In this document: positions 1 to 60,527 of the stretch, piece by piece
Numbering within the stretch: position 1 is the first letter of the stretch
Layout of the letters: each line of letters opens with the position of its first letter
NCBI GenBank assembly: GCA_027459505.1
Contig: DAIDIE010000017.1
Coordinates: forward strand, 1 to 60,527
DNA: 60,527 nucleotides
Direction: 5' to 3'
Source: Acidobacteriota bacterium
GTDB taxonomy: Bacteria > Acidobacteriota > Terriglobia > Terriglobales > SCQP01
Position numbers and translations under genes: made by a program
The notes under the pieces: generated by a model
Told to the model about the DNA's origin: nothing
The model's database searches: none
The model's input: only the letters and a program-made list of their open reading frames with translations

Positions 1-48
1 CCCGGCAACCGCCCCGGCATCGGCCCCGGTAACGGCGTCGGTTCCTGA
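1..48 (+). CDS. C-terminal end of an unidentified Gly/Pro-rich protein (partial)
   Basis: Reading frame 1 is open from the window edge to a TGA at 46-48 and would encode a tail reading PGNRPGIGPGNGVGS. The low-complexity Gly/Pro/Asn composition could be the tail of a secreted or surface protein, but sixteen codons are too few to be sure that it is coding. No function can be assigned. Confidence 0.3.
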   Translation, partial: PGNRPGIGPGNGVGS

Positions 49-375
49 CTCCACCGCAGCGGCGGCCGCCGCCCAGCGCCGCCCGGTGGACTCCATAAAA
101 ATGGGACAACACGCCGCTCGCGGCCACAGCCGCTAACCGGCGAGCAACCCTAGAGCTCCAATGGATCAGGAGAAATAGATAGTCAAATTCCAACAACGGA
201 GTGTCCCGCGAAATCCAGCGCCCCACTCCCCAAAGCACCAGATCCACCCCTGCCCGGCATCTCAGTAAGAGAGCGACTAACAAAGGGATAACGATAAGTG
301 TGTAACCAGCAAAGCGCTCCGTCCGGGGAACGCGCGAACCAGCGATGGCACAACTGTCGGCGTACCAGAAACGTC

Positions 376-462
376 CCCCGACTCTTGACCCCAGACCCCT
401 GTCCCCAGACTCCCGTCCCCGGGCTCCCGGACCCCGACTCCCGACCCCAGACTCCCGGCCCC
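376..462. repeat. Degenerate tandem-like direct repeat, C/A-rich
   Basis: Variants of the unit GACTCCCG/GACCCCAG recur about ten times in under 90 bases, giving a strand-asymmetric C-rich tract. It lies in a non-coding region. Open frames across it give only Pro/Asp/Arg-rich low-complexity translations in every phase, as expected of a repeat rather than a gene. Confidence 0.7.
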
Positions 463-563
463 AATGTCTGCCAACCCGCCAACCCGAGGTGTACTGCGTC
501 CCAGCCCACGCGCCTGCCAGCACGCCAAGGACAGAGACGATGGTTGGCGCTGGGCAAGACTAG

Positions 564-593
564 CCCGGCATAGCGCGAAGCGCGTATGCCGGG
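564..593. repeat. Stable hairpin with GCGAAGC apex
   Basis: Arms CCCGGCATA (564-572) and TATGCCGGG (585-593) are perfectly complementary and enclose GCGC-GAA-GCGC, so the whole element folds with a GAA apical loop and a one-base bulge. The apex contains GCGAAGC (575-581), a heptamer known to form an unusually stable DNA mini-hairpin. A further GCGAAGC lies at 631-637 and another hairpin with the same apex at 4597-4617, suggesting a small family of extragenic palindromes. Confidence 0.55.
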
Positions 594-645
594 TCGCACG
601 GAGCAAAGAGATAGAAAGAAAGAATGAATCGCGAAGCGCTCCATG

Positions 646-696
646 CCCCGTCCCGCCTAGCAGCCAAAGCCCAGTTCCATCCCAGGCGGGACGGGG
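646..696. repeat. Perfect 12-bp inverted repeat downstream of ackA
   Basis: CCCCGTCCCGCC at 646-657 is the exact reverse complement of GGCGGGACGGGG at 685-696, with a 27-base loop. It lies about 120 bases beyond the end of ackA on the minus strand. There is no T-run on either side, so it is not a classic intrinsic terminator; it could protect an mRNA 3' end. Confidence 0.5.
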
Positions 697-815
697 CCCC
701 GGGCGAAGCCGGCGAGCGCCGAAACGCGCCACCAACTGGAATGCTGGAACAACATGCAATGAGCAATGCCCATCACCGCCGCACGCTGCCGTCCTTCACG
801 TCCACGCGCCCAACT

Positions 816-1985
816 CTACCCCGCCGTATCCCGCTCCAGCAGCGCTCGCGCGTGGCGCGCCATCTGCAACTCTTCCTGCGCTTCCAGCACTGCCACCTTT
901 CCTGGCTGCTCCAGGCCGAGAAAGCCCAGCGGTTTCACAATCCGCTCGCGCACCTCGGAACTGTGTTCCCCGATGCCGCCGGTAAACACCAGCAAATCGA
1001 GGCCACCCAGCAGCGCGGCGTATCCGGCAATAAACTTGCGCGCCGCCACGGTAAACGCCTCGATAGCGAGTTGCGCGTCGTGATCTCCGGCCGTGGCGCG
1101 CTGCTGCAGCAGCCGCATGTCACTTTCACCCTGCGACAACGCGAGCAGGCCGCATTGCCGGTTGAGCAGGGTTTCCAGCGCCGCCGCGTCCAGCTGTTGC
1201 GCGCGCAGCAGGTAAAGCAGCACCCCGGGATCGAGGTCGCCCGAGCGCGTGCTCATGGGAATGCCGCCGGTTGGAGTCAGCCCCATCGAGGTGTCAATGG
1301 ATACTCCCCTTTGCACCGCGGTAATGCTGGCCCCGTTGCCCAGATGCGCAATCACCATGCGCTCCGGCATCCGCTCCCGCAGGCGCGCCACCACCGACTC
1401 ACAGGAGAGGCCGTGAAACCCGTAGCGTATGATCCCCAGATCGCTCAGCGCCTTGGGAATGGGCAGCCGCCAGGCCACCTCCGGCATCGTGGCGTGAAAT
1501 GCCGTGTCGAAACAGGCAAACTGCGGAAGCCCGGGAAAGATCTGTTGCGACTGGCGGATCAGGCGCAGCGCCTGCGGAATATGGACTGGAGCGAAATGCA
1601 CCGCCCCTTCCAGCGTCTCCAGCAATGCTGGAGTGATGAGCTGGTGGCGGCGCAGATGCGGGCCGCCGTGCACCACGCGATGCGCAAGCGCCGCAACTGC
1701 GCTGGGCAAGTGCTCGCCGAAAGCAGCGGCAAGCGCCCGCAGCGCCTCCCCCTGGCTTTCAATCACATGCTCGCGGCGCAGCAGCCTCTGCCCGCCGGCG
1801 CCAGTGATGGTGAGGCTGCCGTTCGCCCGCCCAATGCCGTCCGCCGCGCCGGAAAGGAGCTGCCGTTCATCCCCGTCGCGCCGCACAAAAACAGCGAACT
1901 TCAGCGATGACGAACCGCTGTTCAGCACCAGGATCGGCGCCTCCCGCTCCGCGCTGGCGGCCGGATCGCCTGCCCGCGAACTCAT
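816..1985 (-). CDS. ackA: Acetate kinase
   Basis: Cytoplasmic acetate kinase, converting acetyl phosphate and ADP to acetate and ATP. The N-terminal ASKHA nucleotide-binding signature [13 protein letters not shown] and the second signature [12 protein letters not shown] are present, and 389 residues is close to the usual length of about 400. The start is placed at 1985 because its ATG overlaps the phosphoketolase stop in an ATGA junction; an ATG at 2000 is also in frame. With the phosphoketolase immediately upstream, it completes a phosphoketolase shunt yielding acetate and ATP without phosphotransacetylase. No pta is visible in the window. Confidence 0.95.
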
Positions 1986-4357
1986 TCCGGCCACACCCAA
2001 TCCCGGATTTCCGGGCGGTCAATCCCCTCCTGGTGAGCGTAGTTGAGGTTTTCCACAATCTGATCTTTCAGCCACTCCTTCACGTGCGCGGCGGTTTTCT
2101 GCAGCCGCGGTACGCGATCAATGGCGTCGATAGCCAGGTTAAAGCGGTCCACCTGATTCAGGATGGCCAGCTCCAGCGGGGTGTTGATGTTGCCCTTTTC
2201 CTTGTATCCCCGCACGTGGATGTTGTCATGGTTCGTGCGCCGGTAAGTCAGTTTGTGAATCAACGAGGCGTAGCCGTGGAAGTTGAACACCACCGGCTTG
2301 TCCACCGTGAACAGGGAGTCGAAGTCGCGGCTGCTCAGCCCATGCGGATGCTCGGTGTCGGGCATCAGCCGGAACAGATCGACCACATTCACCAGCCGCA
2401 GCTTTACCCCAGGGCAGTGCTCCTTAAGAATGGCGATCGCGGCCAGCGCCTCCATCGTGGCAATATCGCCGGCGCAGGCCATCACCAGGTCGGGCTCCTC
2501 GCCGTCGTCGGTGCTGGCCCAGTCCCAGATGCCTATGCCCTTGGTGCAGTGTTTTACCGCCTCGTCCATGTTCAGGTACAGCAGGTGCGGCTGCTTGTCG
2601 GAGACGATCACGTTGTAGTAATCCAACGAGCGCAGGCAATGGTCGGCCACGCTCAACAGGCAATTCGCGTCCGGAGGCAGATAAATGCGCACCACTTCCG
2701 GGCTCTTGTTCGTCACCAGGTCCAGAAAGCCGGGGTCCTGGTGTGTGAACCCGTTATGATCCTGCCGCCACACCAGCGAGGTGATGAGCAGGTTGATCGA
2801 CGAGATGGCCGCCCGCCAGCCCAGGTCCTTGGACTTCTCCAGCCACTTGGCATGCTGGTTGAACATCGAGTCGATGATGTGGACGAACGATTCGTAAGTG
2901 GAGAGCAGGCCGTGGCGTCCGGTGAGAACGTAGCCCTCAAACCAGCCCTCCAGCGTGTGTTCGCTCAGCATCTCCATCACCCGCCCGTCGGGCGCAATTT
3001 CGGTGCCGTCGGCGTCTTCCGGCTTGATCTCCGCCAGCCAGGTCTTTTTCGAGGCGGCATAAACCGCGTCCAGTTTGTTGGAGGCGGTCTCGTCCGGCCC
3101 GAACATCCGGAACGTCTTCATGTTCTGCCGCATCACGTCGCGCAGATAGGTGGCCAGCGTGGCGGTGGGCGAAACAAAAATCTGCCCATGCCCCTTGGGG
3201 TTGACGGCATAGTCCTGGAACGTGGGCAGGTGCAGCGGCTTGCGCAGCAGCCCGCCATTGGCGTGAGGATTGGCGGAGATGCGCCGCGTTCCCTCCGGCG
3301 CCAGGGCGCGCAGGTCGGCCCGCAACCGCCCGCTTTCGTCAAAAAGCTCATCCGGCCGGTAGCTGTACAGCCAGTCATGCAGCTTTTTCAGATCGGCGGG
3401 GTTGGATTTGGCGTCGGGAATGGGCACCTGGTGCGCGCGCCAGAAGTCCTCCACTTTATGTCCGTGCACCTCTTTGGGCCCGGTCCAGCCCTTGGGCGAG
3501 CGCAGCACAATCATCGGCCAGCGCGGGCGGCTCGCTTCGCCCCGCGCGCGCGCGGCCTGCTGCACGGCTTGAATCTCCAGAACGCAAGCCTCCATCGTCG
3601 CGGCCATCTTCTGGTGCATGATGCCGGGATCATCGCCCTCCACGAAGTAGGGCGTGTACCCGTACCCCCGCAACAGCTCCTCCAGCTCCTCGTGACTGAT
3701 GCGGGCCAGAATCGTCGGATTGGCGATCTTGTACCCATTCAGATGCAGGATCGGCAGCACCGCCCCATCGCGTACCGGGTTGAGAAACTTGTTGCTGTGC
3801 CAGGAAGTCGCCAGCGGACCAGTCTCCGCTTCTCCATCACCAATCACGCAGGCGACGATCAAATCCGGGTTGTCGAAGGCCGCTCCAAAGGCATGGGAAA
3901 GACTGTAGCCCAGCTCGCCACCCTCATGGATCGATCCCGGAACTTCTGGCGTGCAATGGCTGCCCAGCGCGCCGGGGAAGGAAAAGCTCTGAAACAGCCG
4001 CAGCATGCCCTCCGCGTCTTGGCTGCAGTCCGGGTAAACCTCCGAGTAGTAGCCCTCCAGGTAGCTGTTGGACAGCGTGGCCGGAGCGCCATGCCCGGGG
4101 CCGGAGATAAAGATGACATCAAGGTCGTACTTCTTGATTAGCCGGTTCAGGTGCACCCAGATAAACGACTGGCCCGGGTCCGACCCCCAGTGCCCCAGCA
4201 GCCGGTTCTTGATGTGTTCCGGTTTCAGCGGCTCCCGCAACAGCGGGTTGGCCCGCAAAAAGATCATGCCGGCCGAAAGATAGTTGCAGGCGCTCCAATA
4301 AGCGTCCATGCGGCGGAGTTCGTCAGCGTTCAACGGTGAGGGTTGTGGTGGATTCAT
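1982..4357 (-). CDS. xfp: Xylulose-5-phosphate/fructose-6-phosphate phosphoketolase
   Basis: Thiamine-diphosphate enzyme cleaving xylulose-5-P (and usually fructose-6-P) with phosphate to acetyl phosphate plus glyceraldehyde-3-P or erythrose-4-P. The 791 residues match the full family length. Family landmarks are [11 protein letters not shown] near residue 55, [10 protein letters not shown] near 85, the TPP-binding [11 protein letters not shown] near 185 and [10 protein letters not shown] near 225. A GGAGG box at 4366-4370 sits 8 bases before the ATG. It is the first gene of a two-gene operon with ackA (ATGA overlap). Substrate preference cannot be read from the sequence. Confidence 0.96.
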
Positions 4358-4498
4358 CAGCCAAACCTCCAGCTTTTACTGTAAACCCGCCCCTGGTTCA
4401 GGACGTGAACTAAGCCAGAGTGCGTCCGCCCGCTCGCGCGTTGCACGCAAGCCGGAAAACAGAAAAAGCAATCAAGAGCCGAGCCTAAGCGAGCCAGG

Positions 4499-4655
4499 GC
4501 CGAGTCGAACTGATTTCGAGTTCGAGGTCGCAGGCTCGCCGACGCAGTGGAAGAAAAGCGGCCGTGCCGCTTGTCCGGCGCCTCCGCCGTTTCGCGCATC
4601 ACCGCGAAGCGGTGATGGCAAACACCTGCCGCGCCAAGCGGCCCTGGCATAGCTG
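4499..4655. repeat. Dispersed intergenic repeat, copy A
   Basis: The core CGAGTCGAACTGATTTCGAG (4501-4520) is identical to bases 39485-39504, preceded in both by GC. Both copies continue with a diverged TCGA/TCGC segment and, about 115-135 bases on, share AAGCGGCC followed by CTGGCA (here from about 4635). The core contains the small palindrome TCGAA-CTGAT-TTCGA. Both copies are intergenic and non-coding. Outer limits are approximate. Confidence 0.55.
4597..4617. repeat. Short stable hairpin with GCGAAGC apex
   Basis: CATCACCGC (4597-4605) and GCGGTGATG (4609-4617) form a perfect 9-bp stem closed by GAA. The apex GCGAAGC is shared with the hairpin at 564-593. It lies inside copy A of the dispersed repeat; the second copy lacks this hairpin. 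Confidence 0.5.
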
Positions 4656-4951
4656 CCAAGTAAGCATGCTGCAACTCCCGCAAGTTACCAGTAACGTGCG
4701 TGAACACGCAGGCGCTGAGTGCGTAATGTTACAAGTCAAAAGTGCTAAAAATATAAGAAACTGTGCGTTTTCACCGCGCTGCGGTCGAAAGTGCTGGGCG
4801 AGAAAGCACACATCTGCGTTACTAACCCCACCCATCTTGCCCCCGTGCGCACCATAACTCCTTGCAATTCACCGCTGCTCGCAAATGGCTGTCCAAGTGC
4901 ATTCCACTGCGGTGATCGTGTACTGGCTGTTCACGCGACTAGAGGAGATTT

Positions 4952-5998
4952 ATGGCGGTCACCAAGAGCAGAACGCGACATCTGGGGTGGCTCGGAATCC
5001 TGCTGTTTCTGGCCATGCCCGTTTGGGCGCAACGCATGCCGGCCCCCTCGGTGGGCCCTTCGGTGGCTTGGCTCGGCAAGGCTAAAGCGCCCGCTTCCGC
5101 CTATGCCGGCACGGCTACTTGTAAAAACTGTCACAGCGCGAGGTATGCCGAGTTTTCCAAAACCGCGCATGCCCATGCCACCGTCGCGGGTCATACCTAC
5201 CTGCACGGCTGCGAAGCCTGCCACGGTCCCGGCAAAGCCCATGCCCAAGCCATGGAGGCGGCGGGCGGCAGCGATGCCAAGGTCCTGGCGGCCCTGAAAA
5301 GTGCCCCCATCTGGGCTTTCCAGGGTACGCCCCAGCAGAACGCCGCCGTCTGCCTGACCTGCCACATCAGCAGCAAAATGCAGGAAGGCTTCCAGCACTC
5401 CACCCACTTGGCCCACGGCGTGGCCTGCCAGAACTGCCACTCCGCTCACCTGGTCAACCCGTTGCCCAAGCATCCCGCCTATGCCCAGGAGGCCATGTTC
5501 CAGGTGCCACGGCTCCCGCAGCAGATTGCCTGGCTCAAATCCGGCCAGTTGCGCGCGCCCCAACCGGACTTGTGCTTTAGCTGCCACCGCGGCGTCCAGG
5601 CCAAGTTCGCCCTCCCGGTGCATCACCGCGTCCCCGAAGGGTTGCTGAAATGCACCGATTGCCACAACCCCCACGGCACCCCACAGCAGGCCAACCTGCG
5701 CGAGATCGGCTGGGAGACGTGTGAGCGCTGCCATGTGGAAAAGCGCGGCCCTTTCATGTACCCGCATCCCGCGGTCCAGGTGGGCGGCTGCGTCGCCTGC
5801 CATAACCCCCACGGCACCATCAACGCCTTCTTGATCAAGCGGCGCGACACGCGCACCGTTTGCCTGCAATGCCATACCGGTTTCCATGGCCAGGACGGAG
5901 TTCCCCATGGCCGCTTAGGGTTCCAGACCAGTGGAACCTGCGTTCGCTGCCACGCCATGGTGCATGGCTCCAACTTTGATCCAACGTTGCTGCGCTAA
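4952..5998 (+). CDS. Decaheme c-type cytochrome, MtrA/DmsE/PioA family
   Basis: Periplasmic decaheme cytochrome of the type that inserts into an outer-membrane porin to carry electrons across the outer membrane. Ten CXXCH haem motifs start at residues 57, 87, 134, 159, 208, 234, 257, 280, 304 and 330 of 348, the count and spacing of the MtrA/DmsE family. A signal peptide ends at about VWAQ (residue 27). The short N-terminal extension is more like MtrA/DmsE than the long PioA. GAGGAG at 4942-4947 precedes the ATG. The next gene, 24 bases on, is the matching porin. The direction of electron flow cannot be read from the sequence. Confidence 0.93.
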   Translation: MAVTKSRTRHLGWLGILLFLAMPVWAQRMPAPSVGPSVAWLGKAKAPASAYAGTATCKNCHSARYAEFSKTAHAHATVAGHTYLHGCEACHGPGKAHAQAMEAAGGSDAKVLAALKSAPIWAFQGTPQQNAAVCLTCHISSKMQEGFQHSTHLAHGVACQNCHSAHLVNPLPKHPAYAQEAMFQVPRLPQQIAWLKSGQLRAPQPDLCFSCHRGVQAKFALPVHHRVPEGLLKCTDCHNPHGTPQQANLREIGWETCERCHVEKRGPFMYPHPAVQVGGCVACHNPHGTINAFLIKRRDTRTVCLQCHTGFHGQDGVPHGRLGFQTSGTCVRCHAMVHGSNFDPTLLR

Positions 5999-6022
5999 TC
6001 GCGCCAACTCGAGGGGTGATTT

Positions 6023-8029
6023 ATGAAGCTGAAAAAGGCTCTTTGGCCGTTGGCCTTGTTGGTTCCGCTGGCGTCGCCGCTGCTTGGCCAGGACAGTTCC
6101 GGCAATGGCGTAACCTGGGGCAACTTCCAAACCGAGGGTTCGGTAACCGCCGCCTACCGCTTTGCCGATGTGCGCGGCTTCCGCCCGCAATACCAGCAGA
6201 TGTTCGACCTGTTCAATGGCCTGCGCCTCGATGATTTCCGCATCGATGGCAATGCCAAGCCGGGCACGTCGGCCTTCAGCGATGGCTTTGAATTGCAGGC
6301 GACCGGGCTGGGCGGCGATCCCTTTGAAACCGTCCAACTCGGCGTCACCAAGCACAACCTGTACGACTTTCGCGCCGATTGGCGGCAGGATCACTACTTC
6401 TTCAACCAGAATGACGCCTTCGTCTGGCCGGGAGGGCAGCCAGGCCTGACTCCCAACCAGAATTGGGACACCGTGCGCAAGCTGGGTTCTGCCGCTCTCA
6501 CCCTGCACGCCACCAATCAACTGCGCCTGTTCTTCCACATGGAGCATGCCGCCGATAGTGGCAATATCTACGCCACCCAGTCGCCCGACTTCCTCGGTGC
6601 GCCCGATTTCTGGGGCTTCTACGCCCGCGGCAACCCCTTCGTGTTGTTCGAGCCCCTGCGCGACAACAGCAACGAATGGCTGGGTGGTTTCGACTACACC
6701 GATCAGGGATGGACCTTCCATCTGGGTGCGGGCTACCAGATGCTTGATGAGACCGTCCCGTTCAGCAACATCACCTCTCCGCAAGTCAGCATCGACGGGC
6801 TCATTAAAGGAAACTCCACTGACGTGCTGCTGAATCTGGCGCAGTCGGAGGCGCGCCGCCTCACCAGTCCGGTGGGGGATTTCTCCTATACCGGAGCTCT
6901 GACCCCCGATCTGACCTATCGCGGTCAATTAAATGTCTTCGACTTCAAAGGACCGGCCAACTTTGTCCAGAACTTCAATGGCGTGGCGCCGGCCAACACG
7001 GCCAATACTTCGAGCATCACCTACGCCATTTCGCAGCAGGGAACGGCGCAGGTCTCGGCGCCTGAAGTGCAGCTCTCACAGGGCTTGGACTATACCGTCA
7101 ACTCCTGGCTCTCCACCGACATCTTCTACTCCTTCTACCACCTGAAAAGTGAAGCGAGCGGGAGCTACTACAGCCTCTTTAATGGCACCCCCACCAGCAA
7201 TACCGATCAGACCGATTGGCGCATCGGCATGCAGAACCTGACCTTCGCGTTGAACATTACGCCCTGGTCCAACCTGGTTGTGCGGCCGGGCATTCACCTG
7301 ATGAAAAACAATGTCGAGAGCGTCTCCGGCGGCGAAGCTGACCCGGCGCTCACGCTGACGACCAAGACCATCATGCCGGAGTTGAGCCTGTTCTACAGCC
7401 CAGTAAAGAACGTCACCCTGCGCGGCGACGTGCATAGCTATGACGCCGGCACATCCTACTTCGCCATCTCCCCGCACACCCAAAACGGGGGACATTTGCA
7501 GGCCAAGTGGCAGATCAATGACCGCTTCAGCCTCGACGATTCAGTGCAAATCCAGAACGCAAAACTGCTGGACACCGCGTTCGTCGACCGCGTCCGGGTC
7601 AACTCCACCGCATTGACCTTTAACCTGAATAGCTGGGCGAATCTCTTCGCGGGGTTCACCTACGACAGCGAATTCGACTCGGGGCAAATCCAGTACATTC
7701 GCGGCACCCCGCCTCTCGCCGACTCGCTGCGCGAGCAGACGGTGAACCGGGTCATCCAGGGCGGCTTTGAAATCAAGCCCGTATCGCGCTTTGGTGTCCG
7801 CTTTACCGGTAACTACGACCATACCTCCGGCATCGGACAAGTTAGCGGCGAGCCACCCAGCGATGGACCCGTCACTTGGCCATTAGCCACGGGAACGGCC
7901 TACCTGGACCTGCCCACGGTGGGCCGCTTTTCAGTGGATGTGCAGCGCACGTATTACATCCAGCAGATCTTTGCCGGAGACAACTTCTCCGCCAATGTCT
8001 TGACCCTGCGCTGGACCAGGAACTTCTGA
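6023..8029 (+). CDS. MtrB/PioB-type outer-membrane beta-barrel porin of a porin-cytochrome conduit
   Basis: A 668-residue predicted beta-barrel that would sheathe the decaheme cytochrome in the outer membrane. A signal peptide (MKLKKALWPLALL to LLGQ) is followed by alternating amphipathic strands rich in Tyr/Trp/Asn turns and by a C-terminal Phe (TLRWTRNF), the usual barrel-insertion signal. Length matches MtrB/PioB, and the gene lies 24 bases after its decaheme partner with a GAGGGG box before the ATG. The N-terminal CXXC of Shewanella MtrB is absent, which is closer to PioB. Family assignment rests largely on partner and length because these barrels diverge quickly. Confidence 0.85.
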   Translation: MKLKKALWPLALLVPLASPLLGQDSSGNGVTWGNFQTEGSVTAAYRFADVRGFRPQYQQMFDLFNGLRLDDFRIDGNAKPGTSAFSDGFELQATGLGGDPFETVQLGVTKHNLYDFRADWRQDHYFFNQNDAFVWPGGQPGLTPNQNWDTVRKLGSAALTLHATNQLRLFFHMEHAADSGNIYATQSPDFLGAPDFWGFYARGNPFVLFEPLRDNSNEWLGGFDYTDQGWTFHLGAGYQMLDETVPFSNITSPQVSIDGLIKGNSTDVLLNLAQSEARRLTSPVGDFSYTGALTPDLTYRGQLNVFDFKGPANFVQNFNGVAPANTANTSSITYAISQQGTAQVSAPEVQLSQGLDYTVNSWLSTDIFYSFYHLKSEASGSYYSLFNGTPTSNTDQTDWRIGMQNLTFALNITPWSNLVVRPGIHLMKNNVESVSGGEADPALTLTTKTIMPELSLFYSPVKNVTLRGDVHSYDAGTSYFAISPHTQNGGHLQAKWQINDRFSLDDSVQIQNAKLLDTAFVDRVRVNSTALTFNLNSWANLFAGFTYDSEFDSGQIQYIRGTPPLADSLREQTVNRVIQGGFEIKPVSRFGVRFTGNYDHTSGIGQVSGEPPSDGPVTWPLATGTAYLDLPTVGRFSVDVQRTYYIQQIFAGDNFSANVLTLRWTRNF

Positions 8030-8041
8030 TTGGAGGAAACC

Positions 8042-8377
8042 ATGAAGCCCATCACCTGCTATTCGCTTGCCGCTCTGCTCGCCTTGGCGCCCGCCGCTTG
8101 GGCCGCCGGGCCGGCTCCGGATGCCGCGGCCAGCGCCCCCCTTTATAACCAGAAATGCGCCGTCTGCCATGGCGCCGACGGCGCGGGGCATACGATCCTG
8201 GGCCGCCGTTATCACGCCGATCTGCTCGCTAAAAAGGTGCAGAAAAAAAGCAATGCTGAGTTGGCGCGCATCATCGCCAAGGGGAAACCGCCCCATATGG
8301 CCGCGTTTGGCGACCAGCTCAGCAAGGAGCAGATCGAAGGTCTGGTGGCCTACATCCGCCACCTGGCCAAGAAGTAG
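8042..8377 (+). CDS. Small periplasmic monohaem cytochrome c (class I)
   Basis: A 111-residue exported class I cytochrome c. It has a signal peptide ending near AAWAAG, one CAVCH haem motif at about residue 38 and a likely distal Met in KPPHMAAFGDQL, in the KGxPPMPxF-like position of this class. The ATG at 8042 is chosen over an upstream TTG at 8030 because GGAGG (8032-8036) has correct spacing to it. It lies 12 bases after the porin gene and is the likely soluble shuttle between the decaheme and an inner-membrane complex. A terminator follows. Confidence 0.9.
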   Translation: MKPITCYSLAALLALAPAAWAAGPAPDAAASAPLYNQKCAVCHGADGAGHTILGRRYHADLLAKKVQKKSNAELARIIAKGKPPHMAAFGDQLSKEQIEGLVAYIRHLAKK

Positions 8378-8424
8378 ACGCGGCAAGAAGCTGTGCCCGA
8401 ACTCGCGGTCCTCCACCCGCGACC

Positions 8425-8466
8425 AACCCCACAACGGCGGTGGCATGCCGTTGTGGGGTTTGTTTT
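8425..8466 (+). terminator. Intrinsic terminator of the decaheme-porin-cytochrome operon
   Basis: A perfect 14-bp stem (AACCCCACAACGGC at 8425-8438 with GCCGTTGTGGGGTT at 8447-8460), an 8-base loop, then TGTTTT. It lies 47 bases after the small cytochrome c gene, so the three upstream genes form one unit and the Rieske/cytochrome b genes a separate one. Confidence 0.9.
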
Positions 8467-8628
8467 CGCGATTAATGATTGCGGCCGGGGCAGAGCACAC
8501 ACCCGCTGCGCGATTTGTCGCTATCTGGGCCGCAGCGCGCAGACGTACTCCCGTCAAAAGGCCCAGCTTAGCTGTTTGGCCCTTGGCATGCACATAGCGC
8601 AGTGAAGCTTTCAAAGAGGTAGGTAGTT
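8467..8628 (+). other. Leader of the Rieske/cytochrome b operon
   Basis: A non-coding stretch between the terminator and the Rieske gene. A GAGG box lies about 8-10 bases before the Rieske ATG at 8629. A promoter is expected after the terminator, but no clear -35/-10 pair stands out. Confidence 0.5.
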
Positions 8629-9174
8629 ATGATCCAGACCAACGAAACGGCGGCGCACGAGCATGCCCACACGGAAACTCCGCGGCGGTCTTTTCTCGGT
8701 TGGCTGCTGGGCTTAGGTACGCTGGGAACCGGCGCGGTTCTGTCCATTCCAATCGTGCGATACCTGCTTTCTCCCCTGAGCGCCAAGCAGCCGAATCTGT
8801 GGAGCGATGTCGGGCCGATGGACCACTTTCAGAACCTGACTGCTCCCAAAGCGCAAAACATTACCGTCGTGCGCCGCGATGGCTGGCAGGAGAGCCGTAT
8901 CCAGCAAATGGTCTATGTCCTGCCGAGCGCTCCCGGCGATACGCCCCGCGTTTTGTCCAGCATCTGCCCGCACCTGGGCTGCTCGGTCAGTTGGAGCGAT
9001 GGACTCTTTCGCTGCCCTTGCCATGGTGGCGTGTTTTCTCCCCGCGGTGAGCTGAAAGACGGACCGCCCCGGCGCAGCATGGATTCCCTCCAGGCGCGCA
9101 TCATGCAAGGACGTCTGCAGGTCAAGTTTGAGTACTTCCGGCCATTGCTTCCGAACAAGGTGATCTTGGGGTAA
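8629..9174 (+). CDS. qcrA: Rieske 2Fe-2S protein of a cytochrome bc complex
   Basis: A 181-residue Rieske subunit that takes electrons from quinol at the Qo site and passes them to a c-type haem. The cluster-binding boxes CPHLGC and CPCHGG are intact (about residues 109-114 and 127-132). The N-terminus, PRRSFLGWLLGLGTLGTGA, looks like a twin-arginine signal anchor with a single membrane helix. Only 3 bases separate it from the cytochrome b gene, so the two are co-transcribed. No separate cytochrome c1 gene follows; that role is filled by the fused domain of the next protein. Confidence 0.94.
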   Translation: MIQTNETAAHEHAHTETPRRSFLGWLLGLGTLGTGAVLSIPIVRYLLSPLSAKQPNLWSDVGPMDHFQNLTAPKAQNITVVRRDGWQESRIQQMVYVLPSAPGDTPRVLSSICPHLGCSVSWSDGLFRCPCHGGVFSPRGELKDGPPRRSMDSLQARIMQGRLQVKFEYFRPLLPNKVILG

Positions 9175-9177
9175 GCC

Positions 9178-10623
9178 ATGAACAACAAAAAGCAGCATGC
9201 CGGCTTTTACGGCTGGCTGGAGCGCCGTATCGGCATTGACCAAATGATGCACGAGGCTCTGGATGAGCCCATTCCTGGAGGCGCGCGGCTGGCCTATGTG
9301 TTTGGTTCCGGGTTGTTGTTCCTCTTCCTTTCCCAGGTCATTACCGGCCTGGCGCTGGCGCTCTACTATGTGCCCTCCACAGATCATGCCCACACCACGG
9401 TCGCCTATATCAGCAAGGTGGTGGCCGCCGGCGAGTTCCTGCGTAGCCTGCACGCCTACGGCTCCAGCGCCATCATTGTGGTGCTGCTGCTGCACGTCCT
9501 GCAGACGGTGTTCTATGGCAGCTACAAAGGCCGCCGCGAGTTGCTGTGGATCTCCGGCTGCGTCCTGGCGACGTTAATGTTCGCCATGGCCTTCACGGGC
9601 TACCTTTTGCCGTGGGATCAGAAGGCCTACTTCGCAACCGCGGTCGGCACCAACATTGTCGGGGAGGTGCCCGGCATTGGCGGTAAGCTCGAGTTGCTCA
9701 TGCGCGGCGGACCCGCCCTCGGCACGCTGACCATCTCGCGCTTTTTTGTCGCTCACGTGCTGCTCATTCCGGGAATGATCTTTGCCTTCGTGGCGCTGCA
9801 CGTCTTCTTTTTCCGCAAGGCGGGAGCGGCGGGGCCGATCAGCGCCAAGCCTCGCAATTCAGGTCTGCCTACGACTCCCTTCTATCCTGGTCAGGTCATC
9901 ATCGATATGGCCTTCGCTCTGGCGCTGATCGCCGTCTTGTCGCTGCTGGCTCATTTCTTCCCCTTCCCCGTTGGCCCTCGCGCCAATCCCGCCGACAGCA
10001 CTTACCTGCCGCGTCCGGAGTGGTATTACATCCCTGTCTTCCAGTGGCTTAAGTACTGGGAAGGCAGCCGCGCCTTTTTGGGAGTCGTGCTGATCCCTGC
10101 TGTGATTGTCCTGTTGTTCGTACTGTTGCCCTTCCTTGATCGCGGCGCCGAGCGGCGGCCCTGGCGCCGTCCCATCCCGGTGGGCGGCGTTGTGATCGTT
10201 CTCCTGGGACTTGCAGGGCTTGGTTGGGCGAGCCATTCGCAGGACACCAAAGACCCCAGCATCGCCTCCCAATTGCATCGCCAGGACGAGGCCGTCGTCC
10301 AGTACATGAAGCAGCCCTTTAAACCCGAGGAGAGTGGTGGCGGTGCGACCGCCACTGGTGAGGCAAAGGAATCCGCCAATCCCATGGTGCAGGCGGGTGA
10401 AAAGCTGTACCAGGACAACCTGTGCAGCGCCTGTCATGGCGTGGCAGGAAAAGGCGGTATCGCCGCGCCGCTCTCTGGTATTGGCTCCCGGATGTCTTCA
10501 CAACAATTACAGACGCTGTTGACCAACCCGACCCCGAAGATGACCGGCGGAGGCATGCCTCCGGTGCCCCTCAAAGATGGGCAGTTGAAGCAGTTGGTGG
10601 CCTATCTGATGAGCCTGAAGTAG
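9178..10623 (+). CDS. qcrB: Cytochrome b with fused C-terminal cytochrome c domain (bc complex)
   Basis: A 481-residue quinol-oxidising cytochrome b. The N-terminal part has the four-helix b-haem core with His ligands in RSLHAYGSS, LLLHVLQ, AHVLL and ALHVF, and a subunit-IV-like half with the Qo-site motif PEWY. After a helix near residue 345 and a Gly/Ala linker comes a class I cytochrome c domain with CSACH (about residues 418-422) and the probable distal Met in GGGMPP. Haem c is therefore covalently part of the b subunit. Adjacency to the porin-cytochrome operon suggests the bc complex exchanges electrons with that conduit, but this is inferred from context. Confidence 0.93.
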   Translation: MNNKKQHAGFYGWLERRIGIDQMMHEALDEPIPGGARLAYVFGSGLLFLFLSQVITGLALALYYVPSTDHAHTTVAYISKVVAAGEFLRSLHAYGSSAIIVVLLLHVLQTVFYGSYKGRRELLWISGCVLATLMFAMAFTGYLLPWDQKAYFATAVGTNIVGEVPGIGGKLELLMRGGPALGTLTISRFFVAHVLLIPGMIFAFVALHVFFFRKAGAAGPISAKPRNSGLPTTPFYPGQVIIDMAFALALIAVLSLLAHFFPFPVGPRANPADSTYLPRPEWYYIPVFQWLKYWEGSRAFLGVVLIPAVIVLLFVLLPFLDRGAERRPWRRPIPVGGVVIVLLGLAGLGWASHSQDTKDPSIASQLHRQDEAVVQYMKQPFKPEESGGGATATGEAKESANPMVQAGEKLYQDNLCSACHGVAGKGGIAAPLSGIGSRMSSQQLQTLLTNPTPKMTGGGMPPVPLKDGQLKQLVAYLMSLK

Positions 10624-10642
10624 TCAGCGTCATTGTTTCCCC

Positions 10643-10671
10643 GGGCTCCCATCTTTGGCGGGTGGGAGCCC
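10643..10671 (+). terminator. Terminator-like hairpin after the cytochrome b gene
   Basis: GGGCTCCCA (10643-10651) and TGGGAGCCC (10663-10671) form a perfect 9-bp stem with an 11-base loop, 19 bases after the cytochrome b stop. The following bases are not a clean T-run, so termination efficiency is uncertain. Confidence 0.5.
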
Positions 10672-10708
10672 ATCCGCGTTTCCCCATGGGGTTGGTGAAC
10701 AAAACGCC

Positions 10709-10924
10709 ATGCGAACCGTAAGCGCAACCCAGTTGGCGCGAAACACCAGGGAGGTCCTCGACGCCGTCGCCGTGCAGCGCGAAACCGTCGAGATCACTCG
10801 CAACGACCTTGTGGTCGCCCGGATTTCACCCGTGGAGATCGCAACGGACTCCACTGAGCCATCGCAATCGCAATCCGCCTTCAGCCTCGCTTTAGGGCGA
10901 ATGGAGCGTGCGCGGAAGGCTTAG
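10709..10924 (+). CDS. Phd/YefM-family antitoxin-like protein, without a neighbouring toxin
   Basis: A 71-residue protein whose N-terminus (VSATQLARNTREVLDAV ... VEITRNDLVVARISPVE) matches the Phd/YefM antitoxin DNA-binding fold: a short beta strand, the conserved A-x-x-x-x-R-x-x-L-D helix, then the strand pair before I-x-P. The ATG at 10709 starts exactly at the fold; longer in-frame starts add an unrelated stretch. The usual PIN or RelE toxin gene is absent: 9 bases on lies the convergent end of the P-type ATPase gene. It may be an orphan regulator or the remnant of a toxin-antitoxin pair. Confidence 0.75.
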   Translation: MRTVSATQLARNTREVLDAVAVQRETVEITRNDLVVARISPVEIATDSTEPSQSQSAFSLALGRMERARKA

Positions 10925-10933
10925 ATTGATAGC

Positions 10934-12973
10934 CTAGAAATCTTGCAAGCGCTCCGCTGGGAGCGCCGCGCGCAGCGCGTTCAACACGGCAATCACGTCG
11001 ATGATCTCCTGGGCAATCGCTCCGGCCAGCGGGGGCAAGTGTCCGCTCGCGGCGGCTATCATACCGGCGCCGCTCAGAATCATGCCTCCAATCGCGCTCT
11101 GCAGCATGATGGCGCGCATGCGGCTGCCGATGTGGAGCAACTCGTCCACTTTGCCCAGCATGGGTTCCAGGATCACGGCGCCGGCTGCTTCGGCAGTGAT
11201 GTCGCTGTTTTGTCCCATGGCTACGCCAACCGTCGCCGCCAGCATGGCCGGCGCGTCGTTGATACCATCGCCCACAAACAGCGTGGGCCCCTGCTTGGTG
11301 CGTTCCTGAACGATGCGCAGCTTGTCCTCCGGACTAAGTCCTCCCCGCGCATCGCGAATACCCACAGCCCGCGCCAGTTGCTCTACTGCCTGATCGCGGT
11401 CGCCGGAGAGAATCATCAGATCCTGCACCTTGTGCCTGGGGTGCAGATGATGAACAAAGGCCCGGCTCTCGACCCGCGCCCGGTCGTGGAAGCGGAACAG
11501 CGCCGCCAGGCGCCCCTGCACCAGCACTACGCACTCCATGCCGATACCGCTCTCCGGCAGCTTTGCTTCCATCTCCGGCGTGAGGCGGCCGCGGCCCGTC
11601 ACCAGCGTCTGGGAACCCTCCACATTGCCGCTCAGCCCCTGCCCCGGCCGCTCGCTGACGTTCAGCACCGGACGGAGCTTCAGGCGCCGCTGCCGCGCTG
11701 CCTGCTGGATCGCGGTGGCCAGCGGATGACGCGAATACTGTTCCAAGCTGGCGGCCAGCCGCAACACCTCCTCAGGCGCGATCTGTCCCAGCGGCACGAT
11801 CTCCGCCAGTTCCGGCTCACCATGCGTCAGCGTTCCGGTTTTATCGAACAGCATGGTGCGAATGGTCCCGACTTGCTCCAAAATGACCGGCTTCTTGATG
11901 ACAATTCCGCGTTTGGCCGCCAGTGAAATCGATCCGATGATGGCGATGGGAATGGCCAGCAGCAGCGGGCAGGGTGTGGCGATCACGATGACGGCCAGAA
12001 AGCGTTCCGGTTTTCCGCTCAGGATCCAGCCGGCTAGCGCCACCAGCGTGGCAAAAGGAGTGAACCACGCGCCCAACCGGTCCGCCAAACGGCGGATGTG
12101 CGGTGGGTTGGCCTCCGCCTGACGCATCACTTCCATGATCCGGGCGAAACGCGAGTCTCTCGCACGCTTCTCCGCGATGATGAACAGCGCGTTCTCTTCG
12201 TTGAGCGCGCCCGAGATCACCTGTGAGCCCGCCGTCTTGCGAATGCGGAAGGGCTCGCCGGTGAGGAACGACTCGTCCATGGTCCCTGAGCCCGATTGCA
12301 CTACTCCGTCCACCGGGCAGATCTCGTGCGGAAAGATCACCAGGCGGTCTCCGGCCCGTACCGTATCCACGGCGATGTCGTTGACGTGGATATCGCGCGT
12401 CGTCTCTCCGCTCACTTTGTGGGCGATGCTGGGGGTGCGCCGCGCCAGTGCGGTCAATACCGACGAGGCGCGGTGAGTGGCATAGGTTTCAAGCGCCTGC
12501 CCGCCGGAGAGCATCAGGACAATCATGGCCGCTACCAGGGGTTGTCCCATCAGGGTCGCGGTCACAATGGATATTCCCGCCAAAAAGTCGGCGCCAAACT
12601 CCCGCCGCAGCGCCTGCCGGCTGAGCTCATAAATCAGCGGCACGCCGGCGATCAGCAGCGCGACCCACAAGGGCAGTTCGGCCAGTTCCAAGCGCGTGTG
12701 CAGCGCAAACCGCAGCAGCAGGTACGCGCCGATCGCGGCCACGCTGAACAGAGCTGAGACGATATTCCACACGGAGGAGAGCCGCAGCAGGAAATGCGGC
12801 AAGCGCAAGCTTCCGCCGCTCACGTTCCCGGTGGCCGTGTCCTGCTCTGAGGCGGCGCCAGCCACTTCATCGCTATCCGCCCTGTCCGCCATATCCGCCC
12901 GCCCGTCGATGGGTATCACCGCCGGCGGGAGATTGGTCTCGTCTTTGCCTGGAGCGGGCGCGCGGGAACTCAC
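10934..12973 (-). CDS. P1B-type heavy-metal-translocating ATPase with a CPL membrane motif
   Basis: A 679-residue inner-membrane metal-efflux type P-ATPase. It shows TGE (238-240), the transmembrane TPCPLLLAIP (CPL at 335-337), the phosphorylation site DKTGT (377-381), the P1B-typical HP (416-417) and the hinge GDGIND (568-573). It lacks an N-terminal HMA metal-binding domain; its first 50 residues are hydrophilic and Asp/Ala-rich. CPL is not the CPC/CPH/SPC of the copper, zinc or cobalt groups, so the metal cannot be named. The GTG start overlaps the ASPIC/UnbV stop as GTGA, making it the third gene of the pentahaem operon. Confidence 0.9.
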   Translation of the reverse strand: MSSRAPAPGKDETNLPPAVIPIDGRADMADRADSDEVAGAASEQDTATGNVSGGSLRLPHFLLRLSSVWNIVSALFSVAAIGAYLLLRFALHTRLELAELPLWVALLIAGVPLIYELSRQALRREFGADFLAGISIVTATLMGQPLVAAMIVLMLSGGQALETYATHRASSVLTALARRTPSIAHKVSGETTRDIHVNDIAVDTVRAGDRLVIFPHEICPVDGVVQSGSGTMDESFLTGEPFRIRKTAGSQVISGALNEENALFIIAEKRARDSRFARIMEVMRQAEANPPHIRRLADRLGAWFTPFATLVALAGWILSGKPERFLAVIVIATPCPLLLAIPIAIIGSISLAAKRGIVIKKPVILEQVGTIRTMLFDKTGTLTHGEPELAEIVPLGQIAPEEVLRLAASLEQYSRHPLATAIQQAARQRRLKLRPVLNVSERPGQGLSGNVEGSQTLVTGRGRLTPEMEAKLPESGIGMECVVLVQGRLAALFRFHDRARVESRAFVHHLHPRHKVQDLMILSGDRDQAVEQLARAVGIRDARGGLSPEDKLRIVQERTKQGPTLFVGDGINDAPAMLAATVGVAMGQNSDITAEAAGAVILEPMLGKVDELLHIGSRMRAIMLQSAIGGMILSGAGMIAAASGHLPPLAGAIAQEIIDVIAVLNALRAALPAERLQDF

Positions 12974-14694
12974 AAGCTCTCCTCTTCACGGATCTTAAGC
13001 CATTGCCGTGCAGGCACGTTGTGCGCCACTTGCGTGCGCCCGCTCGGCCACTCGATGCGGAGCTGGTCCGCTTTCCGGGCCGTTCCCAGGCCGAAATGCA
13101 GTTCCAGCGCGTGTTGCGACAGGTACGATCCCTGGCTGCCTACCGCCTGGGTCTGCGTCCGCCCGCCACTGGTGACCTGGACGCGGGCGCCAATCCCGTT
13201 GCGATTGGATTTCTTTCCCTGTAAGGCAATCTTGAGCCAATTTCCCCCTTCCGCGCCGTCGGCCCGCCACAGCTTCAGTGGGCCGCGATTGCAGGAGACG
13301 GCGAAGTCGAGATCGCCGTCGCGGTCGTAATCGGCTACTGCCAGACCGCGCGCGTTGCAGGGCTGATCGAATGCCGGCGCGATCTGGCCCGCCACATTGT
13401 GGTAGCCGTCTTTGCTCCAGCGAAACAGAAATGGATGCTGCGGCACCAGCCGGTGGTGGTCCTGGGCGTCTTCAAGCGTGTTGCCGTTGACCACGACCAG
13501 GTCGGGTTGACCGGCATTATCGATATCCACGAACGCGCTCCCCCAACTCACCATCGGCAGCGTGATATACGCCAGTTGCATGGGATCGGCAATATCGGTG
13601 AAAGTCGGCTGCCCATCCAGCGACGCCTTCAGCAGGTTTTGGTAAAGCGAAGCGCCCTGGCCCAGCCAGTGCGCCACGAAGATGTCAAGCACGCCGTCGC
13701 CGTCCACATCCGTGACCGCCAATCCCATGCTTCCTTTGTTTTCCGAAAGCCAGCTCTGGGTACTGCGGTCGATGAACCGGCCGCCACCGTGGTTGGCGAA
13801 AAAGCGGTTCATGCTGAGGTCGTTGCCCACATACAGGTCGCAGTTGTGGGTGTGCCCAAACGGCGCGATGGTCACGGTCAGGCTGCGGCCATCGCTATCC
13901 GCCACGCCCGCCCGCCCGGTAACATCCGTGAAGGTTCCATTGCGGTTGTTGCGGAACAGCCGGTTCGGCTGCGCCGAAAATGAACGCGGGTTGAGCGCCG
14001 GCGGCACCACCAGGTTGTATTGGTGTATGGGGCTGAGGTGCAGGGACGCGATATCGCGCGGATAGTCGACGTAATGGGCAACATACAAGTCGAGCCATCC
14101 ATCGTTGTCGAAATCGAACCAGACCGCGCCCGTGCTCCACCCGGAAGTGAAGACTCCGGCGGATTTGGTGACGTCTTTAAATCGCCCATTGCCTTCGTTG
14201 TGATACAACCGGCAGCCGTCCTGGCCAGTGACGAACAGGTCCAGATAGCCGTCGTTGTCGTAGTCTCCCCAAAAGGCGCCCATGCCGAAATGCAGCAACT
14301 CCAGTCCCGCCTCTTCGGTAACATCGGTAAAGCTGCCATCGCGGTTGTTGCGGTAAAGGCGGTTGCCGGGGCCGCTGGGCTTGCCGCCAAACGGACCCGG
14401 CTGGTTGACGACGTACAGGTCGGGGTAGCCGTCATTGTCGTAATCGCCCCAAGCCAGGCCCGATCCCATGTCCTCCGGCAACTGTCCGGTGCGGGCGCCG
14501 TTGGAATGGACAAAGTTGATGCGGGCTGTGGCGGTGGCGTCCCGGTAAACGCCGTGCCCGGCAGACAGCTGCGGAGAAAGCGGTGCGCCGCCCGGCGCGC
14601 CTGCGCTTTTGCTCTGGGCGGCTTTTTTTTGGCAACCGACCGCCGACGCTAATGCCGCTCCGGTCAACATCCGAAAACAATCGCGACGATTCAT
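12970..14694 (-). CDS. FG-GAP/VCBS-repeat lipoprotein with C-terminal ASPIC/UnbV domain
   Basis: A 574-residue exported protein with a lipobox-like ASAVGC at residues 14-19, so probably a lipoprotein. It then has seven FG-GAP/VCBS-type blades; six carry a Ca-binding DxDxDGxxD-like loop (WGDYDNDGYPDLYV, FVDIDNAGQPDLVV, DYDRDGDLDFAV) and the fourth is degenerate. The last 70 residues form an ASPIC/UnbV domain (GIGARVQV, GSQGSYLSQ, HFGLG, IEWPSGR). These proteins are predicted beta-propellers of unknown function. It sits 3 bases after the pentahaem cytochrome gene and overlaps the ATPase gene, so it is co-expressed with both. Confidence 0.9.
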   Translation of the reverse strand: MNRRDCFRMLTGAALASAVGCQKKAAQSKSAGAPGGAPLSPQLSAGHGVYRDATATARINFVHSNGARTGQLPEDMGSGLAWGDYDNDGYPDLYVVNQPGPFGGKPSGPGNRLYRNNRDGSFTDVTEEAGLELLHFGMGAFWGDYDNDGYLDLFVTGQDGCRLYHNEGNGRFKDVTKSAGVFTSGWSTGAVWFDFDNDGWLDLYVAHYVDYPRDIASLHLSPIHQYNLVVPPALNPRSFSAQPNRLFRNNRNGTFTDVTGRAGVADSDGRSLTVTIAPFGHTHNCDLYVGNDLSMNRFFANHGGGRFIDRSTQSWLSENKGSMGLAVTDVDGDGVLDIFVAHWLGQGASLYQNLLKASLDGQPTFTDIADPMQLAYITLPMVSWGSAFVDIDNAGQPDLVVVNGNTLEDAQDHHRLVPQHPFLFRWSKDGYHNVAGQIAPAFDQPCNARGLAVADYDRDGDLDFAVSCNRGPLKLWRADGAEGGNWLKIALQGKKSNRNGIGARVQVTSGGRTQTQAVGSQGSYLSQHALELHFGLGTARKADQLRIEWPSGRTQVAHNVPARQWLKIREEESL

Positions 14695-14697
14695 TCC

Positions 14698-16650
14698 TTA
14701 CCGCCCCTGTGCGATCGCCGCGGCGCCGGGATGGCCCACGGGCAGGAAAAGGGTCGAGCTGGCCACGGTGATGATTGGTACCTTGGCGCGCACCTGCGGC
14801 GGCAGCAGCAGACGCTGGGACTGGTCATTGAAGCGCCGGTAGAGCAGGTTGAGCTCGCACTTGAACGGCCCCTGACTGTTTCGCGGGATAGGGAATTGGA
14901 ACAGTTTGGTGTCGCTCATGCCCGGCAGGATCGCGCGCTTGTCACGTCCCCCCACCGCGTTCCACAACGAGTGCGTGTAAATGGGCTGCCCATTGCGGTC
15001 CAGGAGATAGGAGCGGAACTGAATAGTGTCCCCGGTTACGGCATTGTCTTTGTTTAAATAGCCGGTCTGGTAGACCACCTTGCCAGTGGAGACATCGGTT
15101 ACCTGCAACTCCAGCCACGCCTGCGTTACATCCAGCGGACCAGTGGGGAAAGCGTGGCCTACTTTGCTGTTAATGACAACCGCGCGCACGTGGGCCGTCC
15201 CTCCGGGTTCAATCGTTCCTTCGGGGCTCATTTCCAGCGAGACCACCGAACCGCGTGGCCAACGGTCGGCGATCTCCGGAATGACGGTCTTTCCCTGCAT
15301 CCAGCGCAGCACCAGTTGCTGCTGCCGTTGTGCTCCCGGCAGATGGAGCAACGATGGCATGAAGCTGTTGGAGGCCAGAATGCGGTGGTCGTGAATCATT
15401 CCCTGTGCGTTGCGCGCCGGGTCATCGGAGGGGCGCAGCCGCATATGGCAGTCCTGGCATTGCAGGTTCGCTTTCTTGTTGGTGTGCCAGGGACCGTTCT
15501 TCCAGTCGTCATATTGATCCTGCAGTTGCACGAAACCCCACCCGTTTTCGTGCGCGTCAATGTACTGCTTATGGCACGAGCCGCAGAATACGGCCGTCTG
15601 CGATGGTTTCACGTTGTAATCATGATTGTGCAGTGCCGGATCGAGCCGGATCAGCGCGGAGGAGACGCGTAATAGAACCGGGTTGCTGGATTCTTCAAAC
15701 AGATAAGGCGTGGGCGGGTCGACCACATAGTTGGCGTTTCCCCGTGTCGCTAAATGACGCAAACTGTGGCAAAACGCGCATGAACTGCCTTGCCGTGCCT
15801 CCGGTTGAACTCCCACATGCGGGGTGAACCCGCCGACCAGCGTGAGCGGCTCATGGCAGCCCTCGCAGTAGTGCACCGCCTCCGGTCCGCGTGCGTGAAT
15901 GTAGTTGGTGCGCACCGCCTGATAAAAAATGTCGGTGGCGGAGTAGTGATGCGCGCCCGGCAGCCACTCCCGGTAAATCTGCGCATGACAGCGCTGGCAC
16001 GATTGCGAATTGTTCAGCAGCGCGGGCGCCACCATCAGATTTCCGGCAGTGCGCGCATTGGAGGGGCTGAAATCGCCGTGAATGCGCGGTTGCGACCGCA
16101 CCTTGGCCAACACCAGCCCGCCCACAAGTACCGCAACCAGTCCGGCGCCTACCGGCACTAACAAACCCACCCCGCGCTTTTGCGGGAAATGGGCGCGCAG
16201 CAGTCCGGCGACGATGTGGTACACAATCAGCGCGCCGGCCCCGAATCCCAGCCAAAGATGGACCTCGTGCAAGCGGTAAGGGGTGTCGCTCCCAAATAGG
16301 CCAACCCCGATCAGCGCCACGCCTGTCGCCGCCAGCGCTGCGATGCCCACTCCCGCCAGAATGGGGGGCTGGTACCAGCGGCTAGGTTGATATTTCTGCC
16401 CATGGCGTGCATGCCGCCAAAACAGCCGCGCCAGCAAGGGAATCGCCACCAACCCCGCCACGCTGTGCAGTACCAGCGCCCATTGCCCCGCCAGACTCAG
16501 GGGGCGCAGCCAGGGATACAGGCCGGTGAACAGCAGGACCAAAAAGAATCCCGAAGCCAGGCGCAGGCGCATCAGGGAACGGGGGAGCGGCTTGGCGGGT
16601 TCCGAGGGTGGTTGCTGAGAGGGTGGTTGAGGGGGTTGGGGGGCGCTCAT
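14698..16650 (-). CDS. Membrane-anchored pentahaem cytochrome c with a multi-helix N-terminal domain
   Basis: A 650-residue protein joining an integral-membrane domain to an exported multihaem domain. After a Pro/Gln-rich start there are about five membrane helices (about 32-50, 57-75, 98-118, 130-150, 163-182) with His at 62, 128, 131 and 145, which suggests bound b-haems. Five CXXCH motifs follow at 218, 262, 291, 356 and 398 in a cytochrome-c554-like context (SCQRCHAQIYREWLPGAHH). The last 200 residues lack haem motifs and look beta-rich. A quinol dehydrogenase feeding periplasmic cytochromes is the simplest reading, but it is inferred. It is the first gene of a three-gene operon. Confidence 0.85.
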   Translation of the reverse strand: MSAPQPPQPPSQQPPSEPAKPLPRSLMRLRLASGFFLVLLFTGLYPWLRPLSLAGQWALVLHSVAGLVAIPLLARLFWRHARHGQKYQPSRWYQPPILAGVGIAALAATGVALIGVGLFGSDTPYRLHEVHLWLGFGAGALIVYHIVAGLLRAHFPQKRGVGLLVPVGAGLVAVLVGGLVLAKVRSQPRIHGDFSPSNARTAGNLMVAPALLNNSQSCQRCHAQIYREWLPGAHHYSATDIFYQAVRTNYIHARGPEAVHYCEGCHEPLTLVGGFTPHVGVQPEARQGSSCAFCHSLRHLATRGNANYVVDPPTPYLFEESSNPVLLRVSSALIRLDPALHNHDYNVKPSQTAVFCGSCHKQYIDAHENGWGFVQLQDQYDDWKNGPWHTNKKANLQCQDCHMRLRPSDDPARNAQGMIHDHRILASNSFMPSLLHLPGAQRQQQLVLRWMQGKTVIPEIADRWPRGSVVSLEMSPEGTIEPGGTAHVRAVVINSKVGHAFPTGPLDVTQAWLELQVTDVSTGKVVYQTGYLNKDNAVTGDTIQFRSYLLDRNGQPIYTHSLWNAVGGRDKRAILPGMSDTKLFQFPIPRNSQGPFKCELNLLYRRFNDQSQRLLLPPQVRAKVPIITVASSTLFLPVGHPGAAAIAQGR

Positions 16651-17049
16651 TAATCTCCTTGCGGGGCCGGTTCCCGTGAACCTGCCTTCAGGCCTCCGAA
16701 GGGAGGCGATGCTGCTCTTGGGCCGTCAATCGTTTTGCGCCGCCGGCTGGTCCGTTTAGCGGGCGTCTGCCCCTGCATTCCTGCTGCCGGATCAGGAGCG
16801 GACCGCTCAGCCACAATCCGCAACAGCGGTCTGTGTCGGTTGGCGCTTTGATTGCAAGTGGTGTTATGGCACGCACCTTCAGGAGCCATTTGCCGCTGGA
16901 TAGGGGGTTGGCCGCTGTGATGTAGCTCACACCGCCAGCGTCTAGTTGATTTAAAGTACGAACCTACCTTGGACTGAATAGCCATCGTGGGCCTGGGCAA
17001 GTTGACAACGGGTGTGATTGCACAAGGAGTGAGAAGGGGGGAAGTACCT
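16651..17049. other. Divergent regulatory region between the pentahaem operon and the Crp/Fnr gene
   Basis: About 400 bases between oppositely oriented starts. Besides the Crp-type palindrome at 16916-16931 it contains TTGAT half-sites near 16846 and 16945 that do not complete an FNR box. Short open frames across it have no recognisable motif and lie over the promoter. Confidence 0.7.
16916..16931. promoter_or_regulatory. Perfect Crp-type operator TGTGATGTAGCTCACA
   Basis: TGTGA-N6-TCACA is an exact match to the core of the classical CRP operator. It lies about 120 bases upstream of the Crp/Fnr gene and about 265 bases upstream of the divergent pentahaem operon. The adjacent regulator keeps Arg196, Glu197 and Arg201 in the SRESVCR recognition helix, corresponding to the Arg180, Glu181 and Arg185 with which E. 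coli CRP reads TGTGA. Autoregulation and control of the divergent operon are inferred. Confidence 0.75.
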
Positions 17050-17769
17050 ATGCCTGCCATGGACGAAAAGAAACGCCCAAACCGCTGTGTTCTGTGTAGC
17101 CGCAAGGCGCTCAACGGTTTTTGCCAGCTCTCGGAGCCCGCGTTGCGGATATTGGGCGACAGCGGAACGTCGGTGACCTTGCGCGGCCGCATGCCGCTGT
17201 TTGTGCAGGGTTCGCCGGTGCAATCGGTTTACGTGGTCTGTTCCGGCCGTATCAAGCTGTTTTCCAACAGTCCGGCGGGGCGGACGGTCATCACCCGTTT
17301 TGTCGGTCCCGGTGCGATTCTCGGAAGCGGTGAGTTGATCGGTCAGGGCGAGGCCGCTACCTTCCAGGCCAGCGCCGAAGCCATGCCCAGCGCCGAAGTG
17401 CGCGCCATTCCGGTGGCGGTATTCCGGCAGATGGCAAGGGATTACCCCGAGGTTGAGGTGCGCTTAGGCCAGCAACTGGCGCGCGAATGTGAATCCGCGT
17501 ATCGCCGTATCCGCCTGCTCGGCCTGGGCCGCTCGGTGTTGGAGCGGGTCGCCGGCTATCTCCTGGAAGACAGTCAGGAAGGCCTGCTGGCGCCCCGTAC
17601 GCAGGAAGAGGTAGCCCAGGAGCTGGGCCTCTCCCGCGAAAGCGTGTGCCGCGCCCTGGCGCAGTTTAAGACCGCAGGCGCGATCCGCATTCAGCGCGGC
17701 CGCTGGACCATTACCGATCGCGGCGCATTGGAGGAGTTCTCCCGCAATCCCGTCGTCGGTGCCGCATAA
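17050..17769 (+). CDS. Crp/Fnr-family transcriptional regulator
   Basis: A 239-residue regulator with an N-terminal cyclic-nucleotide-binding-type beta roll (about 35-125), a dimerisation helix and a C-terminal winged helix (TQEEVAQELGLSRESVCRAL, 184-203). The recognition residues R196, E197 and R201 match the E. coli CRP pattern, not the FNR E-S-R pattern. An N-terminal cluster C13-x2-C16-x8-C25 plus C64 could bind an Fe-S cluster or serve as a redox sensor, but the spacing differs from E. coli FNR. The ATG at 17050 follows a purine-rich AAGGGGGGAAG box; a GTG at 16987 would add 21 residues. It is divergent from the pentahaem operon and has a perfect cognate-looking operator upstream. Confidence 0.88.
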   Translation: MPAMDEKKRPNRCVLCSRKALNGFCQLSEPALRILGDSGTSVTLRGRMPLFVQGSPVQSVYVVCSGRIKLFSNSPAGRTVITRFVGPGAILGSGELIGQGEAATFQASAEAMPSAEVRAIPVAVFRQMARDYPEVEVRLGQQLARECESAYRRIRLLGLGRSVLERVAGYLLEDSQEGLLAPRTQEEVAQELGLSRESVCRALAQFKTAGAIRIQRGRWTITDRGALEEFSRNPVVGAA

Positions 17770-17805
17770 GCACGAAGCTGACGGGTGGTCTCATCTATAC
17801 GTTTT

Positions 17806-17851
17806 ACGGCGGACAAACAAACGGGGCGGCTCCTCTGGGAGCCGCCCCGTT
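17806..17851 (-). terminator. Intrinsic terminator of the radical SAM gene, possibly bidirectional
   Basis: AACGGGGCGGCTCC (17820-17833) pairs perfectly with GGAGCCGCCCCGTT (17838-17851) over 14 bp with a 4-base loop. Read on the minus strand the stem is followed by TGTTTGTCC, a T-rich tail, 18 bases after the radical SAM stop. On the plus strand it lies 50 bases after the Crp/Fnr gene and may also slow transcription there. Confidence 0.85.
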
Positions 17852-17868
17852 CAGTCTGCAGACCGCAA

Positions 17869-19533
17869 TCAGGAGCGTTCGATGATGGGTTTCGGCTCGT
17901 AGGTCCAGCCCCGCGCCAGCCGGTGTTCCTCGCGCCGCGCCGTCCACAGCAGCACTGGCCCCAAAAGCGCTCCCAGCCTCGCCACCAGCCCAAATTCGCG
18001 GGTCATGCTGCGGCGCAGTGCGCGCACGCGCAAGGCGACGCGACGGTTGGAACGCCGCAGCCGCCGCTCCATAGCCCAAAGCAGCGCCGGATAGACCAGC
18101 CGAATGTTGCGCGCTTCCTGTTCAAAACGCTGCCGGATACGCGCTTCGGCGTCGTTCCGGTAGCGCTTCCAGCCCGCGAAGGTAGTGCGGCAAATGCGGT
18201 AAATGCTAGGTCCGTTGCGCTGGAAATCGCGTAAAAAGGCCGCGTCCAGCCAGGTTTTGGAACGATCCCGGGTCAGACTGGGATGGCGGAAGTTGAATTT
18301 GAACTGCCCATGGATGTCGGCCAAATTTGTATTGGGCAGCAGCTTGCCCGCCTGCTTCAGCTCCGCGTGCAATGGCGTCCCGGGAATTGGCGTGTACAGC
18401 ATGAACTGGTGGAAGTCGGTGTCGTGGGAGGCCGCGTAGTCGATTTCGCTGGCCAGGTTGTCCTCGGTGTGGTGCTCCAACCCGATGATCGTCGAACCCA
18501 GCACGCGGATGCCGTGCGCGCGCAGGTTCCGCACCAGTTCTCGCGTATCGGTGCCCTGCAGCTTGGCGTAGCTGGCATGCGGCGATTCCAGCCCCATCCA
18601 AATCCAGGAAATGCCCAGGCTGACCAGTTCTTCCATGGTGTATTTGCGGATGGCGTTGGCGGATGAAAATACGTAAAGGCTCCAGCTCTTGTTGTGCTGT
18701 TGCATGAGCTGCAGCAGGTCCATTGCCCTGCGCCGGTGCAGCAGAAAGTTCTCGTCCATGACGAAAAAGGAGTTCACCTTCAGCCGCCGCGCTACATCCT
18801 CCATTACCTCAAACAGTTGAGCCCCGGTTTCAATGAAGTTCAGAAACTTGCCCTTGCCGCCGAAAAACGCCGAAGTTGTGCAGAAATTACAGCCCAGCGG
18901 GCACCCGGCGGAGGGAATAATGGTGGCCGCCGTGCCGCCCTCCGATTGATTGGCGTTAATCCCCATCACGCGCAGCCCAAATCCGGAAATAATGGCGGGG
19001 TGGCGAATTGGCGCGTGCGGGTCTTCGCCCAAAAATTGCCGCATCCACGACACTCCATCTCCTTGCACAATGTGGTCGGCGTCAATGCGCTGACCGAGGT
19101 CCGGAATCGCCGCCACATGCCCGCCGACCACAATCGTCGCCGCTGGGGCCAAACGCCGCACCATGCGGCACATCTCCTCTACCTTGCCGACGTTCACGAT
19201 AATCGACGAGATGCCCACAATGTCGTAGTTGCCGCTACGCAACTCCTGCTCAAACAGATCGCGGCTGGGGAAATCCAGTAGCGTGCATGGCGCACTGATG
19301 TTTTCCCGGATCAGCATGATGCCCCACGAACGGTGAAACATGCGCAACGAAAAGACCCCCTGCGCGCGCGTCACCTGGTTGTGGTAAAGCTCCATAGGAT
19401 TAATGGCCCGGCTCCCGAACTCGTCATCGCGCGCATAGGGTCCAAAGACCGAGGTGAGCAACACCCGTGCTTGTAACCCTTTGGGATGGGACGACGCGGG
19501 CAGGAAAGAGAACTTGGGATCTTGAGAATTCAT
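17869..19533 (-). CDS. B12-binding-domain radical SAM protein of unknown function
   Basis: A 554-residue cytoplasmic enzyme. The first 180 residues resemble a cobalamin-binding fold (NYDIVGISSIIVNVG, TIVVGGHVAAIPDLG, HIVQGDG) without a clear base-off DxHxxG motif. The radical SAM 4Fe-4S motif follows as CPLGCNFC (C211, C215, C218) in SAGCPLGCNFCTTSAFFGG. A basic, helix-rich C-terminus of about 130 residues ends the protein. Proteins with this architecture methylate or couple unactivated carbons; in acidobacteria one possibility is membrane-lipid modification, but nothing here proves a substrate. It stands alone and is convergent with the Crp/Fnr gene. Confidence 0.85.
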   Translation of the reverse strand: MNSQDPKFSFLPASSHPKGLQARVLLTSVFGPYARDDEFGSRAINPMELYHNQVTRAQGVFSLRMFHRSWGIMLIRENISAPCTLLDFPSRDLFEQELRSGNYDIVGISSIIVNVGKVEEMCRMVRRLAPAATIVVGGHVAAIPDLGQRIDADHIVQGDGVSWMRQFLGEDPHAPIRHPAIISGFGLRVMGINANQSEGGTAATIIPSAGCPLGCNFCTTSAFFGGKGKFLNFIETGAQLFEVMEDVARRLKVNSFFVMDENFLLHRRRAMDLLQLMQQHNKSWSLYVFSSANAIRKYTMEELVSLGISWIWMGLESPHASYAKLQGTDTRELVRNLRAHGIRVLGSTIIGLEHHTEDNLASEIDYAASHDTDFHQFMLYTPIPGTPLHAELKQAGKLLPNTNLADIHGQFKFNFRHPSLTRDRSKTWLDAAFLRDFQRNGPSIYRICRTTFAGWKRYRNDAEARIRQRFEQEARNIRLVYPALLWAMERRLRRSNRRVALRVRALRRSMTREFGLVARLGALLGPVLLWTARREEHRLARGWTYEPKPIIERS

Positions 19534-20199
19534 GGAAACGATCAGTGCAGGCCTTGGTTTGGAAGTTGATGATTGACAACGTCGCGGTAAAAACAGCAGA
19601 TACCGTCATTGCATGCACCACTCCAAAGGCCAAATGGGTCGCAGTGAGATATTTTGTGGGCACGAGAATGGCAGCGGTCACTCAATTGCGGACTGCGAGT
19701 TCCTAACCGTGGCTTCAGCGAAAAGTTAGTCGTTGCGAGGTGCGTCTTTTCGCGCTTTCAGTGCGCGATAAAACCCACTGTTTGTTGCCAGACGCACAGT
19801 GCAAATGTGCAGAAATGCATTGCCCAAGCTGGCTTCCATAGGGGAAACTAGAGACTCTTCCTCTTTCACGACGCTGTCTGGCAGACGGCGTGCACGCTGA
19901 CGGGGAACCGCAAATAAGGAAGCCAGCGCCCAGCATGTTTCATTTCGCTCCAACCAGCGCCCCCCCGACAAGTTCCGCAGCAACCCTGCTGTCCGGCTGT
20001 TGTCGATGTCGCCTCTCTCTCGCGCGCTAAGCAACCGATATCCGGATTAACAAGTTATCCCTGGCGTCGGAGATGACGCCGAAAACAGCGTCCAGGTACA
20101 GGCGGGGGTGTAGACACACCCAGTGAGGCCAGCGCTGCAAGACCAGAATGAGCCCGGCTTTCCGGGTGGCGGGGAACGACCCCGATTTTGCTGAACTAT
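19534..20199. other. Intergenic region upstream of the nitrite/sulfite reductase gene, with hairpins
   Basis: About 670 bases with no credible gene; a 102-codon minus-strand frame at 19726-20034 has no family signature and ends in the KDAPRND-type translation typical of intergenic repeats. Two small hairpins lie just before the reductase: GGGTGT-AGAC-ACACCC at 20106-20121 and CCCGG-CTTT-CCGGG at 20153-20166. They may be part of a structured leader, but I could not match it to a known riboswitch class. Confidence 0.5.
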
Positions 20200-21927
20200 A
20201 TGATTTCCATTGAACTTCCCATATCCGACCGGCTTTCCGCGGAAACCGTAGAGGCTGAGATTGCCGCTTTTGCCGACAATGTGACGCGCTTCCGCGCCGG
20301 GCAAGTCGAGGCGCGTGAGTTTCAGGTGTACCGTTTGCACCATGGCATCTATGGCCAGCGCCAGCCGGACGTACACATGGTGCGGGTCAAGATTCCCGGC
20401 GGCCACCTCAATGCCGCGCAGGTACGCGCGCTGGGCGATGTGGCGCGCGATCATGGTTCAGGCCGCGGCCATTTCACGACGCGCGAAAATTGCCAATTTC
20501 ATTACGTACCGCTGGAAGAAGTTCCGGTGCTGATGCGGCGTCTGGCCGAAGCGGACCTGACCACGCGCGAAGGTTGCGGCAATGTCGTGCGGAACGTGAC
20601 GGGCTGCGCCCTGGCAGGCGATTGCCCCGCCGAGGCTTTTGACATCACTCCCTACGCCAAGCTGGTGACGCGCGCCTTCCTGCGCCATCCGGAATTTCAG
20701 GAGCTGCCGCGCAAATTCAAGATCGCCTTCTCCGGCTGCGAACAGGATTGCGGCCTGGGCGCGATTAACGATATCGGGCTGATCGCGCGGACCCGGACGC
20801 AAGACGGCGAACTGCAGCGGGGCTTCAAAGTGATGGTTGGCGGCGGACTGGGTTCGCTGCCCACCGCTGCCGCCGTCATCAGCGAGTTTCTGCCCGCGGA
20901 CGACCTGGTTGCGGCGATCACCTCGATTCTCCGCGTCTTCAACGCGCATGGGGAACGCGCCAACCGCATGAAAGCGCGTCTGAAATTTGTCCTGCGCGGC
21001 AAAGGCGCGGCGGAATTGCGCCGCCTCATCCTGGCCGAAAATCCCGCGCTCGATTGGGATCGTTCCGCCGTGGATAGTTCCGGTCGCGGGCAACAACAGC
21101 CGGAACAGCTTTACCAGATCAACCAAGCCGCCGACAGCCATCAATCCTGGCGCCGGCGCAACGTCTGGCGCCATCCTGAAACCGGCAAACACCTGGTATG
21201 GATTAACCTCAACGTGGGTACGCTCACGGTGCGGCAGTTCTATGGCTTGGCGGATCTTCTGGAAGCCTACCCGGACCTGCGCCTGCGCGTTGCTCCCTCG
21301 CAAAATATGGTCCTGCTCGGGGTCGAGAGCGCCGATCTGGGCAACATTGGCCAGGTGCTCGACAACCTCGAGTTGGTGCGCCCGGTGGCCGGACACGTTT
21401 CCGATGTCACCAGTTGCCCGGGCACGACGACCTGCAACATCGGCATTACGCGTTCGCAGAGCATGGGCGAGGAGCTGACCAACGTGCTCGCTTCCGAGCG
21501 TGATCCCGAGCTCAGTGCCTTGAGTATCAAAATCAGTGGATGCCCCAACTCCTGCGGCCAACACCACATTGCCGACATCGGCTTCTACGGCAAATCGCAA
21601 AAGGTGAACGGGGTGGCGTTGCCCTATTACCTGATGATGCTGGGCGGTGGGGTGGGCCCCGAGGGTGCGCAATTTGGCGTCCCACTGGTGAGCGTCCCGG
21701 CGCGTCAAGTGCCGCAGGCGCTGCTTACGTTGTTCCGCCACTATCAGCAGCATCGGCTTGCTGGGGAGGGCTTCCGCGCATTCTGCAAGCGTGTGGGTTC
21801 ACCGTCGTTGAAGCAGGCGCTGCAGCCGGTGCTGGATCCCACTCTGCTCGGCGAGGCCGCCCGCATTGACTGGGGTGAGACGCAGCCGTTCGCTCTAGCG
21901 GTAGGTGAAGGCGAGTGCTCGGTGTAA
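20200..21927 (+). CDS. Sirohaem-dependent nitrite/sulfite reductase (ferredoxin type)
   Basis: A 575-residue assimilatory reductase performing the six-electron reduction of nitrite or sulfite with a coupled sirohaem and 4Fe-4S cluster. The duplicated ferredoxin-like halves are present, and the cluster ligands are C406-x5-C412 (CPGTTTC) and C448-x3-C452 (CPNSC). FTTRENCQFHYV in the first half is typical of the family. The ATG at 20200 is chosen over an upstream TTG; no strong ribosome-binding site is visible. No nitrate, sulfate-activation or sirohaem-synthesis gene is in the window, so nitrite and sulfite cannot be told apart. Confidence 0.93.
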   Translation: MISIELPISDRLSAETVEAEIAAFADNVTRFRAGQVEAREFQVYRLHHGIYGQRQPDVHMVRVKIPGGHLNAAQVRALGDVARDHGSGRGHFTTRENCQFHYVPLEEVPVLMRRLAEADLTTREGCGNVVRNVTGCALAGDCPAEAFDITPYAKLVTRAFLRHPEFQELPRKFKIAFSGCEQDCGLGAINDIGLIARTRTQDGELQRGFKVMVGGGLGSLPTAAAVISEFLPADDLVAAITSILRVFNAHGERANRMKARLKFVLRGKGAAELRRLILAENPALDWDRSAVDSSGRGQQQPEQLYQINQAADSHQSWRRRNVWRHPETGKHLVWINLNVGTLTVRQFYGLADLLEAYPDLRLRVAPSQNMVLLGVESADLGNIGQVLDNLELVRPVAGHVSDVTSCPGTTTCNIGITRSQSMGEELTNVLASERDPELSALSIKISGCPNSCGQHHIADIGFYGKSQKVNGVALPYYLMMLGGGVGPEGAQFGVPLVSVPARQVPQALLTLFRHYQQHRLAGEGFRAFCKRVGSPSLKQALQPVLDPTLLGEAARIDWGETQPFALAVGEGECSV

Positions 21928-21941
21928 TCAGTGCAGCAATA

Positions 21942-21984
21942 AAGGTCATGCGGATTGCCCCCGCGGGCAAATCCGCATGACCTT
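21942..21984. terminator. Strong convergent terminator between the reductase gene and argS
   Basis: An almost perfect 19-bp stem (AAGGTCATGCGGATTGCCC against GGGCAAATCCGCATGACCTT, one bulged base) with a loop of about four bases. Read on the minus strand it is followed by TATTGC and a T-containing tail, so it best fits the 3' end of argS. It lies only 14 bases after the reductase stop and probably serves both genes. Confidence 0.75.
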
Positions 21985-22112
21985 CAGCTCAGCGCAGGCA
22001 GATCATCGCAAACTGGAATTTCCGCTTTCGGCGGAGGCCAGAAAGGCAGCGGCTTTGCAACTCCAGAAGGCGCCGTGGCCGCGCGCCTCCTCCCAGCCAT
22101 CGGCTTCGATTG

Positions 22113-24167
22113 CTACATAGCCTCCGGAACCTCAATCCCCAGCGTCTCCAGCGCTGTGGTCAACTGTTTCCGCACCAACGCCACCAGGTTGAGAAAAAAC
22201 GTCCGCCGCGCCGGATCCGATTCGGCGATCACCGGGTGCCGGTGGTAGAAGTTGTTAAATGACTGTGCTAGTTGAAAGGCATACTTGGCCATGTAAGCGG
22301 GCTCCAGGGTGGCCAGGCATTGATCAACAACCGCGTCCAGGCGCAGCGCCAAGCGGGTGAGCTCCCAGAGTTCGTCATCGGTCAGGATTGCAGCGGCTTG
22401 CGTGGGAGAAATCTCCGGTGCGGGTGCGCCGCTTGCCGCCGGTCCAGCCTTGCGCAGGATATTGGCAGCTCGCACGGCGGCATATTGCACGTAGGGGCCG
22501 GTTTCCCCTTCAAAGCTCAACGCCTCCTGGAAGTCGAAGGCAATCACCGACGTTTTGGTGAACTTCAGCAGGAAGTACCGTAGCGCCCCCACGGCAATGG
22601 GAATCGCCAGCGCCAACTGTTCGGGGGCAGTGTTTTCCGGATGGCGGGCCTTGACCTCCTCCCAGGCGTGCTGAATGAGGCGGTCGAGCAAATCGTCGGC
22701 TTTAATGCCGAAGCCCTTGCGTCCGGAAACCTCGATGTGCGAGCGTTGCTGCTCCTCGGTGCTGAGCTGATAGCCCAGTTCGGAGGCGCAGCGGGGCGTC
22801 AGCGCCACCATTTCATAGCTGAAGTGGGTGCTGTGCTGCGCCGCTTCTTCAAAGCCCAGCGCGCGCAGGCCGGCAATCACGATTTCCTGCAGATAGCTTT
22901 GGCGCACGTCTATGACGTTGAAGACCCATTGCGCTGCTCCGAAGGCGGGGGCGTTGGCTTCGCCCTGCAGCGAACTTTCCCAAACGGTCTGGCCGCCGGG
23001 GTAGGTGAAAAACGGCCGCCAGGGAAAGGTCTGTCCCAACAAGCCGAACTTCCAAAGCTGGTAGGCAATGTCTTTGCCAACGTAGGTAACTGTACCGTTG
23101 GAGCGGACAATCACCTTGGTTTCACTTTCGCCTTCAGACTCCGCATTGCCGGCAGCGTCCAGGGCACGGTCCATCACCCAGCAGCCGGCGTTTTTGCCTT
23201 CCGCTTCCAGGCGAATTGCCCCGCTTTGTTGCAGTAGCGCGAAGGCCTTGTGCCAGAAGCGGAGATGCAGAATTTCGCTCTCGCGCGGCAGCACATCGTA
23301 GCTGACGTTGATGCGCTGCATGGTGGTCAGGTGGGCGTGCACAATGGCGCTGGCCACGGCTTCCGCCAGGCCCGCGGTGGGCTGCCGCTGCGCCTCGATG
23401 GCGTGCAGGGTGGAGGCCCTCCAAGGCTGACTGTCGGGCTGCTCCTCGTAATGGCGCGAGACTTGCGCGTAAAGGTCCCAGCAGACGTAGTCGAAGCTGT
23501 AGTCCTGGCGGGCGGCGGCGAGTGGCGAAAGCGCCAAGGCGTGCGGCTGCGGGGAAAGCAGTCCTTGCTTCTGCTGCGCCTCACGCAGCGCCTGCTGTTG
23601 CTGAATGGTGGCCGCAACCTCTGCTGTTTCCTGCTTGAGCAGGTGCTCAAAGGCGGCGACTACGTCGGCCACCTGCACTCCGGTGTTATCGATATAGTTC
23701 TGCACCTCGACCAGCTCGCCGCGGCGGCGCAGCAGCCGCACAAATGTGTCGCCGAGCACAGCGTTGCGCAGGTGGCCAACATGGGCGGCCTTGTTGGGGT
23801 TGATGTTGGTATGCTCGACGACGACTTTGCCCGCCAGCCGGGGGTGCAGGCCGGGATCGCGGGGCGCGGCGGCGCCGGCGGTCCAGAGGGCGGCGCGATC
23901 CAGGAAGAAGTTCAGATAACCGCCCCCCGCCGGCTCCACGCGTTGAAATCCCGGTGGCAGGGGGAGCTTGGCGGCAATCTCTTCGGCAATCTTCCTGGGG
24001 GCCTGGCGCAAGGTGCGGGCCAGCTCAAAGCAAACCGGCATGGCAAAATCGCCCAGTGAGGACCGGGGCGGCTGCTCCACCATGAGATTTGCGGGCTGCA
24101 CGTTGTAGGCCTGCTGCAGGTACGTGCGCAGGGCCTCGCGTAGGCTGTTTTCAAAAAGAAGGTACAC
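22113..24167 (-). CDS. argS: Arginyl-tRNA synthetase
   Basis: A 684-residue class I aminoacyl-tRNA synthetase charging tRNA-Arg. It has the N-terminal ArgRS additional domain, the HIGH-type motif HVGHLRNAVLGD near residue 120, an inserted helical segment rich in Gln (about 185-235) that makes the protein longer than the usual 550-580 residues, and SGRKG in the KMSKS position. The C-terminal anticodon-binding helices end in NNFYHRHPVIAESDPARRTF, typical of ArgS. It is monocistronic. I saw no T-box leader upstream. Confidence 0.95.
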   Translation of the reverse strand: MYLLFENSLREALRTYLQQAYNVQPANLMVEQPPRSSLGDFAMPVCFELARTLRQAPRKIAEEIAAKLPLPPGFQRVEPAGGGYLNFFLDRAALWTAGAAAPRDPGLHPRLAGKVVVEHTNINPNKAAHVGHLRNAVLGDTFVRLLRRRGELVEVQNYIDNTGVQVADVVAAFEHLLKQETAEVAATIQQQQALREAQQKQGLLSPQPHALALSPLAAARQDYSFDYVCWDLYAQVSRHYEEQPDSQPWRASTLHAIEAQRQPTAGLAEAVASAIVHAHLTTMQRINVSYDVLPRESEILHLRFWHKAFALLQQSGAIRLEAEGKNAGCWVMDRALDAAGNAESEGESETKVIVRSNGTVTYVGKDIAYQLWKFGLLGQTFPWRPFFTYPGGQTVWESSLQGEANAPAFGAAQWVFNVIDVRQSYLQEIVIAGLRALGFEEAAQHSTHFSYEMVALTPRCASELGYQLSTEEQQRSHIEVSGRKGFGIKADDLLDRLIQHAWEEVKARHPENTAPEQLALAIPIAVGALRYFLLKFTKTSVIAFDFQEALSFEGETGPYVQYAAVRAANILRKAGPAASGAPAPEISPTQAAAILTDDELWELTRLALRLDAVVDQCLATLEPAYMAKYAFQLAQSFNNFYHRHPVIAESDPARRTFFLNLVALVRKQLTTALETLGIEVPEAM

Positions 24168-24679
24168 GTTAAGCTTCGTCCGGAGTCAAAAAGATGGGCC
24201 GCAAGGGCCGCCCAACGGCTGTGGGAACAATAGAAAAGTATAAGGCCCTGCGGGGTGGCGATAGCTGGAAACGCATGGTCAGGCCATGCGCAACTGGAAG
24301 GCCGGGGGCAAAGGCGGACTGGAGGGCATGTAGGGCGGCCTGTCCTGACGGGCAGGAGTCGCGGCGGTGATGGCTGGCCAAAATTGGGACAAGGCGGCCT
24401 TTCAGGGCAGTCGGAAGTGCTGGCTGGAATTGACTCCACGTTTCGCCTGCTGCCAGCCGCGGACTGGCAGCAGGCGATCGTGCACGGGATGGGGAGGGTC
24501 CGTTTGTGGCCGGCGAGGAGGGCTGGCTAGGACGCCTGCCGTCCGCTTCTGGGGTAATTACTGCAGCGGCACGCCGCGTTCAACTGTGCTAAATTGTGTT
24601 CCCAAGCAGCAGTGTTCATCTTTATTCTGTAAAGGGGCGCAATAGGGCCCTGGGGTAGCTTGTTGGTCGGCAAGCATCA
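24168..24679. other. Divergent intergenic region between argS and the FecR-domain gene
   Basis: About 510 bases without a supportable gene. It includes a perfect 13-bp inverted repeat at 24444-24476 and, near the FecR-domain start, a lower-GC stretch at about 24590-24635 that is a plausible promoter area. No recognisable RNA gene. Confidence 0.55.
24444..24476. repeat. Perfect 13-bp inverted repeat
   Basis: CGCCTGCTGCCAG (24444-24456) and CTGGCAGCAGGCG (24464-24476) are exact reverse complements separated by CCGCGGA. Neither side has a T-run and no gene ends nearby, so it is not an ordinary terminator. Confidence 0.6.
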
Positions 24680-25927
24680 ATGTCGGATTCCTCTAAGCTC
24701 GACGTCCGCTGGATGACGGTCTCCTACCGTAGCGTGGGGGTAGCGGTCGCGCTTTTCATCGTCTTGTTGATCGCGCTGACGCTTTGGCTTGTGCCAGGGC
24801 TGGGGCAGCACTTGACGAGCGGCATCGCACATCTATTCGAGAGCGGCACGCCAAGCAGTACAAGCAACGGCGTCACCGCCGCCAGCCACCAGGCGCACTT
24901 TGTCAACCTGGAAGGAACCGTGCAGGTCAAGAGCGCCTCAAGCCCGACTTTTACCGCAGCCACTCTCGATACCGTGCTGCATGCCGGCGACACCGTGCAG
25001 ACCGGTGCCAATGGCTGGGCGCGCATTGAATTTGCCGAAGGCACCACGTATTTGTTGAGTCCCTCGTCTCTGATCGTTGTCGAGCAGCAGGAAGTGACCT
25101 CGCGTTCCAGCGCGGTTTCTGTGCAGGTCACATCGGGTTCGGTGGATTTGTCCACCAGCAACAACGACCGGCCGCGCGCTGTTTCCAAAGTCAGCTTTGG
25201 CGGAGCGGCGGCCTCACTGGGCCGGAACGCCCGCGCTCAGGTGGAGAGTGGCAGGGATCAGAGTTCGATGACTTTGATTCGCGGATCGGCCAGCGTTGCC
25301 AAGGGCCGCCAGACGGTGCAGGTGCGTCCGTTTGAAAAGCTGAGCGTCTCCGGGGCGGCCCCCATGCAGGTCAGCTTCGTGCCTCAGACTCCGGATCTGC
25401 TCGCCCCAGGCAATCTCAGTCCCGTGCCCATGCACGGGCGGCAGGCAACCGTGAATTTCAACTGGTCGGCGGTGCCCGGCGCCAGTGCGTACGATCTGCG
25501 CCTGTCTACCAGCCTCATGTTTTCGCAGTTGCTGAAATCGGTGCAACTCCCGTCCACCGCGGTGGCGATTCCCAATCTGCCCGCGGGAGCCTATTACTGG
25601 ACGGTCGCCGCCGAAGTGCATGGTCAGCGCTCGCCGTGGGCTGATACCAACAAGTTCACTATCGTGAAGGCGGGCGGCAAGGACGCTCTGCCATTAAAGA
25701 TTGATAAGGTCCTGCAAGTCGGAATGGTGCTGGAAGTAGACGGCACGACCGCGCCTGGCGCCAAGGTATTGGTGAACAACGAGCTGGTGGGACTGATTGA
25801 GGGAGACGGCACGTTTCATTACGTAACGCCCCCTTACGCCAACACTGGGACGTATACCCTGCATGTGACGGCCGAGGACAGCAGCGGCCACATCACGACC
25901 GTGGATCGCAGCGTCACCTTGCAATAA
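24680..25927 (+). CDS. FecR-domain membrane-anchored extracytoplasmic protein
   Basis: A 415-residue protein with one N-terminal membrane helix (about 18-40), then a FecR-type beta domain (about 70-225: GTVQVKSA, LHAGDTVQTGANGWARIEF, GTTYLLSPSS, SVQVTSGSVDL), a fibronectin-III-like segment (about 255-330: FNWSAVPGASAYDLRLS, AGAYYWTVAA) and a C-terminal Ig-like segment (GAKVLVNNELVGLIEGDGTF). Such proteins usually act as periplasmic structural or sensory modules. No sigma factor or TonB receptor is adjacent, so it is not a classical FecIR system. It lies 180 bases before mreB. Confidence 0.8.
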   Translation: MSDSSKLDVRWMTVSYRSVGVAVALFIVLLIALTLWLVPGLGQHLTSGIAHLFESGTPSSTSNGVTAASHQAHFVNLEGTVQVKSASSPTFTAATLDTVLHAGDTVQTGANGWARIEFAEGTTYLLSPSSLIVVEQQEVTSRSSAVSVQVTSGSVDLSTSNNDRPRAVSKVSFGGAAASLGRNARAQVESGRDQSSMTLIRGSASVAKGRQTVQVRPFEKLSVSGAAPMQVSFVPQTPDLLAPGNLSPVPMHGRQATVNFNWSAVPGASAYDLRLSTSLMFSQLLKSVQLPSTAVAIPNLPAGAYYWTVAAEVHGQRSPWADTNKFTIVKAGGKDALPLKIDKVLQVGMVLEVDGTTAPGAKVLVNNELVGLIEGDGTFHYVTPPYANTGTYTLHVTAEDSSGHITTVDRSVTLQ

Positions 25928-26035
25928 GGGGCGGTGGCAATCGTACAAGCTTGAAAATAGACCGCCGGGGGCCGCACTTGCCAGCAGGCGCAAATGTCCG
26001 CATCATGGGTAACAGCAGTTCACCGCAAGCTCTGA

Positions 26036-27133
<1,098 letters not shown>

Positions 27134-27142
27134 CCGGCTTTC

Positions 27143-28558
27143 ATGCTGAACCGCTACCGCAATCTGGTGCTGTTGAGCGCCGTCATGCTCGCCCAGGTGG
27201 TCCTGCTGGGATACCAGATACGCCGTCCTGACGCCAAGGGGGTGCGTCTGGTACGCCTTTGGGGCATGGCCATGGTGACTCCGGTGGCGAAGCTCTCGTC
27301 GCGCATTGTTGGCGGCGGTCACAACCTGCTGCGCAACTACATTTTTCTGCGCCACGAGCAACAGCAAAACACGGAACTCAAGGAGCACCTGCGCGCCCTG
27401 GAGATCGAGAATGCCGGTCTGCTCGAGGCCAGCGCCTCAGTGCAGCGCTTGAACACGCTGCTGGACTTCAAGCAGAAATTCGTTGGGCAGACCCTTGCCG
27501 CCCAGGTGATCGGCGGCAACGAAACCGCCGATTCGCAGCTGCTCTACCTCAACCGCGGCCGCCGCGATGGTGTCAAGCTGGGCATGCCGGTCATTACTCC
27601 CCAGGGAGTCGTCGGCAAGGTCACGGAAGTGCTGCGCGGCACCGCCACTGTCCTGCTCGTGACCGATCCCGATTGTGGAGTAGGCGCTCTGCTGAATACT
27701 TCCGGGGCGCAGGGCATCTGGTTTGGTATCGGCCCCAACCGCGGCGAGCTCCGCTATATCAGCAAAGATGAACCGGTCAAGGCGGGTGAGGCCATCGTCA
27801 CCTCGGGTGAAGACGGCATTTATCCTCCCGGCCTGCCGTTAGGGGTCGTGCTGTGGACGCAGCATACCGGCAACGGTTTCCAAAAGATCCGGGTGCGTCC
27901 GGCGGTGGACCTGTCGCGGGTGCAGGAGGTTCTGATCGTTACACAACTTGCAGAGCAGACTGCGCCGCCCGACCAGGAGACCGAAAACGGGCTGAACCTG
28001 GCCATGCAGAAGCTGCCCTCGGTTCCCCCGGATATCGTCAATCCCAAGACCGGTCCCCCGTTGCCCATGGAGGAACTCATCGCGCTGCGCAAGCAAGAGG
28101 CGCTGAAAGAAGCGCAAGCCCGCGCGCAAGGCAATCCAGGGGCAACGGGGGCGCCAGCATCCACGGCCGCCAACCATGGAGTGGCCAACAATTTAGTCGC
28201 GAAACATTCAGCCGGGAATCGTCCAGAGAAGAATCATCCCGCCGCAAACAAGGCAGGCACGACGCAGGTCGCCGGGAATCATTCAGCGGAACAGCGTCAG
28301 GCCGCCGGCCAGCAGATTACGAAGCATCAGGTCATGACTCATGCCCTGAAAGCGCAGCCAGCAAGCACGCACTCCGCTGCAAGCCATTCTGGGACCGCGC
28401 AGCCGGTCGCTGCTCATGCCTCCCGGTCCCACCTTCCGGCGAACGCCGGCACGCGTACGCCGGCGGCTGCCGGCAATCATGCTGGGAGCAAGCATCCCCC
28501 GGCGGCGCATTCGCCCGCCAAAACCAAGCCGCCAGCCAGTCAGCCTACGAAAGGCTAG
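27143..28558 (+). CDS. mreC: Rod-shape-determining protein MreC with a long His/Ala/Pro-rich tail
   Basis: A 471-residue inner-membrane protein of the elongasome. It has one N-terminal helix (about 8-25), a coiled coil (about 70-105: EQQQNTELKEHLRALEIENA) and the MreC beta domains (about 110-275: AAQVIGGNETADSQLLYLNRG, VVGKVTEVLRG, GEAIVTSGEDGIYPPGLPLG). Residues from about 325 onwards are disordered-looking and rich in Ala, His, Ser and Pro, with 13 His in about 125 residues; typical MreC proteins lack such a tail. mreD, pbp2 and rodA, which commonly follow, are absent here; the convergent queG comes next. Confidence 0.93.
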   Translation: MLNRYRNLVLLSAVMLAQVVLLGYQIRRPDAKGVRLVRLWGMAMVTPVAKLSSRIVGGGHNLLRNYIFLRHEQQQNTELKEHLRALEIENAGLLEASASVQRLNTLLDFKQKFVGQTLAAQVIGGNETADSQLLYLNRGRRDGVKLGMPVITPQGVVGKVTEVLRGTATVLLVTDPDCGVGALLNTSGAQGIWFGIGPNRGELRYISKDEPVKAGEAIVTSGEDGIYPPGLPLGVVLWTQHTGNGFQKIRVRPAVDLSRVQEVLIVTQLAEQTAPPDQETENGLNLAMQKLPSVPPDIVNPKTGPPLPMEELIALRKQEALKEAQARAQGNPGATGAPASTAANHGVANNLVAKHSAGNRPEKNHPAANKAGTTQVAGNHSAEQRQAAGQQITKHQVMTHALKAQPASTHSAASHSGTAQPVAAHASRSHLPANAGTRTPAAAGNHAGSKHPPAAHSPAKTKPPASQPTKG

Positions 28559-28677
28559 AGCCCAAAAAATTTCAGGAGAGGCCCTGACGGAGGCCCTGTA
28601 AGGCTGCGGTGCTTCAGCTTCCGGATCAAGGGCTGGCCCGGTCATGCCCGGTTGCGGAGGAGGCGCTGCCTTGGCAG
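28559..28677. other. Convergent intergenic segment mreC/queG
   Basis: A short non-coding segment with the near-direct repeat GAGGCCCTG at about 28576 and 28590. No clear terminator is visible. Confidence 0.4.
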
Positions 28678-29853
28678 CTAGGATTCAGCTTGCAGGCGTT
28701 CAAGCGACCACTCCGCCTGTTCCCGGATCGTTGCGTCCTCGCTTGCCGCCAGCCGCCGCAAGTGGGGAACAAATGCGCGGTTGCCGCTATTGCCCATCGC
28801 CAGCGCCACGTTGCGCATGAATCCCTGGTACTTGGCGCGCTTCATCGCGGAGTTGCGGAAGCGCTCGCGGTATTGTTCCTGATTGAGTGCCGCCAGTTCG
28901 GCCAGTGCAGGGAAGTACAGTCCCGGACGGGGCTGAAATTCCGGCTCCGTCGTTACCGCGGCACGGCCGTTCCAAGGACACACGTCCTGGCAGATGTCAC
29001 AGCCAAAAACGTGCTGGCCGATGAGCTGGCGAAACTCCCCGGGGATAGCACCCCGCAGCTCGATCGTGAGGTAGGCGATACAACGGCTGGCGTCCATCAG
29101 GTAAGGCGCAAGCGCTCCTGTCGGACAGGCATCAAGGCAGCGCGTGCACGAACCACAGCGATCCGTCACGGGCGAGTCGGCTTCAATCTCCTGAGAGGTC
29201 AGCAGCGTCGCCAAAAAGAAGTACGATCCCGCCTGCTGGTTAATCAGGCAGGTGTTCTTTCCGGTCCAGCCCAACCCCGCCTCGCGGGCGACAATCCGCT
29301 CTACAAACGGCCCGGTATCGACGTAGGTGCGCACCTCCCCGGAGTGCGCGGTTTCGCGGAGCGTTTCCGCCAGCAGCCGCATTTTTGCCAGCACCCCGTC
29401 GTGGTAGTCGTCACCCCAGGCGTAACGGCTGATCCATCCGTGTTCCTTTTTGTGGACTTCATCAGTCGCGGCTTCAGTGGAGCGTGGCAGCGGCGCATTG
29501 TAGACCACGCCACAGCAGATGGCGGAGTTGGCCCAGGGAAATGCGTGGCGAATGTCCTCGCGCAGAAAGGGCGCATTGGGTGCGGCAGGAGGCGGCGCGG
29601 TGGGAGTGGTCTTGGCGCCGTCCCGCGCTGGCGGCGCTTCTCCCACGCGCCGGGCCAGGTAGCTCATCTCCCCGGCGAAGCCGCGGCCAATCCAATCGGC
29701 GAAATGGCCCAGAACGGGGAACTCGGCAATGCGGGCCACGCTGCTAAGTTGAAATCCCAGCTCAGCGGCGCGCCGCAACACCAGGGTGCGCAGTTGTCCG
29801 GGAGTGGCGGCAGCGGGCTTCTGATCGGATGGGGAAGAGGACATCTCTCCCAT
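28678..29853 (-). CDS. queG: Epoxyqueuosine reductase
   Basis: A 391-residue cobalamin- and Fe-S-dependent enzyme catalysing the last step of queuosine tRNA modification. The N-terminal catalytic domain includes RYAWGDDYHDGVLAKM and GWTGKNTCLINQQAGS. Two 4Fe-4S clusters are marked by CGSCTRCLDACP and CDICQDVCPWN, and a C-terminal HEAT-like tail (RNVALAMGNSG) follows. A second ATG nine bases downstream (29844) is an equally possible start. A Pro/Ala-rich insert near residues 73-92 is not usual. No other queuosine gene is nearby. Confidence 0.94.
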   Translation of the reverse strand: MGEMSSSPSDQKPAAATPGQLRTLVLRRAAELGFQLSSVARIAEFPVLGHFADWIGRGFAGEMSYLARRVGEAPPARDGAKTTPTAPPPAAPNAPFLREDIRHAFPWANSAICCGVVYNAPLPRSTEAATDEVHKKEHGWISRYAWGDDYHDGVLAKMRLLAETLRETAHSGEVRTYVDTGPFVERIVAREAGLGWTGKNTCLINQQAGSYFFLATLLTSQEIEADSPVTDRCGSCTRCLDACPTGALAPYLMDASRCIAYLTIELRGAIPGEFRQLIGQHVFGCDICQDVCPWNGRAAVTTEPEFQPRPGLYFPALAELAALNQEQYRERFRNSAMKRAKYQGFMRNVALAMGNSGNRAFVPHLRRLAASEDATIREQAEWSLERLQAES

Positions 29854-29902
29854 TTTCGCGCAGAAGCAGCAGCTCGACAGTCGTTCACCGAGGAATCCCT
29901 GC

Positions 29903-32374
29903 TCAAGCCTTTCGTACCAGCTCGATCTTCCAACTGCTCGCGGCGGGATCGGACTTTGCCCCGCTGTGGCTCAGGCGACTGGCTTTATCGTCCCAATGCA
30001 GCTCGGTGAGCCGGAAGTCGCCGTGCTCGTGCGCGTAGCTCTCTCCGTCATCGTCATACAGGGCAAAGCTGGCGTCGGCGCCAGGATAAACTGCAATGGA
30101 CTCGATCGCCTGGTGCTCGTTCGTGCTCAGGATGGGCGCGCCCAGCGGCACAATAGACCCGGCGCGCACGAATACCGGTATCTGATCAATCGGTGCGTTC
30201 ACGCGAATGGTCTGCCCGCCCTCGAAGTAGGTGTTGGTCCAGAAGTTATACCAGCCCGCGCCCTTGGGCAGGTACACGTCGCGTTCGGTAACGCCTTGCT
30301 CATAAACCGGCGCCACCAGAAACGCCGGCCCAAACATGAACTGATCGCGCAGCGTCAGCGCCTTTTCGTCCTCGGGGAAATCCATGAACAGCGCCCGCAT
30401 GTACGGCGCCCCCGTACGTGTGGTGTGGTATGCGAGTGAATAAATGTAGGGCAGCAGCCGGTAGCGCAGCCGCAGGAACTTGCTGAGGATGGGCTCGGCC
30501 TGTTTGCCGTAGGACCAGACCTCGTTAGAACGGCGGCTGCCGTGTGTACGGAAGATGGGCAGGAACACGCCGTACTGGAACCAGCGCGTGAACAACTCCG
30601 GGTAGTCGTCGTATCCGCCAACATTGTCGCGCGCATCGGAGGGATCGAGCAGTGGCGGACGCTGCGGCTTATGCTCGCCGGGCAGGTACTGCCAGCCGCC
30701 GATGTCCTGAGTCCAGTGCGCCAGTCCGGAAGCGGTGAAATCCAACCCCGTGGGAATCTGCCGCCGCAGCGTGTCCCAGGTGGGATAGATATCTGACGAC
30801 CAGAAGAACGTTCCATTGCGCTGCGCACCAAGATAGGCGTCGCGGGAAAGAATCAGCGCCCGCTTCTTGGGGTAATCGCGCCGGAAGCCATCGTAGAGCG
30901 CTTCGGTATGCAGCAGCGGGTAGACGTTGTAGTAGCGTGTGCCGGGGCCGATATGGAAATAGCTGCCGTTGGGGGGCAGGTCGGGTTCGGTTTCGTCCGC
31001 CCAGAGCGCATCAAACCCCTGGCTGAGAATATTCTGCTTGATGATATTCCAGTACCAGCGTCCGGCCATTGGATTGGTGGTGTCGATATCCGACCCGGCG
31101 CGGTCGTAGGGTAGACCGTTCGTGGGCGTCCCGCCAGCGAGATGCTCGAACCAGCCCTGGCGGAGCACGTAGTCGTAGTAGCGGCTGCCCTTTGTAAAGC
31201 GCGGCCACACGCTGATCATGCTTTGCCAGCCCATACCGTGCAGTTCGCGGTTCATCGCCCCGGGATCGGGCCAGAAGCGGCGATCAAAATCGAACTGCCC
31301 CATCTTCGTGTAGTAAAACCAGTCAACCACGATGACATCGCCGGGCAGCTTGCGGTCGCGGTAACCGTGGGCCACGTCGAGCACTTCTTTCTGCGACATG
31401 TAGCGCTGCTTGCACTGAATGAACCCGTAGGCGGCCTTGGGCAGCAGGCTGGTGGCGCCGGTAAGCAGGCGGTAGCCGGTGTAGATCTCATCAGTGTTTT
31501 TGCCGGCGATGACGAAGAAGGTGACGCGGTTTCCCACCTGGGAAATCCAGCGCGTCTGCTCGTTGAAGCCGGGTTCAATGGTGGTCTTCGACGGGTTGTC
31601 CCAGATCAGGCCGTAGCCTTTGTTGGTGACGAGGAAGGGAACGCCCACGCTGGGAGCGGCGGTGGCGTCGTAGTCGTGCCAGCAGTTGACGGTGTGGCCG
31701 CGGTGATCGAGGTAGCCTTCTTGGTTTTGTCCCAGGCCGAAATAATGCTCGTCCGCCGGAGAAACAAAGGTCGCCCCCACTTGGTAAAAGGGCAGATCGC
31801 GCGGACGGCGGTCATGCAGCACCCCGGCGTTGCCATCCTTGTAGTTGGGCACCGACATGGACCAGTCGGTAAGGTGCAGCAGGACGTTGCCGTCGCCGTC
31901 CTGAATGAGGATGTTCGCGCCGGGCGTCGAGCCATTGAAGAACTTGGCGATGCTGCGTTGGGTGGGGCTGAGGTGTTGCGGTTGCGGACGCTGCACGGTG
32001 ACCTTCAAGCGCGGCGAGGAATAGATGTCGGTCTGCGCGCCGGCGGAGCGTGTCCAGCCGTTCAGGACTGGCTGCGCAATGAACCCGTAGCCCGGTCCGG
32101 CAATCGCCTGGGCGTGATCCAGGCTGAGACTGATGCGAATGACGTTGGGCGCATAGGGCTCCAGGGCGATGGTGCTTGATCCGTGCTGGAGAATCACCGG
32201 CGGCGCGGGCCAGTTCGTGTGCGTGGCGTCTTCGATGGCGTAGCGCGCCACATGGGGCTGCGCAGCGGCGGGTGAGGCCGCCTGCGCCTCCGGGTTGGTG
32301 GAGGTGATCAGCGCGCTGCCCGCCACTCCGGCCAGCGTGGTGCGCAGCATGTCTCGACGCGTTGTCTTGCTCAC
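29903..32374 (-). CDS. Secreted glycoside hydrolase family 31 (alpha-glucosidase/alpha-xylosidase type)
   Basis: An 823-residue exported GH31 enzyme that would release alpha-linked glucose or xylose from oligosaccharides. A twin-arginine signal (TTRRDMLRTTLAGVAGSA) ends near AQAA. The N-terminal beta-sandwich, the barrel (PKAAYGFIQCKQRYMSQKE, VIVVDWFYY), the nucleophile region DALWADETEPDLP and the GFDIGG-like DIGGWQYLPGE are in order, with C-terminal beta domains (PVYEQGVTERDVYLP). The start is GTG with AAGGAG 6-11 bases upstream. Exact substrate is uncertain; the alpha-xylosidase and alpha-glucosidase branches cannot be separated by eye. Confidence 0.9.
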   Translation of the reverse strand: MSKTTRRDMLRTTLAGVAGSALITSTNPEAQAASPAAAQPHVARYAIEDATHTNWPAPPVILQHGSSTIALEPYAPNVIRISLSLDHAQAIAGPGYGFIAQPVLNGWTRSAGAQTDIYSSPRLKVTVQRPQPQHLSPTQRSIAKFFNGSTPGANILIQDGDGNVLLHLTDWSMSVPNYKDGNAGVLHDRRPRDLPFYQVGATFVSPADEHYFGLGQNQEGYLDHRGHTVNCWHDYDATAAPSVGVPFLVTNKGYGLIWDNPSKTTIEPGFNEQTRWISQVGNRVTFFVIAGKNTDEIYTGYRLLTGATSLLPKAAYGFIQCKQRYMSQKEVLDVAHGYRDRKLPGDVIVVDWFYYTKMGQFDFDRRFWPDPGAMNRELHGMGWQSMISVWPRFTKGSRYYDYVLRQGWFEHLAGGTPTNGLPYDRAGSDIDTTNPMAGRWYWNIIKQNILSQGFDALWADETEPDLPPNGSYFHIGPGTRYYNVYPLLHTEALYDGFRRDYPKKRALILSRDAYLGAQRNGTFFWSSDIYPTWDTLRRQIPTGLDFTASGLAHWTQDIGGWQYLPGEHKPQRPPLLDPSDARDNVGGYDDYPELFTRWFQYGVFLPIFRTHGSRRSNEVWSYGKQAEPILSKFLRLRYRLLPYIYSLAYHTTRTGAPYMRALFMDFPEDEKALTLRDQFMFGPAFLVAPVYEQGVTERDVYLPKGAGWYNFWTNTYFEGGQTIRVNAPIDQIPVFVRAGSIVPLGAPILSTNEHQAIESIAVYPGADASFALYDDDGESYAHEHGDFRLTELHWDDKASRLSHSGAKSDPAASSWKIELVRKA

Positions 32375-32557
32375 GGTGTTCTCCTTGGATATGGAAACGA
32401 TGGCAAGCGATCGTTATGGATTGCCGTTCGCCAGCCTCCGCGGGCCTTGAGGAATACCGCCCCAGGCGCTCCCGGTTGGGAAGGGAGTCCCTAATGTACT
32501 GCAAGCGCCGGGCACATGGCCACGTTGCGCAAGAGGAACCAGGGAGCACTTCGAGGT

Positions 32558-32992
32558 TTACTTCTGGTACCGCTCTTCCGGCTTTGCGGCCAGAATGGCG
32601 GCGGCGATGCAGGCGGCAATGAGCAACTCCGTGATCACGGGAAGGGCGAAGAAATACAGCAGAGAGTCGATGGCGAAGGCGAAAAAACCCAGCATGAGAA
32701 CGGCCAGCAGTGGGCGCAGCCGCGCCGCGTCCGTGCGCGCCAGCGACCCCAGTTGCCAGAGAAGTATGGTCGTAATAGTGAGAAAGATGGTGATCCCCAA
32801 CCCTAGTCCGAAGTCGAAATCGGCGTAGCTGCGCATCACCCCGAAAACCGGAAATCGGCCGGCACGCATGGCGGCATATACGGTGGCGGCCACGCCGGGG
32901 CTGGGTTTGCCAAACACGCCGCCAATGGTGTGCAACATCGCCTGAATGAAGGTGAGGACTGAGGCGATGCGAAGAAACAGTGTGGTTTTCAT
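32558..32992 (-). CDS. Four-helix membrane protein of unknown function
   Basis: A 144-residue integral-membrane protein with four predicted helices (about 5-22, 60-85, 96-114, 117-136). The N-terminal segment LFLRIASVLTFIQAMLHTIGG carries a membrane-embedded His, and FGVMRSYADFDFGLGLGI precedes the second helix. The ATG at 32992 is preferred because it places the first helix at the N-terminus; an in-frame start at 33022 adds 10 polar residues. I do not recognise a function. It is divergent from the next gene with almost no spacer. Confidence 0.65.
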   Translation of the reverse strand: MKTTLFLRIASVLTFIQAMLHTIGGVFGKPSPGVAATVYAAMRAGRFPVFGVMRSYADFDFGLGLGITIFLTITTILLWQLGSLARTDAARLRPLLAVLMLGFFAFAIDSLLYFFALPVITELLIAACIAAAILAAKPEERYQK

Positions 32993-33010
32993 CGTGGGCC
33001 TTGAAAGCGA

Positions 33011-33964
33011 ATGCTGAGTCAATGCAGACTTTTCTTCATGTCACTTTTGCACCGCTTCAGTCTACTGCGTCCAGAAGTCCGGCGGCCGGAGGCGCCAGTC
33101 AGCGCCGTATTGCGGCAATTGTCGTGCGCGTTCTTCGCACTTTTTGCGCTCCTGTCATTTGCTGCTCAGTTGAGCGCGCAGATTCATCTGGACAGCGTTT
33201 CGGCCGGAGTCGTTGCGGTGCACGACCACGTCAGCTTCGATTTCCACAATCGCGTGCTCAACGATCCCTATCCGCACGAAACCAAGGAGGGCTACGCCTT
33301 TGACGGCGGCGACCTGGTGGTGCGGGCGCACTGGCACTGGCAGGGCGCCGCTCTGATGACCCGGGTGCAGTTCAGCCCCACGCGGCGGGCGCACTTCGCC
33401 TATGACGAGGACACTGACTTCAAGCCCAATACCAACTTCACTCATGGTAACCAGGGGGTGGCGCGCAGCCGCACGTTTGCGATCACGCAGCGGATCACTC
33501 TGATTAAACTGCGCCGCCGGGGTTCGCTGTGGGGACAGATGGGGTTTTGGGACCAGCCTACGCAGTACAGTCAGGTGGAGACCTTCGATCTCAATTCCAA
33601 TCCCAGCCTGCCTTCGAACATCTACACTCGGATCATTCCAGAACAGGCGAATATTCATGAAATTCGCCTGGGGTTGGGCTGGAGTGTCGCGCGACCATTG
33701 GGAAGCTGGGAGATTCGCAACTCACTGCTGGCGGCGCCACTGAGTGATGTGCGGCTGCTCAACATTATTCCCGGCAACCCGGTCAGTTCATTAATGGCTT
33801 ACGGGGGCAAAGAGTCGCTGACGCTGATAGGGCCTCAGCGCGGGCGGGCGCGGGCGCTGCACGGTTTACGGCTGGCATTGCAAGCCGGCTGGTACCACAA
33901 TTACGGCAGTCTCCGGGACTTCCGGCGCGAGGTCTTCGGCGGGCGTGTTGCCTGGTCGTTCTGA
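33011..33964 (+). CDS. Predicted outer-membrane beta-barrel protein of unknown function
   Basis: A 317-residue exported protein. A hydrophobic signal segment (CAFFALFALLSFAAQLSAQ) ends at about residue 57, followed by a region of alternating amphipathic strands rich in Trp/Tyr/Arg and a C-terminal Phe (FGGRVAWSF), which suggests a small barrel. The signal peptide has an unusually long N-region, so the true start may be the ATG at 33038. I do not recognise a family; the next genes encode secreted carbohydrate-active enzymes, so a role in surface binding or uptake is possible. Confidence 0.6.
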   Translation: MLSQCRLFFMSLLHRFSLLRPEVRRPEAPVSAVLRQLSCAFFALFALLSFAAQLSAQIHLDSVSAGVVAVHDHVSFDFHNRVLNDPYPHETKEGYAFDGGDLVVRAHWHWQGAALMTRVQFSPTRRAHFAYDEDTDFKPNTNFTHGNQGVARSRTFAITQRITLIKLRRRGSLWGQMGFWDQPTQYSQVETFDLNSNPSLPSNIYTRIIPEQANIHEIRLGLGWSVARPLGSWEIRNSLLAAPLSDVRLLNIIPGNPVSSLMAYGGKESLTLIGPQRGRARALHGLRLALQAGWYHNYGSLRDFRREVFGGRVAWSF

Positions 33965-34051
33965 GCAACACGGGCCGCCGGGCGATTTGAGAGGCCTCTA
34001 CGGGGAGACAACTTCACTAGTGCCGCAGAGGAGTTGCGCTTTGTAGGCAAG

Positions 34052-34095
34052 CGTTTACTTGGCGGTTGGAATGTTTTTTCACGCCCGTTTACTTG
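34052..34095. promoter_or_regulatory. Pair of CGTTTACTTG direct repeats upstream of the GH16 gene
   Basis: CGTTTACTTG occurs at 34052-34061 and again at 34086-34095, 34 bases apart start to start (about three helical turns), ending 70 bases before the GH16 ATG. The first copy is part of a CAAG-N6-CTTG imperfect palindrome. The arrangement suggests a regulator-binding pair for the carbohydrate enzyme gene; the factor is unknown. Confidence 0.4.
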
Positions 34096-34165
34096 TTTGC
34101 GGGGGTGTGAGCAGGGAAGATCGCGGGCACTGGCGGACGCACTCCGCCGCAAAGGACTTCCCACT

Positions 34166-34894
34166 ATGAACATTCGACGTCTGTTTCGCCCGCGGTTGGC
34201 TGTGACCGCGGCAGCCGCCCTGCTGTTTGCCCTCTCCGGCCGGGCATTCGCGGGCACCTGGGGTTCGCCGCAATACCTCAATGCCATGTCGTTTTGGAAC
34301 GTGATCAATGGACGCTGGACGGCCAACAACGAGTTGGAGACCTATACCTCCAGTTGCGTCTGGTACAGCGGCTCGACGCTGGTCATCAAGACCTACAATG
34401 CCGGCAACGGCACCTACTATTCCGGCCGGGTGGAGTCAAAAAACCTTTACGGCTATGGAACCTACACCTTCAACGCGAACCTGCCCAACGGGGATGGGTT
34501 GCTGCCGGCGGTGTGGGCCGCTTACCTGGATCCCTGGCTGCCGGAGATGGACGCGGCCGAAATTGTGGGCAGCCGGCCGAATACGGTTTACCAGACTTTC
34601 CACGACTGGAGCAACAATCAGACGCAGTGGAGCCGCTATAACGGCTCGGCGTGGACCAACAGCTACCACACCTACTCCTTCACCTGGTGGCCGGATCATA
34701 TTGACTTCTGGGTAGACGGCTCCTACACGGGGACCAAGTGGTATTCCACTGGGGCGGTGGGAATGCATTTCATCGTCGACACCGCTGTGGGCGGCAATTG
34801 GCCGGGCAACCCAGACGGCTCCACCTGGAACACCGGGGACGGCGCCCGTTACCTGTTTGTTTCTAACGTGGAGTACACACCCTATTACCCATAA
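34166..34894 (+). CDS. Secreted glycoside hydrolase family 16 (beta-glucanase-like)
   Basis: A 242-residue exported endo-acting beta-glucanase/transglycosylase-type fold. The signal peptide ends at GRAFAG. GH16 landmarks are SGRVESKNLYGYGTYTFNA, the catalytic E127-M-D129-A-A-E132 (nucleophile, assistant Asp, acid/base) and HTYSFTWWPDHIDFWVDG. The ATG at 34166 follows AAAGGA. The ExDxxE box has Met in its second position, slightly off consensus. Substrate is likely a beta-1,3/1,4-linked glucan or a related polymer; it cannot be fixed from sequence. Confidence 0.85.
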   Translation: MNIRRLFRPRLAVTAAAALLFALSGRAFAGTWGSPQYLNAMSFWNVINGRWTANNELETYTSSCVWYSGSTLVIKTYNAGNGTYYSGRVESKNLYGYGTYTFNANLPNGDGLLPAVWAAYLDPWLPEMDAAEIVGSRPNTVYQTFHDWSNNQTQWSRYNGSAWTNSYHTYSFTWWPDHIDFWVDGSYTGTKWYSTGAVGMHFIVDTAVGGNWPGNPDGSTWNTGDGARYLFVSNVEYTPYYP

Positions 34895-35312
34895 CGTTTG
34901 AAGGCGCTGGCGGCGGCCCTGGCAGCCGCCGCTAGTCAACGTCCCGGCGTGAGTGGGTACGAGCCACGCCGATCGGGATTGGCTGCAGTTGCTTCACTCG
35001 CTGCGGGAGAGCGGCCCGCCCGGCCATTCAAGCCCACCGTGCGGCGCGGTGCAGGGAGGGCAGAAGCTCACGGATGATCTGCAGCGCTCCAGTTAGACTC
35101 CAACTTATCCCTTCGTATAGCCGCCCGCCCCTTCCTTAGCACAATAGACGCTTGTCCGCGCTCTCCCGTACGCTCCCTGCGGCTCGGATTTGAACCGCAG
35201 TTTCAGAGTGCGAAACGCCATCGGGATGTGCACACCCGCTCTGCTTCGCGCCACGGCTGCTTCTCATGGCCGCGCCTGGCACGAACGTCTCATTATTCAG
35301 GAGCTCTCTGTT
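34895..35312. other. Intergenic region between the GH16 and lyase genes
   Basis: About 420 bases without a supportable gene. GCGGCGGC (34910-34917) and GCCGCCGC (34925-34932) form a short GC stem after the GH16 stop, with no T-run. An in-frame open stretch from 35190 precedes the lyase gene but lacks coding character. An AGGAG box at 35300-35304 precedes the lyase ATG. Confidence 0.5.
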
Positions 35313-37439
35313 ATGCAAGCACATCCACTGCGCCGCGCGTGGCGGCGCATTTTAATCGCGCTGTGCCCTTTGCCGGCGCTGTTTGCCGTGTTCACCATGC
35401 TTCCGCAGGCGGCGGCCGCGCAGATGACGTTTCAGCATCCCGGTGTTCTGGTGAGCGGGGCACAACTGGATTTCGTCAAGCAGCAGGTCAACGCCGGGGT
35501 CGAACCTTTTCATTCCGCCTTTCTCAAGGCGCAAAGCAGCCAATGGGGATCGCTCAGTTATACGGTGCAGGGTCCGCCGGCGGGCGGCGTCATCGATTGC
35601 GGCTCCTACTCCAATCCCAACTACGGCTGTTCGGCGGAAGACAATGACGCCACCGCGGCCTATACCCAGGCGCTGTTGTATTGGATTACCGGCAACCAGC
35701 AGTACGCCAACAACGCCATTGCCATCCTGAACGACTACGGCTACAACCTGACGGGGTACAGCGGGGCGAACGCACCCTTGCAGGCGGCCTGGGGCGCTTC
35801 CAAGTGGGCGCGGGCGGCGGAGATCATTCGCTACAGCGGCGCCGGTTGGTCCTCGGCCGATATCCAGCAGTTCACCAACATGCTCTACAACGTGAATCTG
35901 CCCAACATCTATAACGGATCCGGCAGCAACGGCAACTGGGAGCTGAGCATGATTGAGGGCATGATTGGCATCGCGGTATTTAACAACGATTCCAGCCTTT
36001 TTCAGCACGCGGTGGACTTCTGGCATCAGCGCGTTCCTGCCTACTTTTACTACTACCCCATTGACGGTCCTAATCCGGTACCGCCGCCGCGCGGGAGCCT
36101 GAACTGGAACGGACAGACCGTCTTTGACAACTCCGTCAACGGGGTCGCGCAGGAGACCTGCCGCGACTTTGGCCACACCGAGTACGGCATTGCCGCTACC
36201 ATGAACGCCGCCGAGACCGCCGCGATCCAGGGAGTGGACCTGTACGGCTCGGAGCGACCGCGCCTGGAAGCGGCGCTGGAGTTCCATACCTATTACCTGG
36301 CCGGCAACCCGGTACCCAGCTCAGTTTGCGGGGGGAGCGTCAAGCTGGTTGACTACCCGACCTTCGAAATCGGCTACAACGCCTTCCACAACCGCCTGGG
36401 CGACTCGCTGCCCAACACCTGGAACTGGATCACCTCCAACGTACGCAATCAGAGCATGCCGGTGGATTACCACATGATGATTTTTGAGACGCTTACCCAT
36501 GGGGGCAGTCCAAGCAGCGCCACCTCGGGTCCGGTCTCTATTGATACGGGGGGTGTGGCCGCCGGTTCTTATGTGAGCGATACCGACTTCACTGGTGGCA
36601 ACACGGCCAGCACGAGCGCCGCGATCGACACCAGCCTGGTCAGCAATCCGGCGCCGCAACAGGTCTATCAATCCGAGCGTTGGGGAGCAAGTACATATAC
36701 CCTGGGCGGGTTCACGCCGGGCGCCAGCTACCAGGTGACCCTGCAATTCGCCGAGATCTACTGGACGGCCACCGGACAACGGGAATTCAACGTACTGATC
36801 AACGGCGCCCAGGTATTGACGAATTTCGATATCATTGCCGCCGCCGGCGGCGCCGGCCGGGCGATTGCGAAGACGTTTACCACCAATGCGGACGGCAGCG
36901 GCGATATCACCATTCAGTTCACGGTGGGGGCCGCCGACCAGCCCAAGATCAGTGGGATCAGCGTGGCCGCTTCGTCCTCAGGTTCGAATGCCCCTGACCC
37001 CAGCGCCTGGTATAACGTAGTCAACCAGACCAGCGGGTTGTGCGTGGATGACACGGGATGGGGAACGGCGAACGGCACGGTGCTGCAGCAATGGGCTTGC
37101 GGCAATCAACAAACCAACCAGGAGTGGCAGTTCCGCGCCGCCGCCAGCAGTGGTTACGACGCCGTCTTTAACCGCTACGCCACCGCCCTGGCCTGGGATG
37201 ACACGGGAGGGTCAACCGCCAACGGCAATGGGATACAGCTCTGGAGCTACGGGAGCGGAAACGCCAATCAGGAATGGCAGCCGGTCTCGCTGGGCAACGG
37301 ATTATGGAAATTCGTGAACCTGAAGAGTGGTTTGTGCCTGGATAACACCGGCTCCACTTCCAATGGAGTGCAGATGACGCAATGGACCTGCGAAAGCGGC
37401 AATAGCAACCAGGAGTTTTCACTGGTGCAACAGCCCTAA
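35313..37439 (+). CDS. Secreted alginate-lyase-like enzyme with malectin and ricin-type lectin domains
   Basis: A 708-residue exported modular protein. After the signal peptide (ending AAAAQM) comes an alpha-toroid resembling the PL5-like alginate lyase family (about 30-395), including NGNWELSMIEGMIG and ETCRDFGHTEYGIAATMNAAE. A malectin/CBM57-like domain follows (about 420-565: YVSDTDFTGGNTAST, YQVTLQFAEIYW, REFNVLINGAQVL), then a ricin-type beta-trefoil (about 575-708) with QxW-like repeats (NQEWQFRA, NQEWQPVS, NQEFSLVQ). The two lectin modules would target it to polysaccharide. Real substrate could be another uronan-rich polymer. Confidence 0.82.
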   Translation: MQAHPLRRAWRRILIALCPLPALFAVFTMLPQAAAAQMTFQHPGVLVSGAQLDFVKQQVNAGVEPFHSAFLKAQSSQWGSLSYTVQGPPAGGVIDCGSYSNPNYGCSAEDNDATAAYTQALLYWITGNQQYANNAIAILNDYGYNLTGYSGANAPLQAAWGASKWARAAEIIRYSGAGWSSADIQQFTNMLYNVNLPNIYNGSGSNGNWELSMIEGMIGIAVFNNDSSLFQHAVDFWHQRVPAYFYYYPIDGPNPVPPPRGSLNWNGQTVFDNSVNGVAQETCRDFGHTEYGIAATMNAAETAAIQGVDLYGSERPRLEAALEFHTYYLAGNPVPSSVCGGSVKLVDYPTFEIGYNAFHNRLGDSLPNTWNWITSNVRNQSMPVDYHMMIFETLTHGGSPSSATSGPVSIDTGGVAAGSYVSDTDFTGGNTASTSAAIDTSLVSNPAPQQVYQSERWGASTYTLGGFTPGASYQVTLQFAEIYWTATGQREFNVLINGAQVLTNFDIIAAAGGAGRAIAKTFTTNADGSGDITIQFTVGAADQPKISGISVAASSSGSNAPDPSAWYNVVNQTSGLCVDDTGWGTANGTVLQQWACGNQQTNQEWQFRAAASSGYDAVFNRYATALAWDDTGGSTANGNGIQLWSYGSGNANQEWQPVSLGNGLWKFVNLKSGLCLDNTGSTSNGVQMTQWTCESGNSNQEFSLVQQP

Positions 37440-37675
37440 GCGGGAGCGAGAGCGACAGGGTGCGCGTGGAGCCCGCTAAGCGAAGTGGAGTAAGGCGGGT
37501 TCCACGGCCCTGCGCCGCGTTTAGGGTGGCGTGGTGGTGCGCGGCACATGGTTCCTGAGCTGGCGCCCCATGCTAAACTGGCCCCGCTGCGGCTTGCGGG
37601 GATGGTTTACGCCCGCGTTCCGCGTTAGCTCCCGCATACTCCGGCTGGCTGCCAGCGCCACGAGGAAATCGCCTT
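37440..37675. other. Intergenic region before gmhA, with a 12-bp stem-loop
   Basis: CGTGGAGCCCGC (37465-37476) pairs with GCGGGTTCCACG (37495-37506) over 12 bp with one G-T and an 18-base loop, 26 bases after the lyase stop. It may mark the 3' end of that transcript although no T-run follows. The rest is non-coding; a TAAACT -10-like box lies near 37574. Confidence 0.5.
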
Positions 37676-38311
37676 TTGTTCAAGCAGTTGATCCAGAACT
37701 CTTTTAGCGAGAGCATTGCCACCAAGGAACGTGCTCTGCTTGCCCTGGCCGATAAGCTGCAGGCTGCAGCCGAATTGTGTGTGAATACGTTTCAGGGGGG
37801 CGGGAAGATCATTTTCTGCGGCAATGGGGGCAGTGCCGCCGACGCCCAGCACCTGGCGGCGGAGTTTGTGGGGCGGTTTCTTCTGGACCGGCGTCCGCTG
37901 CCCGCCCTGGCGCTTAACGTCAATACCTCGTCGCTGACCTCAATCGGCAACGACTACGGATACCGCTTCAGCTTTTCACGTCAGGTGGAAGCGTTCGCGC
38001 AAGCGGGCGATTTGCTGGTGGGCATCAGTACCTCGGGCAACTCAGGGAATGTGCTGGAGGCGGTGCTCTCAGCCCGCAAGCTGGGCATGCGCATTATTGC
38101 CATGACCGGCGAGGGGGGCGGTCAACTGGCCGCGCACGCCGACGTGCTGCTGGACGTGCCTTCCCAGAGTACGCCACGAATTCAGGAGTGCCATGTCCTG
38201 CTGGGACACATCCTATGCCAGGCGGTTGACGAGGTGCTCGGGACGGGCGAGGTGGTGAAAGGCTTGAGGAAGCATTCAGCCGGCGGCCAAGACGATCGCG
38301 AAGGTTCGTAA
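37676..38311 (+). CDS. gmhA: Sedoheptulose-7-phosphate isomerase (phosphoheptose isomerase)
   Basis: A 211-residue SIS-fold enzyme converting sedoheptulose-7-P to D-glycero-D-manno-heptose-7-P, the first step of ADP-heptose synthesis for LPS. Family motifs are FCGNGGSAADAQHLAAEF, the Ser-rich GISTSGNSGNVLEA and the C-terminal QECHVLLGHILCQAVD. The start is a TTG with GAGGAAA upstream (37661-37667); no in-frame ATG gives the full fold. It opens a plus-strand LPS block with a GT9 transferase, rfaE1 and hldD. Confidence 0.93.
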   Translation: MFKQLIQNSFSESIATKERALLALADKLQAAAELCVNTFQGGGKIIFCGNGGSAADAQHLAAEFVGRFLLDRRPLPALALNVNTSSLTSIGNDYGYRFSFSRQVEAFAQAGDLLVGISTSGNSGNVLEAVLSARKLGMRIIAMTGEGGGQLAAHADVLLDVPSQSTPRIQECHVLLGHILCQAVDEVLGTGEVVKGLRKHSAGGQDDREGS

Positions 38312-38355
38312 GTTAGCCGGCTAGAGCCAGAGTCGCAGGCGAGGCACGCATTAGC

Positions 38356-39459
38356 ATGTTTCAGTCGCCTCCAGGAAGGTTGCCCCCTCTACGTTCGCGC
38401 GGGCGTCTGCCGTTTGCGATAGCGGACCGGGTTGGCGGATTGCTGTTTTCACGGCGTTTGCCGCGGCTGGAGGCGATCAAGAGCCTCGTCGTTGTCCGCC
38501 CGGAGCGGTTGGGCGACGTCATTGGAACTATTCCCGCGCTGCGCATGTTGCGCCGGGTGGCGGCGGGGAAAGCGATCCGTTGCCTGGTGCAGCCTGCTTA
38601 CGGGCAATTGATCGCACAATGCTGTCCGGGCCTGGTGGACAGCGTAGAGGATTGCAACGCTCCACGGCGCAGTTCACCCGCTGCGCGCCAGGCGGCACTG
38701 TTTATAGATTTTCAGGGTCACCGGGCGAACATCATCTCAGGGCTGCGCCAGGCGGCGACAGGCGCCGGTTATGGCACGAGGGGGCTGGGTTTTCTGCTGG
38801 CGCATGCCGCCACCCTGGAAAGGCGCCCGGTGTGGGAACGGCATTTGGCGCTGCTGGAAGACATCTTCAACACCAGCGCCGAGCCCGCGGATGTACAACT
38901 CCCCTGGCTTCATATATCCGCCGCTGCCAGCAGTGAGGCGAGTGCGTATGTGAATGATGGACCGCGTCCCATCGTGCTGCATCCGGGCAGTGGACAGCCC
39001 AACAAACGTTGGCCGCTGGAACATTGGGTGATGCTGGGGCGGGAACTGCTGGGCGCGGGCGTTCCGCTGCTGATCAGTGGCGCCCCCTCGGAACTGTCAC
39101 TAACGCACGCCCTGGCGAAAGGACTTGGCGACCCGCGGCTGCTGTTGCCGCCACTGCCCCTGCCCATCTATGCGGGGGTGTTACAACGCAGCCGGGCGCT
39201 GGTTGCCCCTGACAGCGGGGTCTGCCACATGGCTCATGCTGTGCAGGTTCCGGTGGTCGCGTTGTTCGGTCCTGAAGACGCGTTGATGTGGGGCTACCGG
39301 TCCCCGCGGGTTGTGAACGTGCGGGCGGAAGCGCCCCCCGCCTGCAGTCCGTGTGAACGCACCCGCTGCCGGCGAGGAGATTTGCTGTGCATGAAACAGA
39401 TAGCGGTGGAACAGGTCCGGGCGGCGCTTGAAAGCGCAGGCGTCCGGCTGGCGCGGTAA
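38356..39459 (+). CDS. Glycosyltransferase family 9 (LPS heptosyltransferase-like)
   Basis: A 367-residue GT-B enzyme that probably adds heptose to the LPS inner core from ADP-heptose. Family motifs are the N-terminal VVRPERLGDVIGTIPALRM, the mid FIDFQGHRAN, IVLHPGSGQPNKRWPLEHW starting the C-terminal Rossmann domain, and APDSGVCHMAHAVQVPVVALFG. A C-terminal cysteine group (CSPCERTRCRRGDLLC) resembles that of WaaC/WaaF relatives. It lies between gmhA and rfaE1, fitting heptose transfer. Which heptose (I or II) is unknown. Confidence 0.87.
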   Translation: MFQSPPGRLPPLRSRGRLPFAIADRVGGLLFSRRLPRLEAIKSLVVVRPERLGDVIGTIPALRMLRRVAAGKAIRCLVQPAYGQLIAQCCPGLVDSVEDCNAPRRSSPAARQAALFIDFQGHRANIISGLRQAATGAGYGTRGLGFLLAHAATLERRPVWERHLALLEDIFNTSAEPADVQLPWLHISAAASSEASAYVNDGPRPIVLHPGSGQPNKRWPLEHWVMLGRELLGAGVPLLISGAPSELSLTHALAKGLGDPRLLLPPLPLPIYAGVLQRSRALVAPDSGVCHMAHAVQVPVVALFGPEDALMWGYRSPRVVNVRAEAPPACSPCERTRCRRGDLLCMKQIAVEQVRAALESAGVRLAR

Positions 39460-39709
39460 GCGCACGGCCGTCAAAGAGCCACGCCGAGTCGAACTGATTT
39501 CGAGTGCGAAATCGCGGACCGATGTCACAGCCGAAATCCGCCATCTGCCGTGAGACTCGGCTGCGCTCCACCAGCCGCACCGCGGCGTTAGGAGCCGGAT
39601 ACCGGAGCGGGTGGAATTAAAGCGGCCATGCCGCCCTGGCAGTCTAGAATAAAAGATCACGTGGCCCCGTCCGCACCGGAATCGGCCCAAGTGCGGCGCC
39701 TTCATCCTC
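39460..39709. other. Intergenic region with dispersed repeat copy B, upstream of rfaE1
   Basis: Holds the second copy of the CGAGTCGAACTGATTTCGAG repeat and, at its downstream end, a TAGAAT -10-like box (39645-39650) in an AT-rich patch, which may be a promoter for rfaE1. No gene. Confidence 0.5.
39483..39644. repeat. Dispersed intergenic repeat, copy B
   Basis: Bases 39485-39504 are identical to 4501-4520. The copy continues with a diverged segment and ends with AAGCGGCC...CTGGCA near 39620-39641, mirroring the end of copy A. Overall length (about 160 bases) is similar to copy A. It is non-coding in both places; limits are approximate. Confidence 0.55.
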
Positions 39710-40765
39710 ATGCTGTCAGTTCTTCCCACCAAGTGGCGCAGCGCCCGCATCGCGGTCATCGGCGATTGCATGCTGGACCGTTTTACCTGGGGCGACGCCA
39801 CGCGCATCTCCCCCGAGGCGCCGGTGCCGGTAGTGTTGCTGCAGCACGAGACCTATCAATTGGGAGGCGCCGCCAACGTGGCTGCCAATGTGGTTTCGCT
39901 GGGTGGGCGGGCGGCGTTGTTTTCTCTGGTCGGCGCGGATGCGGCGGGAGAGCAGGTTCGCGCCCTCTTGCGGAAACAGGGTATTGAAGACGGTTTGCAG
40001 GCGCTGGCGGCGCACCCCACCACCGTGAAACAGCGCATCCTGGCCCAGGGCAAGCATATGCTGCGGCTGGATCAGGAATCCGATGGCGAGTTACCGGCCG
40101 AGGCGTTGAGGGAACTGCTAACTTCGTTGCAGTCTCGCCTTGGTGAATTTGACGTCATCGTGATTTCCGATTACGCCAAGGGGACGATCAACCAACAGAC
40201 GTTGGGGATGTTGCTGGAGGTGGCACACACCGCGGGTGTTCCCGTGCTGGCCGACCCCAAGCAGCCTCGTTTGAGCTACGCCGGGGTGACTCTCCTGAAG
40301 CCGAATCTGAAGGAACTGGAGGCCTTGGTGAATGCCGGCGCTCGCAGCGACGCCGAGTTGAACCAGGCCGCGGCACTGGTGTTGGAGCGGCATGCCTGCG
40401 AAGCGCTGTTGGTTACCCTGGGCGCGCGGGGCATGATGCTTTATCGCCGCGCAGCGCGAGTCGCGTCCGATGGTGACCGGCGCGGCGGCCAACGTGGAGA
40501 GCAGACGCCGCGCCAAATTCCGGCGTTGGCGCACCATGTGGCCGATGTGACCGGCGCTGGCGACACGGTTATGGCGGCACTGGCCATGGGAATGGCAGCG
40601 GGTTTGGAACTGGCGGAGGCAGCCGATGTAGCCAACTGTGCGGCCAGCATTGCGGTCAGCGAGCCGGGCACAGTGGCGGTGACCTTAGCGGATCTGGAGG
40701 CGTTGATGCTGAGCCGCCAAGAGCCCGGCCAGGTGGAAGTGAGCGGATCGGGAGGGGCCTTGTGA
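39710..40765 (+). CDS. rfaE1: D-glycero-beta-D-manno-heptose-7-phosphate kinase
   Basis: A 351-residue PfkB-family sugar kinase making heptose-1,7-bisphosphate in ADP-heptose synthesis. Characteristic motifs are GDCMLDRFTWGDATRISPEAP at the N-terminus, QLGGAANVAANV, VLADPKQPRLSYAG, LLKPNLKELE and the catalytic DVTGAGDTVMAAL. It corresponds only to the kinase half of HldE; the adenylyltransferase half is absent. The kinase core carries a short Arg/Gly-rich insert (about 257-272). It overlaps hldD by 4 bases (GTGA). Confidence 0.92.
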   Translation: MLSVLPTKWRSARIAVIGDCMLDRFTWGDATRISPEAPVPVVLLQHETYQLGGAANVAANVVSLGGRAALFSLVGADAAGEQVRALLRKQGIEDGLQALAAHPTTVKQRILAQGKHMLRLDQESDGELPAEALRELLTSLQSRLGEFDVIVISDYAKGTINQQTLGMLLEVAHTAGVPVLADPKQPRLSYAGVTLLKPNLKELEALVNAGARSDAELNQAAALVLERHACEALLVTLGARGMMLYRRAARVASDGDRRGGQRGEQTPRQIPALAHHVADVTGAGDTVMAALAMGMAAGLELAEAADVANCAASIAVSEPGTVAVTLADLEALMLSRQEPGQVEVSGSGGAL

Positions 40766-41742
40766 TTGTCGTTACCGGCGGCGCCGGCTTCATTGGCAGC
40801 GCATTAATTTGGTTCCTGAAGCAACAAGGGCACGAGGACATTCTGGCCGTCGACCACCTGGACCGCAGCGAAAAGTTCCGCAATTTATGTGGGCTACCCA
40901 TCTCCGACTACCTGGAACGTGATCTGTTTCAGGAGCGCATTGAGCGTGAAGACTCCCGGCTGCCCAAGATCGAGGCGGTGTTTCACCTGGGCGCCTGCAG
41001 CAGCACTGCGGAGGAAGACGGCAGCTACTTGATGTACAACAACTTCGAGTACAGCAAGACGCTGGCGCAATGGTGTCTGGCCAAGGAGGTGCGTTTCATC
41101 TACGCCTCCAGCGCCGCAACGTATGGGGATGGCGCCCAGGGGTACAGCGATTCGTTGGAGGTGGTTCCGAAACTCCGCCCGCTGAATCGCTATGCTCTTT
41201 CCAAACAGTTGTTTGACCAATGGGCGCTTGCGGTGAAGGCGTTTCCCCGCATAGCCGGGGTGAAGTACTTCAATGTGTATGGGCCCAACGAATACCATAA
41301 AGGCAATATGCGCAGCGTCGTGTTGCGCGCCTTCGAACAGATTCAAAGCGACGGCTGCGTGCGGCTCTTCCGCTCCTATAGGCCGGAGTATGCCGACGGC
41401 GAGCAGGTGCGCGATTTCGTCTACGTGAAAGACGCGGTGGCGATGACGGCTTGGCTGCTGGAGCACCGCGAGCAGGGTGGGCTGTTCAACGTAGGCGCGG
41501 GGCGGGCGCGCAGTTGGAACGACCTGGCGCGCGCGGTCTTTAGCGCACTGGGCCAGCCGCCGCGGGTTGAATACGTGGATATGCCGGAGGCGTTGCGCGC
41601 CGCTTACCAGTACCACACCTGCGCGGACATGAGCCGCTGGGCGGCGCATCCCTCCGCTCCCAAACCGGTCTCGCTGGAAGAGGGTGTGCGGGATTACGTC
41701 ACCACCTACCTTGCCAGGGGAACGCGCTATCTGGCCGGCTGA
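40762..41742 (+). CDS. hldD: ADP-L-glycero-D-manno-heptose 6-epimerase
   Basis: A 326-residue short-chain dehydrogenase-type epimerase, last step of ADP-L-glycero-D-manno-heptose synthesis. The NAD(P)-binding TGGAGFIGSALIWFL, HLGACSSTAEEDGSYLMYNN, SSAATYGDG, the catalytic Y-x3-K (YALSK) and FNVYGPNEYHKGNMRSV are all typical of HldD. The GTG start overlaps the rfaE1 stop. gmhB and rfaE2 functions are not encoded in the window. Confidence 0.95.
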   Translation: MIVVTGGAGFIGSALIWFLKQQGHEDILAVDHLDRSEKFRNLCGLPISDYLERDLFQERIEREDSRLPKIEAVFHLGACSSTAEEDGSYLMYNNFEYSKTLAQWCLAKEVRFIYASSAATYGDGAQGYSDSLEVVPKLRPLNRYALSKQLFDQWALAVKAFPRIAGVKYFNVYGPNEYHKGNMRSVVLRAFEQIQSDGCVRLFRSYRPEYADGEQVRDFVYVKDAVAMTAWLLEHREQGGLFNVGAGRARSWNDLARAVFSALGQPPRVEYVDMPEALRAAYQYHTCADMSRWAAHPSAPKPVSLEEGVRDYVTTYLARGTRYLAG

Positions 41743-41754
41743 GTTGCGGCCGAT

Positions 41755-42528
41755 TCAGCTCTTGCCGCGGGTTCGTTCCCAAATGAGGCGCAGCCCTTGC
41801 AGGGTGAGGTTTTCATCGTGCTCCTGGATGAAGCGCGAGTGGCTGGCCATCAATGGCGCCAGGCCCCCGGTGGCCATGGTCCGCGTTTGTTCTCCCAACT
41901 CGCCGCGCAGGCGCTCCAAAATGCCGTCGACCAGGCCGAGGTAGCCATAAAACAGACCGGACTGAATGCTGCCCACGGTGGTGTTGCCGATGAGGCGCTC
42001 GGGAGGGCGAATCTCCACGCGTGGCAGGCGCGCGGTGCGGACAAACAAGGCCTCGGCGGAAATGCCCATGCCGGGACAGATGAGGCCGCCCATGTACTCG
42101 CCCTTAGCGGAGACCACGTCGAAAGTAGTGGCGGTTCCGAAATCCACAATGACCAGCGGGCCGCCACAACGGGCAAAACCGGCCACAGCGTTCACGATTC
42201 GGTCGGCGCCCACATCCGCGGCGGGTTGATAAAGGATGGGCATGCCAGTGCGCAGTCCCGGTCCTACAAACAGCGGCTCGACGGCGAAATGGCGCTGAAT
42301 GGTCTCGCGAATGGTGGCATCCAGCGGTGGCACTACAGAAGCAACGATGGCGGCGGTGATGTCAGCGGGGGCTCGCCCGGCGTGTTGGAACAGTCCGCGC
42401 AGCAGCAGTCCATATTCGTCGACAGTCTGGGCGCGGTTGGTGGTAATGCGCCAGGCCGCAGCCAGGGTTTGCCCTTCGTAAACACCAATGACAGTGTTGG
42501 TATTGCCCGCGTCCAGCACCAAAAGCAT
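41755..42528 (-). CDS. coaX: Type III pantothenate kinase
   Basis: A 257-residue ASKHA-fold kinase for the first step of coenzyme A synthesis. Motifs are LVLDAGNTNTVIGVYEG at the N-terminus, DVGADRIVNAVAG, IVDFGTATTFDVV and MATGGLAPLM near the C-terminus. The ATG at 42528 starts directly on the phosphate-binding motif; the much longer frame upstream is not coding. It is convergent with hldD (12-base gap) and divergent from typA. Confidence 0.94.
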   Translation of the reverse strand: MLLVLDAGNTNTVIGVYEGQTLAAAWRITTNRAQTVDEYGLLLRGLFQHAGRAPADITAAIVASVVPPLDATIRETIQRHFAVEPLFVGPGLRTGMPILYQPAADVGADRIVNAVAGFARCGGPLVIVDFGTATTFDVVSAKGEYMGGLICPGMGISAEALFVRTARLPRVEIRPPERLIGNTTVGSIQSGLFYGYLGLVDGILERLRGELGEQTRTMATGGLAPLMASHSRFIQEHDENLTLQGLRLIWERTRGKS

Positions 42529-42768
42529 AGGTAAACAGTTTACAGTTGACGGTGAGCCGCGGGGCGATCTGGCGGCGCACACGGTGGCCGCACGCCTGGG
42601 CCCAGGGAGAAGCCCCCGCGTGCTGGACCGGGCGGAGCGCTCCGTGGAAGGCACCTGATAAAATAGGTGCATCCCCCTCGCCCAGCCCGCTGGACATGTT
42701 TGTGCGCTCCGGGGGCTGCCTCCGCGGCCAAATTCGACAGCTCTTGTCTTTAAGGACGTTTCTTTCGC
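42529..42768. promoter_or_regulatory. Divergent coaX/typA promoter region
   Basis: Between the two divergent starts. A small palindrome GCACCT-GATAAAAT-AGGTGC (42651-42670) carries TAAAAT, a good -10 match for typA, in its loop; no clear -35 is seen. A TAAGGACG box (42751-42758) precedes the TTG start of typA. Confidence 0.4.
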
Positions 42769-44610
42769 TTGAAAGCACCTATTCGCAACATCGCTATTAT
42801 TGCCCACGTTGACCACGGCAAGACCACGCTAGTGGATGTCTTGCTGCGGCAGAGCGGGACCTTCCGCGCCAACCAGGCGGTCGTGGATCGCGTCATGGAT
42901 TCCAACGATCTGGAACGCGAGCGCGGCATCACCATCCTGGCGAAAAACACCGCGCTCTACTACCACGACACCAAGATCAACATTGTAGACACGCCGGGCC
43001 ACAGCGACTTCGGCGGGGAGGTGGAGCGGGCGCTGAAGATGGTGGACGGCGTGGTGCTTTTGGTGGACGCGAGCGAGGGCCCGCTGCCGCAGACGCGATA
43101 TGTACTCCAGAAGGCGCTGCAGGCCAAGCTGCCTCCGGTGGTGGTGCTGAACAAGATCGACCGGCAGGATGCGCGGCCCAGCGAAGTGCTGAACGAAATC
43201 TACGACTTGTTCATCGATCTGGACGCCACCGAGGATCAACTGGATTTCCCCGTGCTGTACACCAACGCCAAGGCCGGGGTGGCGCACCGCGAAATCGGGG
43301 ATTCCAGCACCGATCTGCAACCGCTGTTTGAAGCCATCGTGGGACACATTCCGGCTCCGGGAGGTGACCCCGAGGGGGTGTTGCAGTTGCAGGTGATGAA
43401 TCTGGATTACAGCGATTACCTGGGGCGCATCGCCATCGGCCGGGTGATGAACGGTACGGTGCGCCAGGGCACGGAGGTGGGCATCGCCAAAACCGATGGT
43501 AGCCTGGCGCGCACCCGGATCACTAAGCTGTTTACCTTCCGTGGCCTGCGCCGCGACGAGACCGATGCGGTTTCCTGCGGGGACGTGGTCGCGCTGGCGG
43601 GGGTGGAAGGTATACAGATCGGCGAAACCATTACCGATCCCGAGCAGCCCGCGCCGCTGCCGCCGATTCGCATCGATGAGCCCACGATTGCGATGATCTT
43701 CACGGTGAACACCTCGCCGCTGGCGGGCCGGGAGGGGCAGTTTGTCACGTCGCGCAATATCCGCGAGCGGCTGGACAAAGAGCTGTTGACGAACGTGTCG
43801 ATCCGCGTGGAGGAGACGGGCAGCACCGATTCCTTCCGCGTGTTGGGACGGGGCGAGTTGCAATTGGCAATTCTCATTGAAACGATGCGCCGCGAAGGTT
43901 TTGAGCTCATGGTGGGCAAACCGCAGATTGTGGTGCGCGAGGAGCGCGAAGGGGAGCGCGTTCGCCGGCTGGAACCGCTGGAGACGCTGGTGGTCGACAT
44001 TCCGGAAAACTATGTTGGGGTGGTGATTGAAAAGCTGGGCAGCCGCAAAGGGCAGATGAACAAGATGGTGAACCACGGGTCGGGGCGCGTGCGCATGGAA
44101 TTCAAGATTCCCTCGCGGGGGCTGATCGGGTTGCGCAGCCAACTGCTGACCGACACGCGTGGAACGGCGCTGCTGCATTCGCTGTTCGAGGGCTGGACCG
44201 AGTACCAGGGCGAAATGGCTTCCCGTCCCACGGGCGTACTGGTTGCCGATCGCGCCGGTATGACCACCACCTACGCACTGAACAACTTGCAGGAGCGCGG
44301 TGAGATGTTTGCCGGCCCGGGTACGGAAGTTTACGAGGGAATGATTGTCGGTGAGAACGCGCGTGACGCTGACATGGACGTGAACATCACGAAGGAGAAG
44401 AAGTTGACCAACATGCGCGCATCCAGCGCTGACGAGGCCATCCGGCTGGTGCCCTTCAAGGCGCTGAATCTGGAGCAGGCGCTGGACTTTATCGCGGATG
44501 ACGAGTTTGTGGAGGTCACGCCCAAATCCATCCGGCTGCGGAAACGCATTCTGCAGGCCAACCGCCGGCCCAAGAAGGGCGCGATCGAGGTGGAGAAGGT
44601 GCTGACTTAA
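42769..44610 (+). CDS. typA: Ribosome-associated GTPase TypA/BipA
   Basis: A 613-residue translational GTPase that binds the ribosome and aids assembly and stress adaptation. G-motifs are [14 protein letters not shown] (G1), [16 protein letters not shown] (G3) and [10 protein letters not shown] (G4), followed by EF-G-like domains and the C-terminal TypA domain ([40 protein letters not shown]). The start is TTG, giving the canonical N-terminus [13 protein letters not shown] after four residues. Confidence 0.96.
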
Positions 44611-44688
44611 GGCGGGAAGTGCAGCTGTGCGTCTGCACCGCTCATCTCAAGGACGCGGGGAGACGGGAAAACGGAATGTGGCGGGCGT

Positions 44689-45747
44689 ATGAGCGGAAGT
44701 AGCTTTTCAGGAGCGGTATTGCCGGCCGGCGCCGGAACTGGTGCGGCACGGCAGGACTGTGCCGCCGCTCCGCTGCGCGATAGCTACGGGCGCGCCATCA
44801 GCGATCTGCGCATTTCGATTACCGACCGCTGCAACTACCGCTGCGTTTATTGCCGTTCCGGCAACAGCGCCTACGATGGGCAAGAGCCCATGACGTGGGA
44901 GGAGATTGAGCGTCTTGCCGCGGTTTTCGTGCAGCTTGGGATCAATAAAATTCGCCTGACAGGCGGCGAACCGCTGTTGCGGGCCGGGCTGCTGCGGGGA
45001 ATCGAGCAGCTTTCCACTTTGAGCGTCAGCGACCTGACGCTGACCACCAACGGACACTTACTGCGGCAACGGGCCGCCGATCTGAAGCGGGCCGGGCTGC
45101 AACGGATTACGGTCAGCCTGGATACGCTACGGGCGGACCGCTTTGATCGCATCACGCGCACGCAGGCGGCGTTCGAGCGGGTGCTGGATGGTATCCGCGC
45201 GGCGCAGGAGGCCGGCTTGAACCCGGTCAAAGTGAACGCGGTGCTGGTGCGAGGCTGGAACGATGACGAGGTGGAGGCGTTCGCCAGATTTGCGCGTGAC
45301 TGGCGAGTTTCCATGCGCTTCATCGAGTTCATGCCCTTGGGTGAGGACCGCGCCTGGTCGATGGACAAAGTGGTTGGATTTCGGGAGATTGTGGAGCGCA
45401 TTGGCCGCGTGTACCCACTGGTTGCGGTGGAAGGGCCCGCGCATGAAACGGCGCGCCGCTTCCGTTTTGCGGATCACGAAGGCGCAGAAATTGGCGTGAT
45501 CGCGCCCGTCACCCAGCCCTTTTGCGGGCAATGCAGCCGGATTCGCCTGACTGCCGATGGCAAGATTCGCACCTGCCTTTTTTCCCACCGCGAGTGGGAC
45601 CTGTTAGCACTGCTCCGCAGCGGCGGCAGCGATGCCGAGCTGCGCGCTTTTATTACAGGCGCAGTCGAAAAGAAAGAAGACCGCCACCATATTGGGGAAT
45701 CGAATTTTCAGGCCCCCAGCCGCACCATGGTGCAGATTGGCGGCTGA
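44689..45747 (+). CDS. moaA: GTP 3',8-cyclase (molybdenum cofactor biosynthesis)
   Basis: A 352-residue radical SAM enzyme for the first step of molybdopterin synthesis. The N-terminal cluster is CNYRCVYC (in SITDRCNYRCVYCRSG), the SAM-binding region is RLTGGEPLLRAG, and the C-terminal GTP-binding cluster includes FCGQCSRIRLTADGKIRTCLFS. The C-terminus is somewhat altered: it ends FQAPSRTMVQIGG, in place of the usual double-Gly end. It has about 40 extra N-terminal residues, so a later start is possible. No other moa gene is in the window. Confidence 0.94.
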   Translation: MSGSSFSGAVLPAGAGTGAARQDCAAAPLRDSYGRAISDLRISITDRCNYRCVYCRSGNSAYDGQEPMTWEEIERLAAVFVQLGINKIRLTGGEPLLRAGLLRGIEQLSTLSVSDLTLTTNGHLLRQRAADLKRAGLQRITVSLDTLRADRFDRITRTQAAFERVLDGIRAAQEAGLNPVKVNAVLVRGWNDDEVEAFARFARDWRVSMRFIEFMPLGEDRAWSMDKVVGFREIVERIGRVYPLVAVEGPAHETARRFRFADHEGAEIGVIAPVTQPFCGQCSRIRLTADGKIRTCLFSHREWDLLALLRSGGSDAELRAFITGAVEKKEDRHHIGESNFQAPSRTMVQIGG

Positions 45748-45865
45748 ATGGGCCCCCCGCAGAGCTGCAGGGGAAAGCCGAAGTCGCCGGAAGCAGCTCG
45801 CAAGCTAAAATAAAGAGTTCAAGGCGGACCCCGTAAACCTGCCGCGCCCGCCCTATTGGATTTGC

Positions 45866-46972
45866 ATGGCCACACCCGTCATTGCCGATTGCGACCTCGA
45901 TAATTACCTGCGATTTCCGGATGAGACGTTGCGCCCCAGGCTGCGCGAGGTCCGGCAGCGTCTGGGCGAGACGGTGCTCATTCTGGGGCACCACTATCAA
46001 CGGAATGAAGTGATCGAGTTTGCCGATTTTCGCGGCGACTCCTTCAAGCTTTCCCAACAATCGGCGCAGCATCCGGCGGCGCAGTACATCATTTTCTGTG
46101 GTGTCCACTTCATGGCGGAGAGCGCGGATATTCTATGCGCGCCGCACCAGCAGGTAGTGTTGCCCGATCTGAACGCCGGCTGTTCCATGGCCGACATGGC
46201 GCAGAACTGGCAGGTGCAGCAGGCCTGGCAGGAACTGCGGGATGCGGGTCTGGCGGATGAGTTTTTGCCGCTGACCTACATGAACTCAACGGCGGCGATC
46301 AAGGCCTTTTGCGGGCAGAACGGCGGACTGGTGTGTACCTCGTCGAACGCGCCCGCGGCCTTCCGCTGGGCGTTCGAGCGCAAGCCAAAGATTTTCTTTC
46401 TCCCGGATCAGCATCTGGGGCGCAATACCGGTTCCAGGCTGGGTATTGCGCTTGATGAGATGCGGGTGTGGGATCCGCGGCGTGAATTGGGTGGTTTAAC
46501 GCCCGATCAGGTACGCACCGCCCGCGTCCTGCTCTGGAAAGGGCACTGCTCGGTGCATCAACGTTTTCAGCCCGAGCATGTGGAACGCTGCCGGGCGGAG
46601 CGCCCGGGGGTAAAAGTGCTGGTGCACCCCGAGTGCAATTGGGAGGTCGTGCAGAAAGCCGACCTGGTGGGCTCAACCGAATTCATTATTCGCCAGGTTT
46701 GCACCGCACCAGCGGGGACGGAATGGGCCATCGGGACCGAATTGCACCTCGTCCACCGGCTTGCGCAGGAGCATCCCGAACAGAAAATCGCGCCGCTGGA
46801 CAACAACATGTGTCCGGTTTGCACCACGATGTTCCGCATCTCGCCGCAGCACCTGCTTTGGGTGCTGGAAAATCTGGAGCGCGGCACGGTCGTGAACCGG
46901 GTGCGGGTAGCCGAAGACGTGAAGCATTGGGCCCGCGTGGCGCTGGACCGCATGCTGGCCGTGCCGGCCTGA
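45866..46972 (+). CDS. nadA: Quinolinate synthase
   Basis: A 368-residue 4Fe-4S enzyme condensing iminoaspartate with dihydroxyacetone phosphate in de novo NAD synthesis. It has the triplicated alpha/beta fold with LGHHYQRNEVIEFADFRGDS, the Cys ligand in IIFCGVHFMAESADIL, VCTSSNAP and NMCPVCTTMFR near the C-terminus. The ATG at 45866 gives the full protein. nadB and nadC are not in the window. A DUF2203 gene follows after 17 bases. Confidence 0.95.
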   Translation: MATPVIADCDLDNYLRFPDETLRPRLREVRQRLGETVLILGHHYQRNEVIEFADFRGDSFKLSQQSAQHPAAQYIIFCGVHFMAESADILCAPHQQVVLPDLNAGCSMADMAQNWQVQQAWQELRDAGLADEFLPLTYMNSTAAIKAFCGQNGGLVCTSSNAPAAFRWAFERKPKIFFLPDQHLGRNTGSRLGIALDEMRVWDPRRELGGLTPDQVRTARVLLWKGHCSVHQRFQPEHVERCRAERPGVKVLVHPECNWEVVQKADLVGSTEFIIRQVCTAPAGTEWAIGTELHLVHRLAQEHPEQKIAPLDNNMCPVCTTMFRISPQHLLWVLENLERGTVVNRVRVAEDVKHWARVALDRMLAVPA

Positions 46973-46989
46973 GGGGAGAGTTGAGACCT

Positions 46990-47424
46990 GTGAACCGCAC
47001 CTTCACCCTCAATGAGGCCCAGGAAATCCTTCCGGTGGTACGCCGGCTGCTGGAGAGCGCACGCAGCGCGCGGCAGCAACTCCGTGAAAAAGAAGAATTC
47101 TTCACCGCTGTGCAGGCCCGCATTATTTTGCATGGCGGTCTGCTGCTTGATCCCATCGCGTTGGCGGCGGCGCGCAAAGAGCGGGAACGTGCCGAGAGTC
47201 AGTTGCGGGATGCGGTTGAGGAAATTACTTCCGCCGGCGTGCAGTTGAAAGATATCGATCAGGGGCTGCTCGATTTTCCCTGCCTGGTGGATGGGCGCAT
47301 GATCCTGCTTTGCTGGAAGCTGGGCGAAGAAAGCATCGAATTCTGGCACAGCCTGGAGGATGGCTTCGCCGGCCGCAAGCGGATTGACGCCACGCTGTTT
47401 GGCGGCTCCAGGCGAGCGCAGTAG
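46990..47424 (+). CDS. DUF2203-family protein
   Basis: A 144-residue protein with the two DUF2203 hallmarks: an N-terminal helical segment (FTLNEAQEILPVVRRLLESA) and the C-terminal KDIDQGLLDFPCLVDGRMILLCWKLGE, with IEFWHSLEDGFAGRK. The GTG start at 46990 is chosen because the motif begins four residues later; the long upstream frame overlaps nadA. Function is unknown for the family. It is probably co-transcribed with nadA. Confidence 0.88.
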   Translation: MNRTFTLNEAQEILPVVRRLLESARSARQQLREKEEFFTAVQARIILHGGLLLDPIALAAARKERERAESQLRDAVEEITSAGVQLKDIDQGLLDFPCLVDGRMILLCWKLGEESIEFWHSLEDGFAGRKRIDATLFGGSRRAQ

Positions 47425-47453
47425 GGCTGCCACCGCTACGTACGAGTCTCCTT

Positions 47454-47885
47454 ATGCGCGTGGTTCTTCAACGTGTTTCGTCCGCATCGGTGAGCGTCGC
47501 GGGTGAACTGAGTGGGGCGATTGGTCAGGGATATCTGCTGCTGTGCGGTTGGGAGAAGGGCGATAATCAGGCGCAGTGTGATCGTCTGGCGGAGCGCATT
47601 CCCCGCCTGCGTCTCTGGCCCGGCGAACAGGGGAAATTAGCCTACGACCTGCTGCAGACAGGGGGCAGCGTGCTGGTGGTGCCGCAGTTTACGCTTCTGG
47701 CCAACACTACTGACGGACTGCGCCCCAGCTTTACTCGCGCCGCCGAGCCGGCCCTGGCGCGCAACCTGTTTGATTACTTCTGTGATTCCCTGGCGCGCAC
47801 CGTCACCGTTCAGCGCGGGGTTTTTGGGGCGGACATGCGGGTGGAGTTGTGTAATGTGGGGCCATTTACTCTAACGCTGGAATAA
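47454..47885 (+). CDS. dtd: D-aminoacyl-tRNA deacylase
   Basis: A 143-residue proofreading enzyme removing D-amino acids from tRNA. It matches the family in length and motifs: MRVVLQRVSSASVSV at the N-terminus, GYLLLCGWEKGD, LRPSFTRAAEP, GVFGADMRVELCNVGPFT. The NxGPxT Gly-cisPro motif is intact; the conserved SQFTL appears as PQFTL. It lies 29 bases after the DUF2203 gene. Confidence 0.93.
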   Translation: MRVVLQRVSSASVSVAGELSGAIGQGYLLLCGWEKGDNQAQCDRLAERIPRLRLWPGEQGKLAYDLLQTGGSVLVVPQFTLLANTTDGLRPSFTRAAEPALARNLFDYFCDSLARTVTVQRGVFGADMRVELCNVGPFTLTLE

Positions 47886-48098
47886 CTCCGCACCTCATGA
47901 AGTGACTTGCGCTTCCACCTGTCAGAAGATTTTCAGACCGTCCGTTTTCCTTTCTCAGACATCCTCAAGACTCATTTGCGCTCCGCCGATAGAAGCTGGT
48001 AGGCAGTAAAAACGCGTTAATCTCCGTGGTTCGGCCTCAAACTACGCAATATCGCCGGAGGATGGTTAACGCCTAAGCTGTTGTGCTGGTGAACTATT
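47886..48098. other. Promoter/leader region of the exopolysaccharide operon
   Basis: About 210 bases, lower in GC than the flanking genes, containing the short stem-capable segment CGCCGGAGGATGG before the first gene. I looked for a cyclic-di-GMP riboswitch pattern and did not find one. A promoter here is expected but not resolved. Confidence 0.45.
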
Positions 48099-49427
48099 TT
48101 GGCTGAACTGTCGCAACAAGACGCAAGCGCCGCGCCTGCGCCCGCCCAGCGGGAGTTGTCGCCCGCGGCACGCCTGTTCTTTGGCGTGCTCTTATGCGTG
48201 GCGACGCTCGCCTGTGGCGTGCTGACGGTGCGCACTGGTGCCGCCGAGGTGTTCTCAGATCACGGCAAATATCGACTCGCGGTGGCATCGCGGCCGGATG
48301 TTTCCTTCTACCGGCGAGAATTGGCCGAGAGCGAAATCACCCTTTCTCCCCGGGAGAGCCGGCAGCAGTTGCTCATAGCGCTGCGGCTGAATCCGTATGA
48401 CCCGATTGCCCGCGCCGATCTGGCAACTGCGGATCTGGCGCTGGCGCGCCCGGCGGCCGCGGTTGACTTCAGCTTTGACGCCTTGCGTCACGTGCACGAC
48501 TTCGACTCGCATTGGCGCTACGCCAACCTGTTGCTGCTTTCCGGGCAAGTGGGTCCGCGGTTTTGGGGGCAAGTGAAGCAGGCCTCCGTCTATGCTGCGC
48601 CGGACCTGTTTCCATCGATTGTGACGCGGACTCTGACCGCCACCAATTTCGACTTTCATGATCTGATTCCGGCCTTGCCCGCTGATTCCGCCGCGGCCGC
48701 CGCAGCCGTTCTGATCGCTGCCACCGACCATGAGGACTGGACCGTGGCGCGGCAAGGGGTGGAGTGGGTGCTGCGCACGCGCAACACCATGCCCAGCGAT
48801 CGCTTGCGGCGCGAGGATGCGTTGCAACACACGGTGCAAAAGGGCCTGGCGCCGGCGCCGGGGCTGGCGCTGCAGACCTGGAACGCGGCGGTGCGCACCG
48901 GTTTGCTCTCTGGGCGGGAACGCGCGGTGACGGGCAATCTGGTGGAGGACGGCAGTTTTCAACAACCGCTGCCGACACAGCAGCCCGTTCCCAATCTGGG
49001 TGGCTGGAATCAATTGCAAAACGCGGCCCTGGTTCACCCGGTAGTAGTAGCGGCTGGCCAGCCAGCGCTGGAGCTGACGTTTGATGGCACTGCGGGCAGT
49101 TCGCAACTGTTTCTGCGGCAGTGGGTGGCCGCACCCGCTCCCGCCACGTACTGTTTGAGCGTGCAGGCGCGCAGTCTGGGAGGGGCGGCGCAGAGCGGGA
49201 TGGAACTGCAGGTCAATGATTTTTCCGATGGCCAGCTGCTGCAGCGCGTGCCCATAGCGACCCCGGGCGATTGGCAGACAACCCAGCAATGCGGCCTGAG
49301 CGTAGCGGCAAAGAGCGGCAACTTTGGCGCACTGTCGCTCACCCTGGCTTACGAGCGAGTGGCGGGTACGGTGCCCTTGCAAAACCCGGTATTGCTGCGC
49401 GATGTGCGGCTCTGGAGGCAGCCATGA
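48099..49427 (+). CDS. Membrane-anchored protein with helical-repeat and carbohydrate-binding-like regions, exopolysaccharide operon
   Basis: A 442-residue protein of unknown function. One membrane helix (about 24-45) is followed by a helical stretch like TPR units (about 70-260: RQQLLIALRLNPYDPIARADLATADLALARPAAAVD) and a C-terminal beta sandwich (about 278-442: NLVEDGSFQQPL, LFLRQWVAAPAPATYCLSVQ, ALSLTLAYERV) resembling carbohydrate-binding jelly rolls. The only possible start after the upstream stop is TTG at 48099, which lacks a strong ribosome-binding site. It overlaps the O-antigen-ligase-like gene by 4 bases. Confidence 0.7.
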   Translation: MAELSQQDASAAPAPAQRELSPAARLFFGVLLCVATLACGVLTVRTGAAEVFSDHGKYRLAVASRPDVSFYRRELAESEITLSPRESRQQLLIALRLNPYDPIARADLATADLALARPAAAVDFSFDALRHVHDFDSHWRYANLLLLSGQVGPRFWGQVKQASVYAAPDLFPSIVTRTLTATNFDFHDLIPALPADSAAAAAAVLIAATDHEDWTVARQGVEWVLRTRNTMPSDRLRREDALQHTVQKGLAPAPGLALQTWNAAVRTGLLSGRERAVTGNLVEDGSFQQPLPTQQPVPNLGGWNQLQNAALVHPVVVAAGQPALELTFDGTAGSSQLFLRQWVAAPAPATYCLSVQARSLGGAAQSGMELQVNDFSDGQLLQRVPIATPGDWQTTQQCGLSVAAKSGNFGALSLTLAYERVAGTVPLQNPVLLRDVRLWRQP

Positions 49428-50971
49428 GTCTGGCCGCCACTCCAGCGCATGCGTTAGGGCCGGTGTTGCGGCGCAAGAAGCGTGTGCCCTGGTGGCTGCG
49501 CCTGCGCGACATCTGGTACAGCCCTCAACTGCTGCAGCGCACGATTGCACAGAGCAGCATGCTGGCGGTGGTGTATGCCATTTTTGCTTTTGGAGGCGTG
49601 TACGGCTGGGCTTATGGGGGCGCCTACCTGCTGATTTTCGCGGTGGTGGGGCTCTGGGCCGCCGCCTGGATGAGCGGCCGCCTGGCGGGGCGCTGGCATG
49701 CGATTTATTTGCCGCTGCTGCTGTTCCATGGCTGGATTGCGGCGCAGTATATTTTCGGACTCACGGTCTCTCGCGGCCTGACTCTTTCCACATGGCTGCA
49801 TTACAGTGCCGGATGCGCACTGCTGTTTTTACTGACGCAGACGCTGGAATTAAGGCGCGATGCGCCTTGGATGCTGCCTAGTTGCAGCCTGCTGTGCGGA
49901 GCGGTGGCCGGGCTGGCCCTGGCGCAGTATTTCACCGGCATTCACCGGATTTATTGGGTCGAACTCTACGGCTATGCGGTGCCGGCGGGCCCTTACGTGA
50001 ATCGCAACCATTTTGCCGGTTGTATGGAATTGCTACTGCCGCTGGCGATCATGCAGGCAATTGTGGTGCGGCGCAGGGGCGGAGTCCTCACCGCATTGTG
50101 GTCACTGTGTCCGGCACTGGGGTTAGCCGCCATGCTGATGTCAGTGAGCCGGGCTGGGGTCAGCGCGGTTATACTGGAGACATTGATCGGCTTGGCAGTG
50201 CTCGCATGGGCGCTGCGCCACCTTCGCCAAAAGGGCGGAGCCGCCAGCCCGCCACGCCCGGCGAACTCCACCGCGCTGGTTTGCCAGCCGTCGCTGGAGT
50301 TGGCGGCGAATCAGGCGCTGGCGACCAGAGCTTCCGGCGCATTGGCCCATAGAACGATCGTTCCGCGTCGAAAAAAACGGTTTCGTTTACGCAGCCGCAC
50401 TGGCGCCGCGCTTTCCATCGTGGTGATTCTGGTGGCGTTTACCGCCGCTATTGGGACCAGTTCACTGCGTTCGCGCTGGAGTCAGTTGCAAAGCCAGCGC
50501 GGTGACTGGGATGGGCGGCTGACGCTGACACGCGGCACGCTGGCCATGTGGCATGCCCGGCCGTGGGCGGGGTGGGGACTAGGGACCTGGTCCAGCGTCT
50601 ACACCTCTTACGGACGTTTTCAGGATACGGCGGTTTTTTATGACTACGCCCACAACGATTACGTGCAGCTTTTGGCCGAGACGGGCGTAGTGGGTGGAGC
50701 GCTGTTGGTGCTGGGATTAGGCTTGGCGGTCTGGGAGTATCAGACCGCGTCGCTGTCTGCGCCCGCCGATAGTCCGGCGTGGCTGTTGGGAATCGGGGGA
50801 TTGTTGGGGTGTGCCGGCTTGCTGTTTCATTCAGCGTTCGACTTTAATCTCCACATTCCCGCCAATGCGCTGCTGTTTTGTGTCAGCATGGCGCTTTTTG
50901 TCGTCCGGCCGCATGCCGAGGGTCGGCGTAAACAACAGAAAACGCAGGAGTTTATGCCGGCCGAGGCCTGA
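49424..50971 (+). CDS. O-antigen ligase/polymerase-like membrane protein
   Basis: A 515-residue multi-pass protein (about 11-12 helices) of the Wzy/WaaL group, which polymerise or ligate polysaccharide repeat units in the periplasm. Signature pieces are VNRNHFAGCMELLLPLA, SVSRAGVSAV and the large periplasmic-loop end YAHNDYVQLLAETGVVG. A basic cytoplasmic insert (about residues 275-325) separates the helices. Its ATG overlaps the preceding stop. In an operon with Wzc- and Wza-type genes, a polymerase role is more likely than LPS ligation. Confidence 0.82.
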   Translation: MSLAATPAHALGPVLRRKKRVPWWLRLRDIWYSPQLLQRTIAQSSMLAVVYAIFAFGGVYGWAYGGAYLLIFAVVGLWAAAWMSGRLAGRWHAIYLPLLLFHGWIAAQYIFGLTVSRGLTLSTWLHYSAGCALLFLLTQTLELRRDAPWMLPSCSLLCGAVAGLALAQYFTGIHRIYWVELYGYAVPAGPYVNRNHFAGCMELLLPLAIMQAIVVRRRGGVLTALWSLCPALGLAAMLMSVSRAGVSAVILETLIGLAVLAWALRHLRQKGGAASPPRPANSTALVCQPSLELAANQALATRASGALAHRTIVPRRKKRFRLRSRTGAALSIVVILVAFTAAIGTSSLRSRWSQLQSQRGDWDGRLTLTRGTLAMWHARPWAGWGLGTWSSVYTSYGRFQDTAVFYDYAHNDYVQLLAETGVVGGALLVLGLGLAVWEYQTASLSAPADSPAWLLGIGGLLGCAGLLFHSAFDFNLHIPANALLFCVSMALFVVRPHAEGRRKQQKTQEFMPAEA

Positions 50972-51026
50972 ACGGCGGGGATGGCTCACAACGTGCACTG
51001 CTGCAAGGTGAAAAGAGCGAGGAAAT

Positions 51027-53393
51027 TTGAGCGGGACTAAGGCCAACACGGGGAGCGACAGCAACCGGCACCTGCCGCGGCGCGGCGGGCGTGACCGCCG
51101 GCCAGGCCGCCGCATGGGCTCCAATGAGCCGCCGCTGGAAAATGCTAGCGGCGCTACCGTGCCGGAGCCGCGTCCCGAACCGCCCGCTCAGTCGATCTAT
51201 GGGGCCACCGAGTCGGCCCCCGTGCGGCGGGAGCCGCAGGTGTTTCCCGAATACCGTCCGACGCCCGGCTTCGGTGACGGGGGCTGGGGCAATGACGGCT
51301 CTGGACCGGAAGGGGCCGCCGGCCTGCCGGTCAAGTTCTATTGGCAGCAGATCCGGCGTCATTACCGGCGCATTCTGGCGGCGGTCGCTCTGGTGACGCT
51401 GCTGACCTGGGTGCACGTCTCGCGATTGCCAAAGCAGTACGCCTCAACGGCGCAGGTGCGGATTGACCCGGGAAGTTCGACCCAGTTTCTGTCGAACAAC
51501 CAGTACAGCGATGACGACAGCTACAACCGCCTGCGCACCACGCTGGCGGGGGATGTCACCAGCCGCTCGGTCGTCGATGGCGCGATCCAATTGGCGCATC
51601 TGGACGAGCACTATCACATTGCCAAGGTTTCGGCGACGGTTGGCGACGCCAATGCCGAACAGAACGCGCTCTATAACCTGGTGGTGAACAGCACCCAGGT
51701 TTCGAAGCCGGAAGGTACCCGCAATATTGAGATTACGTATGTGTCGACCGATCCGGATCTGTCGGCGCAGATGGCCAACGCGCTGGCGAAGAGCCTGATC
51801 CAGGAAGACTTCAAGACCAGGATGAAGGCGCTTGCCAACTCGACCTCCTGGATGCAGCGCCGGCTGGACGATCTGCGCGCGCAGATGGAGCAGAGCACGC
51901 AGGCGCTGGTGCGCTATGAGCGGACCAATAACATCGTCAACCTCAACGATCGCGAGACGCTGAGCGAGCAGAAGCTGCAGCAACTGGAATCGGAGTTGTT
52001 GAATGCGCAGGCGGCGCGCGCCGCGGCCGAGGCGCAACTGAATACCGTGCAGAACGGCGAGCTGGCCGCCCTGTTGGCCAGCAAACACGGCGCCAGTCTG
52101 CAGACGCTGCAGGACGCGGTCAATGTGGCGCAACTGCGTTTTAGCGACGTCAGCGCGCGAGTGGGTCCCGCCAATCCGGTCTATCAGCAGGCGCAGGCGG
52201 AACTGCTGGCCGCGCAGAAGGACCTGGACAAGGCCAAGCAACAGACGGTCCTGCAGGTGGCCGCCGATTACCGGCGCGCGGTGCGGCGGGAGGAACTGGA
52301 CCAGAAGTCGGTCTCGGCCGCCAAGGCGCAAATGGATGAGCTCAGCGGCAAGAGCATCGACTACGACGTCTTGAAGCAAAACGCCGACAGCGTCAAGCGC
52401 ATTTACAACGATATGCTGCAGGCCACCACCATGGAGCAACTGCGCAGCGGCTTCCATGGCAACATGATCAGCATCAGCGACGCCGCTGTGGCGGACCGTT
52501 TTCCGGTGGCGCCGCACGTTGGCCGCTCCGTCGAACTCGCTTTTCTGCTGTCGCTGCTGTGTGGCTGTGGCGTAGCCGTTCTGGTGGGCGTGCTCGACAA
52601 TACCTTCTCCGCCCCCGAGCGCGTGGAGCAGAGCGTGGGTGTGCCGCTGCTGGGCTCACTGCCCATCGCCGAACAGCGCGAGCATGTTTATGAACTGGTG
52701 CAGCCGCACACGGATCACTCCACCGCGTTGGCTCTGCAACGCTCGGCTTTTGCCGAGGCGGCGCTCACGCTGCGCACGTCGCTGCTCTTCTCCTCTCCGG
52801 AACGGACGCAGTGCATCAGCTTCACCAGCGCGCAGCCGCTGGAGGGCAAATCCAGCGTCGCGGTGAATGTCGCCGCGGCCCTGGCGCTGCATGGGTCCAA
52901 GGTGCTGGTGATTGATGCCGATATCCGCCGCCCCACCGTGCACCGCATTTTGGACGCCCCTAACCGTGTGGGCTTAAGCAGCGCGCTGCGTAACGCCGCG
53001 CCGCTGGAGGACTGCATCCTGCCCACTCCGGTCGATCATCTCTTTGTCATGCCCGCAGGTCCCGCTGCGCCCCATCCGGCCGAGTTGCTGGCTACCGGCA
53101 TGCCCGAGATTCTCGAACTGCTCAAGCCGGAGTTCGACCACATCATTCTGGATTGCCCGCCATTATTGGGTTTTGCCGACGCTCTCACCATGGCAACCCT
53201 GGTGGACGGCGTGGTATTGGTGACCCGGGCCAGCAAGACACCTCGTGAGCAGGTTCGCACCGTGCTGCGGCAGCTCATGCGGGTGCGCGCCAACGTTCTG
53301 GGCCTGGTGCTGAACGCGGTCGACACCGATCGCAATCAGTACTACTACTACCGCGATAACCCCCACGCCGATACGGCGGGGAGTGGAAAATGA
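51027..53393 (+). CDS. Wzc-type polysaccharide co-polymerase and tyrosine autokinase
   Basis: A 788-residue inner-membrane protein that sets chain length and gates export of the polysaccharide. Two membrane helices (about 118-137 and 500-520) flank a periplasmic Wzz region with long coiled coils (about 265-350). The cytoplasmic BY-kinase has Walker A with Lys608 (PLEGKSS), Walker A' VLVIDADIRRP, Walker B HIILDCPPLLG and a C-terminal Tyr cluster Y772-Y775. A polar, Pro/Arg-rich extension of about 100 residues precedes the first helix. The start is TTG, with GAGGAA upstream (51019-51024). Confidence 0.92.
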   Translation: MSGTKANTGSDSNRHLPRRGGRDRRPGRRMGSNEPPLENASGATVPEPRPEPPAQSIYGATESAPVRREPQVFPEYRPTPGFGDGGWGNDGSGPEGAAGLPVKFYWQQIRRHYRRILAAVALVTLLTWVHVSRLPKQYASTAQVRIDPGSSTQFLSNNQYSDDDSYNRLRTTLAGDVTSRSVVDGAIQLAHLDEHYHIAKVSATVGDANAEQNALYNLVVNSTQVSKPEGTRNIEITYVSTDPDLSAQMANALAKSLIQEDFKTRMKALANSTSWMQRRLDDLRAQMEQSTQALVRYERTNNIVNLNDRETLSEQKLQQLESELLNAQAARAAAEAQLNTVQNGELAALLASKHGASLQTLQDAVNVAQLRFSDVSARVGPANPVYQQAQAELLAAQKDLDKAKQQTVLQVAADYRRAVRREELDQKSVSAAKAQMDELSGKSIDYDVLKQNADSVKRIYNDMLQATTMEQLRSGFHGNMISISDAAVADRFPVAPHVGRSVELAFLLSLLCGCGVAVLVGVLDNTFSAPERVEQSVGVPLLGSLPIAEQREHVYELVQPHTDHSTALALQRSAFAEAALTLRTSLLFSSPERTQCISFTSAQPLEGKSSVAVNVAAALALHGSKVLVIDADIRRPTVHRILDAPNRVGLSSALRNAAPLEDCILPTPVDHLFVMPAGPAAPHPAELLATGMPEILELLKPEFDHIILDCPPLLGFADALTMATLVDGVVLVTRASKTPREQVRTVLRQLMRVRANVLGLVLNAVDTDRNQYYYYRDNPHADTAGSGK

Positions 53394-54310
53394 ACACCAC
53401 CGTAGCGCCCACCGTGCCGGCGCGTGCGCTGGGGACTGTCCCGCTTTGGGCGGGAGCTCGCGTGCGCGCCGCGTTCATTACGCTTCTCAGCGTTGCTGGT
53501 GCGGTGGGGTTGTTTGAGCACATTCTGCGGCAATACCTGCTTGGCAGCTGGAATGACGGATTGCGCTCCATTGCCCCGCTGCTGTTCGCTTTAGCCGTGC
53601 ACGCCCTGTGGCGAGAGCTGACGCGGGGCCAGACGCTGGCAGATGGCCGCGCCGCGCTGGCGGGAGCGGTGGTGATCGGATTTGCGGTGCTGAGCTCCGC
53701 GCTGCCGTCGCTGCCGGTGGCCACGCCGGTGTGGGTGTACTTCAACGGTGTGGCGTTGTTCTGGTGTGGCTGGCAAGGTTGGCGGCGGCTGGCGACACCG
53801 CTGCTGCTGGTGTTGGCGCTCAACCCGGTTCCCACGTTTGTGCCGCAGGTGCTGGACTTTCGCCTGCAACTGATCGCCATTCACGCCGCCGCCGGATTTG
53901 CCGCGCTTTTGCATATTCATCACCGGCTCTATACGGTTTCCATGGCTTTCGATCATGGCGTGGGAATGTTTATCGCGCCCGCCTGCGATGGTTTGCGGGG
54001 CGCGGTGACCATGACCTACTTCAGCCTGATTCTGGCGTACGCGCTCAAGTTGCGTTTGCGGCAGGCGCCGGTTTTATTGTTTTCCGCTGTGGGGTTGGCC
54101 TATCTGGCCAACTTCGGACGCCTGTTCGGGTTGGTGCTGTTTGACTGGCTCTCCACGAAGATCATTCCGCTGGGGGCCTATGAGCCCTGGGCGGACGCCA
54201 TTTGGGGCGGTTTTCTCTTCTTGATTGCCGCGGCGCTCACCCTGGTGCTGGCGCGCCGCCTGCGCCGGGCGGCGGCAGGGCCAGCCGCAACAGCCGGGGA
54301 GGCCGCATGA
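53390..54310 (+). CDS. Exosortase-family transpeptidase
   Basis: A 306-residue polytopic membrane protease/transpeptidase that normally cleaves C-terminal sorting signals (PEP-CTERM-like). The catalytic Cys199 lies in APACDGLRG with Arg203, and Arg244 in NFGRL supplies the second conserved Arg. Eight helices are predicted. ATGA overlaps join it to both neighbours. Acidobacteria have a dedicated exosortase subgroup in this kind of operon; subgroup assignment is from memory and tentative. No sorting-signal substrate is seen in the window. Confidence 0.85.
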   Translation: MNTTVAPTVPARALGTVPLWAGARVRAAFITLLSVAGAVGLFEHILRQYLLGSWNDGLRSIAPLLFALAVHALWRELTRGQTLADGRAALAGAVVIGFAVLSSALPSLPVATPVWVYFNGVALFWCGWQGWRRLATPLLLVLALNPVPTFVPQVLDFRLQLIAIHAAAGFAALLHIHHRLYTVSMAFDHGVGMFIAPACDGLRGAVTMTYFSLILAYALKLRLRQAPVLLFSAVGLAYLANFGRLFGLVLFDWLSTKIIPLGAYEPWADAIWGGFLFLIAAALTLVLARRLRRAAAGPAATAGEAA

Positions 54311-55257
54311 AGTTTCTTGTTTCCGTTTTCGTGTTCGCCATCAGCGGCGTGGCGGTATTGCCCGCGCAGCAATCGCTTCAGCTCACCCCGATGGTGAACG
54401 AAATCGCGATTCCCAACAGCGTCGTCTCCGACAATTACCTGATCGGAAAGGGCGATCTGTTGGGCGTGACGGTTTATGGCGAGCCTGAGCTCAGTGGCAA
54501 CCTGCGAGTGGATGATCAAGGGTGCATCCGCATGCCTTATGGCAACACGGAAGTACCTGTGGCCGGAAAAGAAGTGAGCGCTATCCGGCCGGCGCTGGAG
54601 CAGGCGCTCATCAAGGACCGTTTGGCTCTCCACCCCAGGGTTGAGGTGTGGGTGGAGAAGGTGCGCTCACGGCCGGTGGTGATCATGGGAGCGGTGCGCA
54701 ATCCAATGACGCTGGAGGCCACCCACCCGATTACGCTGCTGGAGGCGCTCTCCAAAGCGGGTGGCACAGCCGAATTGGCCGGTGACACCATCGTTTTGCA
54801 GCGATCCGGCCAACCGGACTTGACGATTGCCGCGAACGCCTTGCTGAAATCTAAGAATCCGGCCATTGATCCGCTGCTCAACGGTGGAGAGCAGATCCGG
54901 GTCATTCCAGCGGGCAAGATTTTTGTGGCTGGAAGTGTCAAGCTGCCGGGCGCGTTCGAAATCAACGACGGTTCCCAACTGAGCGTCTTGCGCGCGCTGG
55001 CCATGGCGCATGGCTGGTTGCCAAGCGCCCGTCCGGATGATGCCATTCTGATTCATGAGCAGGACGGCAAGTCGGTGCGGCGGCGCGTGCGGCTTCAAAA
55101 AATTCTCAAGCACAAGGCTCCGGATGTGCAGATGGCGGCCAGTGACATCCTGTACATTCCCGATGACGCCCATAAGGCGCTGGCGATGAGTCTGCTGAAA
55201 GGCCTGGGCTCGGCCGCGGTGCTGGGATTGGGGTACGCCGCAGCCGGCGCGCTCTAG
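54307..55257 (+). CDS. Wza-type polysaccharide export protein
   Basis: A 316-residue exported protein with the Poly_export region (about 44-125: SDNYLIGKGDLLGVTVYGEPELSG, RVDDQGCIRMPYGNTEV) and two SLBB domains (about 130-180 and 215-265: VVIMGAVRNPMTLEA, IFVAGSVKLPGAFEIN). The signal peptide ends at about LPAQQ, with no lipobox Cys, unlike classical Wza. A short hydrophobic tail (SLLKGLGSAAVLGLGYAAAGAL) may insert in the outer membrane or serve as a pore helix. The ATG overlaps the exosortase stop. Confidence 0.88.
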   Translation: MKFLVSVFVFAISGVAVLPAQQSLQLTPMVNEIAIPNSVVSDNYLIGKGDLLGVTVYGEPELSGNLRVDDQGCIRMPYGNTEVPVAGKEVSAIRPALEQALIKDRLALHPRVEVWVEKVRSRPVVIMGAVRNPMTLEATHPITLLEALSKAGGTAELAGDTIVLQRSGQPDLTIAANALLKSKNPAIDPLLNGGEQIRVIPAGKIFVAGSVKLPGAFEINDGSQLSVLRALAMAHGWLPSARPDDAILIHEQDGKSVRRRVRLQKILKHKAPDVQMAASDILYIPDDAHKALAMSLLKGLGSAAVLGLGYAAAGAL

Positions 55258-55301
55258 GCGCGGCAAGCTCGTGACTGGCTCGGGAGAACGGGGAGGTGGA
55301 C

Positions 55302-55973
55302 ATGAAGCGCTTGGTTTTCTTCTCTGGCCTGGTTTGCGCGTTAGGCGGGCTGGTTGGCGCTCAGCAGCCGCTACAGCCGGGCGGTGGACAAGGCTTTGTC
55401 GCCGGGCCCTCGGTGACGGGGGCAATTCTGGAGGACTCGAGGCTGCTTCCTGGAACCAGCATTTTGCGCTGCGAGGGCGTGAGCACGGACGCGGAAGGGG
55501 CGGCTCTCCTGGCGCGGGGCTCGCATGGGGGCGAAGTGGTGCTGGGGCATAGCAGCAACGCTGTCGTGCTTCCCGCTCAGCAGGCGCCGCAACTCTGGTT
55601 GCAGAATGGCTATGTGGCCGTGACCGGCGCGGTGGGTGTGCACGCCAGGCAAGCGGAGTTGCAGCCACTGAATTCCAATGCACGCTACGCGGTGCTGGTG
55701 CGCAACGGCGTTACCTATGTCACGGTGCAACGCGGCGATTTGCGCATAGCCAATTTGGCCAAGCCGCGGGTGCTGCATGCGAACCAGACGTTGCGCATGA
55801 CCAATCTCGCCGTGGAAGATCAGGCGCCACTGCAGGCCGCCTGCGGTATTCAGTTTCCGGCGCGGGTGCAGGCACGGGTCCAGCAGGTGCCGCTGCAACG
55901 GATGCAAAAGGCCTCGCGCGACCTGGCGGGCGGCACGGTCACGCAGCAGCTCCAAGCCAGCCCATTTCACTAG
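55302..55973 (+). CDS. Exported FecR-like beta-domain protein, exopolysaccharide operon
   Basis: A 223-residue secreted protein. The signal peptide ends at GGLVGAQ; then come beta-rich segments (LLPGTSILRCEGVSTDAEGAALLARGSHGGEVVLG, YAVLVRNGVTYVTVQRGDLRIANL) similar in layout to FecR/iron-dicitrate sensor domains, and a Gln/Ala-rich tail. GGGAGG at 55291-55296 supports the ATG at 55302. It is the sixth gene of the operon, 44 bases after the export gene; no function can be assigned with confidence. Confidence 0.65.
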   Translation: MKRLVFFSGLVCALGGLVGAQQPLQPGGGQGFVAGPSVTGAILEDSRLLPGTSILRCEGVSTDAEGAALLARGSHGGEVVLGHSSNAVVLPAQQAPQLWLQNGYVAVTGAVGVHARQAELQPLNSNARYAVLVRNGVTYVTVQRGDLRIANLAKPRVLHANQTLRMTNLAVEDQAPLQAACGIQFPARVQARVQQVPLQRMQKASRDLAGGTVTQQLQASPFH

Positions 55974-56125
55974 CCCTTTAGGGCGGCGCCGCAGGCGGCC
56001 AGTTGACTACTTCTGAGCACGTTCAAGCGGACAAGTGTGGCAGAATCGCCACAGGGCGGAATCCGTAAACCCCTTTGGGACAAAAACTTAGCTGGTCGGG
56101 GTTCAACTCGTGACAACATAGCCCC
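55974..56125. other. Intergenic region before lpxC
   Basis: A short non-coding segment with small palindromes (GCCCTTTAGGGC at 55973-55984; AACCCC / GGGGTT arms near 56068-56103). A promoter for lpxC is expected here but not resolved. Confidence 0.45.
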
Positions 56126-57010
56126 ATGCACTGTGAGGGAACCCTGCGTCAGGCCGTGCCCGCCTCCGGTATCGGGCTGCACAGCGGGACCCCCGTCAAC
56201 ATCCGGCTCCTTCCCGCCCCTTCCGGCACTGGCATCCAGTTTCGCCGCACTGATCTGGAAGGTTTCGTTGTCGAGGCCAACTCCGCCAACATCGCCAAGG
56301 TCAGCTATGCCACCAGCCTGATGAAGAAAGGCGTGTTCATCTCCACTACGGAGCACCTGCTCAGTGCACTCATTGGGCTTGGGGTCGATAACGTGGTGGT
56401 GGAGATTGACAATCTGGAAGTGCCAATCCTGGACGGCAGCGGACAGCCCTTTGTCGAGATGATCGAGGCGGCGGGCCGCAAATCCCAGCAACGGGCGCGC
56501 CGCTATTTGAAAATTCTGGCGCCGCTGGAGATGAACGAAGGAGGCAAGTTTATTGGCGTCTATCCAGCCGACAGCTACCGCGTTAGTTACGAGATCAACT
56601 TTCCTCATCCCGCGATTGGCAAGCAGGAGTTCGAGCTCGAGATTACGCCGGAAAGCTATCGCAACGAATTGGCGCCGGCGCGCACCTTTGGCTTCCTGGC
56701 GGATGTTGAGGCCATGCGCCGCCAGGGACTAATTCGTGGCGGCTCAATGGAAAACGCCGTGGTGCTCTCTCCGGATGGTGTGGTGAATGGCGAGTTGCGT
56801 TTTGCGGATGAGTTTGTCCGTCATAAAACGCTGGACCTGATAGGCGATCTTGCACTTCTCGGGCATCCGCTGTTGGGTTATGTGCGCGCCAACCGCGCGG
56901 GCCATGCCCTGCATACCGCGCTGGTTAAGAAGCTGCTCAGCGATCCGAGCCGCTGGACCTTGGTTACACTTGCGGCCCGCCAGGCAGAGCAGGTCTCCGC
57001 CACCGTTTGA
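56126..57010 (+). CDS. lpxC: UDP-3-O-acyl-N-acetylglucosamine deacetylase
   Basis: A 294-residue zinc enzyme for the committed step of lipid A synthesis. The duplicated beta-alpha fold is full length. Zinc ligands are the His of TTEHLLSAL and the His/Asp of HKTLDLIGDLALLG; the second catalytic His appears in RAGHALHTALV. GSGIGLHSG near the N-terminus is typical. It proves a lipid-A-bearing outer membrane. Confidence 0.96.
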   Translation: MHCEGTLRQAVPASGIGLHSGTPVNIRLLPAPSGTGIQFRRTDLEGFVVEANSANIAKVSYATSLMKKGVFISTTEHLLSALIGLGVDNVVVEIDNLEVPILDGSGQPFVEMIEAAGRKSQQRARRYLKILAPLEMNEGGKFIGVYPADSYRVSYEINFPHPAIGKQEFELEITPESYRNELAPARTFGFLADVEAMRRQGLIRGGSMENAVVLSPDGVVNGELRFADEFVRHKTLDLIGDLALLGHPLLGYVRANRAGHALHTALVKKLLSDPSRWTLVTLAARQAEQVSATV

Positions 57011-57101
57011 TACCGCGCCAGCACCCTGGATAGCGGCTTGCTGCGAAGCTGGCCCTATACTGACCTCAGAGCAGGCAAAACCAACTTGCCGGGGGTGAGC
57101 G

Positions 57102-58391
57102 ATGAGCAGCACACTGAGCAGCACGAGCAGCAGCGCTGGGGTTGAGCAGGAACTCAATGCCTGGGAGGCCCAGGCCGCCCGTTTTGACGAGGCGGCGCGA
57201 CGGCTCAAGCTCGATGAAGGGCTGGCCAAGGTCCTGCGTTCACCCACCCGCGAAATCATCGTCCACGTTCCGGTGCAGATGGACGATGGACGCCTGGAAG
57301 TGTTTACCGGCTATCGCGTGCAGCACAGCGTGGCGCGCGGTCCGGGCAAGGGCGGCATCCGTTTTGCTCCCGACGTCACGCTGGATGAGGTGCGGGCACT
57401 GGCCAGTTGGATGACCTGGAAGTGCGCCGTGGTGAACATCCCCTTTGGCGGCGCCAAGGGCGGCATCATCTGTGACCCGCGCATCATGTCCCCCGGTGAA
57501 CTGGAACGGCTCACCCGCCGCTATACCGCCGAGCTTTCTGAATTCATTGGACCCGAACGCGATGTGCCCGCTCCCGACGTGAACACCAACGAGCAGGTGA
57601 TGGCGTGGATTATGGACACCTACTCCATGCACATGCGGCACACGGTAACCGCCGTTGTGACCGGAAAGCCACTGGATTTGGGGGGCTCGCGGGGCCGGCG
57701 CGAAGCGACGGGGCGTGGCTGTCTCATCGTTTGCGACCGGGCGCTGCGTAAGCTGGGGTGGAAACGGGAACAGACGCGGGTGATTGTGCAAGGCTTTGGC
57801 AACGTCGGCAGCAACGCCGCCAGCCTGCTGCATCAGGCGGGGTACAAGGTCATTGGGATCGACGAATACGATGGCGGGCTCTCCAACCCGAAGGGCATCG
57901 ACATCCAGGATCTCCTGCAGTATCGCCGCGAGCAAGGTACGGTGCACGGCTATCCCAAGGCGGAGGCGGTGCCGCGTGGAGAGCTGTTGACCGCCCCCTG
58001 TGACATTCTTCTGCCGGCCGCCATGGAAAACCAGATCCATGCCCGCAACGCCGGTCATCTTCAGGCGCGGATACTCTGCGAAGGCGCCAATGGCCCGACC
58101 ACCCCGGCGGCGGACCAGATTCTGCGCGAGAAGGGAGTCTTCGTGATTCCTGACATTCTGGCCAACGCCGGCGGAGTCACAGTCTCCTACTTCGAATGGG
58201 TCCAGGACCGGCAGGGGTATTTCTGGAAGGAAAGCGAAGTCAACGAGCAACTGCGGCACATCATGGAGGCGAGTTTCGACGACGTGGTCGCTTACGCGGA
58301 AAAGCACCACGTGCACAACCGGATTGCCGCCTACATGCTGGCTATTGATCGTGTAGCATTCAGTATGAACCTGCGCGGCATCTATGCTTAG
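57102..58391 (+). CDS. gdhA: Glutamate dehydrogenase (Glu/Leu/Phe/Val family)
   Basis: A 429-residue hexameric-type dehydrogenase interconverting glutamate and 2-oxoglutarate plus ammonia. The substrate-binding region [13 protein letters not shown] with the catalytic Lys in [34 protein letters not shown] and the Rossmann motif [14 protein letters not shown] are intact. The first 15 residues are Ser/Thr-rich and extra. Cofactor choice cannot be fixed by eye. Confidence 0.94.
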
Positions 58392-58491
58392 AGCTTGCCC
58401 CGCCTGGAACGCGCCTGACGCAACGTTGTTGTGACGATTGCCCGGGACGGCCGGCGAGATCCCGTTCGGCAATTGTGCGCACCTTTCCCGC

Positions 58492-59703
58492 ATGCCTCTG
58501 AAGACAGTCACCATCAATGAGCACGGCGCTGCGCGTTTGCGCGCCGGGCATCCCTGGGTCTACCGCAGCGATGTGCTCGGCAAAGAGGACCATGGCGCGC
58601 TGGCCGCTCTGCAAGGGGTACGCCCCGGAACGGCGGTGCGGCTGGAAGATCGCCGCGGCCGCGCCCTGGGGGTGGCCGATTTTAGTCCCCATTCGCAGAT
58701 TTGTCTGCGTCTGCTGAGCCGCGATCCAGCGGCGCGCATCGACGACACCTTCCTGCGGGAACAGATGCAGCGCGCTCTGCAGTGGCGCCGGCACTGGATT
58801 CGCAATACCGATGCCTACCGCCTTATCTGGGGCGAAGCGGACGGCCTGCCGGGCCTGGTGGTGGACCGCTACGGAGACAAGCTGGTGCTGCAAACGCTGA
58901 CACCCGCCATGGAGGCGCGTCTGCCGGTTTTGCAGGAGTTGCTGCGGGAGATGGTGCAGCCCAGCGCGATTGTGGAACGCAACGACGCGCGCGTGCGTAC
59001 GCTGGAACTATTGGAATTGCGCTCCCGTTTGGTGCATGGCACGGAAGCCATCGCCGAGGTGCAAATCGACGGCATTGCATACCGTCTGGATTTGCTGGCC
59101 GGGCAGAAGACGGGGGCCTTTCTTGACCAGCGTGAGAATTGGGCCGCCGTTCCCCGGTTTCTGCCGGTGATGCCTGGCGGGGAACGGCCCCGCGTTCTGG
59201 ACGTGTTCACCTATCAGGGCGGCTTCGCACTGCAGTTGGCTCGCGCTGGCGCCTACGTGGAGGCGGTGGACCTCTCTCGCGCCGCCCTGGAATTGGCCGA
59301 CAGCAACGCGCAGCGCAATGGATTGGAGGTCAACTGGATCGAGGCGAACGCCTTCGATCTGCTGCGGGAATACGACCAGCAGGGGCGCAGTTTCGACCTG
59401 ATCGTGCTGGACCCGCCCGCTTTTGCCAAGAGCCGTGGCGCCCTGGAATCGGCCGAACGCGGGTACAAGGAGATCAACCTGCGCGCGCTGAAGATGCTGC
59501 GGCCGGGTGGGGTGCTGGTTACCTGCTCCTGTTCGCATCACCTCAGCGAAGCGCGCCTGCTGGCGATCCTTGCCGAAGCCGCCCTGGACGCGCATCGCAC
59601 CGTGACCATTCTGGAGCGCCGCGGCCAATCGCTGGATCACCCGGTGCTGCTGACCGTTCCCGAAACGCATTACCTGAAATGTATTCTGGCGCGCATTGAG
59701 TAA
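58492..59703 (+). CDS. RlmI-like class I rRNA methyltransferase with PUA domain
   Basis: A 403-residue SAM-dependent methyltransferase of the RlmI (23S rRNA m5C) type. An N-terminal PUA-like domain (VTINEHGAARLRAGHPWVYRSDV) precedes the Rossmann fold (RVLDVFTYQGGFALQLARAGA, VDLSRAALELADSNAQRNGL) and the substrate motif VLDPPAFAKS, with LVTCSCSHHLS carrying the catalytic-Cys motif. The ATG at 58492 starts exactly on the PUA domain. An insert of short helices (about 80-200) is usual for the family. Confidence 0.9.
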   Translation: MPLKTVTINEHGAARLRAGHPWVYRSDVLGKEDHGALAALQGVRPGTAVRLEDRRGRALGVADFSPHSQICLRLLSRDPAARIDDTFLREQMQRALQWRRHWIRNTDAYRLIWGEADGLPGLVVDRYGDKLVLQTLTPAMEARLPVLQELLREMVQPSAIVERNDARVRTLELLELRSRLVHGTEAIAEVQIDGIAYRLDLLAGQKTGAFLDQRENWAAVPRFLPVMPGGERPRVLDVFTYQGGFALQLARAGAYVEAVDLSRAALELADSNAQRNGLEVNWIEANAFDLLREYDQQGRSFDLIVLDPPAFAKSRGALESAERGYKEINLRALKMLRPGGVLVTCSCSHHLSEARLLAILAEAALDAHRTVTILERRGQSLDHPVLLTVPETHYLKCILARIE

Positions 59704-59797
59704 CGGCCAGCTGAGTGCCTTTACAGACATGCCGCGCTGCCCGGATAATGGTATTTTCCGCCTCGCCAGCCGCGCGGCGTCAAGGAGCTCGTTTTCA

Positions 59798-60361
59798 ATG
59801 GCCAATACGGCGACTTCATTGCGTCCCGGGATGATCATCATCCACGACAAAGAGCTGTACTCGGTGTTCAGCATTACCCACCGCACACCCGGCAACCTGC
59901 GCGCCTTCGTGCAGGCCAAGCTGCGCAACCTGCGCACCGGTTCGATGATTGAGCACCGCTTCCGTTCGGAAGATCGCGTCGATCGCGCCGTGCTGGACGA
60001 GATAGAGATGGAGTACCTCTACAGCGACAACACCGACTACTACTTCATGAATACGGAGACCTACGACCAGATTCACCTCTCCCGTGAAGTGCTGGGGGAA
60101 GCGGTGGACTACCTCATCCCCAACCTGAAGATTAACGTCGAGTTTTACGAGGGCAAGCCGGTATCGGTGGAACTGCCCCAGGTGGTTGATCTGGAAGTGG
60201 TCGAAACCGAACCCGGGCTCAAAGGCGCCACCGTTTCCAACGTCACCAAGCCGGCCAAGATGGAGACCGGATTGATGGTCCAGGTACCGCCGTTTATTGA
60301 GACGGGGGAGAAAATCCGCGTCGACACCTCCGAAGGCAAATACCTCGAACGGGTGAAGTAG
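59798..60361 (+). CDS. efp: Translation elongation factor P with an Asn at the loop tip
   Basis: A 187-residue factor that relieves ribosome stalling at proline runs. The KOW-like N-domain, the two OB domains and the family signature VVDLEVVETEPGLKGAT are present. AAGGAG at 59782-59787 precedes the ATG. In the domain-I loop the usual PGKG is replaced by P31-G32-N33-L34, so the residue matching Lys34 of E. coli, the site of modification, is Asn33. No epmA/epmB or earP gene is adjacent. Confidence 0.95.
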   Translation: MANTATSLRPGMIIIHDKELYSVFSITHRTPGNLRAFVQAKLRNLRTGSMIEHRFRSEDRVDRAVLDEIEMEYLYSDNTDYYFMNTETYDQIHLSREVLGEAVDYLIPNLKINVEFYEGKPVSVELPQVVDLEVVETEPGLKGATVSNVTKPAKMETGLMVQVPPFIETGEKIRVDTSEGKYLERVK

Positions 60362-60527
60362 CTCTCGACTCATGAACAGCTTAAGCAGCGAGCCACCGAG
60401 TCCTCCCTGCGGGAGGAGATCGCAGGTGGAGGGCCGCGAAATTCCGAAGGGCGGCTCCCTCGCGCGGGAGAGGAGCCCGGCATCGGCGGCTTCACGTTCT
60501 CACTGGAGAACGTGCCAGCGACCAACG
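60362..60527. other. Intergenic segment after efp to the window edge
   Basis: No supportable gene. Small hairpins are visible: CCTCCC-TGC-GGGAGG near 60401-60415 and a perfect 8-bp ACGTTCTC-ACTG-GAGAACGT at 60494-60513. An ATG-initiated frame from 60372 stays open to the edge, but its translation is low in coding character. Confidence 0.5.

What the first reader, a model, noticed from the sequence alone, without database searches (positions are those of the whole stretch)
16916..16931. Perfect TGTGA-N6-TCACA operator beside a regulator with CRP-type recognition residues
Seen: an exact 10-base palindromic core between the divergent pentahaem operon and the Crp/Fnr gene. By base count about 0.06 such sites are expected by chance in a window this size. 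The regulator has S-R-E-S-V-C-R in the recognition helix, matching the Arg/Glu/Arg triad of E. coli CRP. Its N-terminal Cys13, Cys16, Cys25 and Cys64 suggest redox rather than plain cAMP input. Inferred: CRP-like DNA specificity coupled to a possibly Fe-S or redox sensor controlling the respiratory operon and itself.
Basis: partly seen in the sequence, partly recalled or inferred. Interest (0 to 1): 0.7.

Follow-up and report, generated by a model that had tools for sequence, protein, structure and literature searches.

The report
Four-cysteine regulator with CRP-type operator
A perfect CRP-style DNA switch site lies between a cytochrome operon and the gene of a regulator that carries four co-conserved cysteines instead of a cAMP pocket; comparison with about 120 related regulators indicates that the site is real and that the family probably senses oxygen or redox state through a metal (likely iron-sulfur) centre built differently from the textbook FNR sensor.

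Summary
The site TGTGATGTAGCTCACA is at 16916-16931, the only exact match in the window. Alone it is weak evidence: the genome has 4 exact sites against about 2-3 expected, though all four lie in divergent promoter regions. Relatives make the case. Upstream of 91 regulators with the same four cysteines, TGTGA-N6-TCACA is the commonest N6 palindrome (16 exact, 32 with at most one mismatch; control 0 and 1); spacing N6 is strict and 15 site pairs lie exactly 22 bp apart. The CRP recognition residues Arg180/Glu181/Arg185 are invariant; the cAMP-contacting residues are absent. The three N-terminal cysteines and Cys64 are present together (91) or absent together (26), with 2 exceptions among 119 homologs, as expected for a four-cysteine metal site. 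Cys64 lies at CRP position 43, not at the FNR Cys122 position. In relatives the sites mark a decahaem-Rieske-cytochrome b operon homologous to window 4952-10623, universal stress proteins, HSP20 and rubrerythrin. Best reading: an autoregulated redox/O2 sensor of the CRP/FNR superfamily with CRP-type operators and a relocated fourth ligand. Binding, metal and signal are untested. New variant of a known kind.

The parts
16916..16931 (.). CRP-type operator TGTGATGTAGCTCACA
   Evidence: Exact palindrome, only one in the window; same motif is the commonest N6 palindrome upstream of homologous regulators
17050..17769 (+). Crp/Fnr-family regulator, 239 aa; Cys13, Cys16, Cys25, Cys64; recognition helix SRESVCR
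   Evidence: PF00027 and PF13545 above cut-off; residues by alignment
14698..16650 (-). Pentahaem cytochrome, likely first gene of the divergent operon
   Evidence: Five CXXCH; PF22113 match; one-mismatch sites upstream of two orthologs
12970..14694 (-). FG-GAP/ASPIC-UnbV (CRTAC1-like) protein, 4 bp after the pentahaem gene
   Evidence: PF13517 and PF07593
10934..12973 (-). Heavy-metal P-type ATPase, overlaps the CRTAC1-like gene by 4 bp
   Evidence: TIGR01525 above cut-off; 65% identical homolog in the site-rich island of G035
4952..10623 (+). Decahaem cytochrome - unassigned 668-aa protein - cytochrome c - Rieske - cytochrome b operon; site-marked in relatives, no recognisable site here
   Evidence: Ten CXXCH in the first gene; homologs upstream-marked in 19 of 29 cases vs 1 for the control; matching operon in the G035 island

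Best explanation
The site is a genuine operator of the adjacent regulator. The regulator belongs to an autoregulated CRP/FNR-superfamily group that reads the CRP palindrome TGTGA-N6-TCACA but does not bind cAMP. Its input is most likely a four-cysteine metal centre, probably a [4Fe-4S] cluster, held by C-x2-C-x8-C in the N-terminal extension and by a fourth cysteine (Cys64) at CRP position 43 / FNR position 72. On the known CRP jelly roll that is the strand next to the one that carries Cys122 of E. coli FNR. Loss or modification of the cluster by O2 or NO would change dimerisation or the DNA-binding domain and so switch the regulator gene itself and the divergent pentahaem-CRTAC1-P-type ATPase operon. 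Shown by computation: the operator footprint, strict N6 spacing, recognition residues, absence of cAMP-binding residues, all-or-none conservation of the four cysteines, and sites upstream of respiratory and stress genes in relatives. Inferred: direct binding, cluster type, signal, and whether it activates or represses.
For: Upstream of 91 four-cysteine homologs: 16 exact and 32 with at most one mismatch vs 0 and 1 for the reversed palindrome; N6 42 hits vs 0-5 for other spacings; 15 pairs at 22 bp. R180/E181/R185 invariant, E72/R82 absent, FNR C122 not conserved. Cysteine triad and Cys64: 91 both, 26 neither, 2 discordant (after removing the two E. coli references); 10-11 changes on the tree, 5-6 of 6 supported independent pairs agree, while a control cysteine does not; sensor-only paralogs show the same all-or-none pattern. 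Sites upstream of pentahaem orthologs and decahaem homologs, 19 of 29 vs 1. G040: 32 of 33 exact sites intergenic. Site number follows homolog number across 60 genomes, rho 0.58 vs 0.00 for the control. No class III nucleotide cyclase found.
Against: The window's regulator is only up to about 38% identical to any homolog found. In its own genome the motif is barely enriched, the homolog-site correlation is not significant within its family, and the decahaem operon lacks a site. No structure: the single-sequence model is unusable. Homologs without the four cysteines keep the same recognition helix, so the operator does not prove the sensor.
Confidence: 0.62

Rival explanations
1. The four cysteines form a thiol/disulfide switch or bind zinc, so the regulator senses oxidants or metals without an Fe-S cluster; the operator and target assignment stay the same. 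A metal input would fit the P-type ATPase in the operon.
For: Co-conservation shows a shared four-thiolate site but not which metal. Cys-based redox switches are known in the superfamily, e.g. FixK2 (PMC12937710). P-type ATPase in the operon.
Against: The arrangement (three N-terminal cysteines plus one in the beta-roll) resembles FNR, and marked genes in relatives are respiratory, stress and anaerobic functions rather than metal resistance alone.
Confidence: 0.25
2. The operator is real but is read mainly by another Crp/Fnr protein of the genome (C39:73684-73899 or C45:84909-85124).
For: Two other Crp/Fnr-type helix-turn-helix proteins are over the cut-off in the genome; the C39 protein has an RExxxR helix, VRELVSR.
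Against: Homologs of the VRELVSR type have no such site upstream of their own genes (0 of 10 in the group 'none_other'), unlike the four-cysteine group; the C45 protein has an FNR-type helix, SAETVSR. The site lies beside the gene of a protein with the CRP triad.
Confidence: 0.08
3. A classical cAMP-dependent CRP.
For: CRP operator and CRP recognition residues.
Against: Residues that contact cAMP (E72, R82, S83, T127, S128 of CRP) are not conserved here (S, F, Q, A, Y) or in the group; no class III cyclase found in a 97% complete genome (other cyclase classes were not searched).
Confidence: 0.03
4. The palindrome is a chance occurrence.
For: Four exact sites per genome is close to the 2-3 expected by chance.
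Against: It lies in the one place where relatives carry the same site, upstream of the four-cysteine regulator; about 0.0002 exact sites are expected in 400 bp, and one-mismatch sites lie upstream of two orthologs of the divergent gene.
Confidence: 0.02

Closest known systems
E. coli / Aliivibrio fischeri FNR ([4Fe-4S] O2 sensor)
   Same: CRP/FNR fold family, three N-terminal cysteines plus one in the beta-roll, no cAMP-binding residues, respiratory targets in relatives
   Different: Fourth cysteine at FNR position 72 (CRP 43) instead of 122; C-x2-C-x8-C in most members instead of C-x2-C-x5-C; CRP-type recognition helix (R-E-x3-R) and TGTGA-N6-TCACA instead of TTGAT-N4-ATCAA
E. coli CRP (CAP)
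   Same: Recognition residues R180/E181/R185 and the operator TGTGA-N6-TCACA
   Different: No cAMP-contacting residues; N-terminal cysteine triad and Cys64 absent from CRP
HcpR of Desulfovibrio
   Same: Predicted operator TTGTGA-N6-TCACAA, identical to the CRP consensus, in a redox/energy-metabolism regulator that is not a classical cAMP CRP (PMC545781)
   Different: Main target there is hcp; HcpR of Porphyromonas is a haem-dependent NO sensor (PMC12750200, abstract); no four-cysteine motif is described in the passages read
Bacillus-type Fnr
   Same: A second known Fe-S arrangement within the superfamily (PMC12937710)
   Different: There the cluster is in the C-terminal DNA-binding domain; here no cysteine follows the recognition helix

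Membership tests
CRP/FNR superfamily | Cyclic-nucleotide-binding-like beta-roll plus Crp-type helix-turn-helix | tested here: met
   PF00027 53.1 bits (cut-off 27.5), PF13545 58.1 bits (cut-off 27)
cAMP-dependent CRP | cAMP-contacting residues E72, R82, S83, T127, S128 | tested here: not met
   S, F, Q, A, Y in the window protein; E72 and R82 absent throughout the group
cAMP-dependent CRP | R180/E181/R185 and TGTGA-N6-TCACA operator | tested here: met
   Invariant triad in 91 of 91; operator footprint
E. coli-type FNR | Three N-terminal cysteines | tested here: met
   C13, C16, C25; spacing x8 rather than x5
E. coli-type FNR | Fourth ligand at the Cys122 position | tested here: not met
   Arg in the window protein; mostly Asn, Lys or Arg in the group
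E. coli-type FNR | Binding site TTGAT-N4-ATCAA | tested here: not met
   0 exact and 2 one-mismatch sites upstream of 91 homologs
E. coli-type FNR | O2-labile [4Fe-4S] cluster | not testable with these tools
   Needs purified protein; only co-conservation of four cysteines shown
Bacillus-type Fnr | Cysteine cluster at the C-terminus | tested here: not met
   No cysteine after residue 200 in P0001
HcpR | CRP-identical consensus operator | tested here: met
   Same core palindrome (PMC545781)
HcpR | Regulates hcp; haem/NO sensing | not tested
   hcp was not searched for; haem binding is not testable here

The most novel reading that the evidence does not exclude
A third architecture of Fe-S sensor in the CRP/FNR superfamily: C-x2-C-x8-C plus a fourth ligand on the neighbouring beta-strand (CRP position 43), coupled to CRP-type operators often arranged as 22-bp tandems, acting as master switch of a low-oxygen regulon (decahaem-Rieske-cytochrome b operon, universal stress proteins, HSP20, hydrogenase maturation) in a bacterial lineage that appears to be Acidobacteriota.
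Probability: 0.45. Interest if true: 0.72.

Novelty: new variant of a known kind. Interest (0 to 1): 0.6.

Why it matters
A 2026 structural review of the superfamily discusses only two Fe-S FNR arrangements, N-terminal and C-terminal (PMC12937710). A widespread group with a different fourth ligand and CRP-type DNA reading would be a further solution to the same problem and would separate sensor type from DNA specificity. It also supplies a candidate regulator, operator and target list for low-oxygen responses in this lineage: Acidobacterium capsulatum induces several usp genes near anoxia, and the paper's main text contains neither 'Crp' nor 'transcriptional regulator' (PMC11636273), while universal stress protein genes are among the clearest marked genes here. 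That A. capsulatum belongs to the same group was not tested.

Tried and rejected
Own-genome enrichment as proof: too few sites. The window site at 5120: haem-motif codons. Close orthologs of the regulator: none found above about 38% identity over the full length in 399 genomes of the class, and none in the GTDB contig scan. Upstream regions of the P-type ATPase: no site within one mismatch in 11 homologs, as expected if it is read from an upstream gene. Another common cysteine ('epC' column) as the fourth ligand: present in 51 of 119 and not correlated with the triad. Sigma-70 promoter scan of the intergenic region: nothing. Taxon name: handles are anonymous; Acidobacteriota is my reading of gene content, not a tool result.

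Full report
1. The observation. The sequence TGTGATGTAGCTCACA is at 16916-16931 and is the only exact TGTGA-N6-TCACA in the window. It lies between the pentahaem cytochrome gene (14698-16650, minus strand; CQRCH, CEGCH, CAFCH, CGSCH, CQDCH) and the Crp/Fnr gene (17050-17769, plus strand). Base composition predicts 0.026 such sites per window and a Markov model 0.04, which scales to 1.8-2.7 in the 4.06-Mb genome. The genome has four, and none of the reversed palindrome. With one mismatch allowed there are 30 against 24. So within this one genome the palindrome is not clearly enriched. But all four exact sites lie in divergent intergenic regions: here; between a gene that I read as pyrE and a nitrite/sulfite-reductase-like gene followed by a tetrapyrrole-methylase/CbiX gene; between an O-methyltransferase and an unassigned gene with a signal-peptide-like start; and upstream of an alpha/beta-hydrolase. 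One-mismatch sites are intergenic in 12 of 26 cases against 7 of 24 for the control.

2. Related regulators carry the same operator. I collected 119 homologs from related genomes. Of these, 91 have the N-terminal C-x2-C-xn-C and the cysteine at position 64. In the 350 bp upstream of these 91 genes, the CRP palindrome occurs exactly in 16 and within one mismatch in 32. The reversed palindrome occurs in 0 and 1, the FNR site in 0 and 2. Among all half-sites at N6, TGTGA ranks first, and N6 is the only favoured spacing (42 hits against 0-5). In 15 cases two sites (two mismatches allowed) lie exactly 22 bp apart, which puts a half-site every 11 bp; the window has only one site. Across 60 genomes the number of exact sites rises with the number of homologs (Spearman 0.58; control 0.00), with 356 sites in all against 37 for the control. 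The trend is carried by the sister family f2; in the window's own family it is not significant. The counted homologs include paralogs without the four cysteines.

3. The protein. The equivalents of CRP R180, E181 and R185 are invariant in all 91. The cAMP contacts E72 and R82 are not conserved in the group, and no class III nucleotide cyclase was found in the genome. FNR Cys122 is not conserved. Instead a cysteine stands at the column of CRP Val43 / FNR Arg72. This position is on the beta-strand that neighbours the Cys122 strand in the CRP jelly roll (established fold knowledge, not modelled here). Among 119 homologs the triad and this cysteine are both present in 91 and both absent in 26, with two exceptions; one search prints 27 and one further discordant row because it also counts E. 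coli CRP and E. coli FNR. One of the 26 (L180) keeps part of the triad. The tree needs 10-11 changes, and in supported independent comparisons Cys64 goes with the triad in 5-6 of 6 (sign test p about 0.03-0.06), whereas another common cysteine does not. Truncated sensor-only paralogs beside the full-length gene show the same all-or-none pattern. I take this as good evidence for a shared four-thiolate site and moderate evidence for Fe-S.

4. What is regulated. Orthologs of the pentahaem gene in two other genomes, without an adjacent regulator gene, have GGTGATACCGGTCACA and GGTGATGCCTGTCACA at -169 and -166; five closer orthologs have no site within one mismatch. In G040, which carries one of the closest regulator homologs, 32 of 33 scored exact sites are intergenic. 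Flanking genes include c-type and multihaem cytochromes, a NapC/NirT-like cytochrome, rubrerythrin, universal stress proteins, zinc alcohol dehydrogenases, acetyl-CoA synthetase and a hypF-like gene. In G035, nine exact sites lie within 50 kb with the regulator, several universal stress proteins, HSP20, P-type ATPases and a multihaem - unknown - cytochrome c - Rieske - cytochrome b operon. That operon matches window 4952-10623 gene by gene except for the unassigned 668/714-aa protein (cytochrome b 58%, Rieske 51%), and the ATPase matches window 10934-12973 at 65%. Homologs of the window's decahaem gene have an upstream site in 19 of 29 cases against 1 for the control. From the coordinates I count about 14 genomes in which this gene lies within 8 kb of a regulator homolog. 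In the window itself the decahaem operon is on the same contig but has no recognisable site.

5. Mechanism. Most likely the protein binds the site as a dimer and controls its own gene and the pentahaem-CRTAC1-ATPase operon in response to O2, NO or redox state through a four-cysteine cluster. Direction of control is unknown; the site centre is about 127 bp from one start and 274 bp from the other, and no promoter was recognised.

6. Known and new. CRP-type operators with a non-cAMP redox-related regulator are known: HcpR of Desulfovibrio has the same consensus (PMC545781). Fe-S sensing is known in two arrangements (PMC12937710). The combination, and the relocated fourth cysteine, were not found in the papers searched, but most subscription papers are not held, so absence is weak evidence. 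More distant Bacteroidota homologs, next to cbb3-oxidase accessory and nitrous-oxide-reductase genes, have a cysteine two residues earlier on the same strand; only one of the two has the N-terminal triad, and both have a different recognition helix. I call it a new variant of a known kind.

7. Caveats. The gene calls in other genomes come from a simple codon-bias finder. Upstream regions depend on predicted starts. Homologs are related, so counts are not independent. The window's regulator is divergent (at most about 38% identity to any homolog found over its full length), so transfer of group features to it rests on its own conserved residues: all four cysteines, the recognition triad and its own perfect site. 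Genome handles are anonymous; the assignment to Acidobacteriota is my own reading.

Noticed in passing
L193:1511-2077, L194:62-556, L195:1511-2068, L186:1494-1994, L236:2366-2869: Sensor-only paralogs (about 165-190 aa, no helix-turn-helix) lie directly beside full-length regulators; three keep all four cysteines and two have lost all four. They could form heterodimers that tune the regulator.
   Followed up: partly
Upstream regions of homologs, e.g. L076, L080, L084, L085, L087, L093, L098: Two CRP-type sites exactly 22 bp apart recur (15 pairs), giving a half-site every 11 bp, one helical turn.
   Followed up: partly
L183-L185 (genome G035, 1404000-1462000): A 50-kb island with nine exact sites, many universal stress proteins, HSP20, glycogen enzymes, P-type ATPases and a respiratory operon, reminiscent of hypoxia/dormancy islands of other bacteria.
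   Followed up: partly
window 17050-17769, residue 200: A cysteine inside the recognition helix (SRESVCR), next to the DNA-contacting arginine; rare in the group (also L179, L188). Could be a second, direct redox switch.
   Followed up: no
window 816-4309: Phosphoketolase and acetate kinase genes divergent to the decahaem operon, with no recognisable site between them.
   Followed up: no
L307:2971-3687, L308:2965-3678: Bacteroidota homologs beside ccoG/fixH and nos genes carry a cysteine two residues earlier on the same strand and a different recognition helix (TATE); only L307 has the N-terminal triad.
   Followed up: partly
window 20188-21927: A nitrite/sulfite reductase-like gene close to the regulator; another such gene elsewhere in the genome has one of the four exact sites upstream.
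   Followed up: no
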